This document shows positions 1-64,000 of a stretch of DNA of 64,000 bases, one piece after another (the stretch's first letter is position 1; every line of letters starts with the position of its first letter). The notes below the pieces were generated by a model, which ran no database searches, was not told where the DNA came from, and saw only the letters and a list, made by a program, of their open reading frames with translations. Position numbers and translations under genes: made by a program. Origin of the DNA: Trichosporon coremiiforme (lineage: Eukaryota > Basidiomycota > Tremellomycetes > Trichosporonales > Trichosporonaceae). The stretch lies in assembly GCA_039545355.1 (NCBI GenBank), contig BCJJ01000009.1, positions 847,757 to 911,756 on the forward strand. The letters are read 5' to 3'.

Positions 1-130
1 GCTCGGCACGCCATTCGGCGTCGGTCTTGTTAACGTTCGGGGCGGACATGGCGCGAACTTGAAGGAGGGTAGAGACTCTAGCGGGACGAACGGTTCGGGG
101 AAGGCGGGCTGCGAGTGAGAGGGGCCTCAT
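1..130 (-). CDS. Peptide methionine (R)-S-oxide reductase (MsrB), 5' part only
   Basis: Minus-strand open frame running off the left edge; 43 codons are visible. The inner segment after the second ATG (codon at 49-47) reads MSAPNVNKTDAEWRAE, and KTDAEWR is typical of the MsrB N-terminus just before the SPEQ/Y segment. MsrB reduces methionine-R-sulfoxide in proteins. The outer ATG (130-128) adds 27 residues rich in Arg, Leu, Ala and Ser with no acidic residue, which looks like a mitochondrial presequence. Initiation at either ATG could therefore give mitochondrial and cytosolic forms. The catalytic Cys and zinc Cys residues lie outside the window, so the family call rests on one short motif. 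Confidence 0.55.
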   Translation of the reverse strand, partial: MRPLSLAARLPRTVRPARVSTLLQVRAMSAPNVNKTDAEWRAE

Positions 131-800
131 AGGAGATGGGAGGAAGGCGAAGCTACTAGAGATGTTTAGTCAGAGCTCGTTGGGAAGGTGGAGGCCAGAG
201 ATGACGTGAGTGGTGAGTCACGTGTGTGGCCGTTATCTACGTCGCGTTCATCGAAGGTGTGTACACCTTGTCCAGCTCAGCCGTCCAAAGTGCACGACAG
301 GGATGCGTGGGGCAGAAGCATGATCAGAGAGTATTAGTCCAGGCGCCCGATACCTCCACGCTGCACGACGGTCTTGAATTGCAATACAAACAATCACGGT
401 TGGCCTATGGCCACGGCGCATCAGTCGAGAAGAATCGCTTTCTCCATCATCCACGTCGTCCATAAGCGTCCCTCGTTGCCGTGACCAGCTGCCTCTTGTC
501 GCGCGCGGCACTGCAGAGTCAGCACGACGCGGCGATGACGAGCACGTCGCAGGCAGCAGACAGTCGACGTGCCTTACAATCATCGCTATGGCAGGACAAT
601 CCGGTGCCACAGCACGTGCACATAATACGGAAAATATCGGCGATACGTCCACGTGTCCGAAAATGTCGAAACCGCTAAACTGTCTAGGTCGAAATTTGGT
701 CCCGCCGTGCGCTGGGAGAGGTGCTGCCGGGTTGGGAGCAAGAGCGAATGCATCGTCTTGCTGATCCTCTAACCGTCAAACTTCGACCAGGTTATTCAAA
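131..800. promoter_or_regulatory. Divergent intergenic region between MsrB and RPL26
   Basis: This gap must hold the promoters of both flanking divergent genes. I see no clear TATA box, tRNA or other RNA gene. Short open frames on both strands show no family motif. Confidence 0.4.
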
Positions 801-1697
801 ATGGCTATTGGTGCGTATCCCGCTCGACACACGACAGGGACATATCGATCTCCGGCAAGGACAGACATCGCGAGCGTTGGAATCGAGTCGACAGAGTTGT
901 TGGAACGGCAGGGATGGAAATTTTGGACGGTTCGGACGACTGCAGAGGAGAAGCGTGCGACCATCGACGAGGGCGGACCTGTGATCGTACGCTTTGTGCG
1001 GTACTCTTAGAAGGCGGGCAGCTCGTCGGGAGGGGCGTCGACAACTGCGCGTTGGTGGAATAATCTGCAACTGCGGGATCGGGTCTCTCGACTCCTCTTC
1101 GACAGTGAACCGGACCAGTTCGTCTATCGACTAGCCAACCCTCTTGAGCGTCCGATTGAGAGCTGCAGCCTACGTCTCGGCATCTGTTTCCAACTCTCGA
1201 CATGCGCTCGATAATGATGTCTTGTTCCCCAGAGATCATGTCCTAGCTGTCCGAAGTTTCACGAAGCTAACCATCAGGCCTCGCTTCTGACCGCCGCAAG
1301 TCCCGCAAGGCTCACTTCTCCGCCTCTTCGGGCGAGAAGCGCAAGATCATGTCGTCTCCTCTCTCCAAGGAGCTCCGCGGCGAGCACGGTGTCAGGTCGA
1401 TCCCTGTTCGCAAGGACGACGAGGTCCTCATCGTCCGGGGCAAGTACAAGGGACGTGAGGGCAAGGTCACCCAGGTGAGTNNNNNNNCNCNNNCNNNNTN
1501 CANGNNNTGCNCNAGCTGACNTACAGGTCTACCGCAAGAAGTGGGTCATCCACGTCGACCGTGTCCACGTTGAGAAGTCCAACGCCGCCACCGCCCCCAT
1601 CGGCATCCACCCCTCCAACGTTGTCATCACCACCCTTAAGCTCGACAAGGACCGCAAGGCCATCCTTGAGCGCAAGGGCCGCAAGACCGCGGCTTAA
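801..1697 (+). CDS. RPL26: 60S ribosomal protein L26 (uL24)
   Basis: Exons 801-810, 1278-1474 and 1527-1697 give 125 residues, the usual fungal length. L26 sits near the peptide exit tunnel of the large ribosomal subunit. Family hallmarks are plain: [11 protein letters not shown] near the N-terminus, [11 protein letters not shown], the KOW-type segment with [12 protein letters not shown], and [13 protein letters not shown]. Exons 2 and 3 are secure. Exon 1 (ATG GCT ATT G, followed by GTGCGT) was chosen because it joins in frame to give [11 protein letters not shown] and has a good start context. The resulting first intron of 467 bases is long for this window, with a GCTAAC branch site just before CATCAG. 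The second intron contains ambiguous bases. Confidence 0.88.
1481..1521. other. Run of ambiguous bases inside an RPL26 intron
   Basis: Most positions are N, with a few called bases between them. The run lies in the second intron of RPL26 and ends beside a normal GCTGAC branch site and TACAG acceptor. It is an assembly or base-calling artefact and not biology. Confidence 0.95.
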
Positions 1698-4600
1698 GCG
1701 TCTCAACGCATGCGCATGTTAGAGGGCCGTAGTGGGATGTACCTATGATACACTGGACTTTGGAGAGAAGCGGAGCCGACTGGAGCAGTAGTCACCCAAG
1801 ACCAGGCTCAGTGTGCGGAGTAGTTGTCGGGACATGGAAGTCGCGGAGGGATAAAGGAGACACTGATATTAGCAACGATCAACTCATGGCAGCACGTCAA
1901 GCAGAGTCCAAAAGGCGAGAGAAGCTACGCTAGGGCCGAGAGCCGCGGTAGACACTGTTGGAGACGAGCGTGGACTGGCGGCTACGCCTCTAGGCGGAAT
2001 GCAGACGGTGGTGCCGAGGGTGCCGTTGCGTCGTGTTGATCGCAGGGATCGAAGGAGGGATCTGGGACACATCTCCCCGAGGAACGCAACTATCAAAGCC
2101 CGCATCGGCATGCACACTAACGTTTGTGCTGGCACCCACAAGAGCAAAAACAGGGTTGCACCTGACGTCGCACACGGTCTTGGGCTGGATACCTGCAAGG
2201 TTTGGGCCACCGCCACGCCCACACAGAGCTGCAGCCGGGACCAGCTGAACATGGGATGCTGGACGTCCGTGTGGCTAGGTACGTCCGTCATGGTGTAACG
2301 GACATCGGATCGGTAGTCGCTTCGGACGTCGGACATGCCTTTTCCTAGTATGTCTTGGCTTAGGGCAGCCTGGCATGCGGACTCTGTTCCGCAATCACAG
2401 CCGGAGTCCTCGGCAGATCGGCAGATGCCACCGCAGAGTCAACAGAAAGACAACCTGACACTTCACACAACGGCCTGCCACAGGCTACTCATGTGCCGTG
2501 CACGGGTACACCAGTCGCTAGGAGCGGAGACGGCGATATCCTTAGAGCTGCTTTAGAGTAGAACAGAACCTTAGAGTAGAACAGAACCACTCTATCGGCG
2601 AATGGATATCATGCTTGTCCTCAAGGGGGGATGTCCGTCACCCGGTCATGATAGGTCTCAGCGATCCGCGATCCGCACTCCGCACACTTCGCCGCCGGTC
2701 CTACCACCTCCGCACGCTAGGTCACTGCATTTAACCAGTCGCCGAGTCAGGCCGACTCGGCACTGTGCGATCACTTCCACTACTCCGTGGCGTCTACGCA
2801 CACCATAATCCTCAGCGAGCGGCGCTCCAATCTCCGTGCCCGAGGCTGGATCCCACGAGCAACAAATCCCCATCTCGGAACTCCTATATTGGCATGACCA
2901 CCATCTTTCTTAAACGACGCCGGGCCGCCCTCGCCGTAGTTCTGAAACGACGTTCCCACTCGAACCACACGGAGGGCAATTGCCATGGTCTGCTGCCTCG
3001 TTCGTATCGCTCTGAGACATGCCACACCCAATGCACTACCACGGCAGCTACCAGAGAAGAAAAAACCAACCTTATCACGGAGATCACGAATCCCTGTGCA
3101 CTCCATCTGCGTCCTGCGGGGCAGAGGGGGCTTTCGGCTCTGTTTTCTGGACCATCCGGCTGTCATACGACGCACCACTCGGTATTGACCCCAACCCCGT
3201 GTTCTCAGTACCCCGTGTCTTCTAGCCTTCCGACGGTATAGTCCCGCCCGCGTATTCACGGCTCCACGGCGCCGACAGACGAGGCAGTGTGTGCTTTCCG
3301 TAGTGTCATAATCTCGTAGTGCCAGAGCGCACGGTCGAGGGGTGCAGAAACAGTGTGCCACTTTCCTCCAGCCACAAATCGGTCTTCAACCAGGCTGCCG
3401 GACCCGCCGCTCCCGCTCTTAACCGGCAATGCCGATCAGCGGCAGCGGCAGCGCGCGGCAGAGTTTCTGGCTCACCCACTCTTCCTGCTTCCCCTCCACC
3501 CTGCATGACCGACTTGCAAGCCCGTGACTAAGCGAACAGATCTTCGCCCACTATACTGGTTGCCCGAACTTCCCCACTCTGCTGACACTCAGTTTTCGTG
3601 TTGCCGTGTTGGAATCGGATAACTTTGCGGCCCGCTCGAGGCATGCTCTGACAGGAGGGGAGAGGGGACTGCATAGCGGTCCAGCTGTGCTCCTATTCGA
3701 GCAGCTGTGTGGCCCAATGTGGCGCCGGGCGTCTGTAGCTGCTGCCCGCTGGCTGCTGGCTGGCCGCTCAAAGGGGGAGGGTATTGGCGCCGATTTCAGG
3801 CGAGTTCAGGCAGTTCAGGCTCTGCAAGCTCCAATGGCGTCCAGCCTGGCGTTGGGGCGTGCACTCCCTCTGTCTCTCAGACCCCACTCTCGTTCTTTTC
3901 TTTCGTCTTCCATGCAATCGACTCGTAGCTTGCATCGATGTCATGTTTTCTTCTGGACTAGGATCGTTGGAAAGAGGTGCTTAAGGGGGTGGGTGGACTA
4001 GCGAATTTGAAAGTGGACTGCAGGATTTTGCAAGAGCTGCGTTGGCTGGGCGCGGGCCATGCCGCAATGTCTGGTGCGTGTGGTGGTGTGTCTGCCGAGC
4101 GTTGGAGCCGGTAGAGGCTGGACTGGCAGGGCTAGGAGGGCTCTAGACTCGCTTTGAGTACAGGAACCAGGCACGGGTGTGCTGTGGCCCCGTCCCTTAG
4201 CCAAGGCTCAATGGCACTGGTCGCCTGGGCTCCTGGGCGCTCCAGGCGCAGGACTGGCGTTCATCAAGGTCGGGTCCTCGATGGGCCGTACGCGGCAGAC
4301 CCGACCCACCAAGCACCAACGACCGACGACCACTGCGACCACTGACTGACGACTGCTTGCTCACAGCTCACGGACGGCTCAGCTAAGCACTGCGCTCGCT
4401 GTCCTCGCCTCCAGACCACGTCGCAGTCACACTCACGTCCCAGCCTCCGTCGTCAGCATCGCTCTTCACACTCTCGACACAACCCTCAATCTCCCCTCCC
4501 CTTCAACCCTACGCCCGACGTCACACTGCAACCACGCACACCGCACACCGCACGCGCACACTCACACTCGCCCCCGCAATCCACCCCGCCATAGCCCTTC

Positions 4601-5155
4601 CACCAATCCTCGTCTCGCACACCGCTGCACACCGCCCGTCTTTCATCCCCCTTCATCACCACCCACACGCCCACACACCTCACCCTCACACACACCTGCC
4701 CTCCCTTCCCTCCCGATCATCCCGACCACGTCATGAACTAGAATCCAGTGACCGTCTCACGTTGCGGCCCTCGACGATCTTCTCGCTACGACTCTGAACC
4801 TCACCCCTTCCAACCTTCCTCCTCCGGACACGGACAATATCGCCTACACTTATCTCGTTTCCGCTACCTTTTGCATTGCACTATCAACCTATACGACATA
4901 CGATCCTCAAGCTTGCTCGGCACCGATTGCAACTGTATCCACCGTATCCCTGTCATCGTATCCGATCCGAACGGCTCGCACTTGTGACCCCCGTGCAAGA
5001 CCTGTCTCACATCAACTTTTACCCCGAACCTTTGACCTGGCGCTCGTCTGCTCGTCTCCTCGATTCCTTCAACCGACGCCAACGCCCACCGACGTCTGCA
5101 GAAAACCCGCTTTGAGCATTGTCAGATCTCTTGGGTTCCTCCATTGAACTGAACA
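1698..5155. other. Gene-poor stretch between RPL26 and the eIF4A-like gene
   Basis: No open frame here shows a recognisable family, and none could be extended with the splice signals used elsewhere in the window. The longest frames (minus 2780-3361, plus 3606-4001) have biased, unconvincing composition. From about 4350 to 5155 the plus strand becomes rich in C, A and T, with many CACAC and CTC runs, which looks like the promoter and 5' leader of the gene starting at 5156. Confidence 0.5.
2553..2588. repeat. Perfect 18-bp tandem duplication
   Basis: TTAGAGTAGAACAGAACC occurs twice back to back, with a partial TTAGAG just upstream. Its function is unknown; replication slippage is the simplest origin. 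Confidence 0.9.
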
Positions 5156-7981
5156 ATGACTCAAGGTCGCGACAATGCTGGTGCGTCTGGCGCATCTGCG
5201 TCTGCGTCCAGTGCGTCGGCTGCGGCGTCCGGAGCGCCCGCAGGTGTCACTGGCGCGAAGGCCGCTGCGGCCTCTGCATCGGGCACCGTGTCGAGGGCAG
5301 AGTACTCTGCGCTCGAGTCGCGGTTAGCTGCGGCTGAGGCAACCATCGCCGCCCTGCAGAGCAAGCTCGCGGCCGTTGAGGGACCTGCCTCCGACAAGGC
5401 GGCGCCCACCGGCAAGTCCGCGCTGGGCAAGTCGCCGTCTGGCTCGTCCGCACTCGCCCCCGGCTCGACAAACGCGGCGAACGCAGTGTCCCCGTCTGGA
5501 CCAGGGAGCTCAGCGGCCGCTGGCTCGAACGCTTCGGGCGCCTCGAGCATCCCGTCGTCCAGTGCATCTGGGTCCGTGGCCCGCACGCCCCCTGCTCCAT
5601 CGGAGGCGAGCGAGGCGTCGATCGCCGCGCTCACACAGCAGGTCGCTGCGCTCTCGACGAGCGTCGCCCAGCTGCAGCGTCTGCAGACGCAGAGCATGGT
5701 GTCGCCTATGAACGGCCACCCGTCGCACCCCTCCCACCCGCATCAGCAGCACCAGCAGCACCAGGGACAGCATCAGCACCAGGGCGCGCTGCATCAGCAA
5801 ATGCGCATGCCTCCCCCTCCACCGCTCGACACAAACCTCGGCAATCTCTCAGGCATGGCGCACTCGGGACACTCTGCGCATTCCGTCACGAGCCCGTTCC
5901 CACAGCAGGGATTCCTCGGCGGCACACCCGGTCCCCGGACGCCTATCAGCCGCCCGTTCTCGGGCCCCATGTCGGCGGACGACAAGTGGGGTGCGCCCAG
6001 CCAAGGCGGTCCAGGCAGCCGCGGCGGCGCAGGCGGTCACCAGTGGAACAACCAGGGGCCCATCATCCAGACGAACGGCATCAACAGCATGAACAACAAC
6101 ATTGGTAGCGGCGCCGCGGCCCCCGGAGCTGGCATCGTCGTCACGAAGTGGGAGCACTTGAACCTCAAGGTCGAGCTCCTCCGCTCGATCTCGAAGTATG
6201 GGTAAGTCCGAAGTTTGAAGGGGGTGACTGACAGATCCAGTATTGGCCCGCCGAACAAGATTCAGGCTCGAGTGCTCCCGTTTATGCTTAAGGGGTCGGA
6301 CATCATCGCGCAGGCGCCGCCCACCCAGGAGCGCATCATCTCTTAGTGAGTAGAGTAGAGCTAGATGTGTCGAACGGTTAGCTAACACCTCAGCGTGATC
6401 CCCGCCCTACAGCTGTGTCTGACGTTACCCCCGCCGCAGGGGCCATACCGAGGACCGGCCGTGATCATCATCACGACGACGGTCGACCAGGCTACGCAGT
6501 GCCACAAGCGTAAGTAGAGCAGTCATATTCGGGGTCCGAGCTGACAAATCAGTCGTCGGCAATGTTGGAGGACCGCTTGGCGTGCGCGCCGCGCTGGCGG
6601 CAGGCGCGGCTGGCTCTAGCGGGCTGCCGAACGAGCTCGCCGCGATGCAGCGCGACCAGATCCAGATCCTGATCGGCACGCCAGCCAAGGTGAACGAGGC
6701 CATGAACATGCGTGGCGGGCTTTCGGGGGCTGACTGCCGCCTCCTGATCTTGGACGAGGTGGACCAGCTGATCGCTCGCAACTTGTACGAGAATGTGCTG
6801 AACATTGCGCGCCTGCTGCCTTCGCCGCGGCGCTCTGGCCCGGGCCTCACGCCGGGTCCCACTCCCTTCTCCCCCGTCGTCGGCAGTCCGTATGACGGCG
6901 GCCAGCAGTCCCCCTTTAACCCGCAGAGCAAGACGCCGTTCCCGGCCGCTCAGAACTCGCGCTTTTCGACCCCCGGTCCGGGTGCGACGCCGACGTCCCC
7001 CACGCCGCCGATCGAGCGGCAAACGTGCCTCTTCTCCAACACGATCCCGACGGATGTCATCAACTTCTCCCAGTCGCTGCAGGTGCGCGATCCGGTGCGC
7101 GTCTTAGTGCGTCGTGAGGGAGCGACCAACTCGCAAGAGTCCGTGTCCTCCGTCACGCCCGGCGTGAACCTGAAGCACACCTACGTCTACCTGACGATCA
7201 CGGGGAGTGCGCGGAGCGAGGAATCCTCCGAGTCCGGCCCCGGAACAATCGGCAGCGGTCGCAACCCGGGCGCAACTCTCAGCGAGGAAGCAACCCGCGC
7301 CAAGGAGTACAAGCTCGACATGCTCGTGAAAATGCTGGACGACTATCCGCTCTGGCAAGCCATAATCCACGTGGGGACGTACGCCATGCTGGAAGCCGTG
7401 CTCTACAAGCTCGGCTCAAGGCAGTGGGAGACGCTGTACCTGTCCAGCGACATGCCGCCGCAACAACGCAAAGCCGTGCTCGCGCAGTGGCGGATGAGCG
7501 TGCCCGGCTCCGGCCCGCGCTTCCTCGTGTGCTTCGACGTCACCCCGAAACCGCCCGATATCCCCTGGACGCCGCTCGTGATCAACTTTGACCTGCCGCG
7601 GAGTGTGGAGGGGTATGCGCTCCGCGCGGCCGCCGCCGTGCCCCAGGCCCCGCGACAGGGCCAGGTCAACCATGTCAACGGCGTCATTGTGTCCTTTGTC
7701 CAGGCGGCTGGGGGCGATGTGGAGATGCTCCGCAGCACAGAGTGCGCGTACCGATTCAAGGTGAGTAGCGACGAGCTCCGAGCGAAGGGGGGAGCGAGGG
7801 GCGAGGGGGCGAGTAAGCGTTGCGCTCCGTCGATCTCTGTTGCAGAGTGCAGAGTGCAGAGCGCAGAGCGCAGAGCCAAGCGAGCCTCCTCCACCCCATC
7901 GAAGCTGTCATGATTTCGTAGTAGCTGACATCACAGTCCGCCGAGATCCCGACCGTGTTCCACGACCTGTTCCAGCATTAG
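5156..7981 (+). CDS. eIF4A-like DEAD-box pseudohelicase
   Basis: Exons 5156-6201, 6241-6345, 6394-6509, 6553-7760 and 7937-7981 give 839 residues. The first 330 or so are low complexity (Ala, Ser, Gly, His/Gln), with a short coiled coil near residues 50-75. The rest follows the two RecA-like domains of eIF4A: WEHLNLKVELLRSISKYG, then IIAQAPPTQE where AQSGTGKT should be, IGTPAKV for motif Ib, LDEVDQLI for DEAD, IIHVGT for motif IV, and LVINFDLPRSVEGYALR where the HRIGRTGR region should be. Walker A is absent and the arginine-finger motif is lost, so ATP hydrolysis is unlikely. The fold resemblance is seen directly. A role as a non-catalytic RNA or translation-factor partner is inference. A second acceptor six bases earlier (6235) is also in frame. 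Confidence 0.8.
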
Positions 7982-8470
7982 CCTCTACCTCAATCATAGC
8001 AACCACGACAACCACCAACAACTCGCAAGTCCAAAACTCTAGTCTCCATTTTTCCTTCACTTTTTGTCACTCTATACTCAACGAAGCCTCACAACCCACA
8101 AACCCTCACAACAATTCATGATCCGGGCTAGCCAACGCGGCTCGAGATTTTAGTACACTTTGCGTCATGCATGTAGCTGTATCTGGTGACTTGATCAGTC
8201 GGCTAGGGTGTTTAGAAGGAAGTGGTGGGATGAAGGAGAGAAGCGGGCTAGAGTAGAAATAAGTTTTGAAGGGGAGTGCAGACCGACCAAGAGAGGTGCC
8301 CGTCTGACTCGCGCTGCACTGCTCCTTTGCGTTCAACCCGTGTGCACTCGTATTAATCACTATTCATAACTACCCATCCGCGTCTACCTTCTGCACATCC
8401 TCCACTACCCGGCTCTCTACGCTCTACGCTCGCGAACTCGCCCTCGCCTTCGGCTCGGCTCGTTCGACGC
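7982..8470. other. Convergent intergenic region
   Basis: Lies between the 3' ends of the eIF4A-like gene and the EB1 gene. It holds two 3' untranslated regions, and I see no RNA gene or repeat. Confidence 0.5.
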
Positions 8471-10124
8471 TTAGAACGTCTCGTCATCCAGCAGCTCCCC
8501 CTCCTCGCCGTCGGGCACCTCGAACCCTTCCTCGGTCTGATACAGGATCTCCTGGATCTTGGCGAGCGTATCCCGTTCCTGCTCGTCGACGTCTTCGAGG
8601 TTGATGCGCTCGCCGACGATGAGCTCGATGCTGCGGAGTTCTGGGGTTAGCGGCGCCGGACGAGGGTTCGGGGGGCATGAGGAATGTTGTGGCGAGCGGG
8701 CATTGGGATGGCCCATGCCCGCAGTCTTTGCCACCAACCTGGATGGGGCGAGTGATCGTGACTCCTCGGTCCACTCCGTGGCAGGGGTAGACGTCTTCGG
8801 ATCGCTCGCCCTCGCGTGCGCACCTGCGGCGCGCACACTCGTACTCACTGGCAAAGTAGAAGTCACGCTCCTTCTCCAGCCCCTCACACGTGGACTGGAG
8901 CTCGCCAACCTGGGCATTGAGGTGCTGGATCTGCGCGTTGCTAGCGGCGCTGGTGGAGCGGGACGCGGCGGCGGCGCCGCCAGCCGATGCGAGGCTGGGG
9001 CGACCAGACGCGACGCGCGCCGTGGGGCCGCGCGACGGTGGTGTCGGCGCAGCGCGGTGGCCACCACTGTGACTTGTCAGTTGTCGTAGAGACAACGGAA
9101 ACTTACGCCCGCTCGACCGCGTTGTACTCCTCTCCGCGCGAGTTCGAGTCCCAGTACTTCTTCATCCACTGCAGGAACTCGAGGTTGTCCTGCATCTTGC
9201 ACTTGACCAGGCGCTCGACGGGGATCGGCTGTAGCGAGTGTTAGCGAGCAGAAACGGGAGGTAGAGCCGAGTGGCCGCTCGAAGCATCCGTACTGCCAAC
9301 GATGACTTGAAGTCACCTGAGGGCAGTCGAGTCACCAACGCGACATGCGCGATCGGCAGCGAATCGCCCCGTGGCCTGCTGGCGCTAGCCCTTTCGCCCG
9401 GACTCACCTTCGGGATACGATGCTTCGTGAACGCCTTCTGCAGAATCTTGAAGTTGTCCAGGTACTCGTACTCCATCTTCGCGTTCAGCTTGAGACGGCT
9501 CATGGGCAGGTCGCCGTAGATCGAGTCGAGAATCTGCGGTTAGTAAGGCTAGAAGAATAGCAGCTGCATAGCCTGCGCTCAGTGTCCCGGTGCCCTCCAC
9601 TAACCCGCCTGAGGCTCCATAGGCAGGGCGAGCTCTGGTCAAGACACAGGACGTGTGCAATGGTGAAGTCCGTTCGAAGGTCGGAGCCCTTCTCGAGCGC
9701 AGAGCTCGTCTTCGCCGCACGGATCTGGCCGCTCAACCATCGCCTCCCGAACTCACCTGGCAGTAGATGACGCCCTTGCCGCACTCCTCCACCTTCTGGA
9801 TAACATTGGGCGCGAGCAGCTCATTAAGCCATGCTAGGAGCTCGCCGCGGGCTGGTGGTTAGCTTGGCAAACCGCATGTAGCTAGAAGTGAGGGAAGGAG
9901 TGGGCGGCCCGGCGGCGAAGCGGGGAAGACCCGAGCTTGCCGCCGGTCGAGGGCGCAAGGGTCCAGCGATGAGCGTGTGGGTGGTGGCCACGACCACGAC
10001 GTCCACAGCGGTGGCCGAGATGGAACCTTGTCGACTGCGTCCTCGGTAACGATGTCATGATGTCCCAGCCCTGTCCACGGGTTCAATGTCAGGAGCACTC
10101 ACATTCTCCGGTGTAGATGGACAT
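8471..10124 (-). CDS. BIM1: EB1-family microtubule plus-end tracking protein (Bim1/Mal3)
   Basis: Exons (minus) 10124-10103, 9851-9757, 9533-9408, 9228-9107, 9066-8849 and 8640-8471 give 250 residues. The N-terminal calponin-homology domain is unmistakable: SRGELLAWLNELL, VEECGKGVIYCQ, LDSIYGDLPMSRLK, EYEYLDNFKILQKAF and KYWDSN. A Ser/Ala/Gly linker follows, then the coiled-coil EB domain with ERDFYFAKLRSIELI. The acidic tail ends ETF, recalling the EEY/F ends that CAP-Gly proteins bind. EB1 proteins bind growing microtubule ends and recruit partners in spindle positioning and polarity. Every intron has a GTGAGT-type donor and a CTAAC or CTGAC branch site. The joins restore the conserved sequence without gaps, so the model is firm. 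Confidence 0.93.
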
Positions 10125-10962
10125 GGTCGTGGGCGGTGCTTGTAGCTGGCGGTGGTGGGTGGTGTGGGTGATGGGGAAGGGGGGTGGAAGTCGAGTTGTG
10201 TGTCAGTGGTCGTCGACGGGGAGAGTGTGTGGAAGCAGAGAAGCAAGGAAGGCTGTGTTGTTGAATGCGGAAGTCAAAGAAGTGACGAGAGGGTCGAGAG
10301 GGTCGAGAGGGTTGTATTGATTTCGACACACGCTAAGTAATTGCGAGCTCTGACCAAGTGTAGCGAGTGGACGGACACTGCAGACACTGCGCTGACGAGG
10401 ACAACACCCACCACAGCAGACACGACGCGACCTGACCGATCGCCCTTTGACGTGTTTGGTCCCGCGGCCCGTACTTGTGCCCTGACCATGTGGTCCAGGC
10501 ACCGCTCGTCATCACTGCCCATCATCACGGGCAGACCAAGCAACCTTACTGCGCAGAGGTGCGAAATCTTCTCTACATACTCGTCCAGAATGACAAATAT
10601 GATACAACGAAAGAGCGCGAAGTCTACCGGAGGTAATGTCCCACCCACCCACCCAAAAACTTTTCGATGTTAAAACGAATCGGGGTCGGAGGAAGACTTC
10701 GCTAGTTTCAACCTCTCCCACGGTTGGGTCGTCGGTGGCATCTCTCGGTCCAGAGATGTTTTGACATCGGGCATAGCCCACATGCGCCAAGTCTCATGGA
10801 CCACTGACAGCAGAGAGAAGGCAGTCGCACATGTAAATGTCGAAAGCATCTGCATGACTGGTGGCAAAGTGTGCCAGCAGAAGAACCAAATCGCATTCAG
10901 AGTCTGCCCAAAGTCTATGTCTATTAAACCACCTCACTGACCTTCCAACGTCTCTAACTCGT
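10125..10962. promoter_or_regulatory. Intergenic region holding the EB1 promoter
   Basis: Lies between the 3' end of the transporter gene and the start of EB1, both on the minus strand. I see no coding family, RNA gene or notable repeat. Confidence 0.4.
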
Positions 10963-12923
10963 CTATGCCGCCGCAAACTCGGACTTGGCCCTGATCCTCG
11001 CCCCAATGCGCTTGAACACGAACGGAAAGGGCGTACAACAGAACAACAGGCCCGCCAGGAGACACGTCGCTCCCACCGGCCCCAAGCGATCGTACATCTG
11101 ATTTCCAAACAGGGGGAAACCAGCCGCAAAGCTACTCCTCATGAACGAGTTGCTCGCGAGCGCACTCGCGGCAACAGGCCTGTACGCGTCGACCAGGTAC
11201 GTGAAGGTGGCGTTGTACGCGTACACGAGACCCGTGCCGAAGAACATGCTGAGGACGATGGGGACCATCCAGTGCACGCTCTTGAAGCGCGTGAGGCCAA
11301 GGAGGAGCAGGCCGATCGGAGCGAGTACGGCGCCGAACTCGCCCATGTACAGGCGGGTTTCGGGCGGGGCCTTTCCATCAGGCGAGCGAGAGGCGACGCG
11401 AGCGTAGTACTTGTTGAAGTAGGGCTGGGTGGCTCCCGCGATGAGTTGGCCCACGCCGATGCCGAGGAATGCGAGACCGCACTCCTGCATGTTGAAGCCG
11501 TACTGGTGTCGGAAGATATAGGGGATACCGCCGAAGGAGAGGTAGAGGATGCCGAGGAGGAGAGCGCTCCAGAGGTCGAGGAGCAGGACCATGGGCTGCG
11601 TGCAGAGGAGGATGAAAGGCGTCCTTATGCTCCGCTTCAGGGCCATTAGAAACGTCTCCTGTTTCAACTCTATGGGCGCGCGGTAGTTCATTCCCGTTTC
11701 CTCCCTCATCTTCTTCGCCTTCCTTTCCAGCAGCTTTGGCGCAAAAGTTTCAGGAACGCACAAGAACAGACCAACAAGACAGACGAACCCCCACATGATC
11801 ACGACATAGTACGTCCACCGCCAGTCGGGCTGGTTGTAGTTGATGAAGCCGGCGATTAAAGGGCCGAGGATGGGACCCATGAACGGCGAGATGGACCAGA
11901 TCGTCATGGGCGTAGCGACGCGGGCGTTCTCGAACACGTCCGTCACGAGACCGCCAGAGACGGAGAGGAAGCCGGAGCCGGCAAAGCCGGTGAGGTATCG
12001 GAAGATGAAGTGGACGGAGGGCGTTGTGCTGAAGGCGACGGGAAAGTTGAACAGGAAGAAGATCAGAAGGCCGTAATGAAGCACGGGAGCGCGGCCGACG
12101 AACTCGGAGACGGGGCCGAGGAGAACTGCGCGATCGTTAGCGAGCTTTCGTGACCGAGCATGGCGGCGTGTCGCTAGCCTCCCCCTCCCTCTGTTACCAG
12201 TTTCAGGGGTTGCCAGCTTCTAGTAAGGTATAGCGGCAGGAGGGGGAAGCGGCAGTTAGAGGTACTCACGAGGCCCTGTTCCCAGACCCATGACGAAACA
12301 CGAAATCGACAGAACACACACAAGCTCCGAGATGTGATACGTCTTGCTCATGCCCGGGTACGTCTGTGCCGCCATTGATGAGCAGCAAGTGATGCACAAA
12401 CAAGAGACAGAGAGGATCATGACCATGAGCCTGATGTCAGCGAGCTCCGACTTGCCTCCGCAACGGTCGGCGGTGGCGAGATGAGCAAGCAAGCAGTGAG
12501 GGTGGTCGCCCCCGCCCAGGTGTCTTCGACTACTCCGAACTGCCTCGGTGTTCTGCCTGAAGCTAGTAGAGCGGTGAAGTAGTGGGCAGTGAGAGTGCGG
12601 TCCTCGCTGCCTGCGGCCACCCGTAGTCGGACTCACCATTTCCTCCACGCCTTCATGTTAAGCGGGTTGCAGCTATCTCCCGGTCCATCCCAAGTGACCT
12701 CGATGTATTCCTTCTCCCCTACCTCCTGGGCGACCTGTGTCGACCTAGTGTCCGCATCGCTTAGTCCTTCGTTTCCCTCGCCGATCGCTTCAGTGTCGTC
12801 TCGTCGCGAAGCTCGAGACGTGATGGGCGAAAGATGGACCTCGGGCACGAACTCGGGATCGTGATAACTTGACGTCTGGGATTTCGTGCGTTCCAAATCG
12901 GCGCGTGCGCCGTACCGAGACAT
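10963..12923 (-). CDS. Major facilitator superfamily transporter, DHA1 drug:H+ antiporter type
   Basis: Exons (minus) 12923-12637, 12430-12270 and 12125-10963 give 536 residues. A hydrophilic N-terminus of about 95 residues containing TWDGPGDSCNPLNMKAW precedes the membrane domain; the TWDGPxDPxNPxxW type of motif is common before the first helix in fungal DHA1 proteins. The second exon carries the first helices, and LLGPVSEFVGRAPV is the motif A region. MGPILGPLIAGF matches the glycine-rich antiporter motif C. Twelve spans and a cytoplasmic central loop near the CVPETFAP helix end are expected. Family members export drugs, polyamines or organic acids across the plasma membrane; the substrate cannot be told from sequence. 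All three splice joins are in frame and preserve the motifs. Confidence 0.87.
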
Positions 12924-12982
12924 GACTGTTTGTGTGGAGCAAGGGGTGGTGGGTCTTATCGCGGCATGTGGGAGGAAAAGGA

Positions 12983-13386
12983 TTATCGGCTGTTGATCCG
13001 GTTGTTCTTAAAGTAGTCCACGAAGATGTCGGCAGTGATCGCGATCTCGTGCGTAACTGCAGTCGTAGCTGTGGGGTTGGGCGTGTGAGCGCGTGCGAGC
13101 GGGAGTGAATAACAGCAACAAGTGCATGTGCCGAAATTGAGTCGGCTACAGAAGAGGCGACTTACTCAGCTGATAGGAATGCTCCGTACTCGGACCGCAG
13201 ATGGCCGCTTCACCCGCTGAACCCTGCGGCAAAGGGCGAGTGCGGGGTACTAACGCGGGGCTGCTGTCCTGACACCGGCACCATCGCGCCCATCACCCGC
13301 GCACACAAGGCACCACTGTGAGGGGGCCTCGAGATAGGCCGGATCGGAGTCTCTGCGTCCGCAGACGCCGCGCCGTGCCTGGACAT
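12983..13386 (-). CDS. Possible small spliced gene, unrecognised
   Basis: A candidate only. A clear terminal coding segment on the minus strand reads HEIAITADIFVDYFKNN and stops at 12983. Upstream, a segment ending at 13166 reads EAAICGPSTEHSYQL and is followed by a good GTAAGT donor; it joins in frame to the terminal segment through either of two acceptors. An ATG at 13386-13384 opens MSRHGAASADAETPIR, but its link to the middle segment needs an intron whose borders I cannot fix. I do not recognise the product. The gene ends only about 60 bases upstream of the transporter start on the same strand. Confidence 0.3.
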
Positions 13387-14588
13387 GCTGATGCTATTCT
13401 CGTCCCCTATCGATCATGGTTGAGGTCGGAATGACATAGAGGGTTGTGATTATCGCATAGAATCGAGAGAGATTAGTCCTCGCTCGCTCGGTACCCTCGG
13501 CTGTGAGGTTGATATGACATATTATTAGCAGGGAGGTAGTCACTATCGCATAGACTTGGCAGTGATCGCATAGAACCCTCGGTGATTGATGAGATTAGTC
13601 ATTCTCTGCCGCGGAAAAGCTTCATATCTCATAGAATCGGCCGGGATGACATATGATCACTCAGGGATGGCCCTGCTATCTCATACAATCAACCCGTCCG
13701 CGGTAGGTATTAGACATTTCGGGCGCAGTATTAAATTAGATATTGCGAGCCCCTCCGGTGCCACCGTTGTTGTCGTTCGCGGTCCTCTTCATCTCATAAG
13801 AGTCAGCAACGATCGCATAGAATGGACAGGTATTAGACATTTCCGACTCTCCGACGCGCGTTCGCGGTCGCTACGATCGCTTCAAACGCTTCACTATCGC
13901 CTTGAGCCGAGCAACCCGAGGAGGGATCTCGCATCTCACACAGTTCTTCTCAGCTTAGTCATCGAATTCCTTCAGAAAAGCAAGTCACTCAATGCGAGGC
14001 GTCTTGCAGTCGCATGCCGCGAAAGTCCGTGATCACGGCCTCTAGGAAGCCCAAGCACCGCATGGAGAGTCGGTCCGCACGGCCACGTCGCTTCTATCGA
14101 CCATGAGCTAAAGGAGCGGCTCGCAGTCCATGTCCGCAAATGCGTCTGAAGACCGCGGTCTGGACCATCGGACCGTCTGGGCCGCTATCAACACATCGCG
14201 AATGAACGCCTCTCGCGTGGGCGTGAGGTAATGAGCGTTCCGCTCTGAAGAGGCATCTCGCCCGGGGGCTTGGGTACGGGCTCGCCAGCATTTATTACCC
14301 AGCTGAAAGTGTAACTTCTCCCGTAAACCCCGCCTTGCCGACAGCGAGAGAGACTGGTCCCGCTCGAGTCGATGCCTCGATGCAGAATACATACAGGAAT
14401 GAGCCGCGACATGCTATGAATTGTGTTGTTCTAGGTGTTTCTCTACTGCTAAGCGGCGAGGAGCAGTGCGGCGTGAAGCTGGACAAGTCGGTCTGTCGCA
14501 GCAACTGCTAGCGCCTTGGCCCATCCTGGAGTACGGCACTGCTCCCCTTCACGACTCGCTCGCCACTCGTTCCTCTTCGACTTGAAGC
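13387..14588. other. Gene-free stretch containing short degenerate repeats
   Basis: No coding family is seen. The left half carries the repeat cluster annotated separately. From 13850 on I see nothing notable except the 3' flank of the next minus-strand gene. Confidence 0.5.
13431..13843 (+). repeat. Cluster of dispersed short motifs (TATCKCATAGAATC-like)
   Basis: TATCGCATAG or a close variant (TATCTCATAG, TATCTCATAC, GATCGCATAG, ATCTCATAAG) starts at about 13451, 13544, 13564, 13625, 13677, 13791 and 13811. ATGACATAG/ATGACATAT variants start at 13431, 13513 and 13646. Two longer words also recur: GAGATTAGTC at 13469 and 13591, and GGTATTAGACATTTC at 13706 and 13829. Spacing is irregular, so this is not a simple tandem satellite. 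It is more AT-rich than its surroundings. Confidence 0.75.
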
Positions 14589-15821
14589 CTACTTCTCCTT
14601 TTCCTTCTCCTTGCCCATCTCCTTCGCCACGCGCGCGGCTTCCTCGCCAGCCTTCACCTCCCTGATCTTCTGCTCGGCGTAGGGGTCGAGACGGGTTCCG
14701 TATCTGGGATCGAAGCCGGGGTCCGCGCGCCGCGCGAGCTGCTGCTGCGCCTTTTCGGCGGCCGCCTTCTCCTCCGCCTCTCGCTTCTTCTCATTCTTCT
14801 CGCGCACGTACGTGCTCAGCTGCTGCATGAACGCTAGCTGGCGACCATCGGCTATCCGCTGCCCCAGCTGCTCGAGGAACTTGAACTGGGCACCCTCCTG
14901 CGTCAGGGTGGTGATACGCTGCAGCATGCGGACAGGCGGACCGAAGATACGCTCCATGTTCTCCGGAATGTTCACAATCGGCGAGAAGATGGACGTCAAA
15001 GGCAGGTAGAGCATGTATCTGGACGTTAGTTAGAGATCGATGCGTTTCGAGGGTGCGTCGAGAAGCGCGAACGGTGTGCCGTACTCGCTACGCTCAGTCG
15101 CCAGGGGTACTCACCCAGCAGGTCCCCAGTTCTGGTAGTGTATGCCCTGCGGTCCGTTCCTCCTCATACGGTCCGGCGCATTGCGGGACACATGTCCGAA
15201 GTCGTAATTTCCATCATCCCGTTCCAGTTCCTCCATGTAACGGCCCGCAATGCCCTCGGTGGTGCCCTTAAGCACGATGATAGAGTACGGGGCAAGTGCG
15301 CTCTTCATGCGTCCGAAGAAGCCAACGGTGGCCTGTTCCTGCTCGGCAGGGGACCGCGCACCGAGCGCCTCGTCGTGCCGCGAGCCTTTGAGTCGAGAGA
15401 GCTCTTCACTCTGCGTGGGGAGGGGTTGCCGCATACGCAGGCAGAACATGCGGCACATTGGCGTGTCCTCTGCCCGTTGGCTGCACCAGGAGAAACACTT
15501 CTCGGGCACAGGCGTCGTCTCGGGCGTGAAGGCCGGTCGGGGGTGCGGCCTGCTGCTGCTGCCTCCGCTGCCACCGTAGCCGCCATAGCCTCCGGAGCCC
15601 ATGGAGGGGAAGGCGGAGTCGCTCGGGGTGGGCGGCGGCGAGGTGGTCGAAAAGTGAGTGGCGGGATTCGGAGTGGAAGTGGAGGTCGCAGCGGATGTCG
15701 TGGACGTCGCATAAGCCGGCCTGGGAGCAAGAAAGGCGACCTGCTCCGCTTGCCGCAGAAAGCCGGAGAGCAGGCTCGTTCCGTTCAGTCGGTCAGGCGA
15801 TCCCCCGACGTCGACGTTCAT
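14589..15821 (-). CDS. Unrecognised protein with a twin CX3C motif
   Basis: Exons (minus) 15821-15115 and 15018-14589 give 378 residues. After a Ser/Thr/Pro/Gly-rich N-terminus, residues 109-127 read CFSWC, nine residues, then CRMFC: a CX3C-X9-CX3C arrangement. Paired CX3C motifs occur in small Tim chaperones of the mitochondrial intermembrane space, but those are far shorter and usually have wider spacing. The middle contains YSIIVLKGTTEGIAGRYMEEL. A moderately hydrophobic stretch (GYMLYLPLTSIFSPIVNIP) spans the splice junction. The C-terminal 100 residues are highly charged and probably helical, ending in a Lys/Glu run. I cannot assign a function. The single intron has a GTGAGT donor and a CTAAC branch site. 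Confidence 0.75.
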
Positions 15822-16312
15822 GGTAGTAGTAGTTGGTGAAGTAAGCGAAGCCGAAAGTGGTCGGAAGCGTCTGGCAGGCGCCCGTGGCCGATCAAACGGC
15901 GGCGTCGATGCAGGCCACGCGTCTCACTTACCTGGGAGTATCATATAAACTGCACTAACTGGACTCCAGTCTGAAAAATACCTCTTCAGCGGTGGAGGCT
16001 GGGCTCACCTCTCGCAGCTTCAAGCTTTCCCACGGTTGAAAAGCGACTGTTGAAAGAACCTGCTGGGGATCAGGCTGGGAGAGAGCCAGGAGGTGATGGC
16101 GGCGTGGGAAAGTTATTCTCCGCGCGTGCAGTGCCCTGAGTGCAGCGCCCTTACTGCGGCCCGCCTCCACGTCGCGACACGCCCGACTTTTGAACGGCGC
16201 ACAGTGTGAATAGCGACACCTCAGCGTCTCACCTCTTTGCATCGCCTTGTCCAGTCTTCATATACCTTATACCACCTATTCCCTCGACTGCCACCTCAAC
16301 ATCGATACCACA
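15822..16312. promoter_or_regulatory. Divergent promoter region
   Basis: Separates the minus-strand twin-CX3C gene from the plus-strand PRA1 gene and must serve both. The last 100 bases before 16313 are pyrimidine-rich, as expected for a 5' leader. No other element is recognised. Confidence 0.45.
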
Positions 16313-17244
16313 ATGGACGCCGTCGGATACGTTGCCACTGCCCAGGAGCACCTCCGCTCCCTCAAGAACACCCGCCTTGCCGCCCTCCGCCCGCCTGGAG
16401 AGTTCTTCGACTGGCAGCGCGTCTCCAAGCCCGCCAACTCGGGCGAGTTCATGAAGCGCGCGGGCTATAACATGTAAGTCGAAGTGCACGCAGTACGCAG
16501 GAAGTAGGAGCGAGCCACGGTGCATATGCCGCTGGATCGCTCGATCCGGCCAACTCCTGGAGAGCTGGCACCCTTGTTGCGGGAATCTACGCGACTCGCA
16601 TAGCGTGTAATGTCGCGCGTAAATCGTCTGCGCTACACTTCTATCACTGAGATGATAGCTGACGACCCAGCCGCTACTTCTCGGCCAACTATGCCGTCCT
16701 CGTCGGCCTTCTCGCCGTCTACTCGCTGATCACGAACCCGCTCCTTCTGATCGCGATGGCGTTCCTCGTCGGTGGATTCTTGGCCATCAGCCGGTACTGT
16801 GAGTAGTCTGGCCTCGCAAAGCAATGTGACGGCTGTTTAGCCCATGACTAAAAGAAGGCTCTTGCTTCGTACAATAGCTGACTCCAGTTACCGAGCCGTT
16901 CGAGTTCCAGGGCAAGACGATCACGCCGCAGAACATGTACACGGGTCTGTTTGTCATCGGTGAGTACGCTCCTGCTCGCGAGCGACTGCGCGTGGGCTGT
17001 GCAGCCTGGCTCTTTGAGCCTGCGCGGAGCTCCCTGCACTGAAGTCCACAACCAAGCTGACGCCCAGGTATCCCCCTCCTCTGGCTCTCGGCGCCGTTCT
17101 CGACTTTCTTCTGGCTCGTCGGCTCATCAAGTTGTCTGATTGGCGCGCACGCTGGATTCCTCGAGCCCGGTGTTGAGTCGTGAGTTATATTTTCAGTGGA
17201 GAAACTGACAGAACAGGGAGTACGAGGGAGTGGAGACTGTCTGA
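16313..17244 (+). CDS. PRA1/Yip3 family prenylated Rab acceptor
   Basis: Exons 16313-16473, 16671-16798, 16888-16959, 17068-17179 and 17217-17244 give 166 residues, the family norm. The N-terminal half contains LRPPGEFFDWQRVSKP, then NIRYFSANYAVLVGLLAVYS, matching the R-x-x-YF-x-x-NY signature before the first hydrophobic hairpin. The second hairpin begins GIPLLWLSAPFSTFFWL, and the tail is short and acidic (EYEGVETV). PRA1 proteins are ER-Golgi membrane proteins that bind prenylated Rab GTPases and affect vesicle traffic. The start was set at the first true ATG in frame, after a pyrimidine-rich leader. All four introns have canonical donors and CTGAC branch sites. Confidence 0.9.
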
Positions 17245-17761
17245 GCTGGCTTCGGCCGGTTGAGGAGATGTAGACGAGCGAACGAGAGCTTGCAAGTAAC
17301 TATAGATACATGTACTCTGGACATTTCATGTAGGAGATGACTGTGCCCAAGGCGAGCGGGTGCACCGGCGTATCGGGTGCGCGTGCAGCAGCGCGACATG
17401 GAGGCATTGCCGGTCGAAGGATGGGGATGATTGGCTGAACCTTGGATGCTTATCTATGAGCCCTGCTGTTCCGGGTGGTGTTGGAACGCGCCGTTGTGTC
17501 CCTGTGTCCCTGGCCAACAAGGAGCGGTATGATGTCAGTCAAGACCACCCACTCTCATACCCACAACCCTGGGCCAGACGACCATTCCGTGTCATCCGAG
17601 TGCTATTCCGGCCACCTTCCCCGCCCGCAAGCTCCGGGTCTTGCCAATTTACCCCATCCATCTGTCCAACAAGTCGTGGGAGCGGTGAATAACCTCCCCC
17701 CTTACTCGAACTCTTGGCATCACCCTTCTCCTCATCCACGACCACAAGAAAGACATCAGCA
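17245..17761. promoter_or_regulatory. Intergenic region upstream of URE7
   Basis: Contains the PRA1 3' flank and the URE7 promoter and leader. The final 150 bases are C-rich with CTC and CCAC runs, like other leaders in this window. No other feature is seen. Confidence 0.4.
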
Positions 17762-19667
17762 ATGGCCCAGGTCTGCGACTTCCAGAACAAGCTCAACACG
17801 GGCAACGGCGACGCCGCCGCCGCTCAGCACACGCACGACGGCTCCGGCGCCAGCCACGATCACTCGCACGACGCCGCTGCCGAGCACGGCCACACCCATG
17901 AGCACCTTGAGAACGCCGGTGAGTCCCCTGTTCCCCACGGGTGTCGTAGGACCGGAGGGCAAGATCGCCCACTTGTTGTTGTTGATGCTGACGCCGTGCT
18001 CTCTGATATCGTCTGACGGAACCTGTGCCCGCAACCACTTCTCCGATGGCCATGATGGACCGCATTACGTTCCCCGCTTCTCGATCGCTTGCTCGTGATT
18101 CTGCTACTCGCTCGCGCGCACTGCTTGCTGTGCTCGATGAGCTCGCCCCGCTCGCTGTGACGTGCCTCGCTTCGCTCGTGAACAGGCAAGTACGCCGAGC
18201 GCGACATGCCCGACTACTCCGGGCGCGACTGGAAGGAGCGCACCTTCACCGTCGGCATTGGCGGTCCCGTCGGATCGGGCAAGACGGCACTGCTGCTTGC
18301 GCTGTGCCGTGCCCTCCGTGACGACTACAACATTGGTGAGTGCTCTCATCTCCTCATGTCGCCTTCCCTCCCTTCCTCCCTTCTGCCTTTTTCACTTCGT
18401 TCTGGAGAAGTTGTTGCTTGCGTGCTCTTATCTAAGGGCGCGTGCGGCGTTCTTGGCACTCGGCGTGCTGGCCAACCAGCTGAGACACCGGGCTGGGTAG
18501 CCCGCCAATAACCGCCGGTCCTGGTCGACATCATTCGGCGTTCTCCACGGGCCCCTCGGACGGAGTTCTCGGACGAAAGTCTGGCACGGAGTTCTTTGAC
18601 GCTCGATGATCTTGGAAGCGATGGATCGAGAATGAGAATGCGCTGACTGAGTAGCCGCCGTCACCAACGACATCTTCACGCGCGAGGACCAGGAGTTCCT
18701 GATCCGCAACGAGGCCCTCCCGAAGGAGCGCATTCGTGCTATTGAGACCGGTGAGTGAGGACTGGCTGATTTGTGCAAGCAGCGAGCAGCGAGCTGCTGG
18801 TGCCGGGCATGCCGGGCAGGTGGGAGGGACGGATGCAGCAGGAGGGGTCGGCGTGTGACTCAGCTGCGGGGCGAAGTCTGTTTCTGAGCGCCGCGGCAGT
18901 CACGATCGACTGTGACAGGCTACTCCCTGCGGTCTTGACCTGCCTTCATCAGCTTGCCCGTCTTTCCTCCTGCGTCACTGCTCTGCTGCCGTTCCTGCTG
19001 CATGCGAGTCATCCCGCCAGTTGGGACGGCTGCCAACAGTTTCACAACTTGCGCCAAGAAGCTAACGCCCAGGCGGCTGCCCGCACGCTGCCATCCGCGA
19101 GGACATCTCGGCCAACATGCACGCGCTCGAGGAGCTTCAGGCCGAGTTTGACACTGAGCTCCTCTTCGTCGAGTCTGGAGGCGACAACCTCGCGGCCAAC
19201 TACTCGCGCGAGCTGGCTGATTACATCATCTACGTGGTAAGTTGGCCCAGGCGTGGCAACGCCGAGACTGTCTGCGTTTCTCAAAGCCGCAACGAGAGAC
19301 GAGCTGTAAGAAGGGTACGATGAGCTGACAGGCAGATCGACGTCGCGGGCGGTGACAAGGTCCCTCGTAAGGGCGGACCTGGTATCTCCCAGTCGGACCT
19401 TTTCATTATCAACAAGGTGAGTGCCTTCAATATCGGCGGTGGCTTGATGTTCTCGAATCTCCAGCTGACTTTCAGACCGACCTCGCGCCCCACGTCGGCG
19501 CCTCGCTCGACGTTATGCGCCGTGACGCTGCGATCATGCGCGAGAAGGGCCCGACGCTGTTCACGAGCGTGCGCAAGGGCGAGGGCGTGCAGGACGTTGT
19601 CGACGCTATCCTCGGCGCGTGGGCTGCTTCTGGCGCCAAGGGCAAGAACACGCCGAAGCAGAAGTAA
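17762..19667 (+). CDS. URE7: Urease accessory GTPase UreG (Ure7)
   Basis: Exons 17762-17918, 18186-18335, 18655-18750, 19073-19236, 19336-19416 and 19476-19667 give 279 residues. UreG is the GTPase that delivers nickel to urease together with the UreD and UreF homologues. Seen directly: P-loop GPVGSGKT at residues 79-86, [15 protein letters not shown], the metal-binding CPH motif, [12 protein letters not shown], and NKTDLAP for guanine recognition. Residues about 22-48 are strongly His-rich, a likely nickel-binding stretch. In Cryptococcus neoformans, Ure7 is the UreG with such an N-terminus and compensates for the missing UreE. Introns 2 and 3 exceed 300 bases, which is long for this window. 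No other urease gene lies nearby. Confidence 0.95.
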
Positions 19668-20536
19668 ACTCTTGAGTCTGCAGCGTGCCGAGGCACCGCA
19701 GAGGCGGCAGCGAGCCGAAGATTAAGGCTAATGAAAATGACGCCGTGGAGAGGGAAAGAGGGAAAGAAGCGCCCCATGTATCTTTGGTAGTCAATGGTTC
19801 AGAGTCGATGCATTGTTATCTCTGACACGGCACGAGGAGTTACGGCGATCGATGCATGTTACTGTGACAAAGAAGCAAGAAAATGGGCTGAGAGTGAGGC
19901 GCGGAGGAAACAATGTAGACTTAGAGCGCGCACAGCCGCCGCCCAACGCCCCCCAGCTACTACTGCGCCTCCCATGATCCTAGTCTCCAGTCGGTCGAGC
20001 CCATCAAGCATCCATCTCCCACTCTCTTACTCCTGCCGTTCTTTTCCTACTCCTACTCTCCCTCTTGCTTGCCGCGTGCACAGTGCCGAGAACCAACAGC
20101 AACAACATTCATATCCACCCATTTACAACGCAACGACTACTACCCTGCGAACCTAAAAACAACCAGGCGCGTAATAAAGGGGACCAGACAAGCTCCCACC
20201 TTCCGATTACCCTTCGCCCCAGTTCCCTAACCCTCCGGCCATCTCTGGAATCCGCGTCCGTCCACCAGACCCTGTCTCCATCCTATCGGTCAGCAACAGC
20301 TACAAGGCAACAACACACCTACACATACTACCTCTCCCTTCTCGCTGAACACCCTCTACGAGCGATACGTGACCCCGCAAACGCACACGTCAACTGCGTG
20401 GCCGTTTAGCTCTCCGCGAACTTCGTTGCCACCCGCCCGGCCTAGTCCGGCTACCAGGCTCGCTCCCAGTTATCAAGTGTTGAAGCGAGATCCATAAGAG
20501 TAGGTCCAAACGCTTATATCGTGCTAATCTGCCAGC
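19668..20536. promoter_or_regulatory. Intergenic region upstream of CDC4
   Basis: Holds the URE7 3' flank and the CDC4 promoter and leader. From about 19970 the plus strand becomes C- and A-rich with AACAACA and CAACAACAC runs, typical of a long leader. No coding family is seen. Confidence 0.4.
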
Positions 20537-23082
20537 ATGGACGCGTCAAGCAGCTCCAGCTCGGGAAGCGGGGGCCTCGTCTGGACGCGTGACGGCCCAG
20601 TCCTCAAGATGGAGGACGCGGTTGTCGAGACAGTGTAAGTCGACGGTTCACCGGTGCCGCTGACCTTAGTGTGACACACACGACGCGCACGACGACGTCC
20701 TTCGCCCCGATATCTCTCCCGCGCATCCCCGTCCCGGATTTCGTGCCGATGCCCTACTACCTCTCGAGCGAGAGCTACCCGCTCGCCCACGAGCCGACGC
20801 CCGAAGACCTGCGCTTCCTCGAGTTCAACCTCGGCGGGCGTCGTGTCGTAGTCGCCGAGGACGGGGCCGAGAGCACGTCTGGCGAGACTACTGGTCCGGG
20901 ATGGCGCCGGACAGTTGCTACGGGCAACGATGAGCGCGTCGGCCTCGGCAACTACATCAACAGGATCAAGAAGGACAAGGACAGGGAGCACAAGGAGCGC
21001 AAGCGGCCGCACGTGCAGGACGCGCGCTCGCACTCGCCCTTACCTCAGCCGGTTGTGCGGCAGCGTTCTCCGCCACGAAAGAAGGCGCGTCCGAGCGATA
21101 TCTTCACGACCGCCGCCGGCGAGGACCAGAGCCTGATCCCCTCGCCACTGCAGAGCCCAACCGACGGCGGGCACGCGCCCACGCAACCGACATTCGGCTC
21201 GGGCCAGGAGATGGCCGCGCTGTTCTCGCTGCCGGCCATCGTGAACCACTTTGACCAGCTCCCGGACAAGGTACAGCAGCACGTGCTGATGCACCTCTTC
21301 CGCCGGTCGCGCATGCCGACGATCCAGCGCGTGTCGTCGTTTGCTGCGACAGCCCTGAAACGCGACTTCATCTCCCTGCTGCCGCAGGAGATCGCGGTGC
21401 AGGTGCTGTGCAAGGTCGACGTAAATAGCCTTGCTTCCGCTGCGCGCGTCAGCCGGTCTTGGCGCAAGCTCGTCGACGGTGAGCGCTCTGTCTGGCGCAC
21501 GCGTCTCATGGAGGACGGTCTGTGGAGCGGGCACGGCGTGGAGGAAGAGGAGGAGAAGGAGCTTCTGAGGCGGTACGAGGTGCTTGACCGAGAAGCACGC
21601 CGGCGCCACAAGAGCAAAGCTGGCACGCCCAGCGACGACGAGCCGATGCAGGGCGCCAACTCGATCGGCGACCACCCGACGCCATACAAGCACATCTACC
21701 GACGGCGTTACACCAACGACCAGACGTGGCTGAACGCCAAACCGGAGCACTTCTCCTTCCCGGGGCATGGCACGCACGTCGTGACGTGCCTGCAGTTTGA
21801 CGAGGACAAGATTGTGTCCGCGTCCGACGACCACTCGATCAACATCTACAGCACGCAGACGGGACAGCTCCGCAAGCGGCTCGACGGGCACGAGGGCGGT
21901 GTCTGGGCGCTGGAATACAAGGGCGACACGCTCGTCACGGGCGCGACGGACCGGACAGTCCGTGTGTGGGACCTCGAGACGCTGCGCCAAACGCACCTCT
22001 TTGTCGGGCATACGTCGACGGTTCGATGCCTGCAGATCGTCGAGCCGGTCCTCGACGAGGCGACGGGTGAGTACCAGCCTCCATACCCCATGATCGTGAC
22101 GGGATCGCGCGACACTTCGCTCCGCGTCTGGAAGCTGCCGAAGAAGGGCGAGCCGGCCTTCGAAGGGCTGTCTCCTGCTGCTGCGGGCCTGAACGGCGGC
22201 GCAGGCGACGTTCACGCTCCGCCCGAGGAGAACCCCTTCCACGTCCACCACCTCGAGGGCCACACCGAGGCGGTCCGCGCCGTCGCAGCCCACGGCCGCA
22301 TCTGCATCTCGGGAAGCTACGACAAGAACGTCCGCGTCTGGGACATTGTCAAGGGGCAGTGCATCCATGTTCTGCAGGGCCACGAGAGCAAGGTGTACTC
22401 GATCGTGTACGACCGGTTCCGCAACCGCTGCGTCAGTGGGTCGATGGACTATGCCGTCAAGATCTGGGACCTCGCCTCGGGCGAGTGCCTGCACACTCTG
22501 TCAGGCCACACGGCTCTCGTCGGACTGCTCGGCGCCTCGCCGAACTACTACGTCTCTGCGGCCGCCGACGCGAGCCTCCGGGTTTGGGACGCCAACACGG
22601 CCGAGCTCAAACACGTTCTCTCCAGCCACGCAGCGGCCATAACATGTTTCCAGCACGACGAGACCAAGGTCGTCAGCGGTTCCGACGGCACGCTCAAGCT
22701 CTGGGACATCAAGACGGGCCGGTACGTGCGCGACCTGATCATCGGCATCAGCGCCGTGTGGCAAGTGGCCTTCCACGGGGACCGACTCGTCGTTGCCTCC
22801 CAGCGCGCAGGCAGCACAGCCTTTGACGTGTTCTACTTTGGGCGCGACGTGGATCCCGTCGACGACCCAAAGTTGGAGCGCGAGTGTCGACCCTCCTGGG
22901 AGCGGGGAGACCCAAGGGAGCCCCAGACGTACCAGTACGATGTCCCCGACACGGAGGGCGACTACATTGACCGCTACCGCGCTCTCAGTGTCAAGGCGCG
23001 CAGCAGCCAGGTCGAGGAGGTCATGGACGAGGACGAGCATGCGTCGCTCGAGTTTTTGGAGGATGAGATGGACGAGGATTAG
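20537..23082 (+). CDS. CDC4: F-box/WD40 protein Cdc4, SCF ubiquitin ligase substrate receptor
   Basis: Exons 20537-20634 and 20670-23082 give 836 residues. The F-box lies near residues 265-305 (LLPQEIAVQVLCKVDVNSL, ARVSRSWRKLV), followed by the linker helix and HIYRRRYTNDQTWL, a Cdc4/Fbw7 hallmark. Seven clear WD40 repeats start near residue 399 (for example GHEGGVWALEY...VRVWDL and GHESKVYSIVY...VKIWDL), with a partial eighth blade. Cdc4 binds Skp1 through the F-box and phosphodegrons through the propeller, driving destruction of CDK inhibitors and other regulators. The long N-terminus and acidic C-terminal tail (ending DEMDED) are common in fungal members. The short first exon was chosen because its GTAAGT donor joins in frame and supplies an ATG. 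Confidence 0.93.
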
Positions 23083-23767
23083 GAGTTCTCGGTGCGTCCG
23101 AGGCTCGCCGAGCGAGCGCAGCGAGCACAGGCAGCCGAGGTGGCGAGGGAGCGGTCTGGCCGCGAGCAGCGCAAGCGTCCCGAATGGGAGATTGCGCGTG
23201 TCCACCAGGGAGGAGGGGAGAGGAGTGTGTCGCATTCGAAGCGAGTCGTGCGCGGGGGGAGCGTGCCGGTGAGAGAGCACGAGGTGCGTGAGGGAGGAGG
23301 GAGCGCGAGTTTGCGTCCTGCGCGGCCCCTCACCGGCACTGGCAGGGCCGGCGGCAGCGAGAGAGTGCGCAAGCGCCACATCAGCGAGACGCGCACCGTC
23401 TCTGGCTCAAGTGGGACGAGCGAGACGAGTGCTGTCGCCAGCACGAGTAAGGCCAGCACGAGCACAGCCAGTACGGCAAGCACGGGCACAGCCTTCCAGC
23501 ACCCCCTCCTCTGAAGAGGCAGTTTTGTACCACTAGTCTTCCAGTTTTTTCCAGTTTCAGTACCAGATTCTAATACTCCAAGTCATATGTAATTGTACAT
23601 AACCCAGCGCTTGCTGCGCCGTCAGGCGCTGCCACTCTAGCAGTTGTTCTACGGCGTGCAAGGGATAAGTTACGAGTGGGCTAGATGACGCTCCGGTCAA
23701 ACTTGTCGCTTGCCGGCGACCTCGGCGAGAAGGGGTTGGAGGAGATGCGCGCGTGAGGGGCGTTATT
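23083..23767. other. Intergenic region at the left edge of the membrane-protein gene array
   Basis: Convergent space between CDC4 and the first array gene. An open frame to about 23514 continues with Arg/Ser-rich low-complexity translation after the CDC4 stop, but it lacks an ATG-led start or any motif and looks like a GC-rich 3' untranslated region. Confidence 0.4.
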
Positions 23768-24307
23768 CTACGTGTCAGTCGGGGAGGAACGCGGCGACGT
23801 ACTGAGCGGCGTGGTGAGGAGGATTGGGGGGGTGGAGTAGGTGCTAGGCGTGCTTCGAGTCTGGTGGTTCTGCTGTTGGCACGACTCCACGAGTGCAGCG
23901 AGTGGGGAGTGGGGAGTAGGGAGTGGGCGAAAAGAATGAGGGGGAACGAAAGGGGGACGAGAAAGGTGCACACTTACAGGAAACCCAAACCCGAAATCGT
24001 CGAAATCGTCCATACCTCTCCGTCGCTTGCCGTCCTGATAACTGTCCCAAGTGACCAGCGCCAGGAAGCCAAGGATGAACAGCCCGACGAGGGAACAGAT
24101 GATGATGCCTGCGATCTGAATGCCGGAGAGGCCGTTGGCGGGGTCGTGGTAGTTTGGATGCACTCGGGCGGGGATTATGCTGGGTGTTGAGGAAGAGGGG
24201 TCGAGGGGATGTGGGGCGGGGGAGGGGTTGGGGAATGCCAATGGGGATGCGAAGGTGAGACCTAGGAAGACCAGGAAGAGGAGGACGTCGACGACGAGGG
24301 TGTGCAT
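23768..24307 (-). CDS. Array gene A: small type I membrane protein
   Basis: Exons (minus) 24307-23978 and 23872-23768 give 144 residues. A cleavable signal peptide is likely at residues 1-20 (LVVDVLLFLVFLGLTFA). A Pro/Ser-rich lumenal stretch follows, then one span (GIQIAGIIICSLVGLFILGF) and a cytoplasmic tail beginning DSYQDGKRRRGMDDF. The tail has Ser/Thr/Pro-rich sequence but no PPxY and no YGAT end. The intron is phase 0 and sits after the membrane segment, as in its neighbours. It is also 105 bases long with no in-frame stop, so retention would simply insert 35 residues. Family membership rests on position, strand, size and architecture. No function is assigned. Confidence 0.6.
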   Translation of the reverse strand: MHTLVVDVLLFLVFLGLTFASPLAFPNPSPAPHPLDPSSSTPSIIPARVHPNYHDPANGLSGIQIAGIIICSLVGLFILGFLALVTWDSYQDGKRRRGMDDFDDFGFGFPVSVHLSRPPFVPPHSFRPLPTPHSPLAALVESCQQQNHQTRSTPSTYSTPPILLTTPLSTSPRSSPTDT

Positions 24308-25362
24308 TGCGATGTGTGTGAGGAAGGGGGGGGATGAGGGCTGGGGAGGGGGAGCTCCTGCGTGACGAAGAGTCAGCAGAGCTGGGAAGCCGGGGGCGGG
24401 ACTGAAGGGGCAGAGAACAGGTAACAAGTTCAGAGGAGAGAGACCGTGTCGAGGAGGAACAGCTTTCGAAGGGAATCAACAGAGAGTCGCTGCACAGAGA
24501 CAACAGGCGTAGAGATAGGTCGTGGAAGAGAGTGAGATGATGGAGAGATGCATAAAGTGTCAGTTTGGGTCTGTGAGTGTTCCTCGGAGCGAGCGAAGAC
24601 GAGGACATCGGCACAAGTCGCGGTCTGAGCGTCCTCCTCTGGATCCTGGCTGATGTCGGCGTTCACAGGCTGCAGCCATACCACTCCTTCCCTCGCCTCT
24701 GTCCCTCATCGGGTCACAGGCTGAGCCAAACTCAGCTGGAGCTGCAGTCTACGGCTGGGCGTCAGAAAGGGACAGAGCTTTGAGGCAAGTACGCGAGTGC
24801 GCGAGTGCGGCGCTCATTCCCCAGAACCCATCACGGAAGCAGCATCATGAGCAAAGAGAGCAGAGAGAGCGAGGTTGATCAAACCGGACACACAGGGTAG
24901 AATGGTCCGAGAGTCGCCGAGAGCGCCACCGCCGCGCGCCACTTGTTTACCCTTCGCCATCCTCCTCCATCACTGGATCATCGGGGGACGGAATACCCTC
25001 TCCATCACCGTTCCTCACCTCCACTCTTGTACTCTCGTCTATCACTTGAGGAGTTGAAGCTGTTCCACCACTGCCAGCTCTAGGAAGAGCTCGGATCACC
25101 AAGCCACACCAACCACCATCAGCGGCGACTCCGAGTCTCTCTGCTTCCTTCATCCATCCTGAGGATTGATGGAACGAGAGAACATGCATTACATAAACAT
25201 TTCGGGGTTTCGTTATCGAGACATAAGTAGACTTCTGATGCGCGTGGATAGGTGATAAGATCTGAAGAAGCGTGAATGAGTGATTTGGGTGTGATTGTGT
25301 CTAATAGCGAAGAGCAGAATACGTGCAAGTAGAAGAACTCTCGCGACTTGCGATCGTCAGCA
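24308..25362. other. Gap between array genes A and B
   Basis: No open frame with a membrane segment or PPxY tail was found on either strand. A minus frame at 24947-25189 is hydrophilic and motif-free. It may hold the promoter of gene A and possibly a decayed copy, but nothing seen supports a gene. Confidence 0.35.
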
Positions 25363-26029
25363 CTATGACTGCGTCGAGCCATAGTTCTTGTGCCCGTTCG
25401 ACGCTTCCGCGGAGTATGGCGGCGGAGGGGCATCGCTGCTCTCTCCATGCCCATGTCCATGGGGGTTGGGAGGAGGGTGCGGCTGCGGTTGCACGTTTCC
25501 GGGAACTGGGTGGTAGACCTGGTTGTCAGCTTGTAGGGCCCATATGCATAGCTGTTATCCTCTTGAGTGCTCCGAGGCTGGGCCATTCAACATCTCCAGA
25601 CCGTAGTCTGTCGACATCACACCAAGCACACCGGGCAGACTAACGCGGTCATGCGACCGTCTTCGTCACGCCCTCCACTCAGCCCTCTCCCTCACGCCTC
25701 CTCTGTCTTTCTCGCCCATCTGATCTCTTCGCTGCAGTCCAGCGCAACCTCGCTGGCCTCGACGGCTTGCTCGCGCTCGCACTTACCCTGTAAACAATCC
25801 TCTCCTCCGGCCCATTCCTGCATCCGATCATACACGCCAGCAGGCAAATGCCCGCCAGCTTGAGGAACACGAGCAGGAACGTAATGGCCATGAAGGAGAA
25901 CACGAACACGAGAATGAAGCGCGCAATCGGGTCCAGGTCCACATCAGGGTAGTCGGGGTAGTCGTCGTGATGGCCCAGCGCGCCGAGGGAGCGCAGGCCA
26001 ATGTGGCCGGGGTGGATGACTGGAGCCAT
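25363..26029 (-). CDS. Array gene B: one-span membrane protein with PPPY and a C-terminal NYGST motif
   Basis: Exons (minus) 26029-25787 and 25518-25363 give 132 residues. Residues 1-37 are hydrophilic with an acidic HHDDYPDYPDVDLD patch and no signal peptide. A span follows (FILVFVFSFMAITFLLVFLK and adjoining residues), then a Cys pair and the basic/acidic RNGPEERIVYR ending the exon. The tail exon contains Pro- and His-rich sequence (HPPPNPHGHGHG), DAPPPPYSAE, and the terminal motif NYGSTQS. PPxY motifs bind WW domains, notably those of Nedd4/Rsp5 ubiquitin ligases. The intron is phase 0, 268 bases, with a canonical GTAAGT donor and AGCTGACAACCAG acceptor. Confidence 0.65.
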
Positions 26030-26343
26030 GGCGCTAGTTCAGGTCGAAACAGGGGTTGGCGACGAGAACGATGCTGATGAGGTGTAAGGAGTGCGTTAAA
26101 TGACTCCCAATGGAATGAGAGGAGGAGAAAGGAGTGTTGGTTGGATGTGAGTGTGACGGTGACGGTGACGACAGGTGAGATGGGCAGGTAAAACACGTTG
26201 GGTGGCGACAGAAACGCAGTGACGAAATCGTTGATCTGCCGTTTTCAGGCACGGTTGATTTCTCGGCGGGGGCACCGCCCTCACCCTCCTTCTCCCTTCT
26301 CGAGGATACAATGAAAGAACGAATGCATGCAAGTGCGAGAGGA
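26030..26343. promoter_or_regulatory. Spacer between array genes B and C
   Basis: Probable promoter and leader of gene B. Contains GTGACGGTGACGGTGACG, a short tandem repeat at about 26154-26171. Nothing else is seen. Confidence 0.35.
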
Positions 26344-26944
26344 CTACTTTGACCGCGTCGCGCCATAGTTCTGGATCGGTGACGGGTCCATTACGTGGTA
26401 CCGGTTGTACTCGATGCGAGGGTCGCGGGTTTGGTAGGGCGGCGGCGAACCAGTGCTGGGCCCCGCCTTGGAAGGGGGCGGTGGGCCCGGCGGAGGAGCG
26501 TACTGCGGCTGCTGGGGAGTGTAGTACCCGCCGTGAGACGTCGAGTTTGGTGGAGGGGGCGGGGCATAGTGTTGCGCCGAGCATGCTCGCATTCGTCCCC
26601 ACTGATCTTCATGGTAGTGCTGGGCGTCAGCTACTCGTCGGTCCCAACAGCTGCCTCCAGAGTTCTAGCTTGAGCCCTTCTCTCATACTGCCCCTCTCCA
26701 ACGCGTTGGAAGCTGTACTCACCACGTTTGTCGGCTGGCAGTCCGCACCAGTCAACCAGCTCACGAACCGGAGCACCTGTTGCAAGGCGGCGAAGAAGGC
26801 AATCGCGAAGGCGAAGAAGATCGCCGCGCGCAGGAAGAAGCCCAGGAAGAGGCCGATCTCTTCCCCGATTGGAGGGTGCGAAGGATGTGCCTCATTCCAT
26901 TGTGAAGACGTGGCCCTAGAAAAAAGAGAAGGTAGAGCGGGCAT
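26344..26944 (-). CDS. Array gene C: one-span membrane protein with HEDxWGR, PPPY and NYGAT motifs
   Basis: Exons (minus) 26944-26723 and 26619-26344 give 165 residues. A hydrophilic N-terminus is followed by a long span near residues 30-60 (FLGFFLRAAIFFAFAIAFFA). The exon ends after TGADCQPTNV. The second exon opens HYHEDQWGRMRACSAQHY, closely matching genes D and E. The tail is rich in Pro, Tyr and Gln, holds SPPPYQTRDPR, and ends QNYGATRSK. The tail exon is exactly 276 bases, the same as in gene D, which argues for recent common ancestry. The intron is phase 0 with a GCTGACGCCCAG acceptor. A role as a ubiquitin-ligase adaptor is inference from the PPxY motif alone. Confidence 0.72.
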
Positions 26945-27129
26945 GGCGGATGCTGTGAAGAGAAGAGCGACAGGATGGAGCGTCGATCACTTCAAGAAGA
27001 GCCGCGTCAGTGAGTGGCAAATATTCAGGCACGGAGGACACCCTGTTCGTCTCGTGAGGGCTAAGCGATGCGATGCATTAGGGCGGCTGTACTGTAGGAG
27101 CACGCCTCCGTCCCGTGACTAACTTGGTT

Positions 27130-27699
27130 CTACATGCTCTTGGCGAAGCGCGTCGCTCCATAGTCTTGCAGTGGACTCGGCGCTGTCGGGTCGCGGGGAT
27201 CGTATGGCGGAGGCGGCGCTGACTGAGGCATCATGAGCGGACCTGGACTCGGTCCGGCGCTCAGTGGACTAGGAGGGGGCGCGTACATTGGCGGCGGGCG
27301 AGGTCTGGGCTGCTGCACGAGAGGGGCTCTCTCGCTGCGCTCCTCACGCGGGTAGTGATCAGCCGTGCATGCTCGCATGCGGCCCCATCGGTCTTCGTGG
27401 TGGTGCTGGAGGTCAGTCCACCTCCCCTCCCCCCATACCTCTGTACTCCTGAAGGCTGGAACAAGGACACTCACATAGTTAGCTAGACCACAGTCCAGCC
27501 CCGTCAATGACTCGAATCCAAGCACGATCAACCTTAGGGCGAAGTTGAGGATCAGTCCAATGATGAAGAGCCCGGCAATGAAGCCAAGGAAGGGAGCAAG
27601 GTCGCCGATCGACGGGGCGGCTGACGGCTTCTTTGGGCGGGATCCGTCCCAGCCGGGCGGGAGGGTAACTTCTGAAGCGATAGAAGCAATAGGAGGCAT
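27130..27699 (-). CDS. Array gene D: paralogue of gene C
   Basis: Exons (minus) 27699-27475 and 27405-27130 give 166 residues. Start set at MPPIASIA by analogy with the short N-termini of its neighbours, though the frame stays open upstream. A span lies near residues 35-60 (FLGFIAGLFIIGLILNFALR), followed by ESLTGLDCGLANY, matching the SWLTGADC segment of gene C. The second exon opens HHHEDRWGRMRACTADHY, then Pro-rich sequence, APPPPYDPRDPT, and the end QDYGATRFAKSM. Intron phase and position and the 276-base tail exon match gene C. Aligning C with D shows identity concentrated at the membrane exit, the HEDxWGR block and the YGATR end. Confidence 0.72.
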   Translation of the reverse strand: MPPIASIASEVTLPPGWDGSRPKKPSAAPSIGDLAPFLGFIAGLFIIGLILNFALRLIVLGFESLTGLDCGLANYVSVLVPAFRSTEVWGEGRWTDLQHHHEDRWGRMRACTADHYPREERSERAPLVQQPRPRPPPMYAPPPSPLSAGPSPGPLMMPQSAPPPPYDPRDPTAPSPLQDYGATRFAKSM

Positions 27700-27830
27700 G
27701 GTGCAGTCAGATGTTAGTTGGGTCAGGTAAACGTCGATCATCTTAAGAGGGTTGAGCGCGGGTGGCAAACCGACAGGCACGCACCGCTCGCCAAGAGTTA
27801 GGTCAGGCGATACATTCGTGAAGTCTATTG

Positions 27831-28380
27831 CTACAGTGGTTTGAGGTACGTTGGAGGAGAGTTTGGAGCCGGGCTTGGCTCCCCAGCTGCCTGCGGGGAT
27901 GCTGAGTCGCTCATCGAGCTTACACCGTCCTCGTGATCTCGAGCAGCACACGTTTCGTACTCCTTGAGGGAGCAGTATGGCGGCGGTGCCGAAGGCCGGT
28001 GATCCGGCTTCTCCTCAACATGGACGAACAACACAGGCATCTTAACATCAGGCGGATAAGTGAAGCACCCCTCCTCGGCGTCGGAGTAGCAGTTTGGTCT
28101 CGTGCACATCCGTACACGTCCCCACTCGTCCTCGTGGCAATGCTGCGGTCAGTACTCTTCTCCTCCCAGCAGTAGAACTCACTCTATCCATCCTACCCTG
28201 ACTCGCCATCATCCACTGTCTGACCTTCATCGCGCCTCTCACGACGAAAACGATGAGTAGTACCAAGCTCAAGTTGACTCCGAAGAAAACAAGAGTCCGT
28301 GCGATGAGAGTGAGGTACGCCGACATCGCCGATGGTTCTGAGCGCTCGTACGGGCTAGCTTCGAGCATGATGGCCGGCAT
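27831..28380 (-). CDS. Array gene E: HEDxWGR one-span membrane protein with two PY motifs
   Basis: Exons (minus) 28380-28183 and 28142-27831 give 169 residues. The start MPAIMLEASPYERSE is the best of several in-frame ATGs. The span lies at about residues 25-50 (LVFFGVNLSLVLLIVFVV). The intron is short (40 bases), phase 0, with a CTGACCGCAG acceptor. The tail opens HCHEDEWGRVRMC, sharing the block of genes C and D, and is Cys-rich after it (TRPNCYSDAEEGC). Two PY motifs are present, APPPYCSL and the near-terminal PPTYLKPL. It lacks the YGAT end. Confidence 0.68.
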
Positions 28381-28618
28381 GATGATGCATGAAGAAGAGA
28401 GCAGCACGGTCAGCTTATGAGGTAGTGATTGGCTGAAGAAGTCGAGAAGATGCCTGGGTGAGTCGCCAGGCGTAAGGCACGGGGCGGTTCCGATGCTGAT
28501 GCGGGCGATGCATTCGGGCGGTATGATACAACAGGGCGGGGCACTGGAACGGTTGGCGGCCTCGCGGCCTCGGAACACCGAGGCGGCCCACGGGATTTCC
28601 ACCCCGTGAGGCGTGATA

Positions 28619-29080
28619 TTACAAACTATGAGGACAAGAACACTTATGCTCCTTGTCGCTCGTGGCACCATAGTCCCGTACGTCTTGCGTCAGCAGGACG
28701 TCCTGCCGGTCGGGGTGGTCTCGCGCCGCGTACGGCGGCGGCGCTTGCTCCTGCAATCTACTCGGTCCAGTTCGTTCAGCTTCGACATCGGGAGGGTGCG
28801 GTGACGGGTCATACCGAGATTGCTTCTGCGAATGCCTGAGAGCGGGCTGGTGCGCAAGTACCGCGTGCACCCTGCGCACTCGGGTGACGGGTAAGCTACC
28901 TGGATCCACGAGGGGATCGGGAGGAGCAGTGAGCGCAGACTCGAGCCCACGGATGAGGAGTAGGAAGAGGTACATGAGCGCGAGGAAGAGGATGATTACG
29001 GTCAAGAGGTTTACGCGGATCTCGAAGTGCATGCGCGGGGCATAGGGGTCGTAGCTCTGGGAGGTTTGGAGAGTGGGCAT
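28619..29080 (-). CDS. Array gene F: one-span membrane protein with PPPY and DYGAT
   Basis: Read as one 153-residue exon starting MPTLQTSQSYDPY. A strong span lies near residues 23-43 (LLTVIILFLALMYLFLLLI). The tail contains RYDPSPHPPDVEAE, QAPPPYAARDHPD and RDYGATSDKEHK, ending in a Cys-containing CSCPHSL. The PPPYxxRD and DYGAT spacing resembles gene D. Unlike B-E it shows no needed intron, although splice-like GTGCGC and CTCAG sites occur between span and tail. An upstream in-frame ATG exists, but the chosen one gives the short N-terminus usual in the array. Confidence 0.62.
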   Translation of the reverse strand: MPTLQTSQSYDPYAPRMHFEIRVNLLTVIILFLALMYLFLLLIRGLESALTAPPDPLVDPGSLPVTRVRRVHAVLAHQPALRHSQKQSRYDPSPHPPDVEAERTGPSRLQEQAPPPYAARDHPDRQDVLLTQDVRDYGATSDKEHKCSCPHSL

Positions 29081-29299
29081 GGTGGTGATGAGGAGCGCGG
29101 GCACGAGTGCGAGCTTCCTGCTCTTATACTGCACACTGGCGATGCCTGAGAGCGATTGGCCACCGAGGTACAGAGGTCACAGTCGGATGAATTGATCTGA
29201 AGCGACACTCCACCTGGGCGTGAAGGAAGTGCCTGCTTGGCCCTGCAACGACAGGGGATCTGTGGCGAGCTGGGTTGTCGCCACAAGGGTGGAAGTTTC

Positions 29300-29769
29300 T
29301 TACCTGGAGCCGATGGAACCGTAAGTCAGCACCCTCGCTCCGGCGCCAAGGGGAGCCCTCTCCTCGTCCGAGGACCAGCCGTCATTCGAGTACGGTGGCA
29401 GCGGTCTGGGGAAGACACCCTCATCCTGATGGTGCCTTTCCAGCCACTCTTCTGCCATTCTCGCCTGCCGCTTCCGTCTCCATCTCCGTCGCCGGTGCGT
29501 GAAGTCTCCGCTCCCGACTTCTTGGTCTGTGAGCTGCTTTTTGTCAGTGGGGGAACTGACGGTGGGCTCACGGAAGGAGGAGGGTCGGTATACTTGGAGC
29601 TGACTCGGATAATGCACGCCACGAGGATGGCGAGGAGTGCCAGAGGAGCTACGGTTACGACCAGCTCCAAGATGAGAAGGGGTCCGAAGGCCAGGGGTCT
29701 GAGGATTTGTTCGTTAGTTGGCAGACGGACCGAGTCGACCGAGTAGGCTGAATGTGGGATGGCTACCAT
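29300..29769 (-). CDS. Array gene G: one-span membrane protein with PPY and TYGSIG end
   Basis: Exons (minus) 29769-29572 and 29533-29300 give 143 residues. A span lies near residues 32-55 (LLILELVVTVAPLALLAILV). The exon ends in a proline run (TDPPPS). The tail exon starts LTDQEVGSGDF, is strongly basic (HRRRRWRRKRQAR), then contains RPLPPYSNDGW and ends LTYGSIGSR, a diverged form of the YGAT end. The intron is 38 bases, phase 0, with ACTGACAAAAAGCAG as branch and acceptor. A second acceptor a few bases later would lead into a different frame without PPxY. The TAA stop sits inside AGGTAAGA, a sequence that itself resembles a splice donor. Confidence 0.6.
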
Positions 29770-29934
29770 ACTGATGAGCTGAGGGTTAGAAGACAAGGGC
29801 GAGCAGGTTGTCAATCTATAAGGCGGGACAAGGCGGCGGCAACAGAGGCTTCGGCATCAGGCAGTGGTGCATAGATAATACAAGACGGCGAGCATCAATA
29901 GACCCTCAGACACAAAAGCGGGCGAGAGAACAAG

Positions 29935-30387
29935 CTACACGGGAGAGTACGTCGGAGGTGCTGTCTTGCCTTGCACTCCTGCGACTGGCGGTGGTGGTGG
30001 CGGGTAGACTGCGTTCGGCTGAGCAGTGTACGCAGATGTCGCATTCGGGTTGTAGGGATCAGTCTGTGGGCAGTCAGCAAGACGTCCTCGGCCCGTTTTT
30101 TTCTCCTTCCCTTCTTCCAACATGATCCATTCCAACACCGACACCTTTGTACTCACGGAATAGACGTTCTGCTGCAACGGCGGCGGGGGTCGGTACTGCT
30201 GGAACTGCTCCGCCATCTTGTTCGCGAGGTATGCACTGCGGATGCACGTCCCGATGAGGGTGAGGATGATGAATGAGCCAATGACGGACACAACGACGAC
30301 CCAAGCTGTCTGTCCTGCAGTCCACTCCCACTCAGCGCGAGCAAGGGGTAAGACAGCGAGCGCAGTCGGTATCAAGAGAGCGAGCAT
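29935..30387 (-). CDS. Array gene H: small type I membrane protein with a C-terminal PPTY motif
   Basis: Exons (minus) 30387-30157 and 30063-29935 give 119 residues. Signal peptide residues 1-18 (MLALLIPTALAVLPLARA), a very short ectodomain (EWEWTAGQ), then a span (WVVVVSVIGSFIILTLIGT). The cytoplasmic part carries YRPPPPLQQNVYS. After a phase-0 intron it continues TDPYNPNATSAYT, a run of six prolines and APPTYSPV at the extreme C-terminus. Such terminal PY motifs fit Rsp5-binding membrane adaptors, yeast Rcr1/Rcr2 being the nearest conceptual parallel. No sequence homology to those proteins is claimed. Confidence 0.68.
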   Translation of the reverse strand: MLALLIPTALAVLPLARAEWEWTAGQTAWVVVVSVIGSFIILTLIGTCIRSAYLANKMAEQFQQYRPPPPLQQNVYSVSTKVSVLEWIMLEEGKEKKTGRGRLADCPQTDPYNPNATSAYTAQPNAVYPPPPPPVAGVQGKTAPPTYSPV

Positions 30388-31605
30388 GGCGAAGTGAGAG
30401 GTAGTTGCAACTTGTCAGGAACTTTGCAAGAGGATCCAGCACCTTATCAACAGTGCAAAGAGCTAGCGGGCAACAACGCTCCGCTTGCTTCTCCCGGAGC
30501 CGAACACTGGTCACCAGAAGGAAGCTGCGAGCCCGTGCGCTTGTCTAGCCGTAGAGCGCGTAAAGAGTGACCGGAGCGGTGCAGATCCGGAAGGTCGTGA
30601 CGCTGCCACTCGGCACGCTCGGTAACGTCGGCGCCACCCCAGCCACAGCACCGCCGATAACAACCGGGCGGTGCAGGCGAATCACTTTCTGCCTGAATCC
30701 TATCTATCCCATGTTCTGCTTGACTGACACTCTCATTCAGCCACTGCAGCTGCTGCTGATGGCAGAGCTCGTGACAGCACGCCAAGACCTGACACAAACT
30801 AAGGCACGCGCAGTGCCAAGACCAACGGAGTGCTACGTCGGTGGTCCCCTTCTCCTCATTCCCGGAGGCTGCGCCGCCGTGGCCGCAGCACGCGGGGGCG
30901 ACGTCGGCAAGATGAAAGACGCCAGAGCCTTCCCTGTTGGCACAGGCTCCGACTCGGGCGTCAATACAATCCGAAGCCGGAGTATAGGTGCTGGGAGGCT
31001 TCAACCGAGTGCTGATCCACGCTGGTGAGCGGGCAATGCGACACCTGTGGAGCTGGCTATACCGGAAGTCAGCGGCGCGTTCGCGAGTGCCATAGCCGCG
31101 ATCAGTGTTTTTCAATCCTGAGAGGGGTATCTGTCGTGTCCGACGCTTGGTACGGAGGGTGAACGACGTGCGTCGGAGGTCGAGCTTGCGGCCAGCTCTC
31201 CCTCCTCACCTCCCCATCCCACGGCGACCTTAAGCGCCAACGGCGCTTGCCCACTCCCTATTGACTTCCGCTGCTCTTTGCGGCACCTCCTCAATCCCAG
31301 CCATTAGATGGCCCTCCACTGACGGACTTCCTCCTGTAACGCCGTACTAACAGCACGGCGATGAGAGCGGTGAGGACGTCTGAGCCCGATGGTACACAGT
31401 ACAAAGTCCATGCATCACAGAGAAGGTTTATACAGAGAAGGTATGTACAGAGAATGAGAGTCGAAGAGCCGGAGAACAGTCAGTTCATGCGTCCAGGTCT
31501 CAGACCTATCAGAGAGGCTGGAAGCGCTTGTCGCGGTAGCGTGCATTGGGAGAGTGTGTAAGAATGTCTGCAGTGGGTGAGCCGGCGGCGCTGGCAATCG
31601 GGCGG
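30388..31605. other. Gap inside the membrane-protein gene array
   Basis: About 1.2 kb without a supported gene. Long overlapping frames on both strands (minus 30447-31115, plus 30567-31028) show no family motif. On the minus strand near 31293-31370 one frame reads LTALIAVLLVRRYRRKS before a stop, which looks like a membrane exit with basic flank, but no start or splice pattern could be built around it. It may be a decayed array member. Confidence 0.35.
31417..31455. repeat. 15-bp tandem repeat
   Basis: ACAGAGAAGGTTTAT and ACAGAGAAGGTATGT follow each other directly, with a partial third unit ACAGAGAATG. It lies just downstream of array gene I. Confidence 0.85.
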
Positions 31606-32376
31606 CTAGAGCCCAAACCCGTTCAGGCTCCAATCGATGGGATGCACGGGCTCGAGGTCAGAGAGCAAGACGTCGCTGCCCTGCTGGCTAGTCATTCCGG
31701 TGACCGAGCCATTGGCCAGGCGCGGGCTGATCGGGGTCGAGGCACTGTCACCGTCGGGTGTCAGGTTGGGTGTCGAGTTGTTCGCGCCGCTCGCCCTAGT
31801 GCTATCCGCACGAGCTCCGGAAGTCTGGATGGTCCCACCCAGGCCTTCGCGCTCCTCGCGTTCTTCACGCTCGATGCGGGCACGCACGTGAGGCGCCAGT
31901 TCGTCACGGGGCGCCCAGCGGCGCTCGAACTCGGAATCCTCCGAGCCACGGGGAAAGCGTGGACTGGGCTCCCAGAGGAAGGGCGAGTGGCGCCATCCCT
32001 CGGAGTTGGGCTCGCTGTCCTCCCAGCTGGGATTCTCGTCGTCGACGATAGGGGCATACGGGGCTCGCTCACGATCGGTCCAGGAGCAGAGCCAGTCCCA
32101 AAGCCCCTGGCACAGGGTCTGGAGTCTCTCGCGATACCCAACGGGGCGGGGGAGGGTGCCGTGGCGAAGGATCAGGGTTGTGCTGGAGCGGCTGGCCAGG
32201 AGCGCGGTCGTATCGCTCGTCATGGTGAAGGGCAGGACGGAGGTGATCGTGCGGTGCAAGTATTGGTAGGTTGCGTACGCTGCGAAGAGACCCAGGACGG
32301 GGAGCAGGGTCGAGAGGTTCACTACCGAGCTGGCGGAGAGGGAACGGGTGGCTGGGGAAGCGGTCTCGTCGACCAT
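31606..32376 (-). CDS. Array gene I: larger one-span membrane protein, unrecognised
   Basis: Single exon, 256 residues, starting MVDETASPATRSLS. One hydrophobic segment lies near residues 20-42 (NLSTLLPVLGLFAAYATYQY). The remainder is hydrophilic, with RDRERAPYAPIVDDENPSWED, a charged EREEREEREG helix and a Ser/Thr-rich C-terminus. There is no PPxY or YGAT end, and the tail is longer than in the other array genes. Placement in the array is by position, strand and single span only, so it may be unrelated to the rest. No function is assigned. Confidence 0.6.
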   Translation of the reverse strand: MVDETASPATRSLSASSVVNLSTLLPVLGLFAAYATYQYLHRTITSVLPFTMTSDTTALLASRSSTTLILRHGTLPRPVGYRERLQTLCQGLWDWLCSWTDRERAPYAPIVDDENPSWEDSEPNSEGWRHSPFLWEPSPRFPRGSEDSEFERRWAPRDELAPHVRARIEREEREEREGLGGTIQTSGARADSTRASGANNSTPNLTPDGDSASTPISPRLANGSVTGMTSQQGSDVLLSDLEPVHPIDWSLNGFGL

Positions 32377-32918
32377 GTCGATGCTGGGGATGAGAGTGAA
32401 AGTGAGAATGAAAGTGAGAAGGGATAAGGCGTGTCCGTGGGGTTGCCACGGTGTGCTGGACGCTGATGCACTTCGTTCGTGTGTTCGTATGGAGGGCGAG
32501 AGTGCGATTATCGCTGGCGGACTGGTGGACAAGCAGGCTAGCACACGCCTGTTGCTGCCCCAGCGCCACTCGAGTGCTGAATGGCGGCCGCTAACCGTGC
32601 CGTGCATCAGATTGTAGTCTATGTTCGCTCCTGTACACGTCTTCTACTACGCATCAGTATTCTTGGAAGGAGGTACCTTGATCTCGTCGGTGGACAACTC
32701 GGGTGGCTGGGGCGTTAGTGTCGACCACTCCGTCCACCACTCTCACACTCACGAAAACTCACGAAATCACCTCCAATCTACCCCTCCCGTCCATTGTCGG
32801 AGCACTCGACGATCCTAACCTCGCCATCCCCACCATCCCGAATTCGGGCATCTTATTCCGCCATCACCTTCTCCCTTCGCCTAGCCTTGCTCCACCGAAC
32901 ACACAGATGCGCCAACCC
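32377..32918. other. Spacer between array genes I and J
   Basis: Probable promoter of gene I. On the minus strand, 32706-32647 carries a spliceable-looking terminal exon (CACTAACGCCCCAG acceptor) encoding PPELSTDEIKVPPSKNTDA before a stop. Its parent gene is unclear; it could be the tail of gene J or an orphan. Confidence 0.35.
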
Positions 32919-33050
32919 CTACCCTAACAGGCCGCAGCCGACGAGACTCCCAATCGCGACGCCGATGGTAGCGACGCCCCCGAGGTTGTCGGCTCGCGCG
33001 GCAGGGAGCAGCGTGAGTGATAGGAGCGTTGCAAAACGGTGGGTCTTCAT
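32919..33050 (-). CDS. Array gene J: 43-residue signal-peptide/membrane ORF, possibly a first exon
   Basis: Starts MKTHRFATLLSLTLLPAARA, a good signal peptide, followed by DNLGG and a hydrophobic segment (VATIGVAIGSLVGCGLLG) that ends at a stop. The shape matches the membrane exons of genes A, H and K, so this may be exon 1 of a spliced gene with the donor GGGTAGGG overlapping the stop. A candidate tail exon lies at 32706-32647, but the phases do not match simply. It may equally be a truncated pseudogene copy. Confidence 0.4.
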   Translation of the reverse strand: MKTHRFATLLSLTLLPAARADNLGGVATIGVAIGSLVGCGLLG

Positions 33051-33823
33051 GATTGTCGAGCAGAGTGAAGTCGTAGAGTGACCTCGTTCTTGAGGAGGAG
33101 TCATATTCTACTCGTGCGTACTTCGACTGCGGCGACAGTTTCCCGAGGCACCACAATACCACTCAAAGCAACGCACAATACGCGCATGGCCAACCCAAGA
33201 CTCCAGAATCAAATACTTGCGTCACATGCCCGACGTCTTCGGAGGCGACACAGCCCCCAGCTCACCGTCGACTCGCCGACTGCGCGATTTGCGTCTGCGC
33301 GCAGACTTTGTGTTGGGAGCCGATACCTTCTTCAGCGCGGGCACACGGCCTGCCCATGTGGAGTCGTGGTGCCTCCGCGATGTGCCTCCGTGGCTCTCGG
33401 AGCAGGCAGTTCAGCAGCGAAGCTGTGCGCCATTGTTCCTCTGACTGCTTCGCGCAGTGCATCACGCACCCCCAGATGTTCTGGCTCGGCCGGCTCGGAG
33501 GTGAAGGACGATAAGGGTGGCGGTGGCGGGGAGCCCCGCAGATAAGTACTGTCTCTGAGGTCTAGGCGACGCACCAAGCCATGGTCGACTCGTGGCGTGT
33601 CGCACTGCGAGTCTTGCTTTTAGTATGTGCAAGACGTGCAAGGAAAGTCGGAGAACCCGCGCTCGCACTCTTTATTCAACATCCCTCGCCTCCCTTGTAT
33701 TCAGAGGAGGCTTTGGCTCCCATCATCCCTTCCCTCGCTGATCATGCACTCTCCGCCACTACTGCCATTATACCGTATTTCATATTCGCTACTGCTGTTC
33801 TCTACGTTACAAGATGTCCAGGC
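33051..33823. other. Spacer between array genes J and K
   Basis: Presumed promoter of gene J plus the 3' flank of gene K. Short frames on both strands show no motif or membrane segment. No RNA gene is seen. Confidence 0.4.
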
Positions 33824-34318
33824 TTATGCGTGTGAGTAGTTCGCGTTCGCGTTCGCGTTCGCGGGCGGCGTACCGTACGGCTGTGGCGAAGCGGGGCTGG
33901 TGGCTGGCGGCGCGCCATAAGACTGCGCCGATCCCGCCGGCGGAGCACCATAAGTCTGCGGGCTGGTGGGAGCGCCATACGGTTGCGTCGCCGGCGCCGT
34001 CGGCGCAGCATAAGACAGCTGATACTCATACCCCGGCGGCGGCGGGGGCAGTTTGCCCTCGCTCTCAACGGCGTACAGCTGCTGCTGCTGTAAAGCGGGG
34101 ACGGGGCCGAGGGCTTGTTCCTTTTGGCGCTGGCGGCGCTTCATGCACCACACAAGCAGGCCGATGAGGGCGCCCCAGAAGAGGAGGTTTATGATGACGA
34201 TCGCGACGATGACGCCGACGGAGAGGGCGGTGGAGGTGGAGGAAGAGTAGTAGTAGTATGCCCTGGCTGGGCGGGCGGCGAGCGCCACGGCCAGGAGGGC
34301 GAGGGTGGGGAGTGACAT
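33824..34318 (-). CDS. Array gene K: type I membrane protein with YGAPP-repeat tail
   Basis: Single exon, 164 residues. Signal peptide residues 1-20 (MSLPTLALLAVALAARPARA), then a Tyr/Ser/Thr-rich short ectodomain (YYYYSSSTST), one span (VGVIVAIVIINLLFWGALIG) and a basic stop-transfer (CMKRRQRQKEQ). The tail has LPPPPPGYEYQ, then repeated Y-G-A/T-P-P units: QPYGAPTSP, QTYGAPPAG, QSYGAPPAT, QPYGTPPAN. These resemble the YGAT end of genes C, D and F multiplied. It ends NANANANYSHA. The architecture matches gene H. The role is unknown; Tyr/Pro-rich tails of this type suggest protein-protein docking or low-complexity assembly. Confidence 0.7.
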   Translation of the reverse strand: MSLPTLALLAVALAARPARAYYYYSSSTSTALSVGVIVAIVIINLLFWGALIGLLVWCMKRRQRQKEQALGPVPALQQQQLYAVESEGKLPPPPPGYEYQLSYAAPTAPATQPYGAPTSPQTYGAPPAGSAQSYGAPPATSPASPQPYGTPPANANANANYSHA

Positions 34319-37300
34319 GGCGTTGGGCTAGAGGGTCCCCGAGGAAGGGGATGGTCGTCTGAGAGAGATGTGAGAGTTGGGAGAGTTGTGAAAGCTGCGA
34401 GTGAGGGCAATGGGGAGCAAGACAGGCGCATCTTATATCAGCTAAGCAGGCGATGCGGCGCGCCTCTGTTCCGGACCCCGCACCGCACCTGCCCCGGGAC
34501 TTCATCAAGATAAGATCACACGCGCCGGTGTGTCGCGCAAGGACCAAGGCCGCGAGACAATCGGGCATCTCGACGTGCCCGCAAGCAGTTGTAGCGTACG
34601 ACCCGCCTCTTGTTCCTCGCCTGGCCTCGTCAGTAGATCGCCTGCCACTTTCGTCCAGTGGAGAGGGGCGGTGCCGAACTGATAAGGCACGGATAAGGCA
34701 CGGCTGAACCGATTAGATCGCACGTCCACCATTTGGGCAGAGCGGTGCACTTGACACGTTCGAACCGGGGGAATACATCGCTTCAGCTCGCGACTGATCG
34801 CACCAGCCCGGATCAGCTCGCTTCTGTCGCTCGCTTCTGCCGCTTGCGAGCAAATGTCAATACCGGAATGCGATGCCATTGTTTGTTCAGCATTAAGCTG
34901 CAACTCAGTGCGATGCCATATGGCGTAATGAAGGGAGGGATGACACTCCGACACCTCGGCATTCACGTTCTGGCTAAATCTCTTGGCGACGACGGACTCC
35001 GACACGGCACAGCCCGTGGAAACGGAACTGCTGTGCTCCGCGCTACGCTACATCCACGGCAGGTCTGGAGTAAGCATGCTAATGCTCCCCTGCCCGGGTC
35101 CGCATCGACACCATCGAGATGGATGGTCATTGACAATGGTGCTGGCATTCTGGTCGACCGTGGGAAAGTTCTGGTCTTTCATGCCAGTGCCTTTCAAAGT
35201 CACCTGTTTGCCATCGTGGATGCGGTGGCCTGGCCGGCCTGGTGGGCTAGGCGGTAGTCACCTCGACGCCTTGTCGCGACATCACTTGTGCTGATCAGAC
35301 GGTAGGCAGCTGGAACGGAGGGCAGGGATACAGGGGAATGCCTCCTGTCCCCTTGATTGGTGTGCAGATCGTTAATCTGTCGATCATGGCGGACTGCTGC
35401 GGGCCTGCGGAGGAATGCCAGGAGCGGCAAGAGACGGAAAACCCAACCCCACCCCGCACGAGCCCCCGAGGTTCGCTGACACGCTGATCTCCAGCGCAAT
35501 GTTGCGATCTGCGCGATCGGGACTGACATGTCTGATGCACGCCCGCTTGGATGCTGGAACCGGATCGTCCGCGTATCGCACATGTTCCCCCGTCTGGGCG
35601 GATTGGACACGCAGCATGTCCTGGCAACTCTGGGTGTGATGGGGCGGACCTGTAAGCGTCCAAACCTCTGAAGTGAGGGACGATATCAGCCACCCGGAGC
35701 CCAGTAGGCTGAGCTGTCATCTCCTGCTGGACTGCACCAGTGAGCAGATGTCCAGTGGACTGCCACGACCTTGATCCGTTCCACGTTTCTTGGGCCACGT
35801 TCGCGCATGCCTTTGGCCAGGCTTTCCGATCCAAATACCATCCTGCGCGCCTCCGCTCTCCGACTCGAGTCGACGGAGTGTCCAAGTGTGCCTTGTGGAC
35901 TGCCGGATGAACGCCTGCTGAGCCTTTGGGTTGCGGGAGGAAAGACACGCGAAGGGGACTGCAGGAGGACGGAGAGTATGTAAGCTACCACCGACTCTGC
36001 CAACTAGCTGAGCGCACGGGTGGTTGGCTAGTGGTTCGGCCCAGGAACGTCGTTACACCTTTCCACCTGACACCTGTCCTTGTGAACAGTTATTCGCAGA
36101 AACCGCTCCGAGAAGCGCATGCGCGTGCTGGGTGCGCTTACAGAACCGGCCGATGGAAGAATACAGCTCCAAAGCTCGGTTGGCGGCGGCTCGAGCCAAC
36201 GCTTTACACCGGAAGCAGCGCACAGAGGGTTGCGAGGAGCTCCAGATGAGGACCGAAAGGAGACGGAAGGGGGGGGGGGGGGTTGCGCGCAGAGTAGCGG
36301 GTGCACTTATTAAGGAACCTCGTAAACAGACAACCGTCACGTTTGTCGGAACGAGACCTCCTGCAGCTCCTGCTGTCCATCATCTGCAGTCAGGAGTAAG
36401 TGATGAGCGGTGAGCAAGGGGGAAGAGTTGTCACAGACGATCATGTGAGTCTAGACCAACGGCTCGAGCCTATCCCAGTGCAGAGCTGTGATTCATGCGT
36501 CTCGAGATGCACGCTGTCGAACCCAAAGTCTCTCAGAGCTTGTTGCTCCTGGGTGGCCTTGCGGTGTGACAGTGACGAAACACCCCTGCCCCTAACGCCT
36601 TGCACCGGCCCACTGACCCCGGCTGGCCATGCTTCAATGCCGCGCAGCCGCGTGCTTCGGGCCGGTCTTGCTTCAGGCATGCTTCGGGCGTCGTGCAAAA
36701 CTTATTTCGCAGAGCAGTTGCCGGCAACGACGAGGAAGACCAAGGGATCAGCGGAAAAAAGGTCAGTCAGGGTTTAACAGGACTGGCGGGAAGGTCTAGT
36801 TGCCGTGTGTCTGCTCTCTTGCTGGGATCTGCCGGGCTCTTGCAGGAAAGTCTCGAACCAGCACCCGTGCCGGGGAACCCGGTCAGGAAAGTCATGGACT
36901 AGGAACACCGGACTCTTGCATGCTTGAAGAGAAGGGGCGGGCACAGATGTTTGCTTGATGATGATGATGATGTTTGCTCGGGAAGAGGACGGGCAGCAAA
37001 ATTCGGAAGAGGAGAGAGAAGCGAAGACTGGTAAGATGGAGGGGACAGAGGAACGGCAGATGATTCTGGGAGGGTGAGAGGGGTGCGGCGACAGGGACGG
37101 GGGCGAGGGAAGGTATGCATGTGCTCACAGTGAGCAGAGGTGATTCAAGGTGCGCGGTGCCGACGAGTGGGAGGCGGCATGGCGGCGGTTGGGTGGGTGG
37201 TGGTGGCCACGTTGGGGGGCGTCGACGTGCGAGCGAGGCATTAGCAAGCCAGGCTAAGGGGGTCGCGGTGGTTTGTAATGAGGGTGGTTAATGGCTCTGC

Positions 37301-38277
37301 GCGCTCTGCGCGCTGTGCGGGTGGTCGGGACCACGGCTATGCATGGCTGGGTTTGGCTGGGCAGCTGGGCGGGTGGACCCTGTGACCTGGACAAGGTTGG
37401 CCTGGCCTCGGGTGGTGCACCACGGTGAGCATCGGTTTGCACTCCGCGGCCCTCCCTCTTGAGCCCTATAGCCCTCGTTCCCTCACCCTGGAATGGCCAG
37501 CATCCCTTAGCGTTTAGCGTCAGGTCTAGAGACCACGGAGCTTTCGAGACCAGACCTCGAGAGCGAGCAAGGTGATCCTCATCTCTTGCACGCACACTCA
37601 CCTCGACCGCCAGCCTGCACACGGCACACGGCACACTCCTACTCATCGCCTTCACGGCTTTGAACAAGACATTCCTCTTCACCATCACCACCACTCTCTC
37701 TCTCTCCTCCGCAGTCGCAATCCCCACCTTAGCACCACCACTACTGCGACCAACGACGAAAGCGACCCCTCGACCCCCCCTGCCCTTACCCACCCCCTCT
37801 CCCCCGACTGGCCCGCCTGGCCCGCTTGGCCCGACACCGCTCACCGCTCACCGCTCACCACACACAGCCTCACCCCTCACCCCTCACCCCTCACACACGC
37901 AGACACCAGACGCTACCTCCACCGGCCCGTCACCTGTCTCACTCCAGACACACCGCTCCCTTCCTCCTTTTCCTGTCAGTCAGTCATCCTACCTTGCATC
38001 TCCGGTCGACACCCTCCCCTTCACATCTTTCTCAGTCGCCTGTGTCCGGTGACAAGACTCTCTTCCAGCGGACACACCCCGCAACTTGGACTTGCCCTCC
38101 GCCCCGGGCATGCAACACCCGTCAACCCGCTCTGTGCACGATTCACCCTCGATTTCCTAGTGATCACTAAGCGACCTTTTCTTTCCCGGGCCACCCTTCA
38201 TCACACACACACACCGACACCGGCACCGGCCCCAATCCCTTACCCCCCATCACTTGTTGCCCACCGACCTCCCCACC
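34319..38277. other. Long gene-poor region and leader of the AGC kinase gene
   Basis: Almost 4 kb without a supported gene. The longest frame (minus 35295-35948) is Arg/Ser-rich and motif-free. From about 37570 the plus strand is C- and A-rich with repeated CACCCCT and CTCACCG words, which looks like a long leader of the kinase gene at 38278. A run of 14 G residues (36269-36282) and a GAT microsatellite (about 36956-36972) are the only simple repeats of note. Confidence 0.45.
36269..36282. repeat. Homopolymer G run (14)
   Basis: Fourteen consecutive G residues on the plus strand. Such runs are slippage-prone, and the exact length may be uncertain. Confidence 0.85.
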
Positions 38278-40794
38278 ATGTCCTCCTCCATCGCATCGCC
38301 GCAGCACCACTCACCAGGCTTGAACGGGACGCACTCACCACCCCTTGCGACACCCTCCGTCTACCCCCAGACCCCGACCTCCCACCCGTCATCAAACGGC
38401 AACGGACACGGAAATAACGGGCATGTCTCTCGCTGGCGCACCGTCTTCAAACCTAAGAAGGGGAAGAAGGACCGCTCCAAGGATTTGGGAGATACGGTAC
38501 CGGCACTCCCGGAACTCGACGGCGGTGTCCACGCACCGTTCATGAATGACGACTTCGAATCGGCGCTCGCTGCGTCGTCGCCCAGCACGTCCATGTCCGA
38601 ACCAAAGCAGAGCATCGCCACGATTGACAGCGAGCGGGGAGGGCAATCTGGGTCTGGCGGGTCGAGCTACGTGCACTCGTCGCCCGTCGCTTCTGTCCCG
38701 TTCGCCCCCTCCGCGTCTGCGTACCCGGCTGAGCCCTGGGCAACTCCGGCACCCGCGGCGGCGGCAGGAGCGACATCGCAGGATCAACAGCACCAGGGAC
38801 GCCCACTGTCGCATTCATACTCCATCTCGACGCAGGACGACGACCGGTCCTCGTCCTCGTCTCGGTCAAGAGTGCCTAACGCGTCGGGCGCAATCTCAAA
38901 TGGCATTCCCACGGTTGCGACCGGCTCCATGTCCTCACTGCACAGTGCCCACACGACATCACGTTCCGGCCCGTTCAAGGGACGGTTCTTCTCCTCGCCT
39001 TCCGTCAGCACGACAAGTATCGTCTCCGAGAGCAACGGCACGAAAAAGGACGGCAAGTACAAGGGACTCGGCAAGAAGAAGCCGAGCCATATCAACATTG
39101 ACACGAAGAGCAATGTTTCACTAGTGTCGAGCCCACCGAATCGCAGCATACCTCCAAAGAAGAAAGATGAGCAGCCGACGAGCGCCGATTCGCATAAAGG
39201 ATCTGCAGCTCAACGATTCATCCGCCGCGTCGTGTCTGCTCCCAACGCGAAGGCGCTGTTCGCGAAGAACGCCGCTCCGGAAACGCCGCCACCCCTCCCC
39301 ACCAAGTCCAAGGACTTTAACGGGTCGACCCCGGTGCCGTCCGTGGACTTGACCACGACACCCCCGCCCCAGCCGATGAGCGGCAAGACATCGGGATCCT
39401 CCCTCGCCTCTCCCTCGACACCAGTCCGGTCCAACACGCCTTCATTCCTGAAACCGTCCGGGCTCTCGACGACAGGAACGCGTGGCTCGCGCGCCCACTC
39501 TACGAGTGTCGTGGCGAGCCGGTCGGCCGCGGGCTCCAACTCGTCCCTCCTGCAGGCGCCTGCCGCGGGATTCCGACGCACGTACTCGTCCAACTCGATC
39601 AAGACGCGAAGTGTGGAGGTGTCGCCGAGCTCGTTTGAGAAGATTAAGCTGCTCGGCAAGGGCGACGTCGGCAAGGTGTACCTCGTGCGGGAAAAGAAGA
39701 CGGACAAGCTATTCGCGATGAAGGTGCTCAGCAAGAAGGAGATGATCAAGCGAAACAAGATCAAGCGCGCGTTGGCGGAACAGGAGATCCTGGCCATGTC
39801 CAATCACCCGTTCATCGTGACGCTGTTCCACTCGTTCCAGTCGAACGACTACCTGTTCTTCGTGCTCGACTACTGCATGGGCGGCGAGTTCTTCCGTGCC
39901 CTGCAGACGCGGCCAGGCAAGTGTCTCGCCGAGGAGCATGCCAAGTTTTACGCTGCCGAGGTCATTGCCGCGCTCGAGTACCTGCACCTGAACGGATACA
40001 TCTACCGCGACCTGAAGCCTGAGAACATTCTGCTGCACCAGAGCGGACACATTATGCTTTCCGACTTTGACCTGTCGAAGCAGTCTGGACCAGCTGGCGG
40101 TGCCCCGGCCGTGATCAAGCAGAGCGGACAGAACGGTGTGCTCCTCGTCGACACGCGGTCGTGTATCGCCGACTTCCGCACCAACTCGTTCGTCGGAACG
40201 GAAGAGTACATCGCCCCCGAGGTCATCAAGGGATGTGGCCACACCTCTGCCGTCGACTGGTGGACGTTAGGAATCCTAATTTACGAGATGATCTTTGCGA
40301 CGACGCCCTTCAAGGGCCCGAACCGCAACGCGACCTTCAGCAACGTGCTGAAGACGGACGTAACGTTCCCAGACGACAAGCACGTGTCGAACAACTGCAA
40401 GTCGCTCATCAAGAAGCTCCTCATCAAAGATGAGCACAAGCGGTTAGGCTCGAGTGCGGGCGCGAGCGAGGTCAAGCAGTCCAAGTGGTTCACGAACATC
40501 AGCTGGGGTCTGCTGCGCCACATGACCCCGCCCATCATCCCCGCCGAGTCGAACGGCATCGACACCGTTAACTTTAGGACTATCCGCGACTCGAAGAGCA
40601 TCGACTTCACGTCGGGCGTGCTCATGCCCGATGCCCAGGGAGAGGACATTATCCAGGGCCACGCCGGGTTCCCCGCCACCGCACCCGGCACGCCGGGCAT
40701 GGCGACGCCAAAGGAGCTCGTACCGATTGCAGACGAGAAGAACCCGTTCAACGAGTTTTCGTCGGTGACGAGGGACTTTATTGATGGCTACTGA
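38278..40794 (+). CDS. AGC protein kinase of the Fpk1/Nrc-2 (flippase kinase-like) type
   Basis: Single exon, 838 residues from the first ATG in frame. The N-terminal 450 residues are Ser/Pro/Thr-rich with basic patches. The kinase domain runs from about 452 to 760: glycine loop GKGDVGKV (460-467), catalytic lysine in AMK (K482), YRDLKPEN (576-583) and the magnesium motif DFD (596-598) in place of DFG. An insertion separates DFD from [18 protein letters not shown] plus this insertion is characteristic of fungal Fpk1/Nrc-2 kinases and plant AGCVIII kinases. The C-terminal NPFNEF resembles the hydrophobic motif. Yeast Fpk1/Fpk2 phosphorylate phospholipid flippases and Neurospora NRC-2 controls development. 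Orthology is likely; the exact substrate here is inference. Confidence 0.9.
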
Positions 40795-41340
40795 GTCGAG
40801 CTGAGCGAGACGAAAACGAGACTCGCCGAGAGCGGTCATGTCTTGGGAGCGAGGCAGACTCCCAACGGCCAGCGCGCAAAAGCGCCAGGCGGAATGAGAC
40901 ACCCCCAAGCCTCAACCCGTCCTCCCGACCAAGCCAGCCGCTGAGCGGTATCATTATTTGCATCGATCCCATTCCAAGCAACTTTCCAACTCCATTTCAT
41001 CGTCTCATTCTCATTTCCCCCATTCCAGTTTTAGACAGTGTGCCCCCTGATTCGAGGCCAAGGACACGAGGCAGGTTCCCATATGTTGTACATTCAGTTT
41101 GGCGCCCGTGTGCTGGAGGCATTTCGGGCTGGTGACGAGACGAGGCGAGGAGAGAGGGGCGAGGGTGGCGGATGAGCGTACCAAAAATCACAGCTCGAAT
41201 GCGAGTGCGACGTTGATAGACTTGCTGAATGCACTGATAACGACGACGTGAGCGGGAGGAGCAATGGCGCAGTGGAAGTGGTGTGGTAATCTGTGCAACC
41301 GTGGATCTCGCAAAATGCCTAGTGTGTGCATGACTCTAAC
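40795..41340. other. Convergent intergenic region
   Basis: Lies between the kinase and UTP6 stop codons and holds their 3' untranslated regions. No other feature is seen. Confidence 0.5.
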
Positions 41341-43708
41341 CTACATGGCGATCTCAAGATCGCTGCTATCGTGGCTCTCGTCCTCCCCGTCGTCCATCTG
41401 TACGTCTCCCTCGTCATCCTCGTCGTCATCATCCTCACTCTCCCCCTCTCCGCTCTCTTCTTCCTCCTCCTCCTCGGAGTCAGAGTCAATCTCCTCGTCC
41501 TCGAGCTCCTCGTCCTCCTCCCTCTCCGCCTCCTCGAGGATACGCTCCCACCCTTCCTCCAACTGGGCCTCACAATCCCGCGCCTGTCGCTTAGCCGTCT
41601 CCACCACAGTCCTAGCCTCTCGTCCCTTGCGCCTCTCGACGAGCCACCTCGCATAAGCCAGAGCGGCAGTGACGACCCCGCCACCCGTCGAGTTGCGCTT
41701 CCACGCATCGTAAAAGTGCCGCATGGCCCCTTCTTCCCCATTAAGCTGTGCGAGCTGCTCAAAGGCCTGCGCGTAAAACTCGGATCCCGGGGAATAGGCC
41801 TGGGCCTTCTTCAGCGCCTCGGCGGGCGCGAGGCCCGAGGAAAGCAGCGTGAAGAACCATGTCGACAAAAGGCGGGAATGGAGAGATGGGATGGGGGAGC
41901 GCAGACTGGAGCGCAGGATCGGGATCATGTCGGCTGTGCTAAGGGCCCATTCCGTCCAGATCGATACGGTCGCGTCGACGTCTTCCGGGGACGACGTGTC
42001 GGGCTTCAAGTCCTTCGTGAGGGTCTCGAACATGGCGTTCAGCCCCGCCTTGTCCATCCCCTCACCCTCTCCGGCCTCTGAGGCTTCGATCTCAGCGTTG
42101 ACGCGCGCCAGCTGCAGCACCGCGTTGCCCGGGTACAGCTGAGCGTGTTTCCGCACGAGCTCCAGTGTCGGCGAACCATACGCCGCGACGGCGTCCAAAT
42201 GCCGGAGGAGCAGGGGGGCCGAGGGCGCCGCCTTCCGCCGCGTCAGCCGGCCAAGCAGGCCGAGGACGTAGGCGCGCATCTCGGGCTCGAGGAGGGGAAG
42301 CTGGTCCAGCAGCCACTGGCCCGCGACAGAGGCCATGGACCCGGAGACGCCCTTCAGCTCGCTGCCGAGATGGCCGTAGAAGTCGACGAGGGCGGGACCC
42401 CGGAGTGCCGGCTCGCCGGGGCTCAGCACCGCCTCGCCAGCGACGTACTCGCGGTCATACAGGCCGCGCGTAAGGAGGAGGAGCGCGGCGCGCGCCCGCA
42501 CGTCCTCCGGGTACTTTGCGTTTGTCGCGAGAGCGTCGAGATCGGCGTAGACCGCCTCGAGCGCCTTCTGCCTCAACGGCGACGGATACGCCCTCAGCAT
42601 CGTCAGCAGATCGGCGCGGAACTGCAGCCCGTCGCTGCCGCTCTGGTGTGCATCCGTGTCTGTCGGCTTGACCTTTTTCAGACCCTCGTTCAGCGCGGCC
42701 AGCACCAGCTGCCCGGACAGAATTGCGCGCCGCGCATCCTCGCCCTCGGGGCCGAAGGAGCCCTCGCCGCCCTTCAGCGCCAGCTGGTCGCCGTCAAAGC
42801 TCGCGTCCACTGCGCCCTCGATGCCCAGCGCGCGCCACCGCCGGCGCAGCGCCTCGACCCACCCCAGCTCCAGCTTCACGTATGCCCGCCACAGCGCATG
42901 AGACCCCGGTAGCAGGCGCAGGCCGAGGAGGAGGTTTGTCCGTGCCGGTCCCGTACCCTCCAGCGCGAACGCTAGGGCGGGGCGCGCCTCGTCCAGCGCC
43001 GGGCCGGCTAGGGCGCCCAGCTTCCCGTCCTCCTCGCCCGATCGCGGCAGCGGCGTGCCCGGGTGCAGGTGGTGGTAGCTCTGCAGCAGGTAGAGCGTGG
43101 GCGACAGGGGGTGGTGCTGCAGGGCACTGTTCAGACCCTTGGCTACGATCTTGGTCATGCCCTCGCGCGCGCCGAACTCGACGTACGCCAGCCACACGGC
43201 GAGGTCGCCGGGGAACTTGGCCGTGGCGCGCTTCAGGATGTAGAGCACGCGGCGGGGGATCGAGTAGGTCGACGCGGAGGGGGGTGGGGGGTTGCGGTCG
43301 TATTCTGCTGTCAGCACCGTTCATCGAGCGAAGCGAGGTGGCCGGGAGCCTTCCTGTGTTCCCCTGCTCGAGCTCAAGTCGTGTTGGGCTTGCCGCTTCT
43401 CGCCCGGCCGACCACAGCCGAACCGTTGTCAAGCCAGCAGCAAGCGCACTCTTTCGCTGCGCTCGAGTGCTGGGGGCATACTCACTCAGCTTCTTCCATC
43501 GAATCTTCCTCAGCTTCTCCAGGTTGATCTCGTACTCGGCATACTTGAAGAAGTCGTCCTTCCTCGCCTGTCGCCGGACGAGGGCCGTCTCGAACGCGGT
43601 CCTTCGTTTCGTAATCTCCTGGATCTCGGGGCGGGAGAAGAGCCCCTTCTCGTGCAGGTCCTTGAGCTCGGGGAGCGTTCCCTCGAGCTGGAACTGGACC
43701 TTCTCCAT
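41341..43708 (-). CDS. UTP6: U3 snoRNA-associated protein Utp6 (SSU processome)
   Basis: Exons (minus) 43708-43486 and 43304-41341 give 728 residues. The N-terminus has the Utp6 signature: EKVQFQLEGTLPELKDL, EKGLFSRPEIQEITKRRTAFE, FFKYAEYEINLEKLRKIR. HAT-type helical repeats follow, as in FPGDLAVWLAYVEFGA and SHALWRAYVKLELGWVE. The last 60 residues are almost entirely acidic. Utp6 belongs to the UTP-B module of the small-subunit processome and is needed for 18S rRNA maturation in the nucleolus. At the single intron two adjacent CAG acceptors are both in frame and differ by one residue; the downstream one suits the branch-site spacing. Confidence 0.92.
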
Positions 43709-45549
43709 GGTGCTGGGGTCGCTTTGGTGTGTGCGGTGTGATCGATGCTGTCAACAAGCAGAGGTGTGCGCCGTACTGCCTGCGGTGCACCATAAATTTC
43801 AGACCTCCACTTCCTGTTGCCGCTCACAGTGAGGTCAGGAACGCATGAGAATCGCGTGGGACTCGACTCACGTGACGGAATGAGGTGTAGGACTTGATAA
43901 CGGAGTTCAAGCTCTGGCCGAGCGTAGCTCCCGGGTCCTGAGCCTACGGGCGTTAAGCAGTGGATGCCCCAGGCACCAGAGCCGAGCGTGCAATGACCTA
44001 GGGAGACGACCATCCCGCATCGTGGAGGACGCGGAGGACGCGGAGGCGAGGGACGAGGACGCGCGGCGCGGATCACATGTTGGAACGAGCTGCTGCAGAA
44101 GCGCGACTGGTTGGAAGTGCTGGAACGTGAACTCTCCCGGGGGTGCTAGACACCCATGCCGGCATCCATCCTGTTTCCGAGAAGTCTATACGGGGGCCGA
44201 GGGGGCCGAGCAGTGTTGCCAGCGGAACTCCAGCAAGCAGCGAGCGAGTGGGGAGCAATTCCTTTCGTTGCCCGAAATGAACGAACACGTCCGCCGCGTT
44301 CACACCACATCACATCAGAATCGCAACAGGTGCACTATCATAATCGCTCGATCTCGCTCTGTCTTCTCATTAAAGTGGCTGAAGCGCCCATCGACGCCAA
44401 CGCGACGCCAAACCGAAGTCGCACACGGCTGCGGCATTTGACTGGACTCGCACACACGGCACAGACGAAACGAAAGCGCTTAAACGCACCGACGCCGCCG
44501 CCCGCGCGCGCCCCGACGCGATCACACCGTACCTTCGCCCGTTCCTCGCACCGACCACCCCTCACTCTCACCCTCACGCCGAACCTCGCGGTCGCGTAGC
44601 TCCACGAAAGCTCAAAGCGCGCAAACGGCGAAACGTAGCGAGACCCCAGTGCGTGTCAATTGTAGTGCCCCCTTCGAGGCGGTCTAGAATCGCGCCTGCT
44701 CCGAACTACTCCTCAGTCTGTGGAGAAGTTTTGTGAATTGCCCACAAACCCAACTTGACTCATCTTCGCTTTGAGCAAGTCACGACACGCGCGCACACGC
44801 ACGGCCAACTCGTTGCACCACCACCTCTCACTCCGGAGCGTCCACGAGTGTTTGCAGGGACTATCCATATCCCCCGACGCCACCGAATTCATCCCCTCAG
44901 GAATCCTCGCCAGTGCTAGCGTGAGACCCCGGATCTCGCTGCCTCCAGAACAGCCAAAACGTCTGCCTGACGCTTGCACCATAGTGCGTTGTTACGCAGA
45001 GCAGTGCTGCGCGCGAAGCAGACTTGGTCACGGTTACGCAACCTACGCAACGCTACAAAGGAGACCTAAAGATCAAATTGCCAGGACGCGAAAAAGGCAA
45101 AGCGATTCAGGAGACAGACATTACAGACTAAGGCGCTAAGGCCGCAGCATCCCCCCCTTCTGCTTGCGCACACACAAACAACCATCGGCGTGGTTAGCAA
45201 TCTCGTAAGACGCTCCTTCGTCTATCGCTCTATCTCTCATCACCCACCTGCTGCTCCGTTCACTGTACCACTGTCCACACGACTCCACGCTCCTTACGTC
45301 TAGACCCGCTAGACATCTCGACCTCGCCCGTTGGAACGGTCTCGACGGATTCTGACAGATTACCCGGACCGTAATTCGGTACCCGGCTACTAGACCCACG
45401 CACCAGTTGGACAACTAGGCCGACTCGCAACCAGCCGCCCAGGACCAGTTCGGCTCACGACAGAGCGTAGCTTGGGATCTCAGACGTTCTCCGCAACTTT
45501 AGCTCGCTCTTTCCCCCTTCCCCACACCCGCCCCACTCCGCTCGGCAGC
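43709..45549. other. Divergent gene-poor region between UTP6 and the glutaredoxin gene
   Basis: About 1.8 kb. Open frames on both strands lack motifs and read as Arg/His/Thr-rich noise. It must contain the promoters of UTP6 and the glutaredoxin gene. I looked for tRNA A/B boxes and found none. Confidence 0.4.
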
Positions 45550-46524
45550 ATGATGCGGCGCTCAGCAAGCAGTACGCGCCCCCTCTCCCTCCTGCGGGAG
45601 GAGAAGGGCCTGCCGCTCCCCTCCAGTGCGCGGCCGAGTCCACGCGGCGTCGTCCGCCAGATCCGCCGCAAGTGGCCGCTCTACCTGCTCCTCGCCGTCG
45701 TCTCCCTCCTGCTAATCGGCAAGTTCTCCTCGCCTTCCAAGTCCCCCTCGCCCTATCTCAGCTCAAAGACCTATGGCTTGTCGGACGTAGGCGAACAGCG
45801 GCGAGAAGCAGGCGCGCCTGTGAAGTTGGAGCAGCCGCCCGACGAGCTGCTCATGGCCGAGGACGACCTGGCGCTCCAGGTGGAGGATCCGGTACTGAGC
45901 CCCGAGGAACTGGCGAGGGCGACGGCGAACGAGGCCGAGACGGCCGCGAGCAGGGAGGCGGCCAAGACGGAGCAGCTCCAGTCCCTGATCTGGTTCCTGT
46001 ACCACGGGGGTGTGCTGCCGTCGCTGATTCCGACCAAGATGTCAGCGAAGGAGTGGCGGACGCAGCTCGGCGAGGCGTGGGAGATCAAAAAGACGAGCGC
46101 AGGGACGAAACACTCGCAGGCCGACTCCTACTCCGACGCAGACGGCGACGATATGCCCGTCCTCTTCCCTGGGGGTTGGGAGGTCGAGTCCAAGCTGCGC
46201 ACCCGCGTCACCGTCTTCTCGAAATCCTACTGCCCCTACAGCCGCCGAGCAAAGGGCATCATTGGGCAGTACGACCTGGACCCGCCGCCGTTCATCCTCG
46301 AGCTCGACCACAGGCCAGACGACATGGCCGCAATCCAGGACGCGCTGTACGCCCTCACCGGAAGGCGGACCGTACCCAACGTCATTGTCGACTTTGAGAG
46401 TGTCGGCGGAAGCGACGAGGTCGCCACCCTCCACGGCGAGGGCAGCCTTGAGAAGAAGCTGCTCAGGGGCCAGACCAAGTTTGTCTTCAACGCGAATGGG
46501 GAGCTGGAGGCGCACGAGATCTAG
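45550..46524 (+). CDS. Membrane-anchored monothiol glutaredoxin (Grx6/Grx7-like)
   Basis: Single exon, 324 residues. A basic N-terminus (RQIRRKW) is followed by one signal-anchor span near residues 42-59 (WPLYLLLAVVSLLLIGKF), giving type II topology. A variable stem of about 150 residues leads to a glutaredoxin domain: VTVFSKSYCPYSRRAKGI with C228 in CPYS, LELDHRPDD, LTGRRTVPNVIV carrying the TVP cis-proline motif, and a C-terminal DEVATLHGEGSLEKKL that matches the GG-D glutathione-binding loop. Yeast Grx6 and Grx7 are ER/Golgi glutaredoxins with such anchors, and Grx7 also has CPYS. The role is thiol redox control in the early secretory pathway. The stem is longer than in yeast. Confidence 0.88.
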   Translation: MMRRSASSTRPLSLLREEKGLPLPSSARPSPRGVVRQIRRKWPLYLLLAVVSLLLIGKFSSPSKSPSPYLSSKTYGLSDVGEQRREAGAPVKLEQPPDELLMAEDDLALQVEDPVLSPEELARATANEAETAASREAAKTEQLQSLIWFLYHGGVLPSLIPTKMSAKEWRTQLGEAWEIKKTSAGTKHSQADSYSDADGDDMPVLFPGGWEVESKLRTRVTVFSKSYCPYSRRAKGIIGQYDLDPPPFILELDHRPDDMAAIQDALYALTGRRTVPNVIVDFESVGGSDEVATLHGEGSLEKKLLRGQTKFVFNANGELEAHEI

Positions 46525-46981
46525 GCTCGGGGCGCGTAGCGTTAGGAGCGCGAGGAGCGTGAGGGACGCGAAGAGCGTGGATAGGAAAGGGGAGGAAAGA
46601 GGAAGGGAGGAAAGAGGAAGGGGGAAGGAGGACGAAGGGGAGATAATGGACGAGCCGTGTAGGACCAGAGCGAAGAGCAAAGAGAGCGGAGAGAGCACGG
46701 ATAGAAGAGAAGACCCCAGACTACCATACACCAACATAGAAACTCAGTGGTATACCCTCTAGCCTTTAACCTTACAGCCTTTATAGCGACGATGGACTCT
46801 GGTCATTGTGTTGTTGCTTTTCTTCGGGGCACTTATACAATAATTCATCACACACTAGGGAATCTGTTACACTGCGTGTACTACTGCTGCTAACCTGCTC
46901 ACTACCTCCGTCTTCCGTCTCCTCGCCACGCGCTGCCTCGCCTCGCTCACTCTCCTCGTGTGTCGACCGCTTCGGCCCAGT
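46525..46981. other. Convergent intergenic region with purine-rich tract
   Basis: 3' flanks of the glutaredoxin and MCM5 genes. About 46580-46640 is almost pure purine with repeated GGAGGAAAGAGGAAG words. No gene is seen. Confidence 0.5.
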
Positions 46982-49251
46982 CTACACGCCCACACGGTTC
47001 ACGACCTTCTTCTGCCCGCTGAACCGAATCACCTCCCTCTTCTCCAGCACCCACAGCGCCCTCTCGAGCGCATGCTGGGAGTATCCCTGATGTCCCACAA
47101 ACTCCCTCACGAGACTCTGGTAACTCGTGCTCCACCCGATGGGCAGCCTCCTTCTGAGCTCGCGCTCGATCCGCTCCATCTCCTCCTGCAGCTCCTGGCG
47201 CGACATGCCATCAACCTGGCCCGCGGCCACGGCGTCCATCGTACTGTACTTGAACAGTCGGATAGCTTCCTCGACGTGGTGCACTCCAACGGTCGGGGAG
47301 AGGGTGATCTTGGCGAGCGACTCGGAAATGCGGATCATGGCCTCGAGTTGACGCACCGTGATCGGAATACTGGAGCGCTCGTCCGTGTCCCGCTCGACCT
47401 GCTGGACCTGCTTCCGCAGCGCCACAAAGTGGGACGAGAGCATCTCGGCCGCCTCGGGACTGAGGCGGGGGGCACACTTCGCCTTGCAGTAGCTGATGTA
47501 TCGCTTCATGGTATCCAGCTCAATCTCGCCGATCGCGTCATTGTCCGCCTCGCGCAGCATGTGGATGTTCATGACGTGCTTGGCGATTGTGCGGTCGCGC
47601 GCTTCATTATGCTCGTCGCGCAGGATGAAGATCATGTCGAATCGGGACAGAATCGTCGTCTGGAAATCAATGTTCTCGCCGGGGGACTTCAGGTCGTCGT
47701 ACCGGCCGAACACAGGGTTGGCGGCCGCCAGCACACTGGTGCGCGAGTTCAGGATGGTGGTGATGCCCGCCTTCGCGATGGAGATGGTCTGCTGCTCCAT
47801 CGCCTCGTGGATTGCAACGCGGTCTTCGTCGCGCATCTTGTCAAACTCGTCGATGCACACCACCCCCCCGTCCGCGAGCACCATGGCGCCGCCCTCGAGG
47901 TAGAACTCGCGCGTGACAGGGTCGCGCTGCACGCTCGCTGTCAGACCGGCGGCCGAACTTCCTTTACCACTGGTGTAGACGGAGATCGGGGACACCTTCT
48001 CGACGAATTTCAGGAGTTGCGACTTGGCCACACCCGGGTCTCCGAGCAGCAGCACGTTGATGTCGCCACGTAGCCGCATGCCGTCGGGGAGAATCTTCTT
48101 CGACCCGCCCATCAGCAGACACGTCACCGACTTCTTCACGTCGAGGTTGCCAAAGATACTCGGCGCGACCGAGCCCGCGAACCGCTCGTACAGGCCGTCG
48201 CTGCGCGACATGCGCTGGAACTCCTCCTCCTCCTCGGGCGTGAAGGTGTGGCCGCCGGGGGATGTGGGCGACGTGTCTGTCGAAATACCCAGGACCCTCA
48301 GGTACGGCTGCCTAAGCGCCGGGGCGCCGTCCTTGCTGCTGTTCTTCGACTGGGGCGCGTATGTGCTGTAGATACCCGTCGCAACGATACGAGCTCCTGG
48401 CACAACCTTGCCGGTCAGGTATCGCTCGGCTTGGAGCATCATGTGCCGCGGCAGCTCGCCGACGGGGACCGCGTCGGGCGCTTCCTGGAGCTTGATGCTC
48501 TGCTGGTCGATGAAGCGGCAGCGGTCGTGCAGGATCACGAACGGGTCGAGGGGACACTCCTTCTTCTGGCCCTCGAGGGCGGGGGCCTCACAGCGCCTGG
48601 GGAGCGCGGCGCGCTCCGCGCCCAGAGAGCCGCCGACCTTGACAATTTTGACGGTGCGGCACGACTTGCACTGGATGTGCAGCTCGGTCGCGCGCGAGGA
48701 GAGCTGGGACGCGTTGATCACGATGCCGGGCAGGCGGACGAGCTTCGTGAGCGTGCCGGCCGTCAGTTGGCGGAACTGGATCATGTTCTGGTTCGAACTG
48801 AGCGTGACTTGCATCTCGGGGACAGTGTCGGCGGCCGCTGTCGAGTTCGGGTCCAGGGCAGGGGTCGCCTGCTGTCTCGCGAGCCTCAGGAGCGCGCTCT
48901 CAAGCTTGCTCTGTCAGCACAATCACACCCACAGATTACGTACCAGCGGGACCTGCTCTCCAGGCTGGTCGTGCACCTTCTGCGAGAGATCCTCGTTCCA
49001 CACTCCCAGGTCTTCCAGGTTCACCTCGATCGTGTGGTGGTGCATCAGGAGCGCAGACTTGAGTCGATCGCGGTACACGTACTCGTTGCCGATGCGGAAG
49101 CCGTTGAGGAACTCGTAGAAGAGACGCTCCGACTCGGCGGGCGAGTCGCGCTCGTACTGCGGGTCCAGCACGGGGACGGCGAAGACGCGGTTCTGTTCGA
49201 AGCCGCTCTGCACGGGGTTAGCATTGCGTTAGCCGCTTTTGAGCTTACCAT
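46982..49251 (-). CDS. MCM5: DNA replication licensing factor Mcm5
   Basis: Exons (minus) 49251-49249, 49207-48944 and 48910-46982 give 731 residues. Mcm5 is one of six subunits of the replicative MCM2-7 helicase. Visible: [13 protein letters not shown] at the N-terminus, a zinc-binding region (CKSC ... C ... ECPLD), [12 protein letters not shown], Walker [10 protein letters not shown], sensor and Walker [11 protein letters not shown], and the arginine finger SRFDMIF. The C-terminal winged-helix region ends the protein. The first exon is only the ATG, immediately followed by GTAAGC. The next exon starts SGF, the expected second residue, and no other ATG is available. The 41-base intron has two GCTAAC branch candidates. 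Confidence 0.94.
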
Positions 49252-49703
49252 TGTGGTGGGGGTTTGTTGTTGTTGTTGTTGAGAGATGGGAACAGCAACA
49301 AGGGGGTGCAAAATGAGCCCCTGGGACCCCCCGGTGGCTGGCTCGTTCATGGGCTGTCATTCATGACCCTTGACGCGTCGCGGGTCCAATTTCGCGTCGC
49401 GTCGACACGTGGTCGAAATGTCCACTCTCTCTGCCACCGAAACAATAAAGCACTACAGTCTGGACTCGCAATGTGCAGCATACATGACAGACGTAAGCGA
49501 TACGTGATACGCACTCGGGGCAATTGAGGCAAGCAGATCGCGCTCTGCAATGTAGTCGACATGTGGTAGTTTCTCACAATCATCAGCCGCTCTCTTCAGT
49601 CTCCTCGCCTTCAGCACCAACTAGCATCATGATCCACAATATACATTCGTAAACGAGTCAAAATAACACACTAATCGCTGGCTGCCTGATACACCATGTA
49701 CAT
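49252..49703. other. Intergenic region upstream of MCM5
   Basis: MCM5 promoter and light-chain 3' flank; both genes are on the minus strand. TTGTTG runs at 49263-49280 are the MCM5 leader read in reverse. No distinct cell-cycle box (ACGCGT) was identified with confidence. Confidence 0.4.
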
Positions 49704-50551
49704 TTATTGGGCAAGGATCGAACGCACAAACGAGTGGTAGTTGATCTGGCCGTCGCTGCGGGTTAGCTAGAAGGTTCAGAGTGCGAAGCATGGGGCGGAA
49801 GACAAGCATGACTGGCAGCAATGAAAGAGCAGCTCCTACTGCCGGTCACTCTGAGCGCTAAGTTGACTGTTTGCACTGCTGTGCAAGCCCACTCACGTAA
49901 CAGGGAATCCCTTGAGGAGCTCGTCGACCTCCTCGTCGGTCATCTTCTCGCCGAGCTGAGTCAGGACGTAGCGGAGCTCTCCGGCACCGATGAATCCGTT
50001 TCCGGCCTTGTCGAACACCTGGAAGCCCTTGATGAACTCGTCTGGTGGTCAGCTACATCGGGTCCGCAACAGCTAGGTAGCTCTCTTTCGGGCCAAGATC
50101 TACTCACCGGCAGTTCCGGCCGGCTTCCAGCCGTCGGGGCGGTTGAGGATCTGGAGGAACTGGTCGTAGTTGACTGTTGGTTAGCTCGTGATGCAACTCC
50201 GCTAGCTCAAGCCTTCTGCTGTAGCACCGGCTATGGCTGCTAATTCCTCTTGTGTGACAGCGCGGCACAGACTCGGCTCTGTTGGGTACTCACAGGTGGC
50301 ACCGATCTCACGCTCGAGGGCGGAGACCTCGGCCTGGGTGGGGTTCTGGCCGAGCGAGCGGAGGAGCTCTCCGAGGGACTCGCGGGGAACCTCCCCAGTG
50401 CCCTTCTTGTCGAAGAGCGCAAAGGCCTCGCGGTACTCTGGAAAACGTTAGTAAGGCAGCGCTTGTTGATTGTTTGTGCCAAGGATACACACCAGCGTTG
50501 TTGGGAGCGGACTGCATGTCAGCGACCCCAGGATTTCAGCCAGCTTACCAT
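49704..50551 (-). CDS. MLC1: Myosin essential light chain (Mlc1/Cdc4 type), calmodulin-like
   Basis: Exons (minus) 50551-50549, 50511-50493, 50437-50294, 50173-50108, 50041-49897 and 49755-49704 give 142 residues, the size of fission-yeast Cdc4. Degenerate EF-hands are visible: [40 protein letters not shown], and a C-terminal [32 protein letters not shown] is the calmodulin-family helix. The loops lack several calcium ligands, as usual for essential light chains. The protein binds IQ motifs of myosins II and V and of IQGAP in cytokinesis. As in MCM5, exon 1 is only the ATG followed by GTAAGC. The alternative start MQSAPNNA would make the canonical CGCTGACATGCAG acceptor pointless. Confidence 0.92.
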
Positions 50552-51767
50552 TTTTACGACAGCGAAGAGATTAGGGAAGAGGAGACAGGTCTAGGTGAGA
50601 CTGAGAAAGTGATGAGTCGACAGACGGTGCGTGCACTGGGGATGTTGTTGTCGTCGTGTTGATTGTCGCTGGTCGGTGCCTGGACTGGCTCAAGCCCGAA
50701 CGGAGGCAAAGTCGCGTGGGAAGCGACGTGATGGATAAGACGACGCGTCGTGAGAGCGGAAGCATATAAAATCACGTGACAAAGCGGCAATACGGATGAG
50801 ACTAGCAGGATTGCGGAGGTTCCAGACGTCATGAGAGAAGGACTAGCAGGAGAGGATGCGCCGCCGGCCCCACTGGAATGGAAGAGGATCCGTCGCCACC
50901 GACGTATTTGGCCCAATAGTCCAGCGGGAGTAAGTGGGCGTATGGGCGTATGGGCGTATGGGCGTACGGGCGTACGGGCGTAAGAGGACAGGGTAATGAC
51001 GCGAGGTGAAAAAGATTTTCACTGGAACATTGCGCCCGCGTGCCGTGCCGTGTTGCCATCAAGTGATTGAATGATTAGTGATTGATTGACTGTGGTCGCC
51101 GTCGCCACCCAGCCAACGGGAGCACTCATGGTTGACCGGTGTATTCTCGAGGCTCTAGGCGTGCAAGTCGCATACCTGTGTGATGTGTGCCTGTGTCCTG
51201 TGTCGCCGGGGCGATGCCTGGGCGCTTGCACCCGTGCACATGCGCCCGTCTCTCAATGTCAGCACACCGCAGGGGAGTGAGGGGCCAAACCCTGAGACGC
51301 CTTCCTCCCTCTAAGCCCTCCCTCTTCTGCCAGCACGCACTACTCGCACTACTCGGCCTACTCGGCCCAGGACCCTCAGCCCACACGCCTGCAGCCCCCT
51401 CTCACCCACCTCACCCACTCACGCTCCAGCGTACCCAATCCTTTTACATACAGCTTTTCAGTTCCATTTTCTCTTTCTTCTTTCCTCATCACCCCCCCCA
51501 CCTCTCTTACATCTACCTTCCCAAAAACATCGAAAAACATCCTCCCTCGGATCGTACTCGACTCTCCTTCACCGGCTCTCGACTCACGATACGACTTGCA
51601 CGCTCTTTTCGCTCTGTACAACTACTATAGACCGAGAAGACTCTGAAGAAATCCACATCTTTCTTCTCCCGCATCACTAGAAACCCCCCAACCCACATCA
51701 AACGCGTATTCTTGTTGCAGCCCATCCACGGTCGCGACAAACCCCTTTGAACCCCTCTAGACAAGTT
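50552..51767. promoter_or_regulatory. Divergent region between the light-chain gene and DED1
   Basis: Holds both promoters. The right third (51290-51767) is strongly pyrimidine-rich on the plus strand, as expected for the long leader of a highly expressed gene such as DED1. A six-copy 8-bp repeat is annotated separately. No RNA gene is seen. Confidence 0.45.
50936..50983 (+). repeat. Six-copy tandem 8-mer GGGCGTAT/C
   Basis: Units are GGGCGTAT three times, GGGCGTAC twice and GGGCGTAA once, perfectly in register. It sits in the divergent promoter of MLC1 and DED1, so it could act as a cluster of factor sites, or be simple slippage. Confidence 0.9.
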
Positions 51768-54039
<2,272 letters not shown>

Positions 54040-57000
54040 GCTGCGAGCTTTCCACCGCTCCCCGCAACGCCTCAAGTATGGTGTCAACTCTAGATCTGGG
54101 TTCTTTCTCTGCTCTCCGAGGTTGACACTGACGCCGCAGTGACACGAGTGTAAACACGATCGGTCGCTGTGCAGTCCTGTTCCTTACCTTTTTTCGCTTT
54201 CTCCCTTCCCCCGTTTCTCCTGTTTCGACTGCATCAACAAGGGTTTTCGCCCGTCTCATCATCAAGCAAGCATTTGTGTTCACACGCGTCCAACAACCTC
54301 CTCCCCCAACAACCAAACCAAGTTTGCAACAATACAACAACTTTCATCATTTGACAACTGCCGCATCTTTCGTTATCCCCTCATCGGTCTTGATAATACT
54401 CCGCGGCGCTGTTGGCACCCGACGAAATGGACGTTTTGTGTCACGACACGCACTAGAGCACCGGCTTGCTCCCCCCTTCCCATTGTGACGGCGGAGACGC
54501 AACCTCAACGATACCCTCGAAATCAACAAAGTTTTCCGTGTATGATATAGAAATTCTGGCACCCTATTCCGACGAACGATTCCCTACCCGCCCGACTAAT
54601 GGCGACGAGGCACACGAAATTGCAACGACCAAACCCCCTGCATGTGGACACCCCCCATCTCCACCTTTTCATCATCATTGTGCCGACCCCCCGCTGTTAG
54701 GATTTCTCAACCTGGGAATTAATTCATGTAGCAAGAGACTTTTGGGCAATTAGACGCTAGAGGCTAGAGAAATAGAAGTTAGAAGCTTTTTCCAGCGGCC
54801 TCACTGGCGTTTTTGTGCCTGTATGTCTCTCTCTGAGACGTATGAATAGAGTGCGCTATCACAACGAGCGAGCGCGAAGCGCGAGCGACTGAGCAACGAG
54901 CAATGAACATTGACAAGCTACGAGCGGCACACGAGCACACGAGTACTGATGTAAGCCACAAGCGGAGCAAAGATTTGCGGAATTTGCCAAGGCGACGGCA
55001 GCCCGAAGCGCCGAAGACCTCCAGTCCGAGGTCGGAATGCGCCAGGCGAGCATGGGTGTTCCGAGCGAGCAGTGTGGTCGCTCGTGGTCGCATGCAGCAA
55101 TACAAGAGTGAGGCTGATATACGCGTTTTGCCAGGTTTGTATTGGTCGTGAGTATCTGGAGAGGGCGGGGAGGGAGAGCTGGCCTGAGGATGAATTGGAT
55201 GGCACCGCCATGCTGCTCGTGGCGTGGGCGGGCAGCATTCAAGCGCCGTTCGTTGATGAACCCTCGGAGCCGACGTCTTTCACGCAAGAGGGTCAGGCTA
55301 CAGCCTGCGCTGTGTCCCGACTTGTGATGAGGCGGAATGGTCCCCGCCTGGCGACCAACGCTGCTGCAGTGTGGCAGCAGTTGGAGATGGGGGTGAACGG
55401 GGGTGTCCGGCAATCATCGTCCCGTCGCTGTGCTCTAACAACTGAGGTCCATCCCCATGAAGCACCACGCGCAAGCTCCGTTGCCTGAATTGGCCTGATG
55501 GATACTCACTCTCAAACTTCCAGGCAGAAGAGATGCTGGACAGGGCTAGCGTAGGACGGCGACTTCTTCAGCGTACATACATCGTCGGCGAGATATCGCT
55601 GCATATCGCTTTCCTCTCCTTTTCCGAGAACCCACTCAACACTCAATACGCATGCGTTTCTGCCCGAAACGCCCCACACCGACGAGGCGCAATATGCATG
55701 ATCAACGCATTCCCCGTCCGCTCTGGGCAAGCCGGAGCAATCACAGCCCAGAACGGGGGCAGATCTGCGCGATGGACTCTGCCGCCGGACATGAGTTTCG
55801 TTTCGAGCAATGCGGGCGGACAACTTGTGCATCCTCCAAGCGATCAAGCGACGGCTTGGCGCGCCTCCTCCATGGCTTCCATGGCTGCAATGGCAGACAG
55901 CCTCCCTTTCAGCGGCGTTGAGGCGTCTCCTTCCTACCCAATGGTTTCGCCTTTATTACAGATGATGAGCGTGGCGTGTCTCACGCCCTCCTCACCCCCT
56001 CTTACCCCGATGATCGCGTCTGCACGCGCTCGCAGACCCGGTCAGTTAGTCAGTTCGGGCCATCGGATCGTCGGGTTTGTTGGTGCGAAGCCGATGACAT
56101 TCCCCCGACCCCCTTCTTCCCGACACGACGCCAAGTAGCAAGCCATTTGGCCATCGGACCAGAAACATTGGAACGTTGGAGTGGTGGAAACCATCCGGGC
56201 TTAGGATTAGTGATCTGCCGAACCCGTGCGTGCCGTCTGTTACCGTTGCCCGGTGTGCCCAGAAGAGACTGGTTTGGCCAGGTCTGGCCAGGTCTGGTGC
56301 GAAGCAGAAGGATGCTGGCGCCGGACGCGCTTAGGTTTCGTCGTCTGTGCTTGGTCGAGCCAGAGAGATGGACGCAGTGGATCTCTTCGGTAGACCAGAG
56401 CACCTATCAGACTACGACTTCGAGACCGAAGAGACACCGGCAACCTAACCCATGTTACTTGGTCTGACTCCGTCGACGGAGTAGACTCATGTGGTGTAAC
56501 GTGGGTAGCTCATGTGGGCTATCTACGGCCCATCAGACGCCATTCAGCTGATACTGGAGGCAGAAGCATGAGGAGGGCCCATGGGCCGCATAGACCGCCG
56601 GCCTGCCGAGCTCAGCAATATCGTAGCTCCAGCGTATATGCGGAAATCCCTGTTCCCTGATCCGGGGTGGCCCTGTGCCATCGTCGACACTTTGCTTCTC
56701 CGCGTAGCTCTACGCGGGTGCGCAGTGTCCAGCGTGCTCCTGCTGAGGTTTACCTGCAAAGTTCACCTGGACCTGAGCAGCTTGATCCTGAGAAAGCGAA
56801 AAAAACCTGATGAAAAGATCTGCGAGGACGCGAAATGGCCGAATAGGAGTGCAGTAAGAAAAGGAAGATCCGGCGCGCCGGCGCAGTACACGGCCCGGAG
56901 GAAGGTCGGTGGCCAACTCCTGATTTCGGCGGACTAACAGACAACTGTGGAAGCTCGGCGCCTGATCAGGAGGGCAGCAGTGCCGCTGCCGAATTCAATG

Positions 57001-57874
57001 TCACATTCCATCACAGACCCTCTCCCACCGAGTATCCTTTCGCACTCCGCTCCGGCGCACGCCCAACGGCCCAACCCAGCTGGGACAGAGTGCTTGGCTT
57101 TGGCTTGCAACTTGCTTGTTTTTCTCATCCTCCCTCTACTCCTTTCTCCACACTCGTTTTGCTTCTCCCTCCCCCGTCCTTGCCCGCCGATCCCGACGCA
57201 TTCCCACACACATTGCACACTGCACACTGCACACTGCACACTGCACACACACACACATTTCGGCAACGTACATATCGATTTCGTCATCCGACCACGCTCC
57301 CGCCCCGACGGAACGAATCACGCGTATCACACGAACAAATCCAGTGAACGCACCCTCCTCGACTTCCGCAGTTTCCGAAAACTTTGTTCCCAGCGACCTT
57401 GCTCGATCACAACAGGGCCACAGGAACAAACACTCTGGCTATCGGCTCGCCACTTCAGGAGTGCGAGAACACCGAGCGAGCACACCGATAGAAAAGTTCG
57501 CTTCTTGCCCTCTGGCCTTGCTCGGTCTGGACAGTCCGAACTAAGCAGACTGGAGTGACTCACGCACCGAGGCGTACCAAAGCGCACCGAGGCTCGGTTC
57601 GATTGCCGGCCGATCCCACAGATCCGCCCGCCTGTCCCATCGACCGACGTCAACAGGCAAACGACGCCTGGTGATCGACTTCCTTGCATCTCCACACTCG
57701 TTCACATCTCAACGCCCAGGCGACGGGCGTCACGTGTTCCTCCGACTTCAGCTTCTGTATCTTGGCTTCGATCTCGGCTTTGCATTCTTCCTGACAGGCG
57801 CGATCTGAAGAGAAGCCGACGCACCCCCGGGCCTACAGCAACAACATAGCACCGGACAGCAGACACCGCCCACC
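54040..57874. other. Long gene-poor region between DED1 and the 785-residue membrane protein gene
   Basis: 54040-54780 is a CT/CAA-rich DED1 3' flank. Between 54780 and 57000 open frames exist on both strands (the longest is plus 55533-56138), but none has a family motif or a coherent splice pattern. From about 57000 the plus strand turns C-rich with a TGCACAC microsatellite, which looks like the promoter and leader of the downstream gene. Confidence 0.45.
57214..57257 (+). repeat. TGCACAC tandem repeat followed by CA run
   Basis: Five perfect 7-bp TGCACAC units run directly into a short CA dinucleotide run. It lies in the probable leader of the downstream gene. Confidence 0.9.
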
Positions 57875-60520
57875 ATGCTTGTTTGGTTGGTCGTACTGGC
57901 CACCATCAGCTTGGTGCGGGCGGGCTACATGACGGTCGGGATGAGCGAGTGCGTTACTTCCCTCATGTGCTCACGCTGACCTTCCCCAGAGCTCGGCAGT
58001 GCAACATGTCCTCCGTCCAGTGGAAGGGCGACGATGGGCCGTTCCACCTCCTTCTGACACCAGTGAGTCGGCGAGTCGAGTGGGCAGCCGGACAGCAGAC
58101 CCAGTGCACTGCGGCGCCCGGGGCTACAGCTGCGGATCCGGAACACTTCTAGTCCAATGGGCTAGCACCGGCAACCGACCGGCTGACAATCCTAATGGAC
58201 TGTCCGGCACAAATATCTGCGCAGCAAAAAGAGGGCTGAAGAGGGCTGAAACGGCTGACATGTCCCACAGACAACGTTCGAGCAGTACGGGTACAACGTC
58301 TGGGTGCCGAGCATCCCCAACGGGACGAACAAGTACGACTTGCCGATAAATTTGCCGGCCGGGCTGCAGTTTGTCGTCACCGTGTGGGGCCAGAGCGGCG
58401 TCGAGTACGCGGGCACGACAGACGTATTGAGTAAGCCGCAAAGTCACTTGTGGGTATGCTGACCATAAGCCGTCCTGCCGTCGTACAACAAGACGACGTC
58501 GTGCTTCCTGAATAACAAGCAGATCAATGACCTGTACACCTTTGCGTTCAACATTTCCGACTCGCACGACAGCCGCCCGCCCCAGTGCTCCAACTTGACG
58601 ATATCGTGGCCGACGTCGCTTGCGAGCGAGATCGATAATGGCTCAGACACGAATACGCAGATCGACCGCTGGATGCTCGAGCCGCGGGAGGAGGAGTTCC
58701 TTCCCGAGCTCGACTTTGAGGTCGAGGACATCGAGGCGCGCGGGGACAACGACGACTTCAGCTCCGGTGCCAACCGCACAACAGGCACCTGGAATACGAC
58801 CACCCCGCCGACACTCTTCGGCATCATTCCGCTGGGCAACTCGTTCTCAATCCCAGTCACGTATGACAAGGACCGCGAGAAGCAGTTCGGCCTGCCGGAC
58901 GAGTACCTCTCCCACAATCCGACGACGTGGACCGAGAAGGGCGTGACGTCGCTGAACTGGACAGTCAACCTAGCCAAGGGCACGCGCTTCATCCTCGTCG
59001 CCGGTATCGGCAGCCAGGAGCAGTGGGCGTCCGGCGGCAGCAGCGAGATGATGACTGTCGGCCAGGGACCGAGTACCTGCTTCAACGTCGGTGGCTCGAA
59101 GCCCTCTGTCACGCTGTCTGGGACGTCGACAGGGGCGCTTGAGCCGACGGAAACCGCCCCGGACCCAGAACCTGATACCGGCAGCGACAACCAGTCGACG
59201 TCGCGGTGGACGGGCGTCATCCTCGCGTGCATCTTCAGTGTGCTTGGTACTGCGCTCCTGTGCATCCTGCTGTGGTGCTGCTGCCGCGTGCGTCGTGAGC
59301 GGCGACAGGCAGTCAAGGCCGGCAGGCCAAAGCCCAGCTTCGTCAACCTCGCGAGTTTCGGCAAGTTCGATCGCAAGTACAAGCCGCCCGACACGCAGCT
59401 CGACCTCATGGGTCCCGAGCACCGCGACGACGCGAGCGACGGCACGCCAACGCACACCATGTTCGGCCAACGGCCCTATTCCACAGTCACGTCGCACGGG
59501 TACGACCGCGGCAGCATGGGCTCCGAGTCCTTCGCCGATTACAACGGGTATCCGTACAGTCCGCCGCCGGTGGGCACGCGGAACTCGCTCTACGATGCCG
59601 GCGTGCCGTACCGGAGCTCAATGTACGACCGGACCAGCGCCTACGACCGGACCAGCGCCTACGACCGGACGAGCGGATACGACCGCGGCAGCATGTACGA
59701 CGACGGCGCGCAGCCGTATTACTACCCGACGACGGGCAGTCCGACGACGACGTCCCCGCCCGCTGCTGCTGGAAGCTCACTGCCTCGGAGGAACCAGAGC
59801 TACGACCACATGGGCGACTTTATGGGCCGCCAGCCTTCGATGGACGGGGTCAGCTATCCGCCCATGGCCCACAGCTTGCCTCCCTTGAAGCGCCAGATCC
59901 TCCTCGGCGAAGGACCAGAGGAACATAACGACTCGACGGAACAACTAGTCCAGCTGAAGCGGGACACGATCGCTGCCCTCGACCGGCCCGGCGAATCCTC
60001 CCGCGGGTCATCCACCACAAGTGTGCCAGGCATGCTGACGGTTGACACGAACATTGACTCTGCCGTCGGTGGCGTGTCTCCGTCCCCGATTTCGGGACTG
60101 GAGGACGACAACGACCCGCAAGGCGCTTACGTCGTGCACCGCGACGCTGGGCGGATCCCGAACAGTCCCACAGCCGCGAGCTCGCGGGTCGTAGAGCTGC
60201 CCCCGCGGTATGAGGAACTGAACTGGGACCGCGAGGCGAGCGGGGACGTGATCGAAGAGGCGGAGGCCAACCTGGGCACGATGCTGGCGTCGCCGTCTTC
60301 GCCGGCGGGCGTGAGACATCCCCTCCCGCTGCCCCCGGGGGCGAGGAGCCCGCCCCTCAGCCGGAGCCCGGGACCGACTAGGTCGTCCCCCGGCCCGATG
60401 TCGCCGAGACCGAGGTCGAGTGGACCCGGAAGTCCCCTCTCTGGTGTCAGTGGGTCGCCGCTCGGGTCGCCGAGGACGGGGCATGAGGCGAGGCAGCGAG
60501 AGCAGCACGGCATAATCTAG
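57875..60520 (+). CDS. Receptor-like single-span membrane protein with a long tyrosine-rich tail, unrecognised
   Basis: Exons 57875-57948, 57990-58062, 58271-58430 and 58470-60520 give 785 residues. Signal peptide residues 1-16 (MLVWLVVLATISLVRA). The ectodomain to about 345 has several N-glycosylation sites (NMSS, NGTN, NKTT, NISD, NRTT) and scattered Cys (RQCNMSS, TTSCFLNN, PPQCSNLT). One span near 349-373 (WTGVILACIFSVLGTALLCI) is followed by Cys and Arg stop-transfer residues. The cytoplasmic tail of over 400 residues carries four YDRTSA-like repeats, a PPRYEEL PY motif near residue 690 and a Pro/Ser-rich end. This layout is common in uncharacterised basidiomycete surface proteins. I assign no function; cell-surface sensing or wall attachment is speculation. 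Confidence 0.85.
59624..59695 (+). repeat. Four-unit 18-bp in-frame coding repeat (YDRTSA)
   Basis: TACGACCGGACCAGCGCC occurs twice exactly, followed by two diverged units, encoding YDRTSA, YDRTSA, YDRTSG and YDRGSM. It is an in-frame expansion in the cytoplasmic tail, flanked by further MYD words. Confidence 0.9.
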
Positions 60521-61109
60521 CCACCCTCACCTCTCCTCCACTCATCCAGCAACCATCCTAACCCATAACAATCATGAACCACCCACTGGACACGAGAGTC
60601 CAGCAAAACACCAAAACGAACACTCCCACTTTCTTGCCCATTCTTGAAACCATCTACCACTCTCCCTTCCCCGAGCCCAAGCACGAGCCTCCGGGTTACA
60701 GCATCACGACACACATCAACAGCACAAACAATCACGGACACTTTCTCTCTTGTTGTATCACATTATGGGATTGCGCTATGCGCAAGCGATGCATCGATGT
60801 CGTCGCACCAAACACTGGTCGCGGAGTGTACGGACCGCGTGGCTACTAACGGACTGACGAAGACCAAGGCGTGAGAGGCTAGAGATGAAGATAGGAGAGA
60901 GGAAGGCGCATGGGGTGGATCGGCGGGCGCATTGACACAGGCGTAGTGACGCAGGTTGAGTCAACGGAAGGAAGGGCGCAGCGGCACCCCATCTTCCTTC
61001 CTCTGCGCGTCTCTTGACTTCTTCCTCATCTACCCACACCTCCATGACAATACAAGCAGCCGGCTCGTGGGCCTGTCGGCTTGTGGCTCTTGAAGCTGAG
61101 AGATGACGA
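60521..61109. other. 3' flank of the membrane protein gene
   Basis: Contains the 3' untranslated region. A 92-codon ATG-led frame at 60574-60849 has no motif and is likely chance. The last 60 bases begin to show the AGCTGAG and GGCTC words of the neighbouring repeat region. Confidence 0.4.
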
Positions 61110-62580
61110 GTAAGCTGTCGGCCCCTGGGGCACGAAGCTGACTCTCAGTCCGCCCGCCCATCTCTGCCAGTTTGCCACTGTGAAAGAGAAGACCGTGAGC
61201 TATGCGAGAGCAGAGGCTAGCTGACTGACACCAGTCCTTCCAGTCCTTCCTGTCCTTCCAGACCTTCCAGACCTTCCTCGTGAGCTTCGTGCTCCGCTGG
61301 GTGCTGTACCTGACTCCAGACTGGGTTACGACTGAGTCCAGGTGAGCTGATCATCGTCCACTGAGCTGACTGACAGTTGGGGACGGTGATTTCGTAAGCT
61401 GTGGCGCCGCCGTTGAGCGCCGACTCCCGGTTGGGTTGGCGTAAGCTGTGATGCCCACGGCGAAGCAGACATTCAGTCAGCTTGAAGGTGAGCAGTACGG
61501 ATGGAAGTATGTTGGCTCCAGCGTAGGTTGACGTGAGCCTGCCACGCCCAGATAAAGCTGACACCAGTCTCTGAGTATGAAAGCTGTCTGGCTGCTGGCC
61601 CGTAGCTGACTCCAAGGCTGGGTTGAGGCGTGAGACACACTCAGTACTCAAGCAACAGCCAACACCAGTCCTTAGGGTGAGCTGCGATGGTCACTTCCAG
61701 AAGCTGATTCCAGATTGGCTCGGGTCGAGCTCGGCAGACTGCCCGAGGGCTAACATCAGTCCAGGGGGCTCATAAGCTAAGATCGCGTGTTGCCGTCCCA
61801 CCAATAGCTGACTCCAGGCCGGGTCGAGGGGTAGGCTGTCATCCCCAGATAGAGCTGACACCAGCTCTCCGGTGAGCTGACTCAGGTTCGAGGTAGCTGA
61901 CTCCAGGACGAGGAGCAGAGGTACGAAGCCAGTCGTGGCCAGACCCGTCGAGCTGACCCTCAGCCTGCAGACAGCCTGTCTGGCCGGTGAAGTGTCGGTC
62001 ACATCACAAACAAGCTGCTGACAGACATACGTCAAGCTGACCTTAGAGACGCCAGGTGCCCAGGAGCAGATTGGGACTGTGAGATGTGAGTGTGATGTGT
62101 GTGCCAGGAGCCTACCTCAAGAATCTTGCCGCGGTGTGAGTTGAGAGAGAGCTGTGAGCTGCCTGCCCCCTCGCTTCATCAGCTGATCCCAGCCTTGAGG
62201 TCAAGTTTCACTCTTCACTCTCAAGAGTCAATGACAAGGGAGGGCGGTACGTGAGCTGTGAAAGCGCCCATCCCAAGCTGAATCCAGTGGTGCAAGCGGA
62301 GCCGTCGATAAAACGGCCCAGTCCGATCTTGAGCGCCTGGTGACCTGGTGAGTTGCTGGGCTAGCTTCGGGGCCACCTTGCTCAGCTAACGGCAAGGGCT
62401 GCTCGCAGGTACCCGTCTGCTGGTCAAGGCTGCACACGCAGACGGTGAGGAGTGGGGGAGCTGGGGCCATGCGAGTCTGAGCTAATCGACAATCGACCAC
62501 TGCGCCTTGCGAACTCATGGACTGGTCGCTGCTGTGAGCTTCTAGGATCCTTCTCAGCTCACGCTCAGGAGCGCACGGAC
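61110..62580 (+). repeat. Array of intron-like modules (donor, branch site and acceptor repeated)
   Basis: AGCTGAC, the branch-site word used by real introns in this window, occurs 11 times on the plus strand between 61136 and 62041. It is usually followed within a few bases by CCAG or CAG. Donor-like GT[AG]AGC(T) words precede many of them. Complete modules include 61110-61148, 61195-61234, 61280-61319, 61342-61376, 61441-61476, 61488-61521 and 61533-61566, each 34-40 bases, close to the shortest true introns here (37-41). Spacers are about 10-75 bases. Flanking words such as CTGGGTTGAGG and GGCCGGGTCGAGG also recur, so part is a degenerate tandem repeat. Spacers do not join into an open reading frame in the joins I tried. 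Confidence 0.65.
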
Positions 62581-64000
62581 AATAGCAGTTCGAGTGAAGA
62601 TCGAGATGAGGGAGCAGCAACCACTAGCGTACACCTCAGCTCACGTCGGCGCAATCGGAGAGGTTGATACAACGCGCCGTTCAATCTGCACATACCTGAC
62701 TCTTCTCGGATGTTCGATGCACAGTGAAGGATGTTTAGTGATAAGCGAGACTTGACGCGCCTGAGTCGCCGTAACGCCGGCCAGCCGGCGAACCAGCCAT
62801 CCACATCGGCGCTTCTCTCGGCGTTCTTTGATTGACTGGCATTCCGACCTCTCCGCAGGTCCATCCGATGGGGCAGTGATCGCCCTAGTACCATGTCGCA
62901 CGTGAGAGCATGTTAGCTGCGGTCCGTGGAGCCGTCACGGTGTCTGCAGCATGGCAGCATCGGAGAACTGCTGGGGCGGAACAGCACACAGGGATGTCAC
63001 GGGTGACGACCAGACAGACTAGCGTGTGAGCTCGCTTACGAGATGCCGAGGACAGTCTCGGACAGCTCGCGGACAGATCACAGACAGATCACGAGATGGC
63101 TCCTACGTCTTATCGCACCAGTTTGGCGATCTTACGATCCTGCTAGCTTGGCTGAGAGCGCTTTCAGGCGGATTGTGAAGTAGCAGCTCAGCGTCTGTGC
63201 AGCTGCTAATGAGACCTGGACGGAATGCAGCGCTTGTCGCTTCCTACTCTCTCGTAGGCTGTCCCTCATGCCGTCTCGTACAGGCCCACGGGCCGGAGTG
63301 TATTCAGGCTCAGGCTCAAGCATCCGAGCACCCTACCTACATGCCCTGGCACCCGGTTCCGTACACCGAGCGCGTGCGTCTGTGCGAGTGTGAGAACGCA
63401 GGAACATGCGAGCTGCGAGTAGTGGTTCGGAAGCGCCATATCGGTTCTCGGTACATGTTCCTGGGGTCCCGGAATGGGCTCTGACGCATGAAAGTTGTTT
63501 GAGCGTGGTCTCTTTGCACTGGCTCGCTTGCTTCTCTCGGTCATGTACCAGACAGCAGCAAACAGCATGGTGCACGGCATGCAAGCGGTGGCCATCTTCG
63601 CTCCATGCTTAGACAGATGTGGGAGCCACTGGGAGACTATTGAATGCAGAGGCTGAGCGGCTGAGTCAGAATGCAACTGAGCCCATTCCATCCGCGCGGT
63701 TTGATGAGTTGCTTGGCTGGTCATATCCTGGGAACATTGGGATATCATGTGGCTCCGTGGCGTCTCTCTGGAATTGCTGATCGGCAGCCAGGTGTGGTGT
63801 GGGAAGACGTCACGTCACGCTGTTGCTCTCCGCTCCCACAGCCCACAGCCTGCAGACGTTTCGCGTTGTTTACGCCAATTACGCATCAGCTGCAATTCGT
63901 TGCTCCGCGTCGTCGCTCGGGTCGCAGCCGCTGGAATCGCAGGCCCAGTTACCCCAGTTGGCCATGTGCATCGTCATGAGACCAAGATGAGACGTGCTCC
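62581..64000. other. Right end of window, no feature recognised
   Basis: No open frame with a family motif, no repeat cluster and no RNA gene was found. The sequence composition is less biased than the coding regions. A gene could begin beyond the right edge. Confidence 0.4.

Follow-up and report, generated by a model that had tools for sequence, protein, structure and literature searches.

Does the window analysed here, a stretch of 64,000 nt, hold a tandem array of small membrane proteins of one kind, and do their Pro/Tyr-rich tails mark them as adaptors of an Rsp5-type ubiquitin ligase? The host is a Trichosporon-like yeast, a fungus with a duplicated, hybrid-like genome of 42 Mb, and a literature search confined to open-licence full texts found no paper describing such an array among those listed.

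Composition of the array

The array is genuine, yet smaller and more heterogeneous than first described. Gene models and hydropathy place nine genes for one-span membrane proteins (A-H and K; products of 119-166 aa) between positions 23681 and 34318, the spans being assigned by hydropathy (Table 1). As stated in the preliminary description, all models (A-K) lie on the minus strand. Eight of the nine genes (B-H and K) encode [LP]PxY (PPxY or LPxY) C-terminal to the span, which confirms the motif claimed for B-H and adds K; the exception is A, which has no PPxY in either reading (the original frame or the two-exon model). The description of eleven genes of one kind does not hold, since I and J differ and A is devoid of PPxY. 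A single hydrophobic segment is found in A-H and K, whereas ORF I has only a weak stretch (best 19-residue mean 1.64) and no PPxY; it is a conserved gene, but of a different kind from the one-span genes. ORF J (43 codons) has no counterpart in the DNA alignment with the second copy of the locus, its sole link to the array is a 24-residue match to the span of A (E 0.002), and it is an unsupported frame or a relic.

Table 1. Features of the array in the window and their counterparts in the second copy on contig C10
Feature	Coordinates	Strand	Product	Sequence features	C10 counterpart
Gene A	exons 24307-23978, 23767-23681	(-)	138 aa	signal-like N-terminus (by reading), one span, basic juxtamembrane	87.7% aa identity, dN/dS 0.08
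Gene B	exons 26029-25787, 25518-25363	(-)	132 aa	APPPPYS, C-terminal NYGSTQS, three juxtamembrane Cys	92.4% identity
Gene C	exons 26944-26723, 26619-26344	(-)	165 aa	HYHEDQWGRMRAC behind span, then SPPPYQ, NYGATRSK	73.9% identity
Gene D	exons 27699-27475, 27405-27130	(-)	166 aa	HHHEDRWGRMRAC, PPMY and PPPPY, DYGATR	broken
Gene E	exons 28380-28183, 28142-27831	(-)	169 aa	HCHEDEWGRVRMC, APPPYC and SPPTYL	48.1% identity; 129 aa, second PPxY missing
Gene F	28619..29080	(-)	153 aa, intronless	APPPYA, DYGATS	ATG lost, TAG in frame, PPPY still present
Gene G	exons 29769-29572, 29533-29300	(-)	143 aa, 38 nt intron	PLPPYS, TYGSIGSR; two overlapping hydrophobic peaks (hydropathy)	53.7% identity
Gene H	exons 30387-30157, 30063-29935	(-)	119 aa	signal-like N-terminus (by reading), span, APPTYSPV end	84% identity
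ORF I	31606..32376	(-)	256 aa		69.5% identity, dN/dS 0.25
ORF J	32919..33050	(-)	43 aa		no aligned partner
Gene K	33824..34318	(-)	164 aa, intronless	signal-like N-terminus (by reading), span, KRR juxtamembrane, PPPPPGYEYQLSYAAPT tail with PPGY; also YGAP repeats	69.5% identity; 134 aa, motif PPVY
D upstream block TTGCCAC...CTTAAGATGATCGACG	27732..27768	(-)		common to C upstream

The single-frame gene models stand for F and K, whereas A, B, C, D, E, G and H each contain an intron (38-268 nt); exon models were picked by eye both in the window and in the second copy. An end of gene A at 23768 was rejected: the position is intronic, and a strongly conserved exon 2, almost identical in the C10 partner, lies beyond it.

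With thresholds fixed after the array had been seen, the combination of a span and a PY motif C-terminal to it was counted 7 times in the 10.8 kb cluster, always on the minus strand and never on the plus strand, once in the rest of the window (53.2 kb on both strands), 6 times, all on the minus strand, in the 14.3 kb second copy, never in the flanks of that copy (25.7 kb on both strands), and twice among 18 loci chosen for other reasons (127,548 strand-bases). The density in the cluster exceeds chance.

The second copy of the locus and selection

The locus, an interval flanked by an F-box/WD40 gene and a protein kinase gene, occurs again on contig C10, where A, B, C, E, G, H, I and K remain open frames in identical order. 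The expected conservation as open reading frames is thus seen for these eight, with dN/dS of 0.08-0.27 (NG86; dS exceeds 1 and is saturated in A, E, G and K), but not for D and F, which are broken, nor for J, which has no partner. YN00 gave dN/dS values for three of nine genes (B, 0.08; C, 0.22; I, 0.11). In the C10 models of A and B, the splice acceptors differ from those of the first-pass models. By sequence comparison, the array genes with open C10 partners are real and under purifying selection, whereas the loss of D and F on C10 implies that this sub-genome can do without them. The two copies in the duplicated genome form a natural comparison: D and F have already decayed in one of them.

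Between the copies, seven of eight PY motifs are retained across the seven comparable PPxY genes (D excluded), the tails of which share 32-89% identity. Multiplying the background XXxX retention of each gene over the seven motifs that persist gives 2.3e-4 (the lost second motif of E being left out). In gene H, the motif reads PPTY, PPTY and PPIY across relatives, Trichosporon asahii included. The putative docking motifs stay while the remainder of several tails drifts.

Kinship, exon layout and topology

The preliminary description had proposed a family that arose by local expansion. This applies to C, D and E, which judging from pairwise similarity are clearly adjacent paralogues (C-D, E 2e-13, 66.7% over 36 aa; D-E, 5e-5; C-E, 1e-4), but B, F, G, H and K show no significant alignment to other array members. 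The eight PY genes may nonetheless have a common origin, which for B, F, G, H and K with C/D/E is suggested by layout and short motifs. In all seven intron-bearing genes, one phase-0 intron separates the span from the tail. The block upstream of D that is common to C has decayed upstream of C in the window and is exact there on C10; its exact 16-mer lies at 27747 in the window and at 823647 and 821241 on C10.

The flank on the C-terminal side of the span is more positive than the N-terminal flank in seven of nine window genes and six of seven C10 genes. The tails of B-H and K may be cytosolic, although the charge rule lends no support to this orientation in window D and F and in C10 G.

Searches for families and further members

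None of the ten array proteins scanned (A-I and K) reached a Pfam cut-off. Matches below the cut-off (C, E, F, G, H and K) were set aside, the best being Cadherin_C_2 on K (E 0.013; 16.6 vs 31.5 bits). The suggested likeness to yeast Rcr1/Rcr2 fails at the level of the Pfam family: RCR (PF12273) had no match at E<=1 in A-I and K and none above the cut-off in the whole genome, where a single match elsewhere scored 15.3 vs 27.8 bits. Membership of the array in RCR was rejected because the profile matches neither the ten scanned proteins nor the genome above the cut-off. The Pfam scan likewise gave no arrestin domain in A-I and K, and no match of the Sna/Pmp3 type, the array proteins having one span only, apart from signal-like N-termini.

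Genome searches with A, B, C, E, F and G yielded nothing at E <0.005 outside the two loci (a match of A on contig C70 has E 0.00536); the threshold for gene D was E 0.001. Outside both array copies, H and K gave 4 and 7 weak matches, respectively (E 0.001-0.5); frames were inspected at 8 of these 11, none of which was judged to belong to the array. One of them, a 262-aa frame at G000:C7:1497536 (L028), combines a span with PPRY, so that PY one-span proteins also occur outside the array.

A protein search with B, C/D/E and H as queries, word-based and of short reach, such that distant homologues may escape it, returned 5, 3 and 4 matches, respectively. P0003 and P0004 are exon-1 frames of the window itself. 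P0001, a read-through prediction, is 86% identical to gene D, P0002 is a relative of gene C, and P0006, 57% identical to the gene B product, terminates in APPPYSPQASGHKNYGATQS, the motif there being PPPY. The orthologue of gene H is annotated in T. asahii (A1Q2_01087, P0009), with equal length and 108 of 119 residues identical. RNA-seq data from Trichosporon hybrids and T. asahii are described in PMC6642101.

The Rsp5-type ligase and known PY proteins

The supposed ligase partner is present: the genome encodes an orthologue of Rsp5 with three WW domains and HECT, in duplicate (723 of 731 residues identical between the copies). These two copies account for 6 of the 13 WW matches in the genome, and we take their WW domains to be of the PPxY-binding class. 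Rsp5 depends on adaptors for its choice of membrane cargo. Some of these, Bsd2, Tre1/2, Ear1 and Ssh4, have extra domains or spans. In Drosophila, comm, comm2 and comm3 are clustered together.

Known systems are compared here from excerpts of the cited papers. In Saccharomyces, Rcr1 binds Rsp5 (PMC5578492) and is described as an adaptor for Chs3 (PMC9105457). Like Rcr1/Rcr2, the array proteins are small and single-span, with PY motifs in the tail; unlike them, they do not match PF12273, and the two yeast paralogues contrast with an array of eight. Commissureless (Comm) of Drosophila uses PY motifs to recruit Nedd4 to the membrane cargo Robo1 (PMC12101832), and ubiquitination of Comm itself is dispensable (PMC3655966). 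The array proteins resemble Comm in being short and one-span with PY motifs; Comm is an animal protein, and a sequence relation is not expected. Sna3, Bsd2, Tre1/2, Ear1 and Ssh4 are PY-containing non-arrestin Rsp5 partners or adaptors (PMC9105457); the array proteins share the PY motifs but have no Pfam match over the cut-off, and their single span differs from the two of Sna3 (PMC2171029). In the tremellomycete Cryptococcus neoformans, the alpha-arrestins Ali1 and Ali2 carry PxY motifs and have Rsp5 as partner, and the Rsp5 adaptors named in that excerpt are arrestin-like (PMC11481503), whereas the array proteins have PY motifs and no arrestin domain.

Proposed function and alternatives

The best reading of the PY one-span genes is that they encode lineage-restricted, tandemly expanded Rsp5 adaptors or self-sorting Rsp5 clients. 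We lean towards B-H and K being single-span adaptors that bring membrane cargo to the ligase, with both WW binding and cargo putative. The tail [LP]PxY would dock at least one WW domain of the Rsp5-type HECT ligase, while the span and the membrane-proximal part (exon 1) would pick a partner membrane protein, e.g., a transporter or cell-wall synthase. The partner delivered to Rsp5 would then be ubiquitinated and sorted to the vacuole, as with Comm, Rcr1/Rcr2, Bsd2 and Sna3, and local duplication could have produced several versions with a variable span part and a constant docking tail.

That the proteins are clients rather than adaptors, PPxY only routing each to the endosome and vacuole while its proper role is a different one (cell-wall or surface sensing), seems to us rather doubtful. 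The sorting of Sna3, a small PPAY membrane protein, depends on its own PY motif and on Rsp5 (excerpt of PMC2171029), though Sna3 acts as an adaptor too (PMC9105457, likewise in excerpt). Each PY tail has 1-5 lysines, but the tails of B, C, D and G have only 1-2 against 3-14 arginines, a bias that the G+C-rich genome also favours (control protein, 32 K and 62 R). A single motif behind diverging spans would suit adaptors better. It is more improbable still that the Pro/Tyr-rich tails act through a different partner (an SH3 or cell-wall protein, profilin, actin, or a WW protein other than Rsp5), with PPxY owing in part to composition. Proline makes up 19-23% of the C, D, H and K tails, where PPxY is fairly likely from P/Y-rich composition alone (0.27-0.35 per shuffled tail, within a range of 0.03-0.35 per gene for the motif in shuffled tails), K has its YGAP repeats, and the genome encodes further WW genes; however, the F and G tails (Pro 15% and 9%) retain the motif though XXxX retention is only 12% and 24%. 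Chance frames or mispredicted exons account for J and the original end of A, but as an explanation of the array they are very improbable, given syntenic counterparts for 10 of 11 frames (D and F decayed), dN/dS <0.28 in the eight open ones, and the annotation of H in T. asahii.

For the adaptor reading, a more specific version is tentatively possible: a lineage-restricted clustered family, with no RCR relation detected, that joins a fast-changing, cargo-reading membrane exon to a PPxY tail exon and may replace the role of RCR. If true, the eight-member PY array would offer a small set of genes, open to genetic work, in which to follow the multiplication of ligase adaptors and the division of cargo among them. 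Besides PPxY, several members share a C-terminal [ND]YG[AS]T motif.

Gene models and encoded proteins

Rebuilding the minus-strand models with introns included yielded nine one-span proteins (A–H and K) of 119–169 aa, the longest being E (169 aa). Of the eleven small one-span membrane-protein genes proposed in the preliminary description, these nine were retained; frame I (256 aa) contains no PPxY, and J spans 43 codons and has no aligned counterpart in the second copy of the array on contig C10. The PY motif ([LP]PxY), which had also been described for the tails of B–H, is located after the span in all seven and additionally in K (8/9 one-span proteins), with two motifs each in D and E; the rebuilt A lacks it. 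Each of A, B, C, D, E, G, and H contains one intron (38–268 nt), in phase 0 and separating span from tail in 7/7 cases, while F, I, and K are single-exon genes. By reading, the donors are GT[AG]AG-like, and a CTGAC-type branch sequence lies a few bases 5' of the acceptors. The array has ordinary flanks.

Coordinates of features in the window and elsewhere in the same genome
Feature	Location	Observation
F-box/WD40 protein gene	window 20593-23082	ordinary flank
HxHEDxWGRxRxC in C, D, E	window 26344-28142	directly past the span; His-, Asp/Glu-, and Cys-rich
E intron	window 28143-28182	just 40 nt; CTGAC-like branch sequence near acceptor
G intron	window 29534-29571	just 38 nt; CTGAC-like branch sequence near acceptor
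Protein kinase gene	window 38164-40794	ordinary flank
MCM5 gene	window 46982-48913	ordinary flank
Colinear region (40 kb fetched)	C10 806-846 kb	colinear with window 11.8-48.7 kb
D partner (L007)	G000:C10:821250-823340	Ty1/copia-like fragment in place of exon 2; Gag-like and reverse-transcriptase-like pieces, assigned by reading to a Ty1/copia-type element, in separate frames only
F partner	G000:C10:824466-824927	start lost; in-frame TAG before the DYGAT motif; PPPY still present
Frame near the expected site of J	G000:C10:828738-829067 (-)	hydrophobic span and basic flank
PY membrane protein away from the array (L028)	G000:C7:1497536-1497898	open frame of 262 aa; one span; PPRY tail

Conservation in the second copy

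The studied genome (42.0 Mb, 134 contigs) looks duplicated, given the colinearity of C10 with the window and the presence of HECT genes in four pairs. Protein H and the annotated Trichosporon asahii A1Q2_01087 (both 119 aa) are identical at 108/119 positions for the window copy and 104/119 for the C10 partner. These matches, together with the duplicated appearance of the genome, make a hybrid Trichosporon likely, a species assignment that we infer; extracts of PMC6642101 report two Trichosporon hybrids with parental amino-acid divergence of 7% and 17%.

The frames proved to be conserved as open reading frames on C10 for A, B, C, E, G, H, I, and K, with order and strand unchanged, although the partners of E (129 vs. 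169 aa) and K (134 vs. 164 aa) are shorter. Exceptions are J, whose diverged or decayed relative may be the frame near its expected site, and the broken partners of D, with stops within the exon-1 frame, and F; the decay of D and F counts against the array. Amino-acid identity to the open partners ranges from 48.1% (E) to 92.4% (B), which, together with dN/dS values of 0.08–0.27, indicates that the array genes are under purifying selection and that several evolve fast (neighboring F-box/WD40 gene as a control: NG86 dN/dS 0.05, identity 98.1%).

Comparison of array genes with their C10 partners
Gene	NG86 dN/dS	Tail identity	XXxX retention rate
A	0.08		
B	0.09	89%	0.71
C	0.17	80%	0.54
E	0.27	32%	0.13
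F		45%	0.12
G	0.24	54%	0.24
H	0.12	86%	0.63
I	0.25		
K	0.16	49%	0.24

Retention of PPxY was assessed for the seven PPxY genes with comparable tails (B, C, E, F, G, H, K), on an idea taken from extracts of PMC1557994. Seven of the eight motifs are kept in the partner, the lost one being the second motif of E. Multiplied over the seven retained motifs, the rates for background four-residue patterns (XXxX) give 2.3e-4, and 7e-5 with other proline-containing patterns only; both products omit the lost motif of E, and the C10 tail of F comes from a broken gene. The P, P, and Y are constant, while x may change (PPGY/PPVY in K; PPTY/PPTY/PPIY in H). In shuffled tails, the motif arises in 3–35% of trials, depending on the gene.

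Relationships among array members

Proteins C, D, and E are clearly paralogues by sequence similarity (C–D, E-value 2e-13; D–E, 5e-5; C–E, 1e-4). They have in common HxHEDxWGRxRxC, a possible metal-binding or membrane-proximal element, and C and D also an upstream block with CTTAAGATGATCGACG. The C-terminal [ND]YG[AS]T occurs in B, C, D, and F, and TYGSI in G; B–F and F–G similarities were not significant in the array protein comparison. The common exon layout favors local duplication followed by fast divergence, a history still unproven for B, F, G, H, and K; descent of the whole array from one ancestor is likely, though not proven. Searches of the same genome with A–H and K revealed no additional clear array member. 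There is good support for a conserved array of one-span PY proteins, whose relatives found to date are all close; no description of such an array was found among the open-licence full texts listed.

Possible link to Rsp5

An Rsp5-type ligase combining HECT with three WW domains is present in the genome as two copies identical at 723/731 residues, whose WW domains are the best six of 13 genome WW matches. Span-flanking charge is consistent with a cytosolic tail for 7/9 window and 6/7 C10 genes. A Pfam scan of ten proteins (A–I, K) gave none at cut-off, and RCR, the family of Rcr1/Rcr2, had no genome match above cut-off. The nearest working models, as extracts of the respective papers present them, are Comm with Nedd4 (PMC12101832), Rcr1/Rcr2 (PMC5578492, PMC9105457), and Sna3 (PMC2171029). 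On these models, the encoded Rsp5, and the charge pattern, we prefer to regard the array proteins as putative membrane adaptors for Rsp5, the main rival being that they are Rsp5 clients. Counting against the preferred reading, with the main facts unaltered, are the flanking charge of G on C10, the shorter E and K partners, and the PPRY frame elsewhere in the genome. The link to the ligase is plausible and open to direct testing. A warning comes from extracts of PMC3655966, which argue that Comm in commissural neurons is active without need for its own ubiquitination, so that PY motifs may, by analogy, do more than recruit a ligase.
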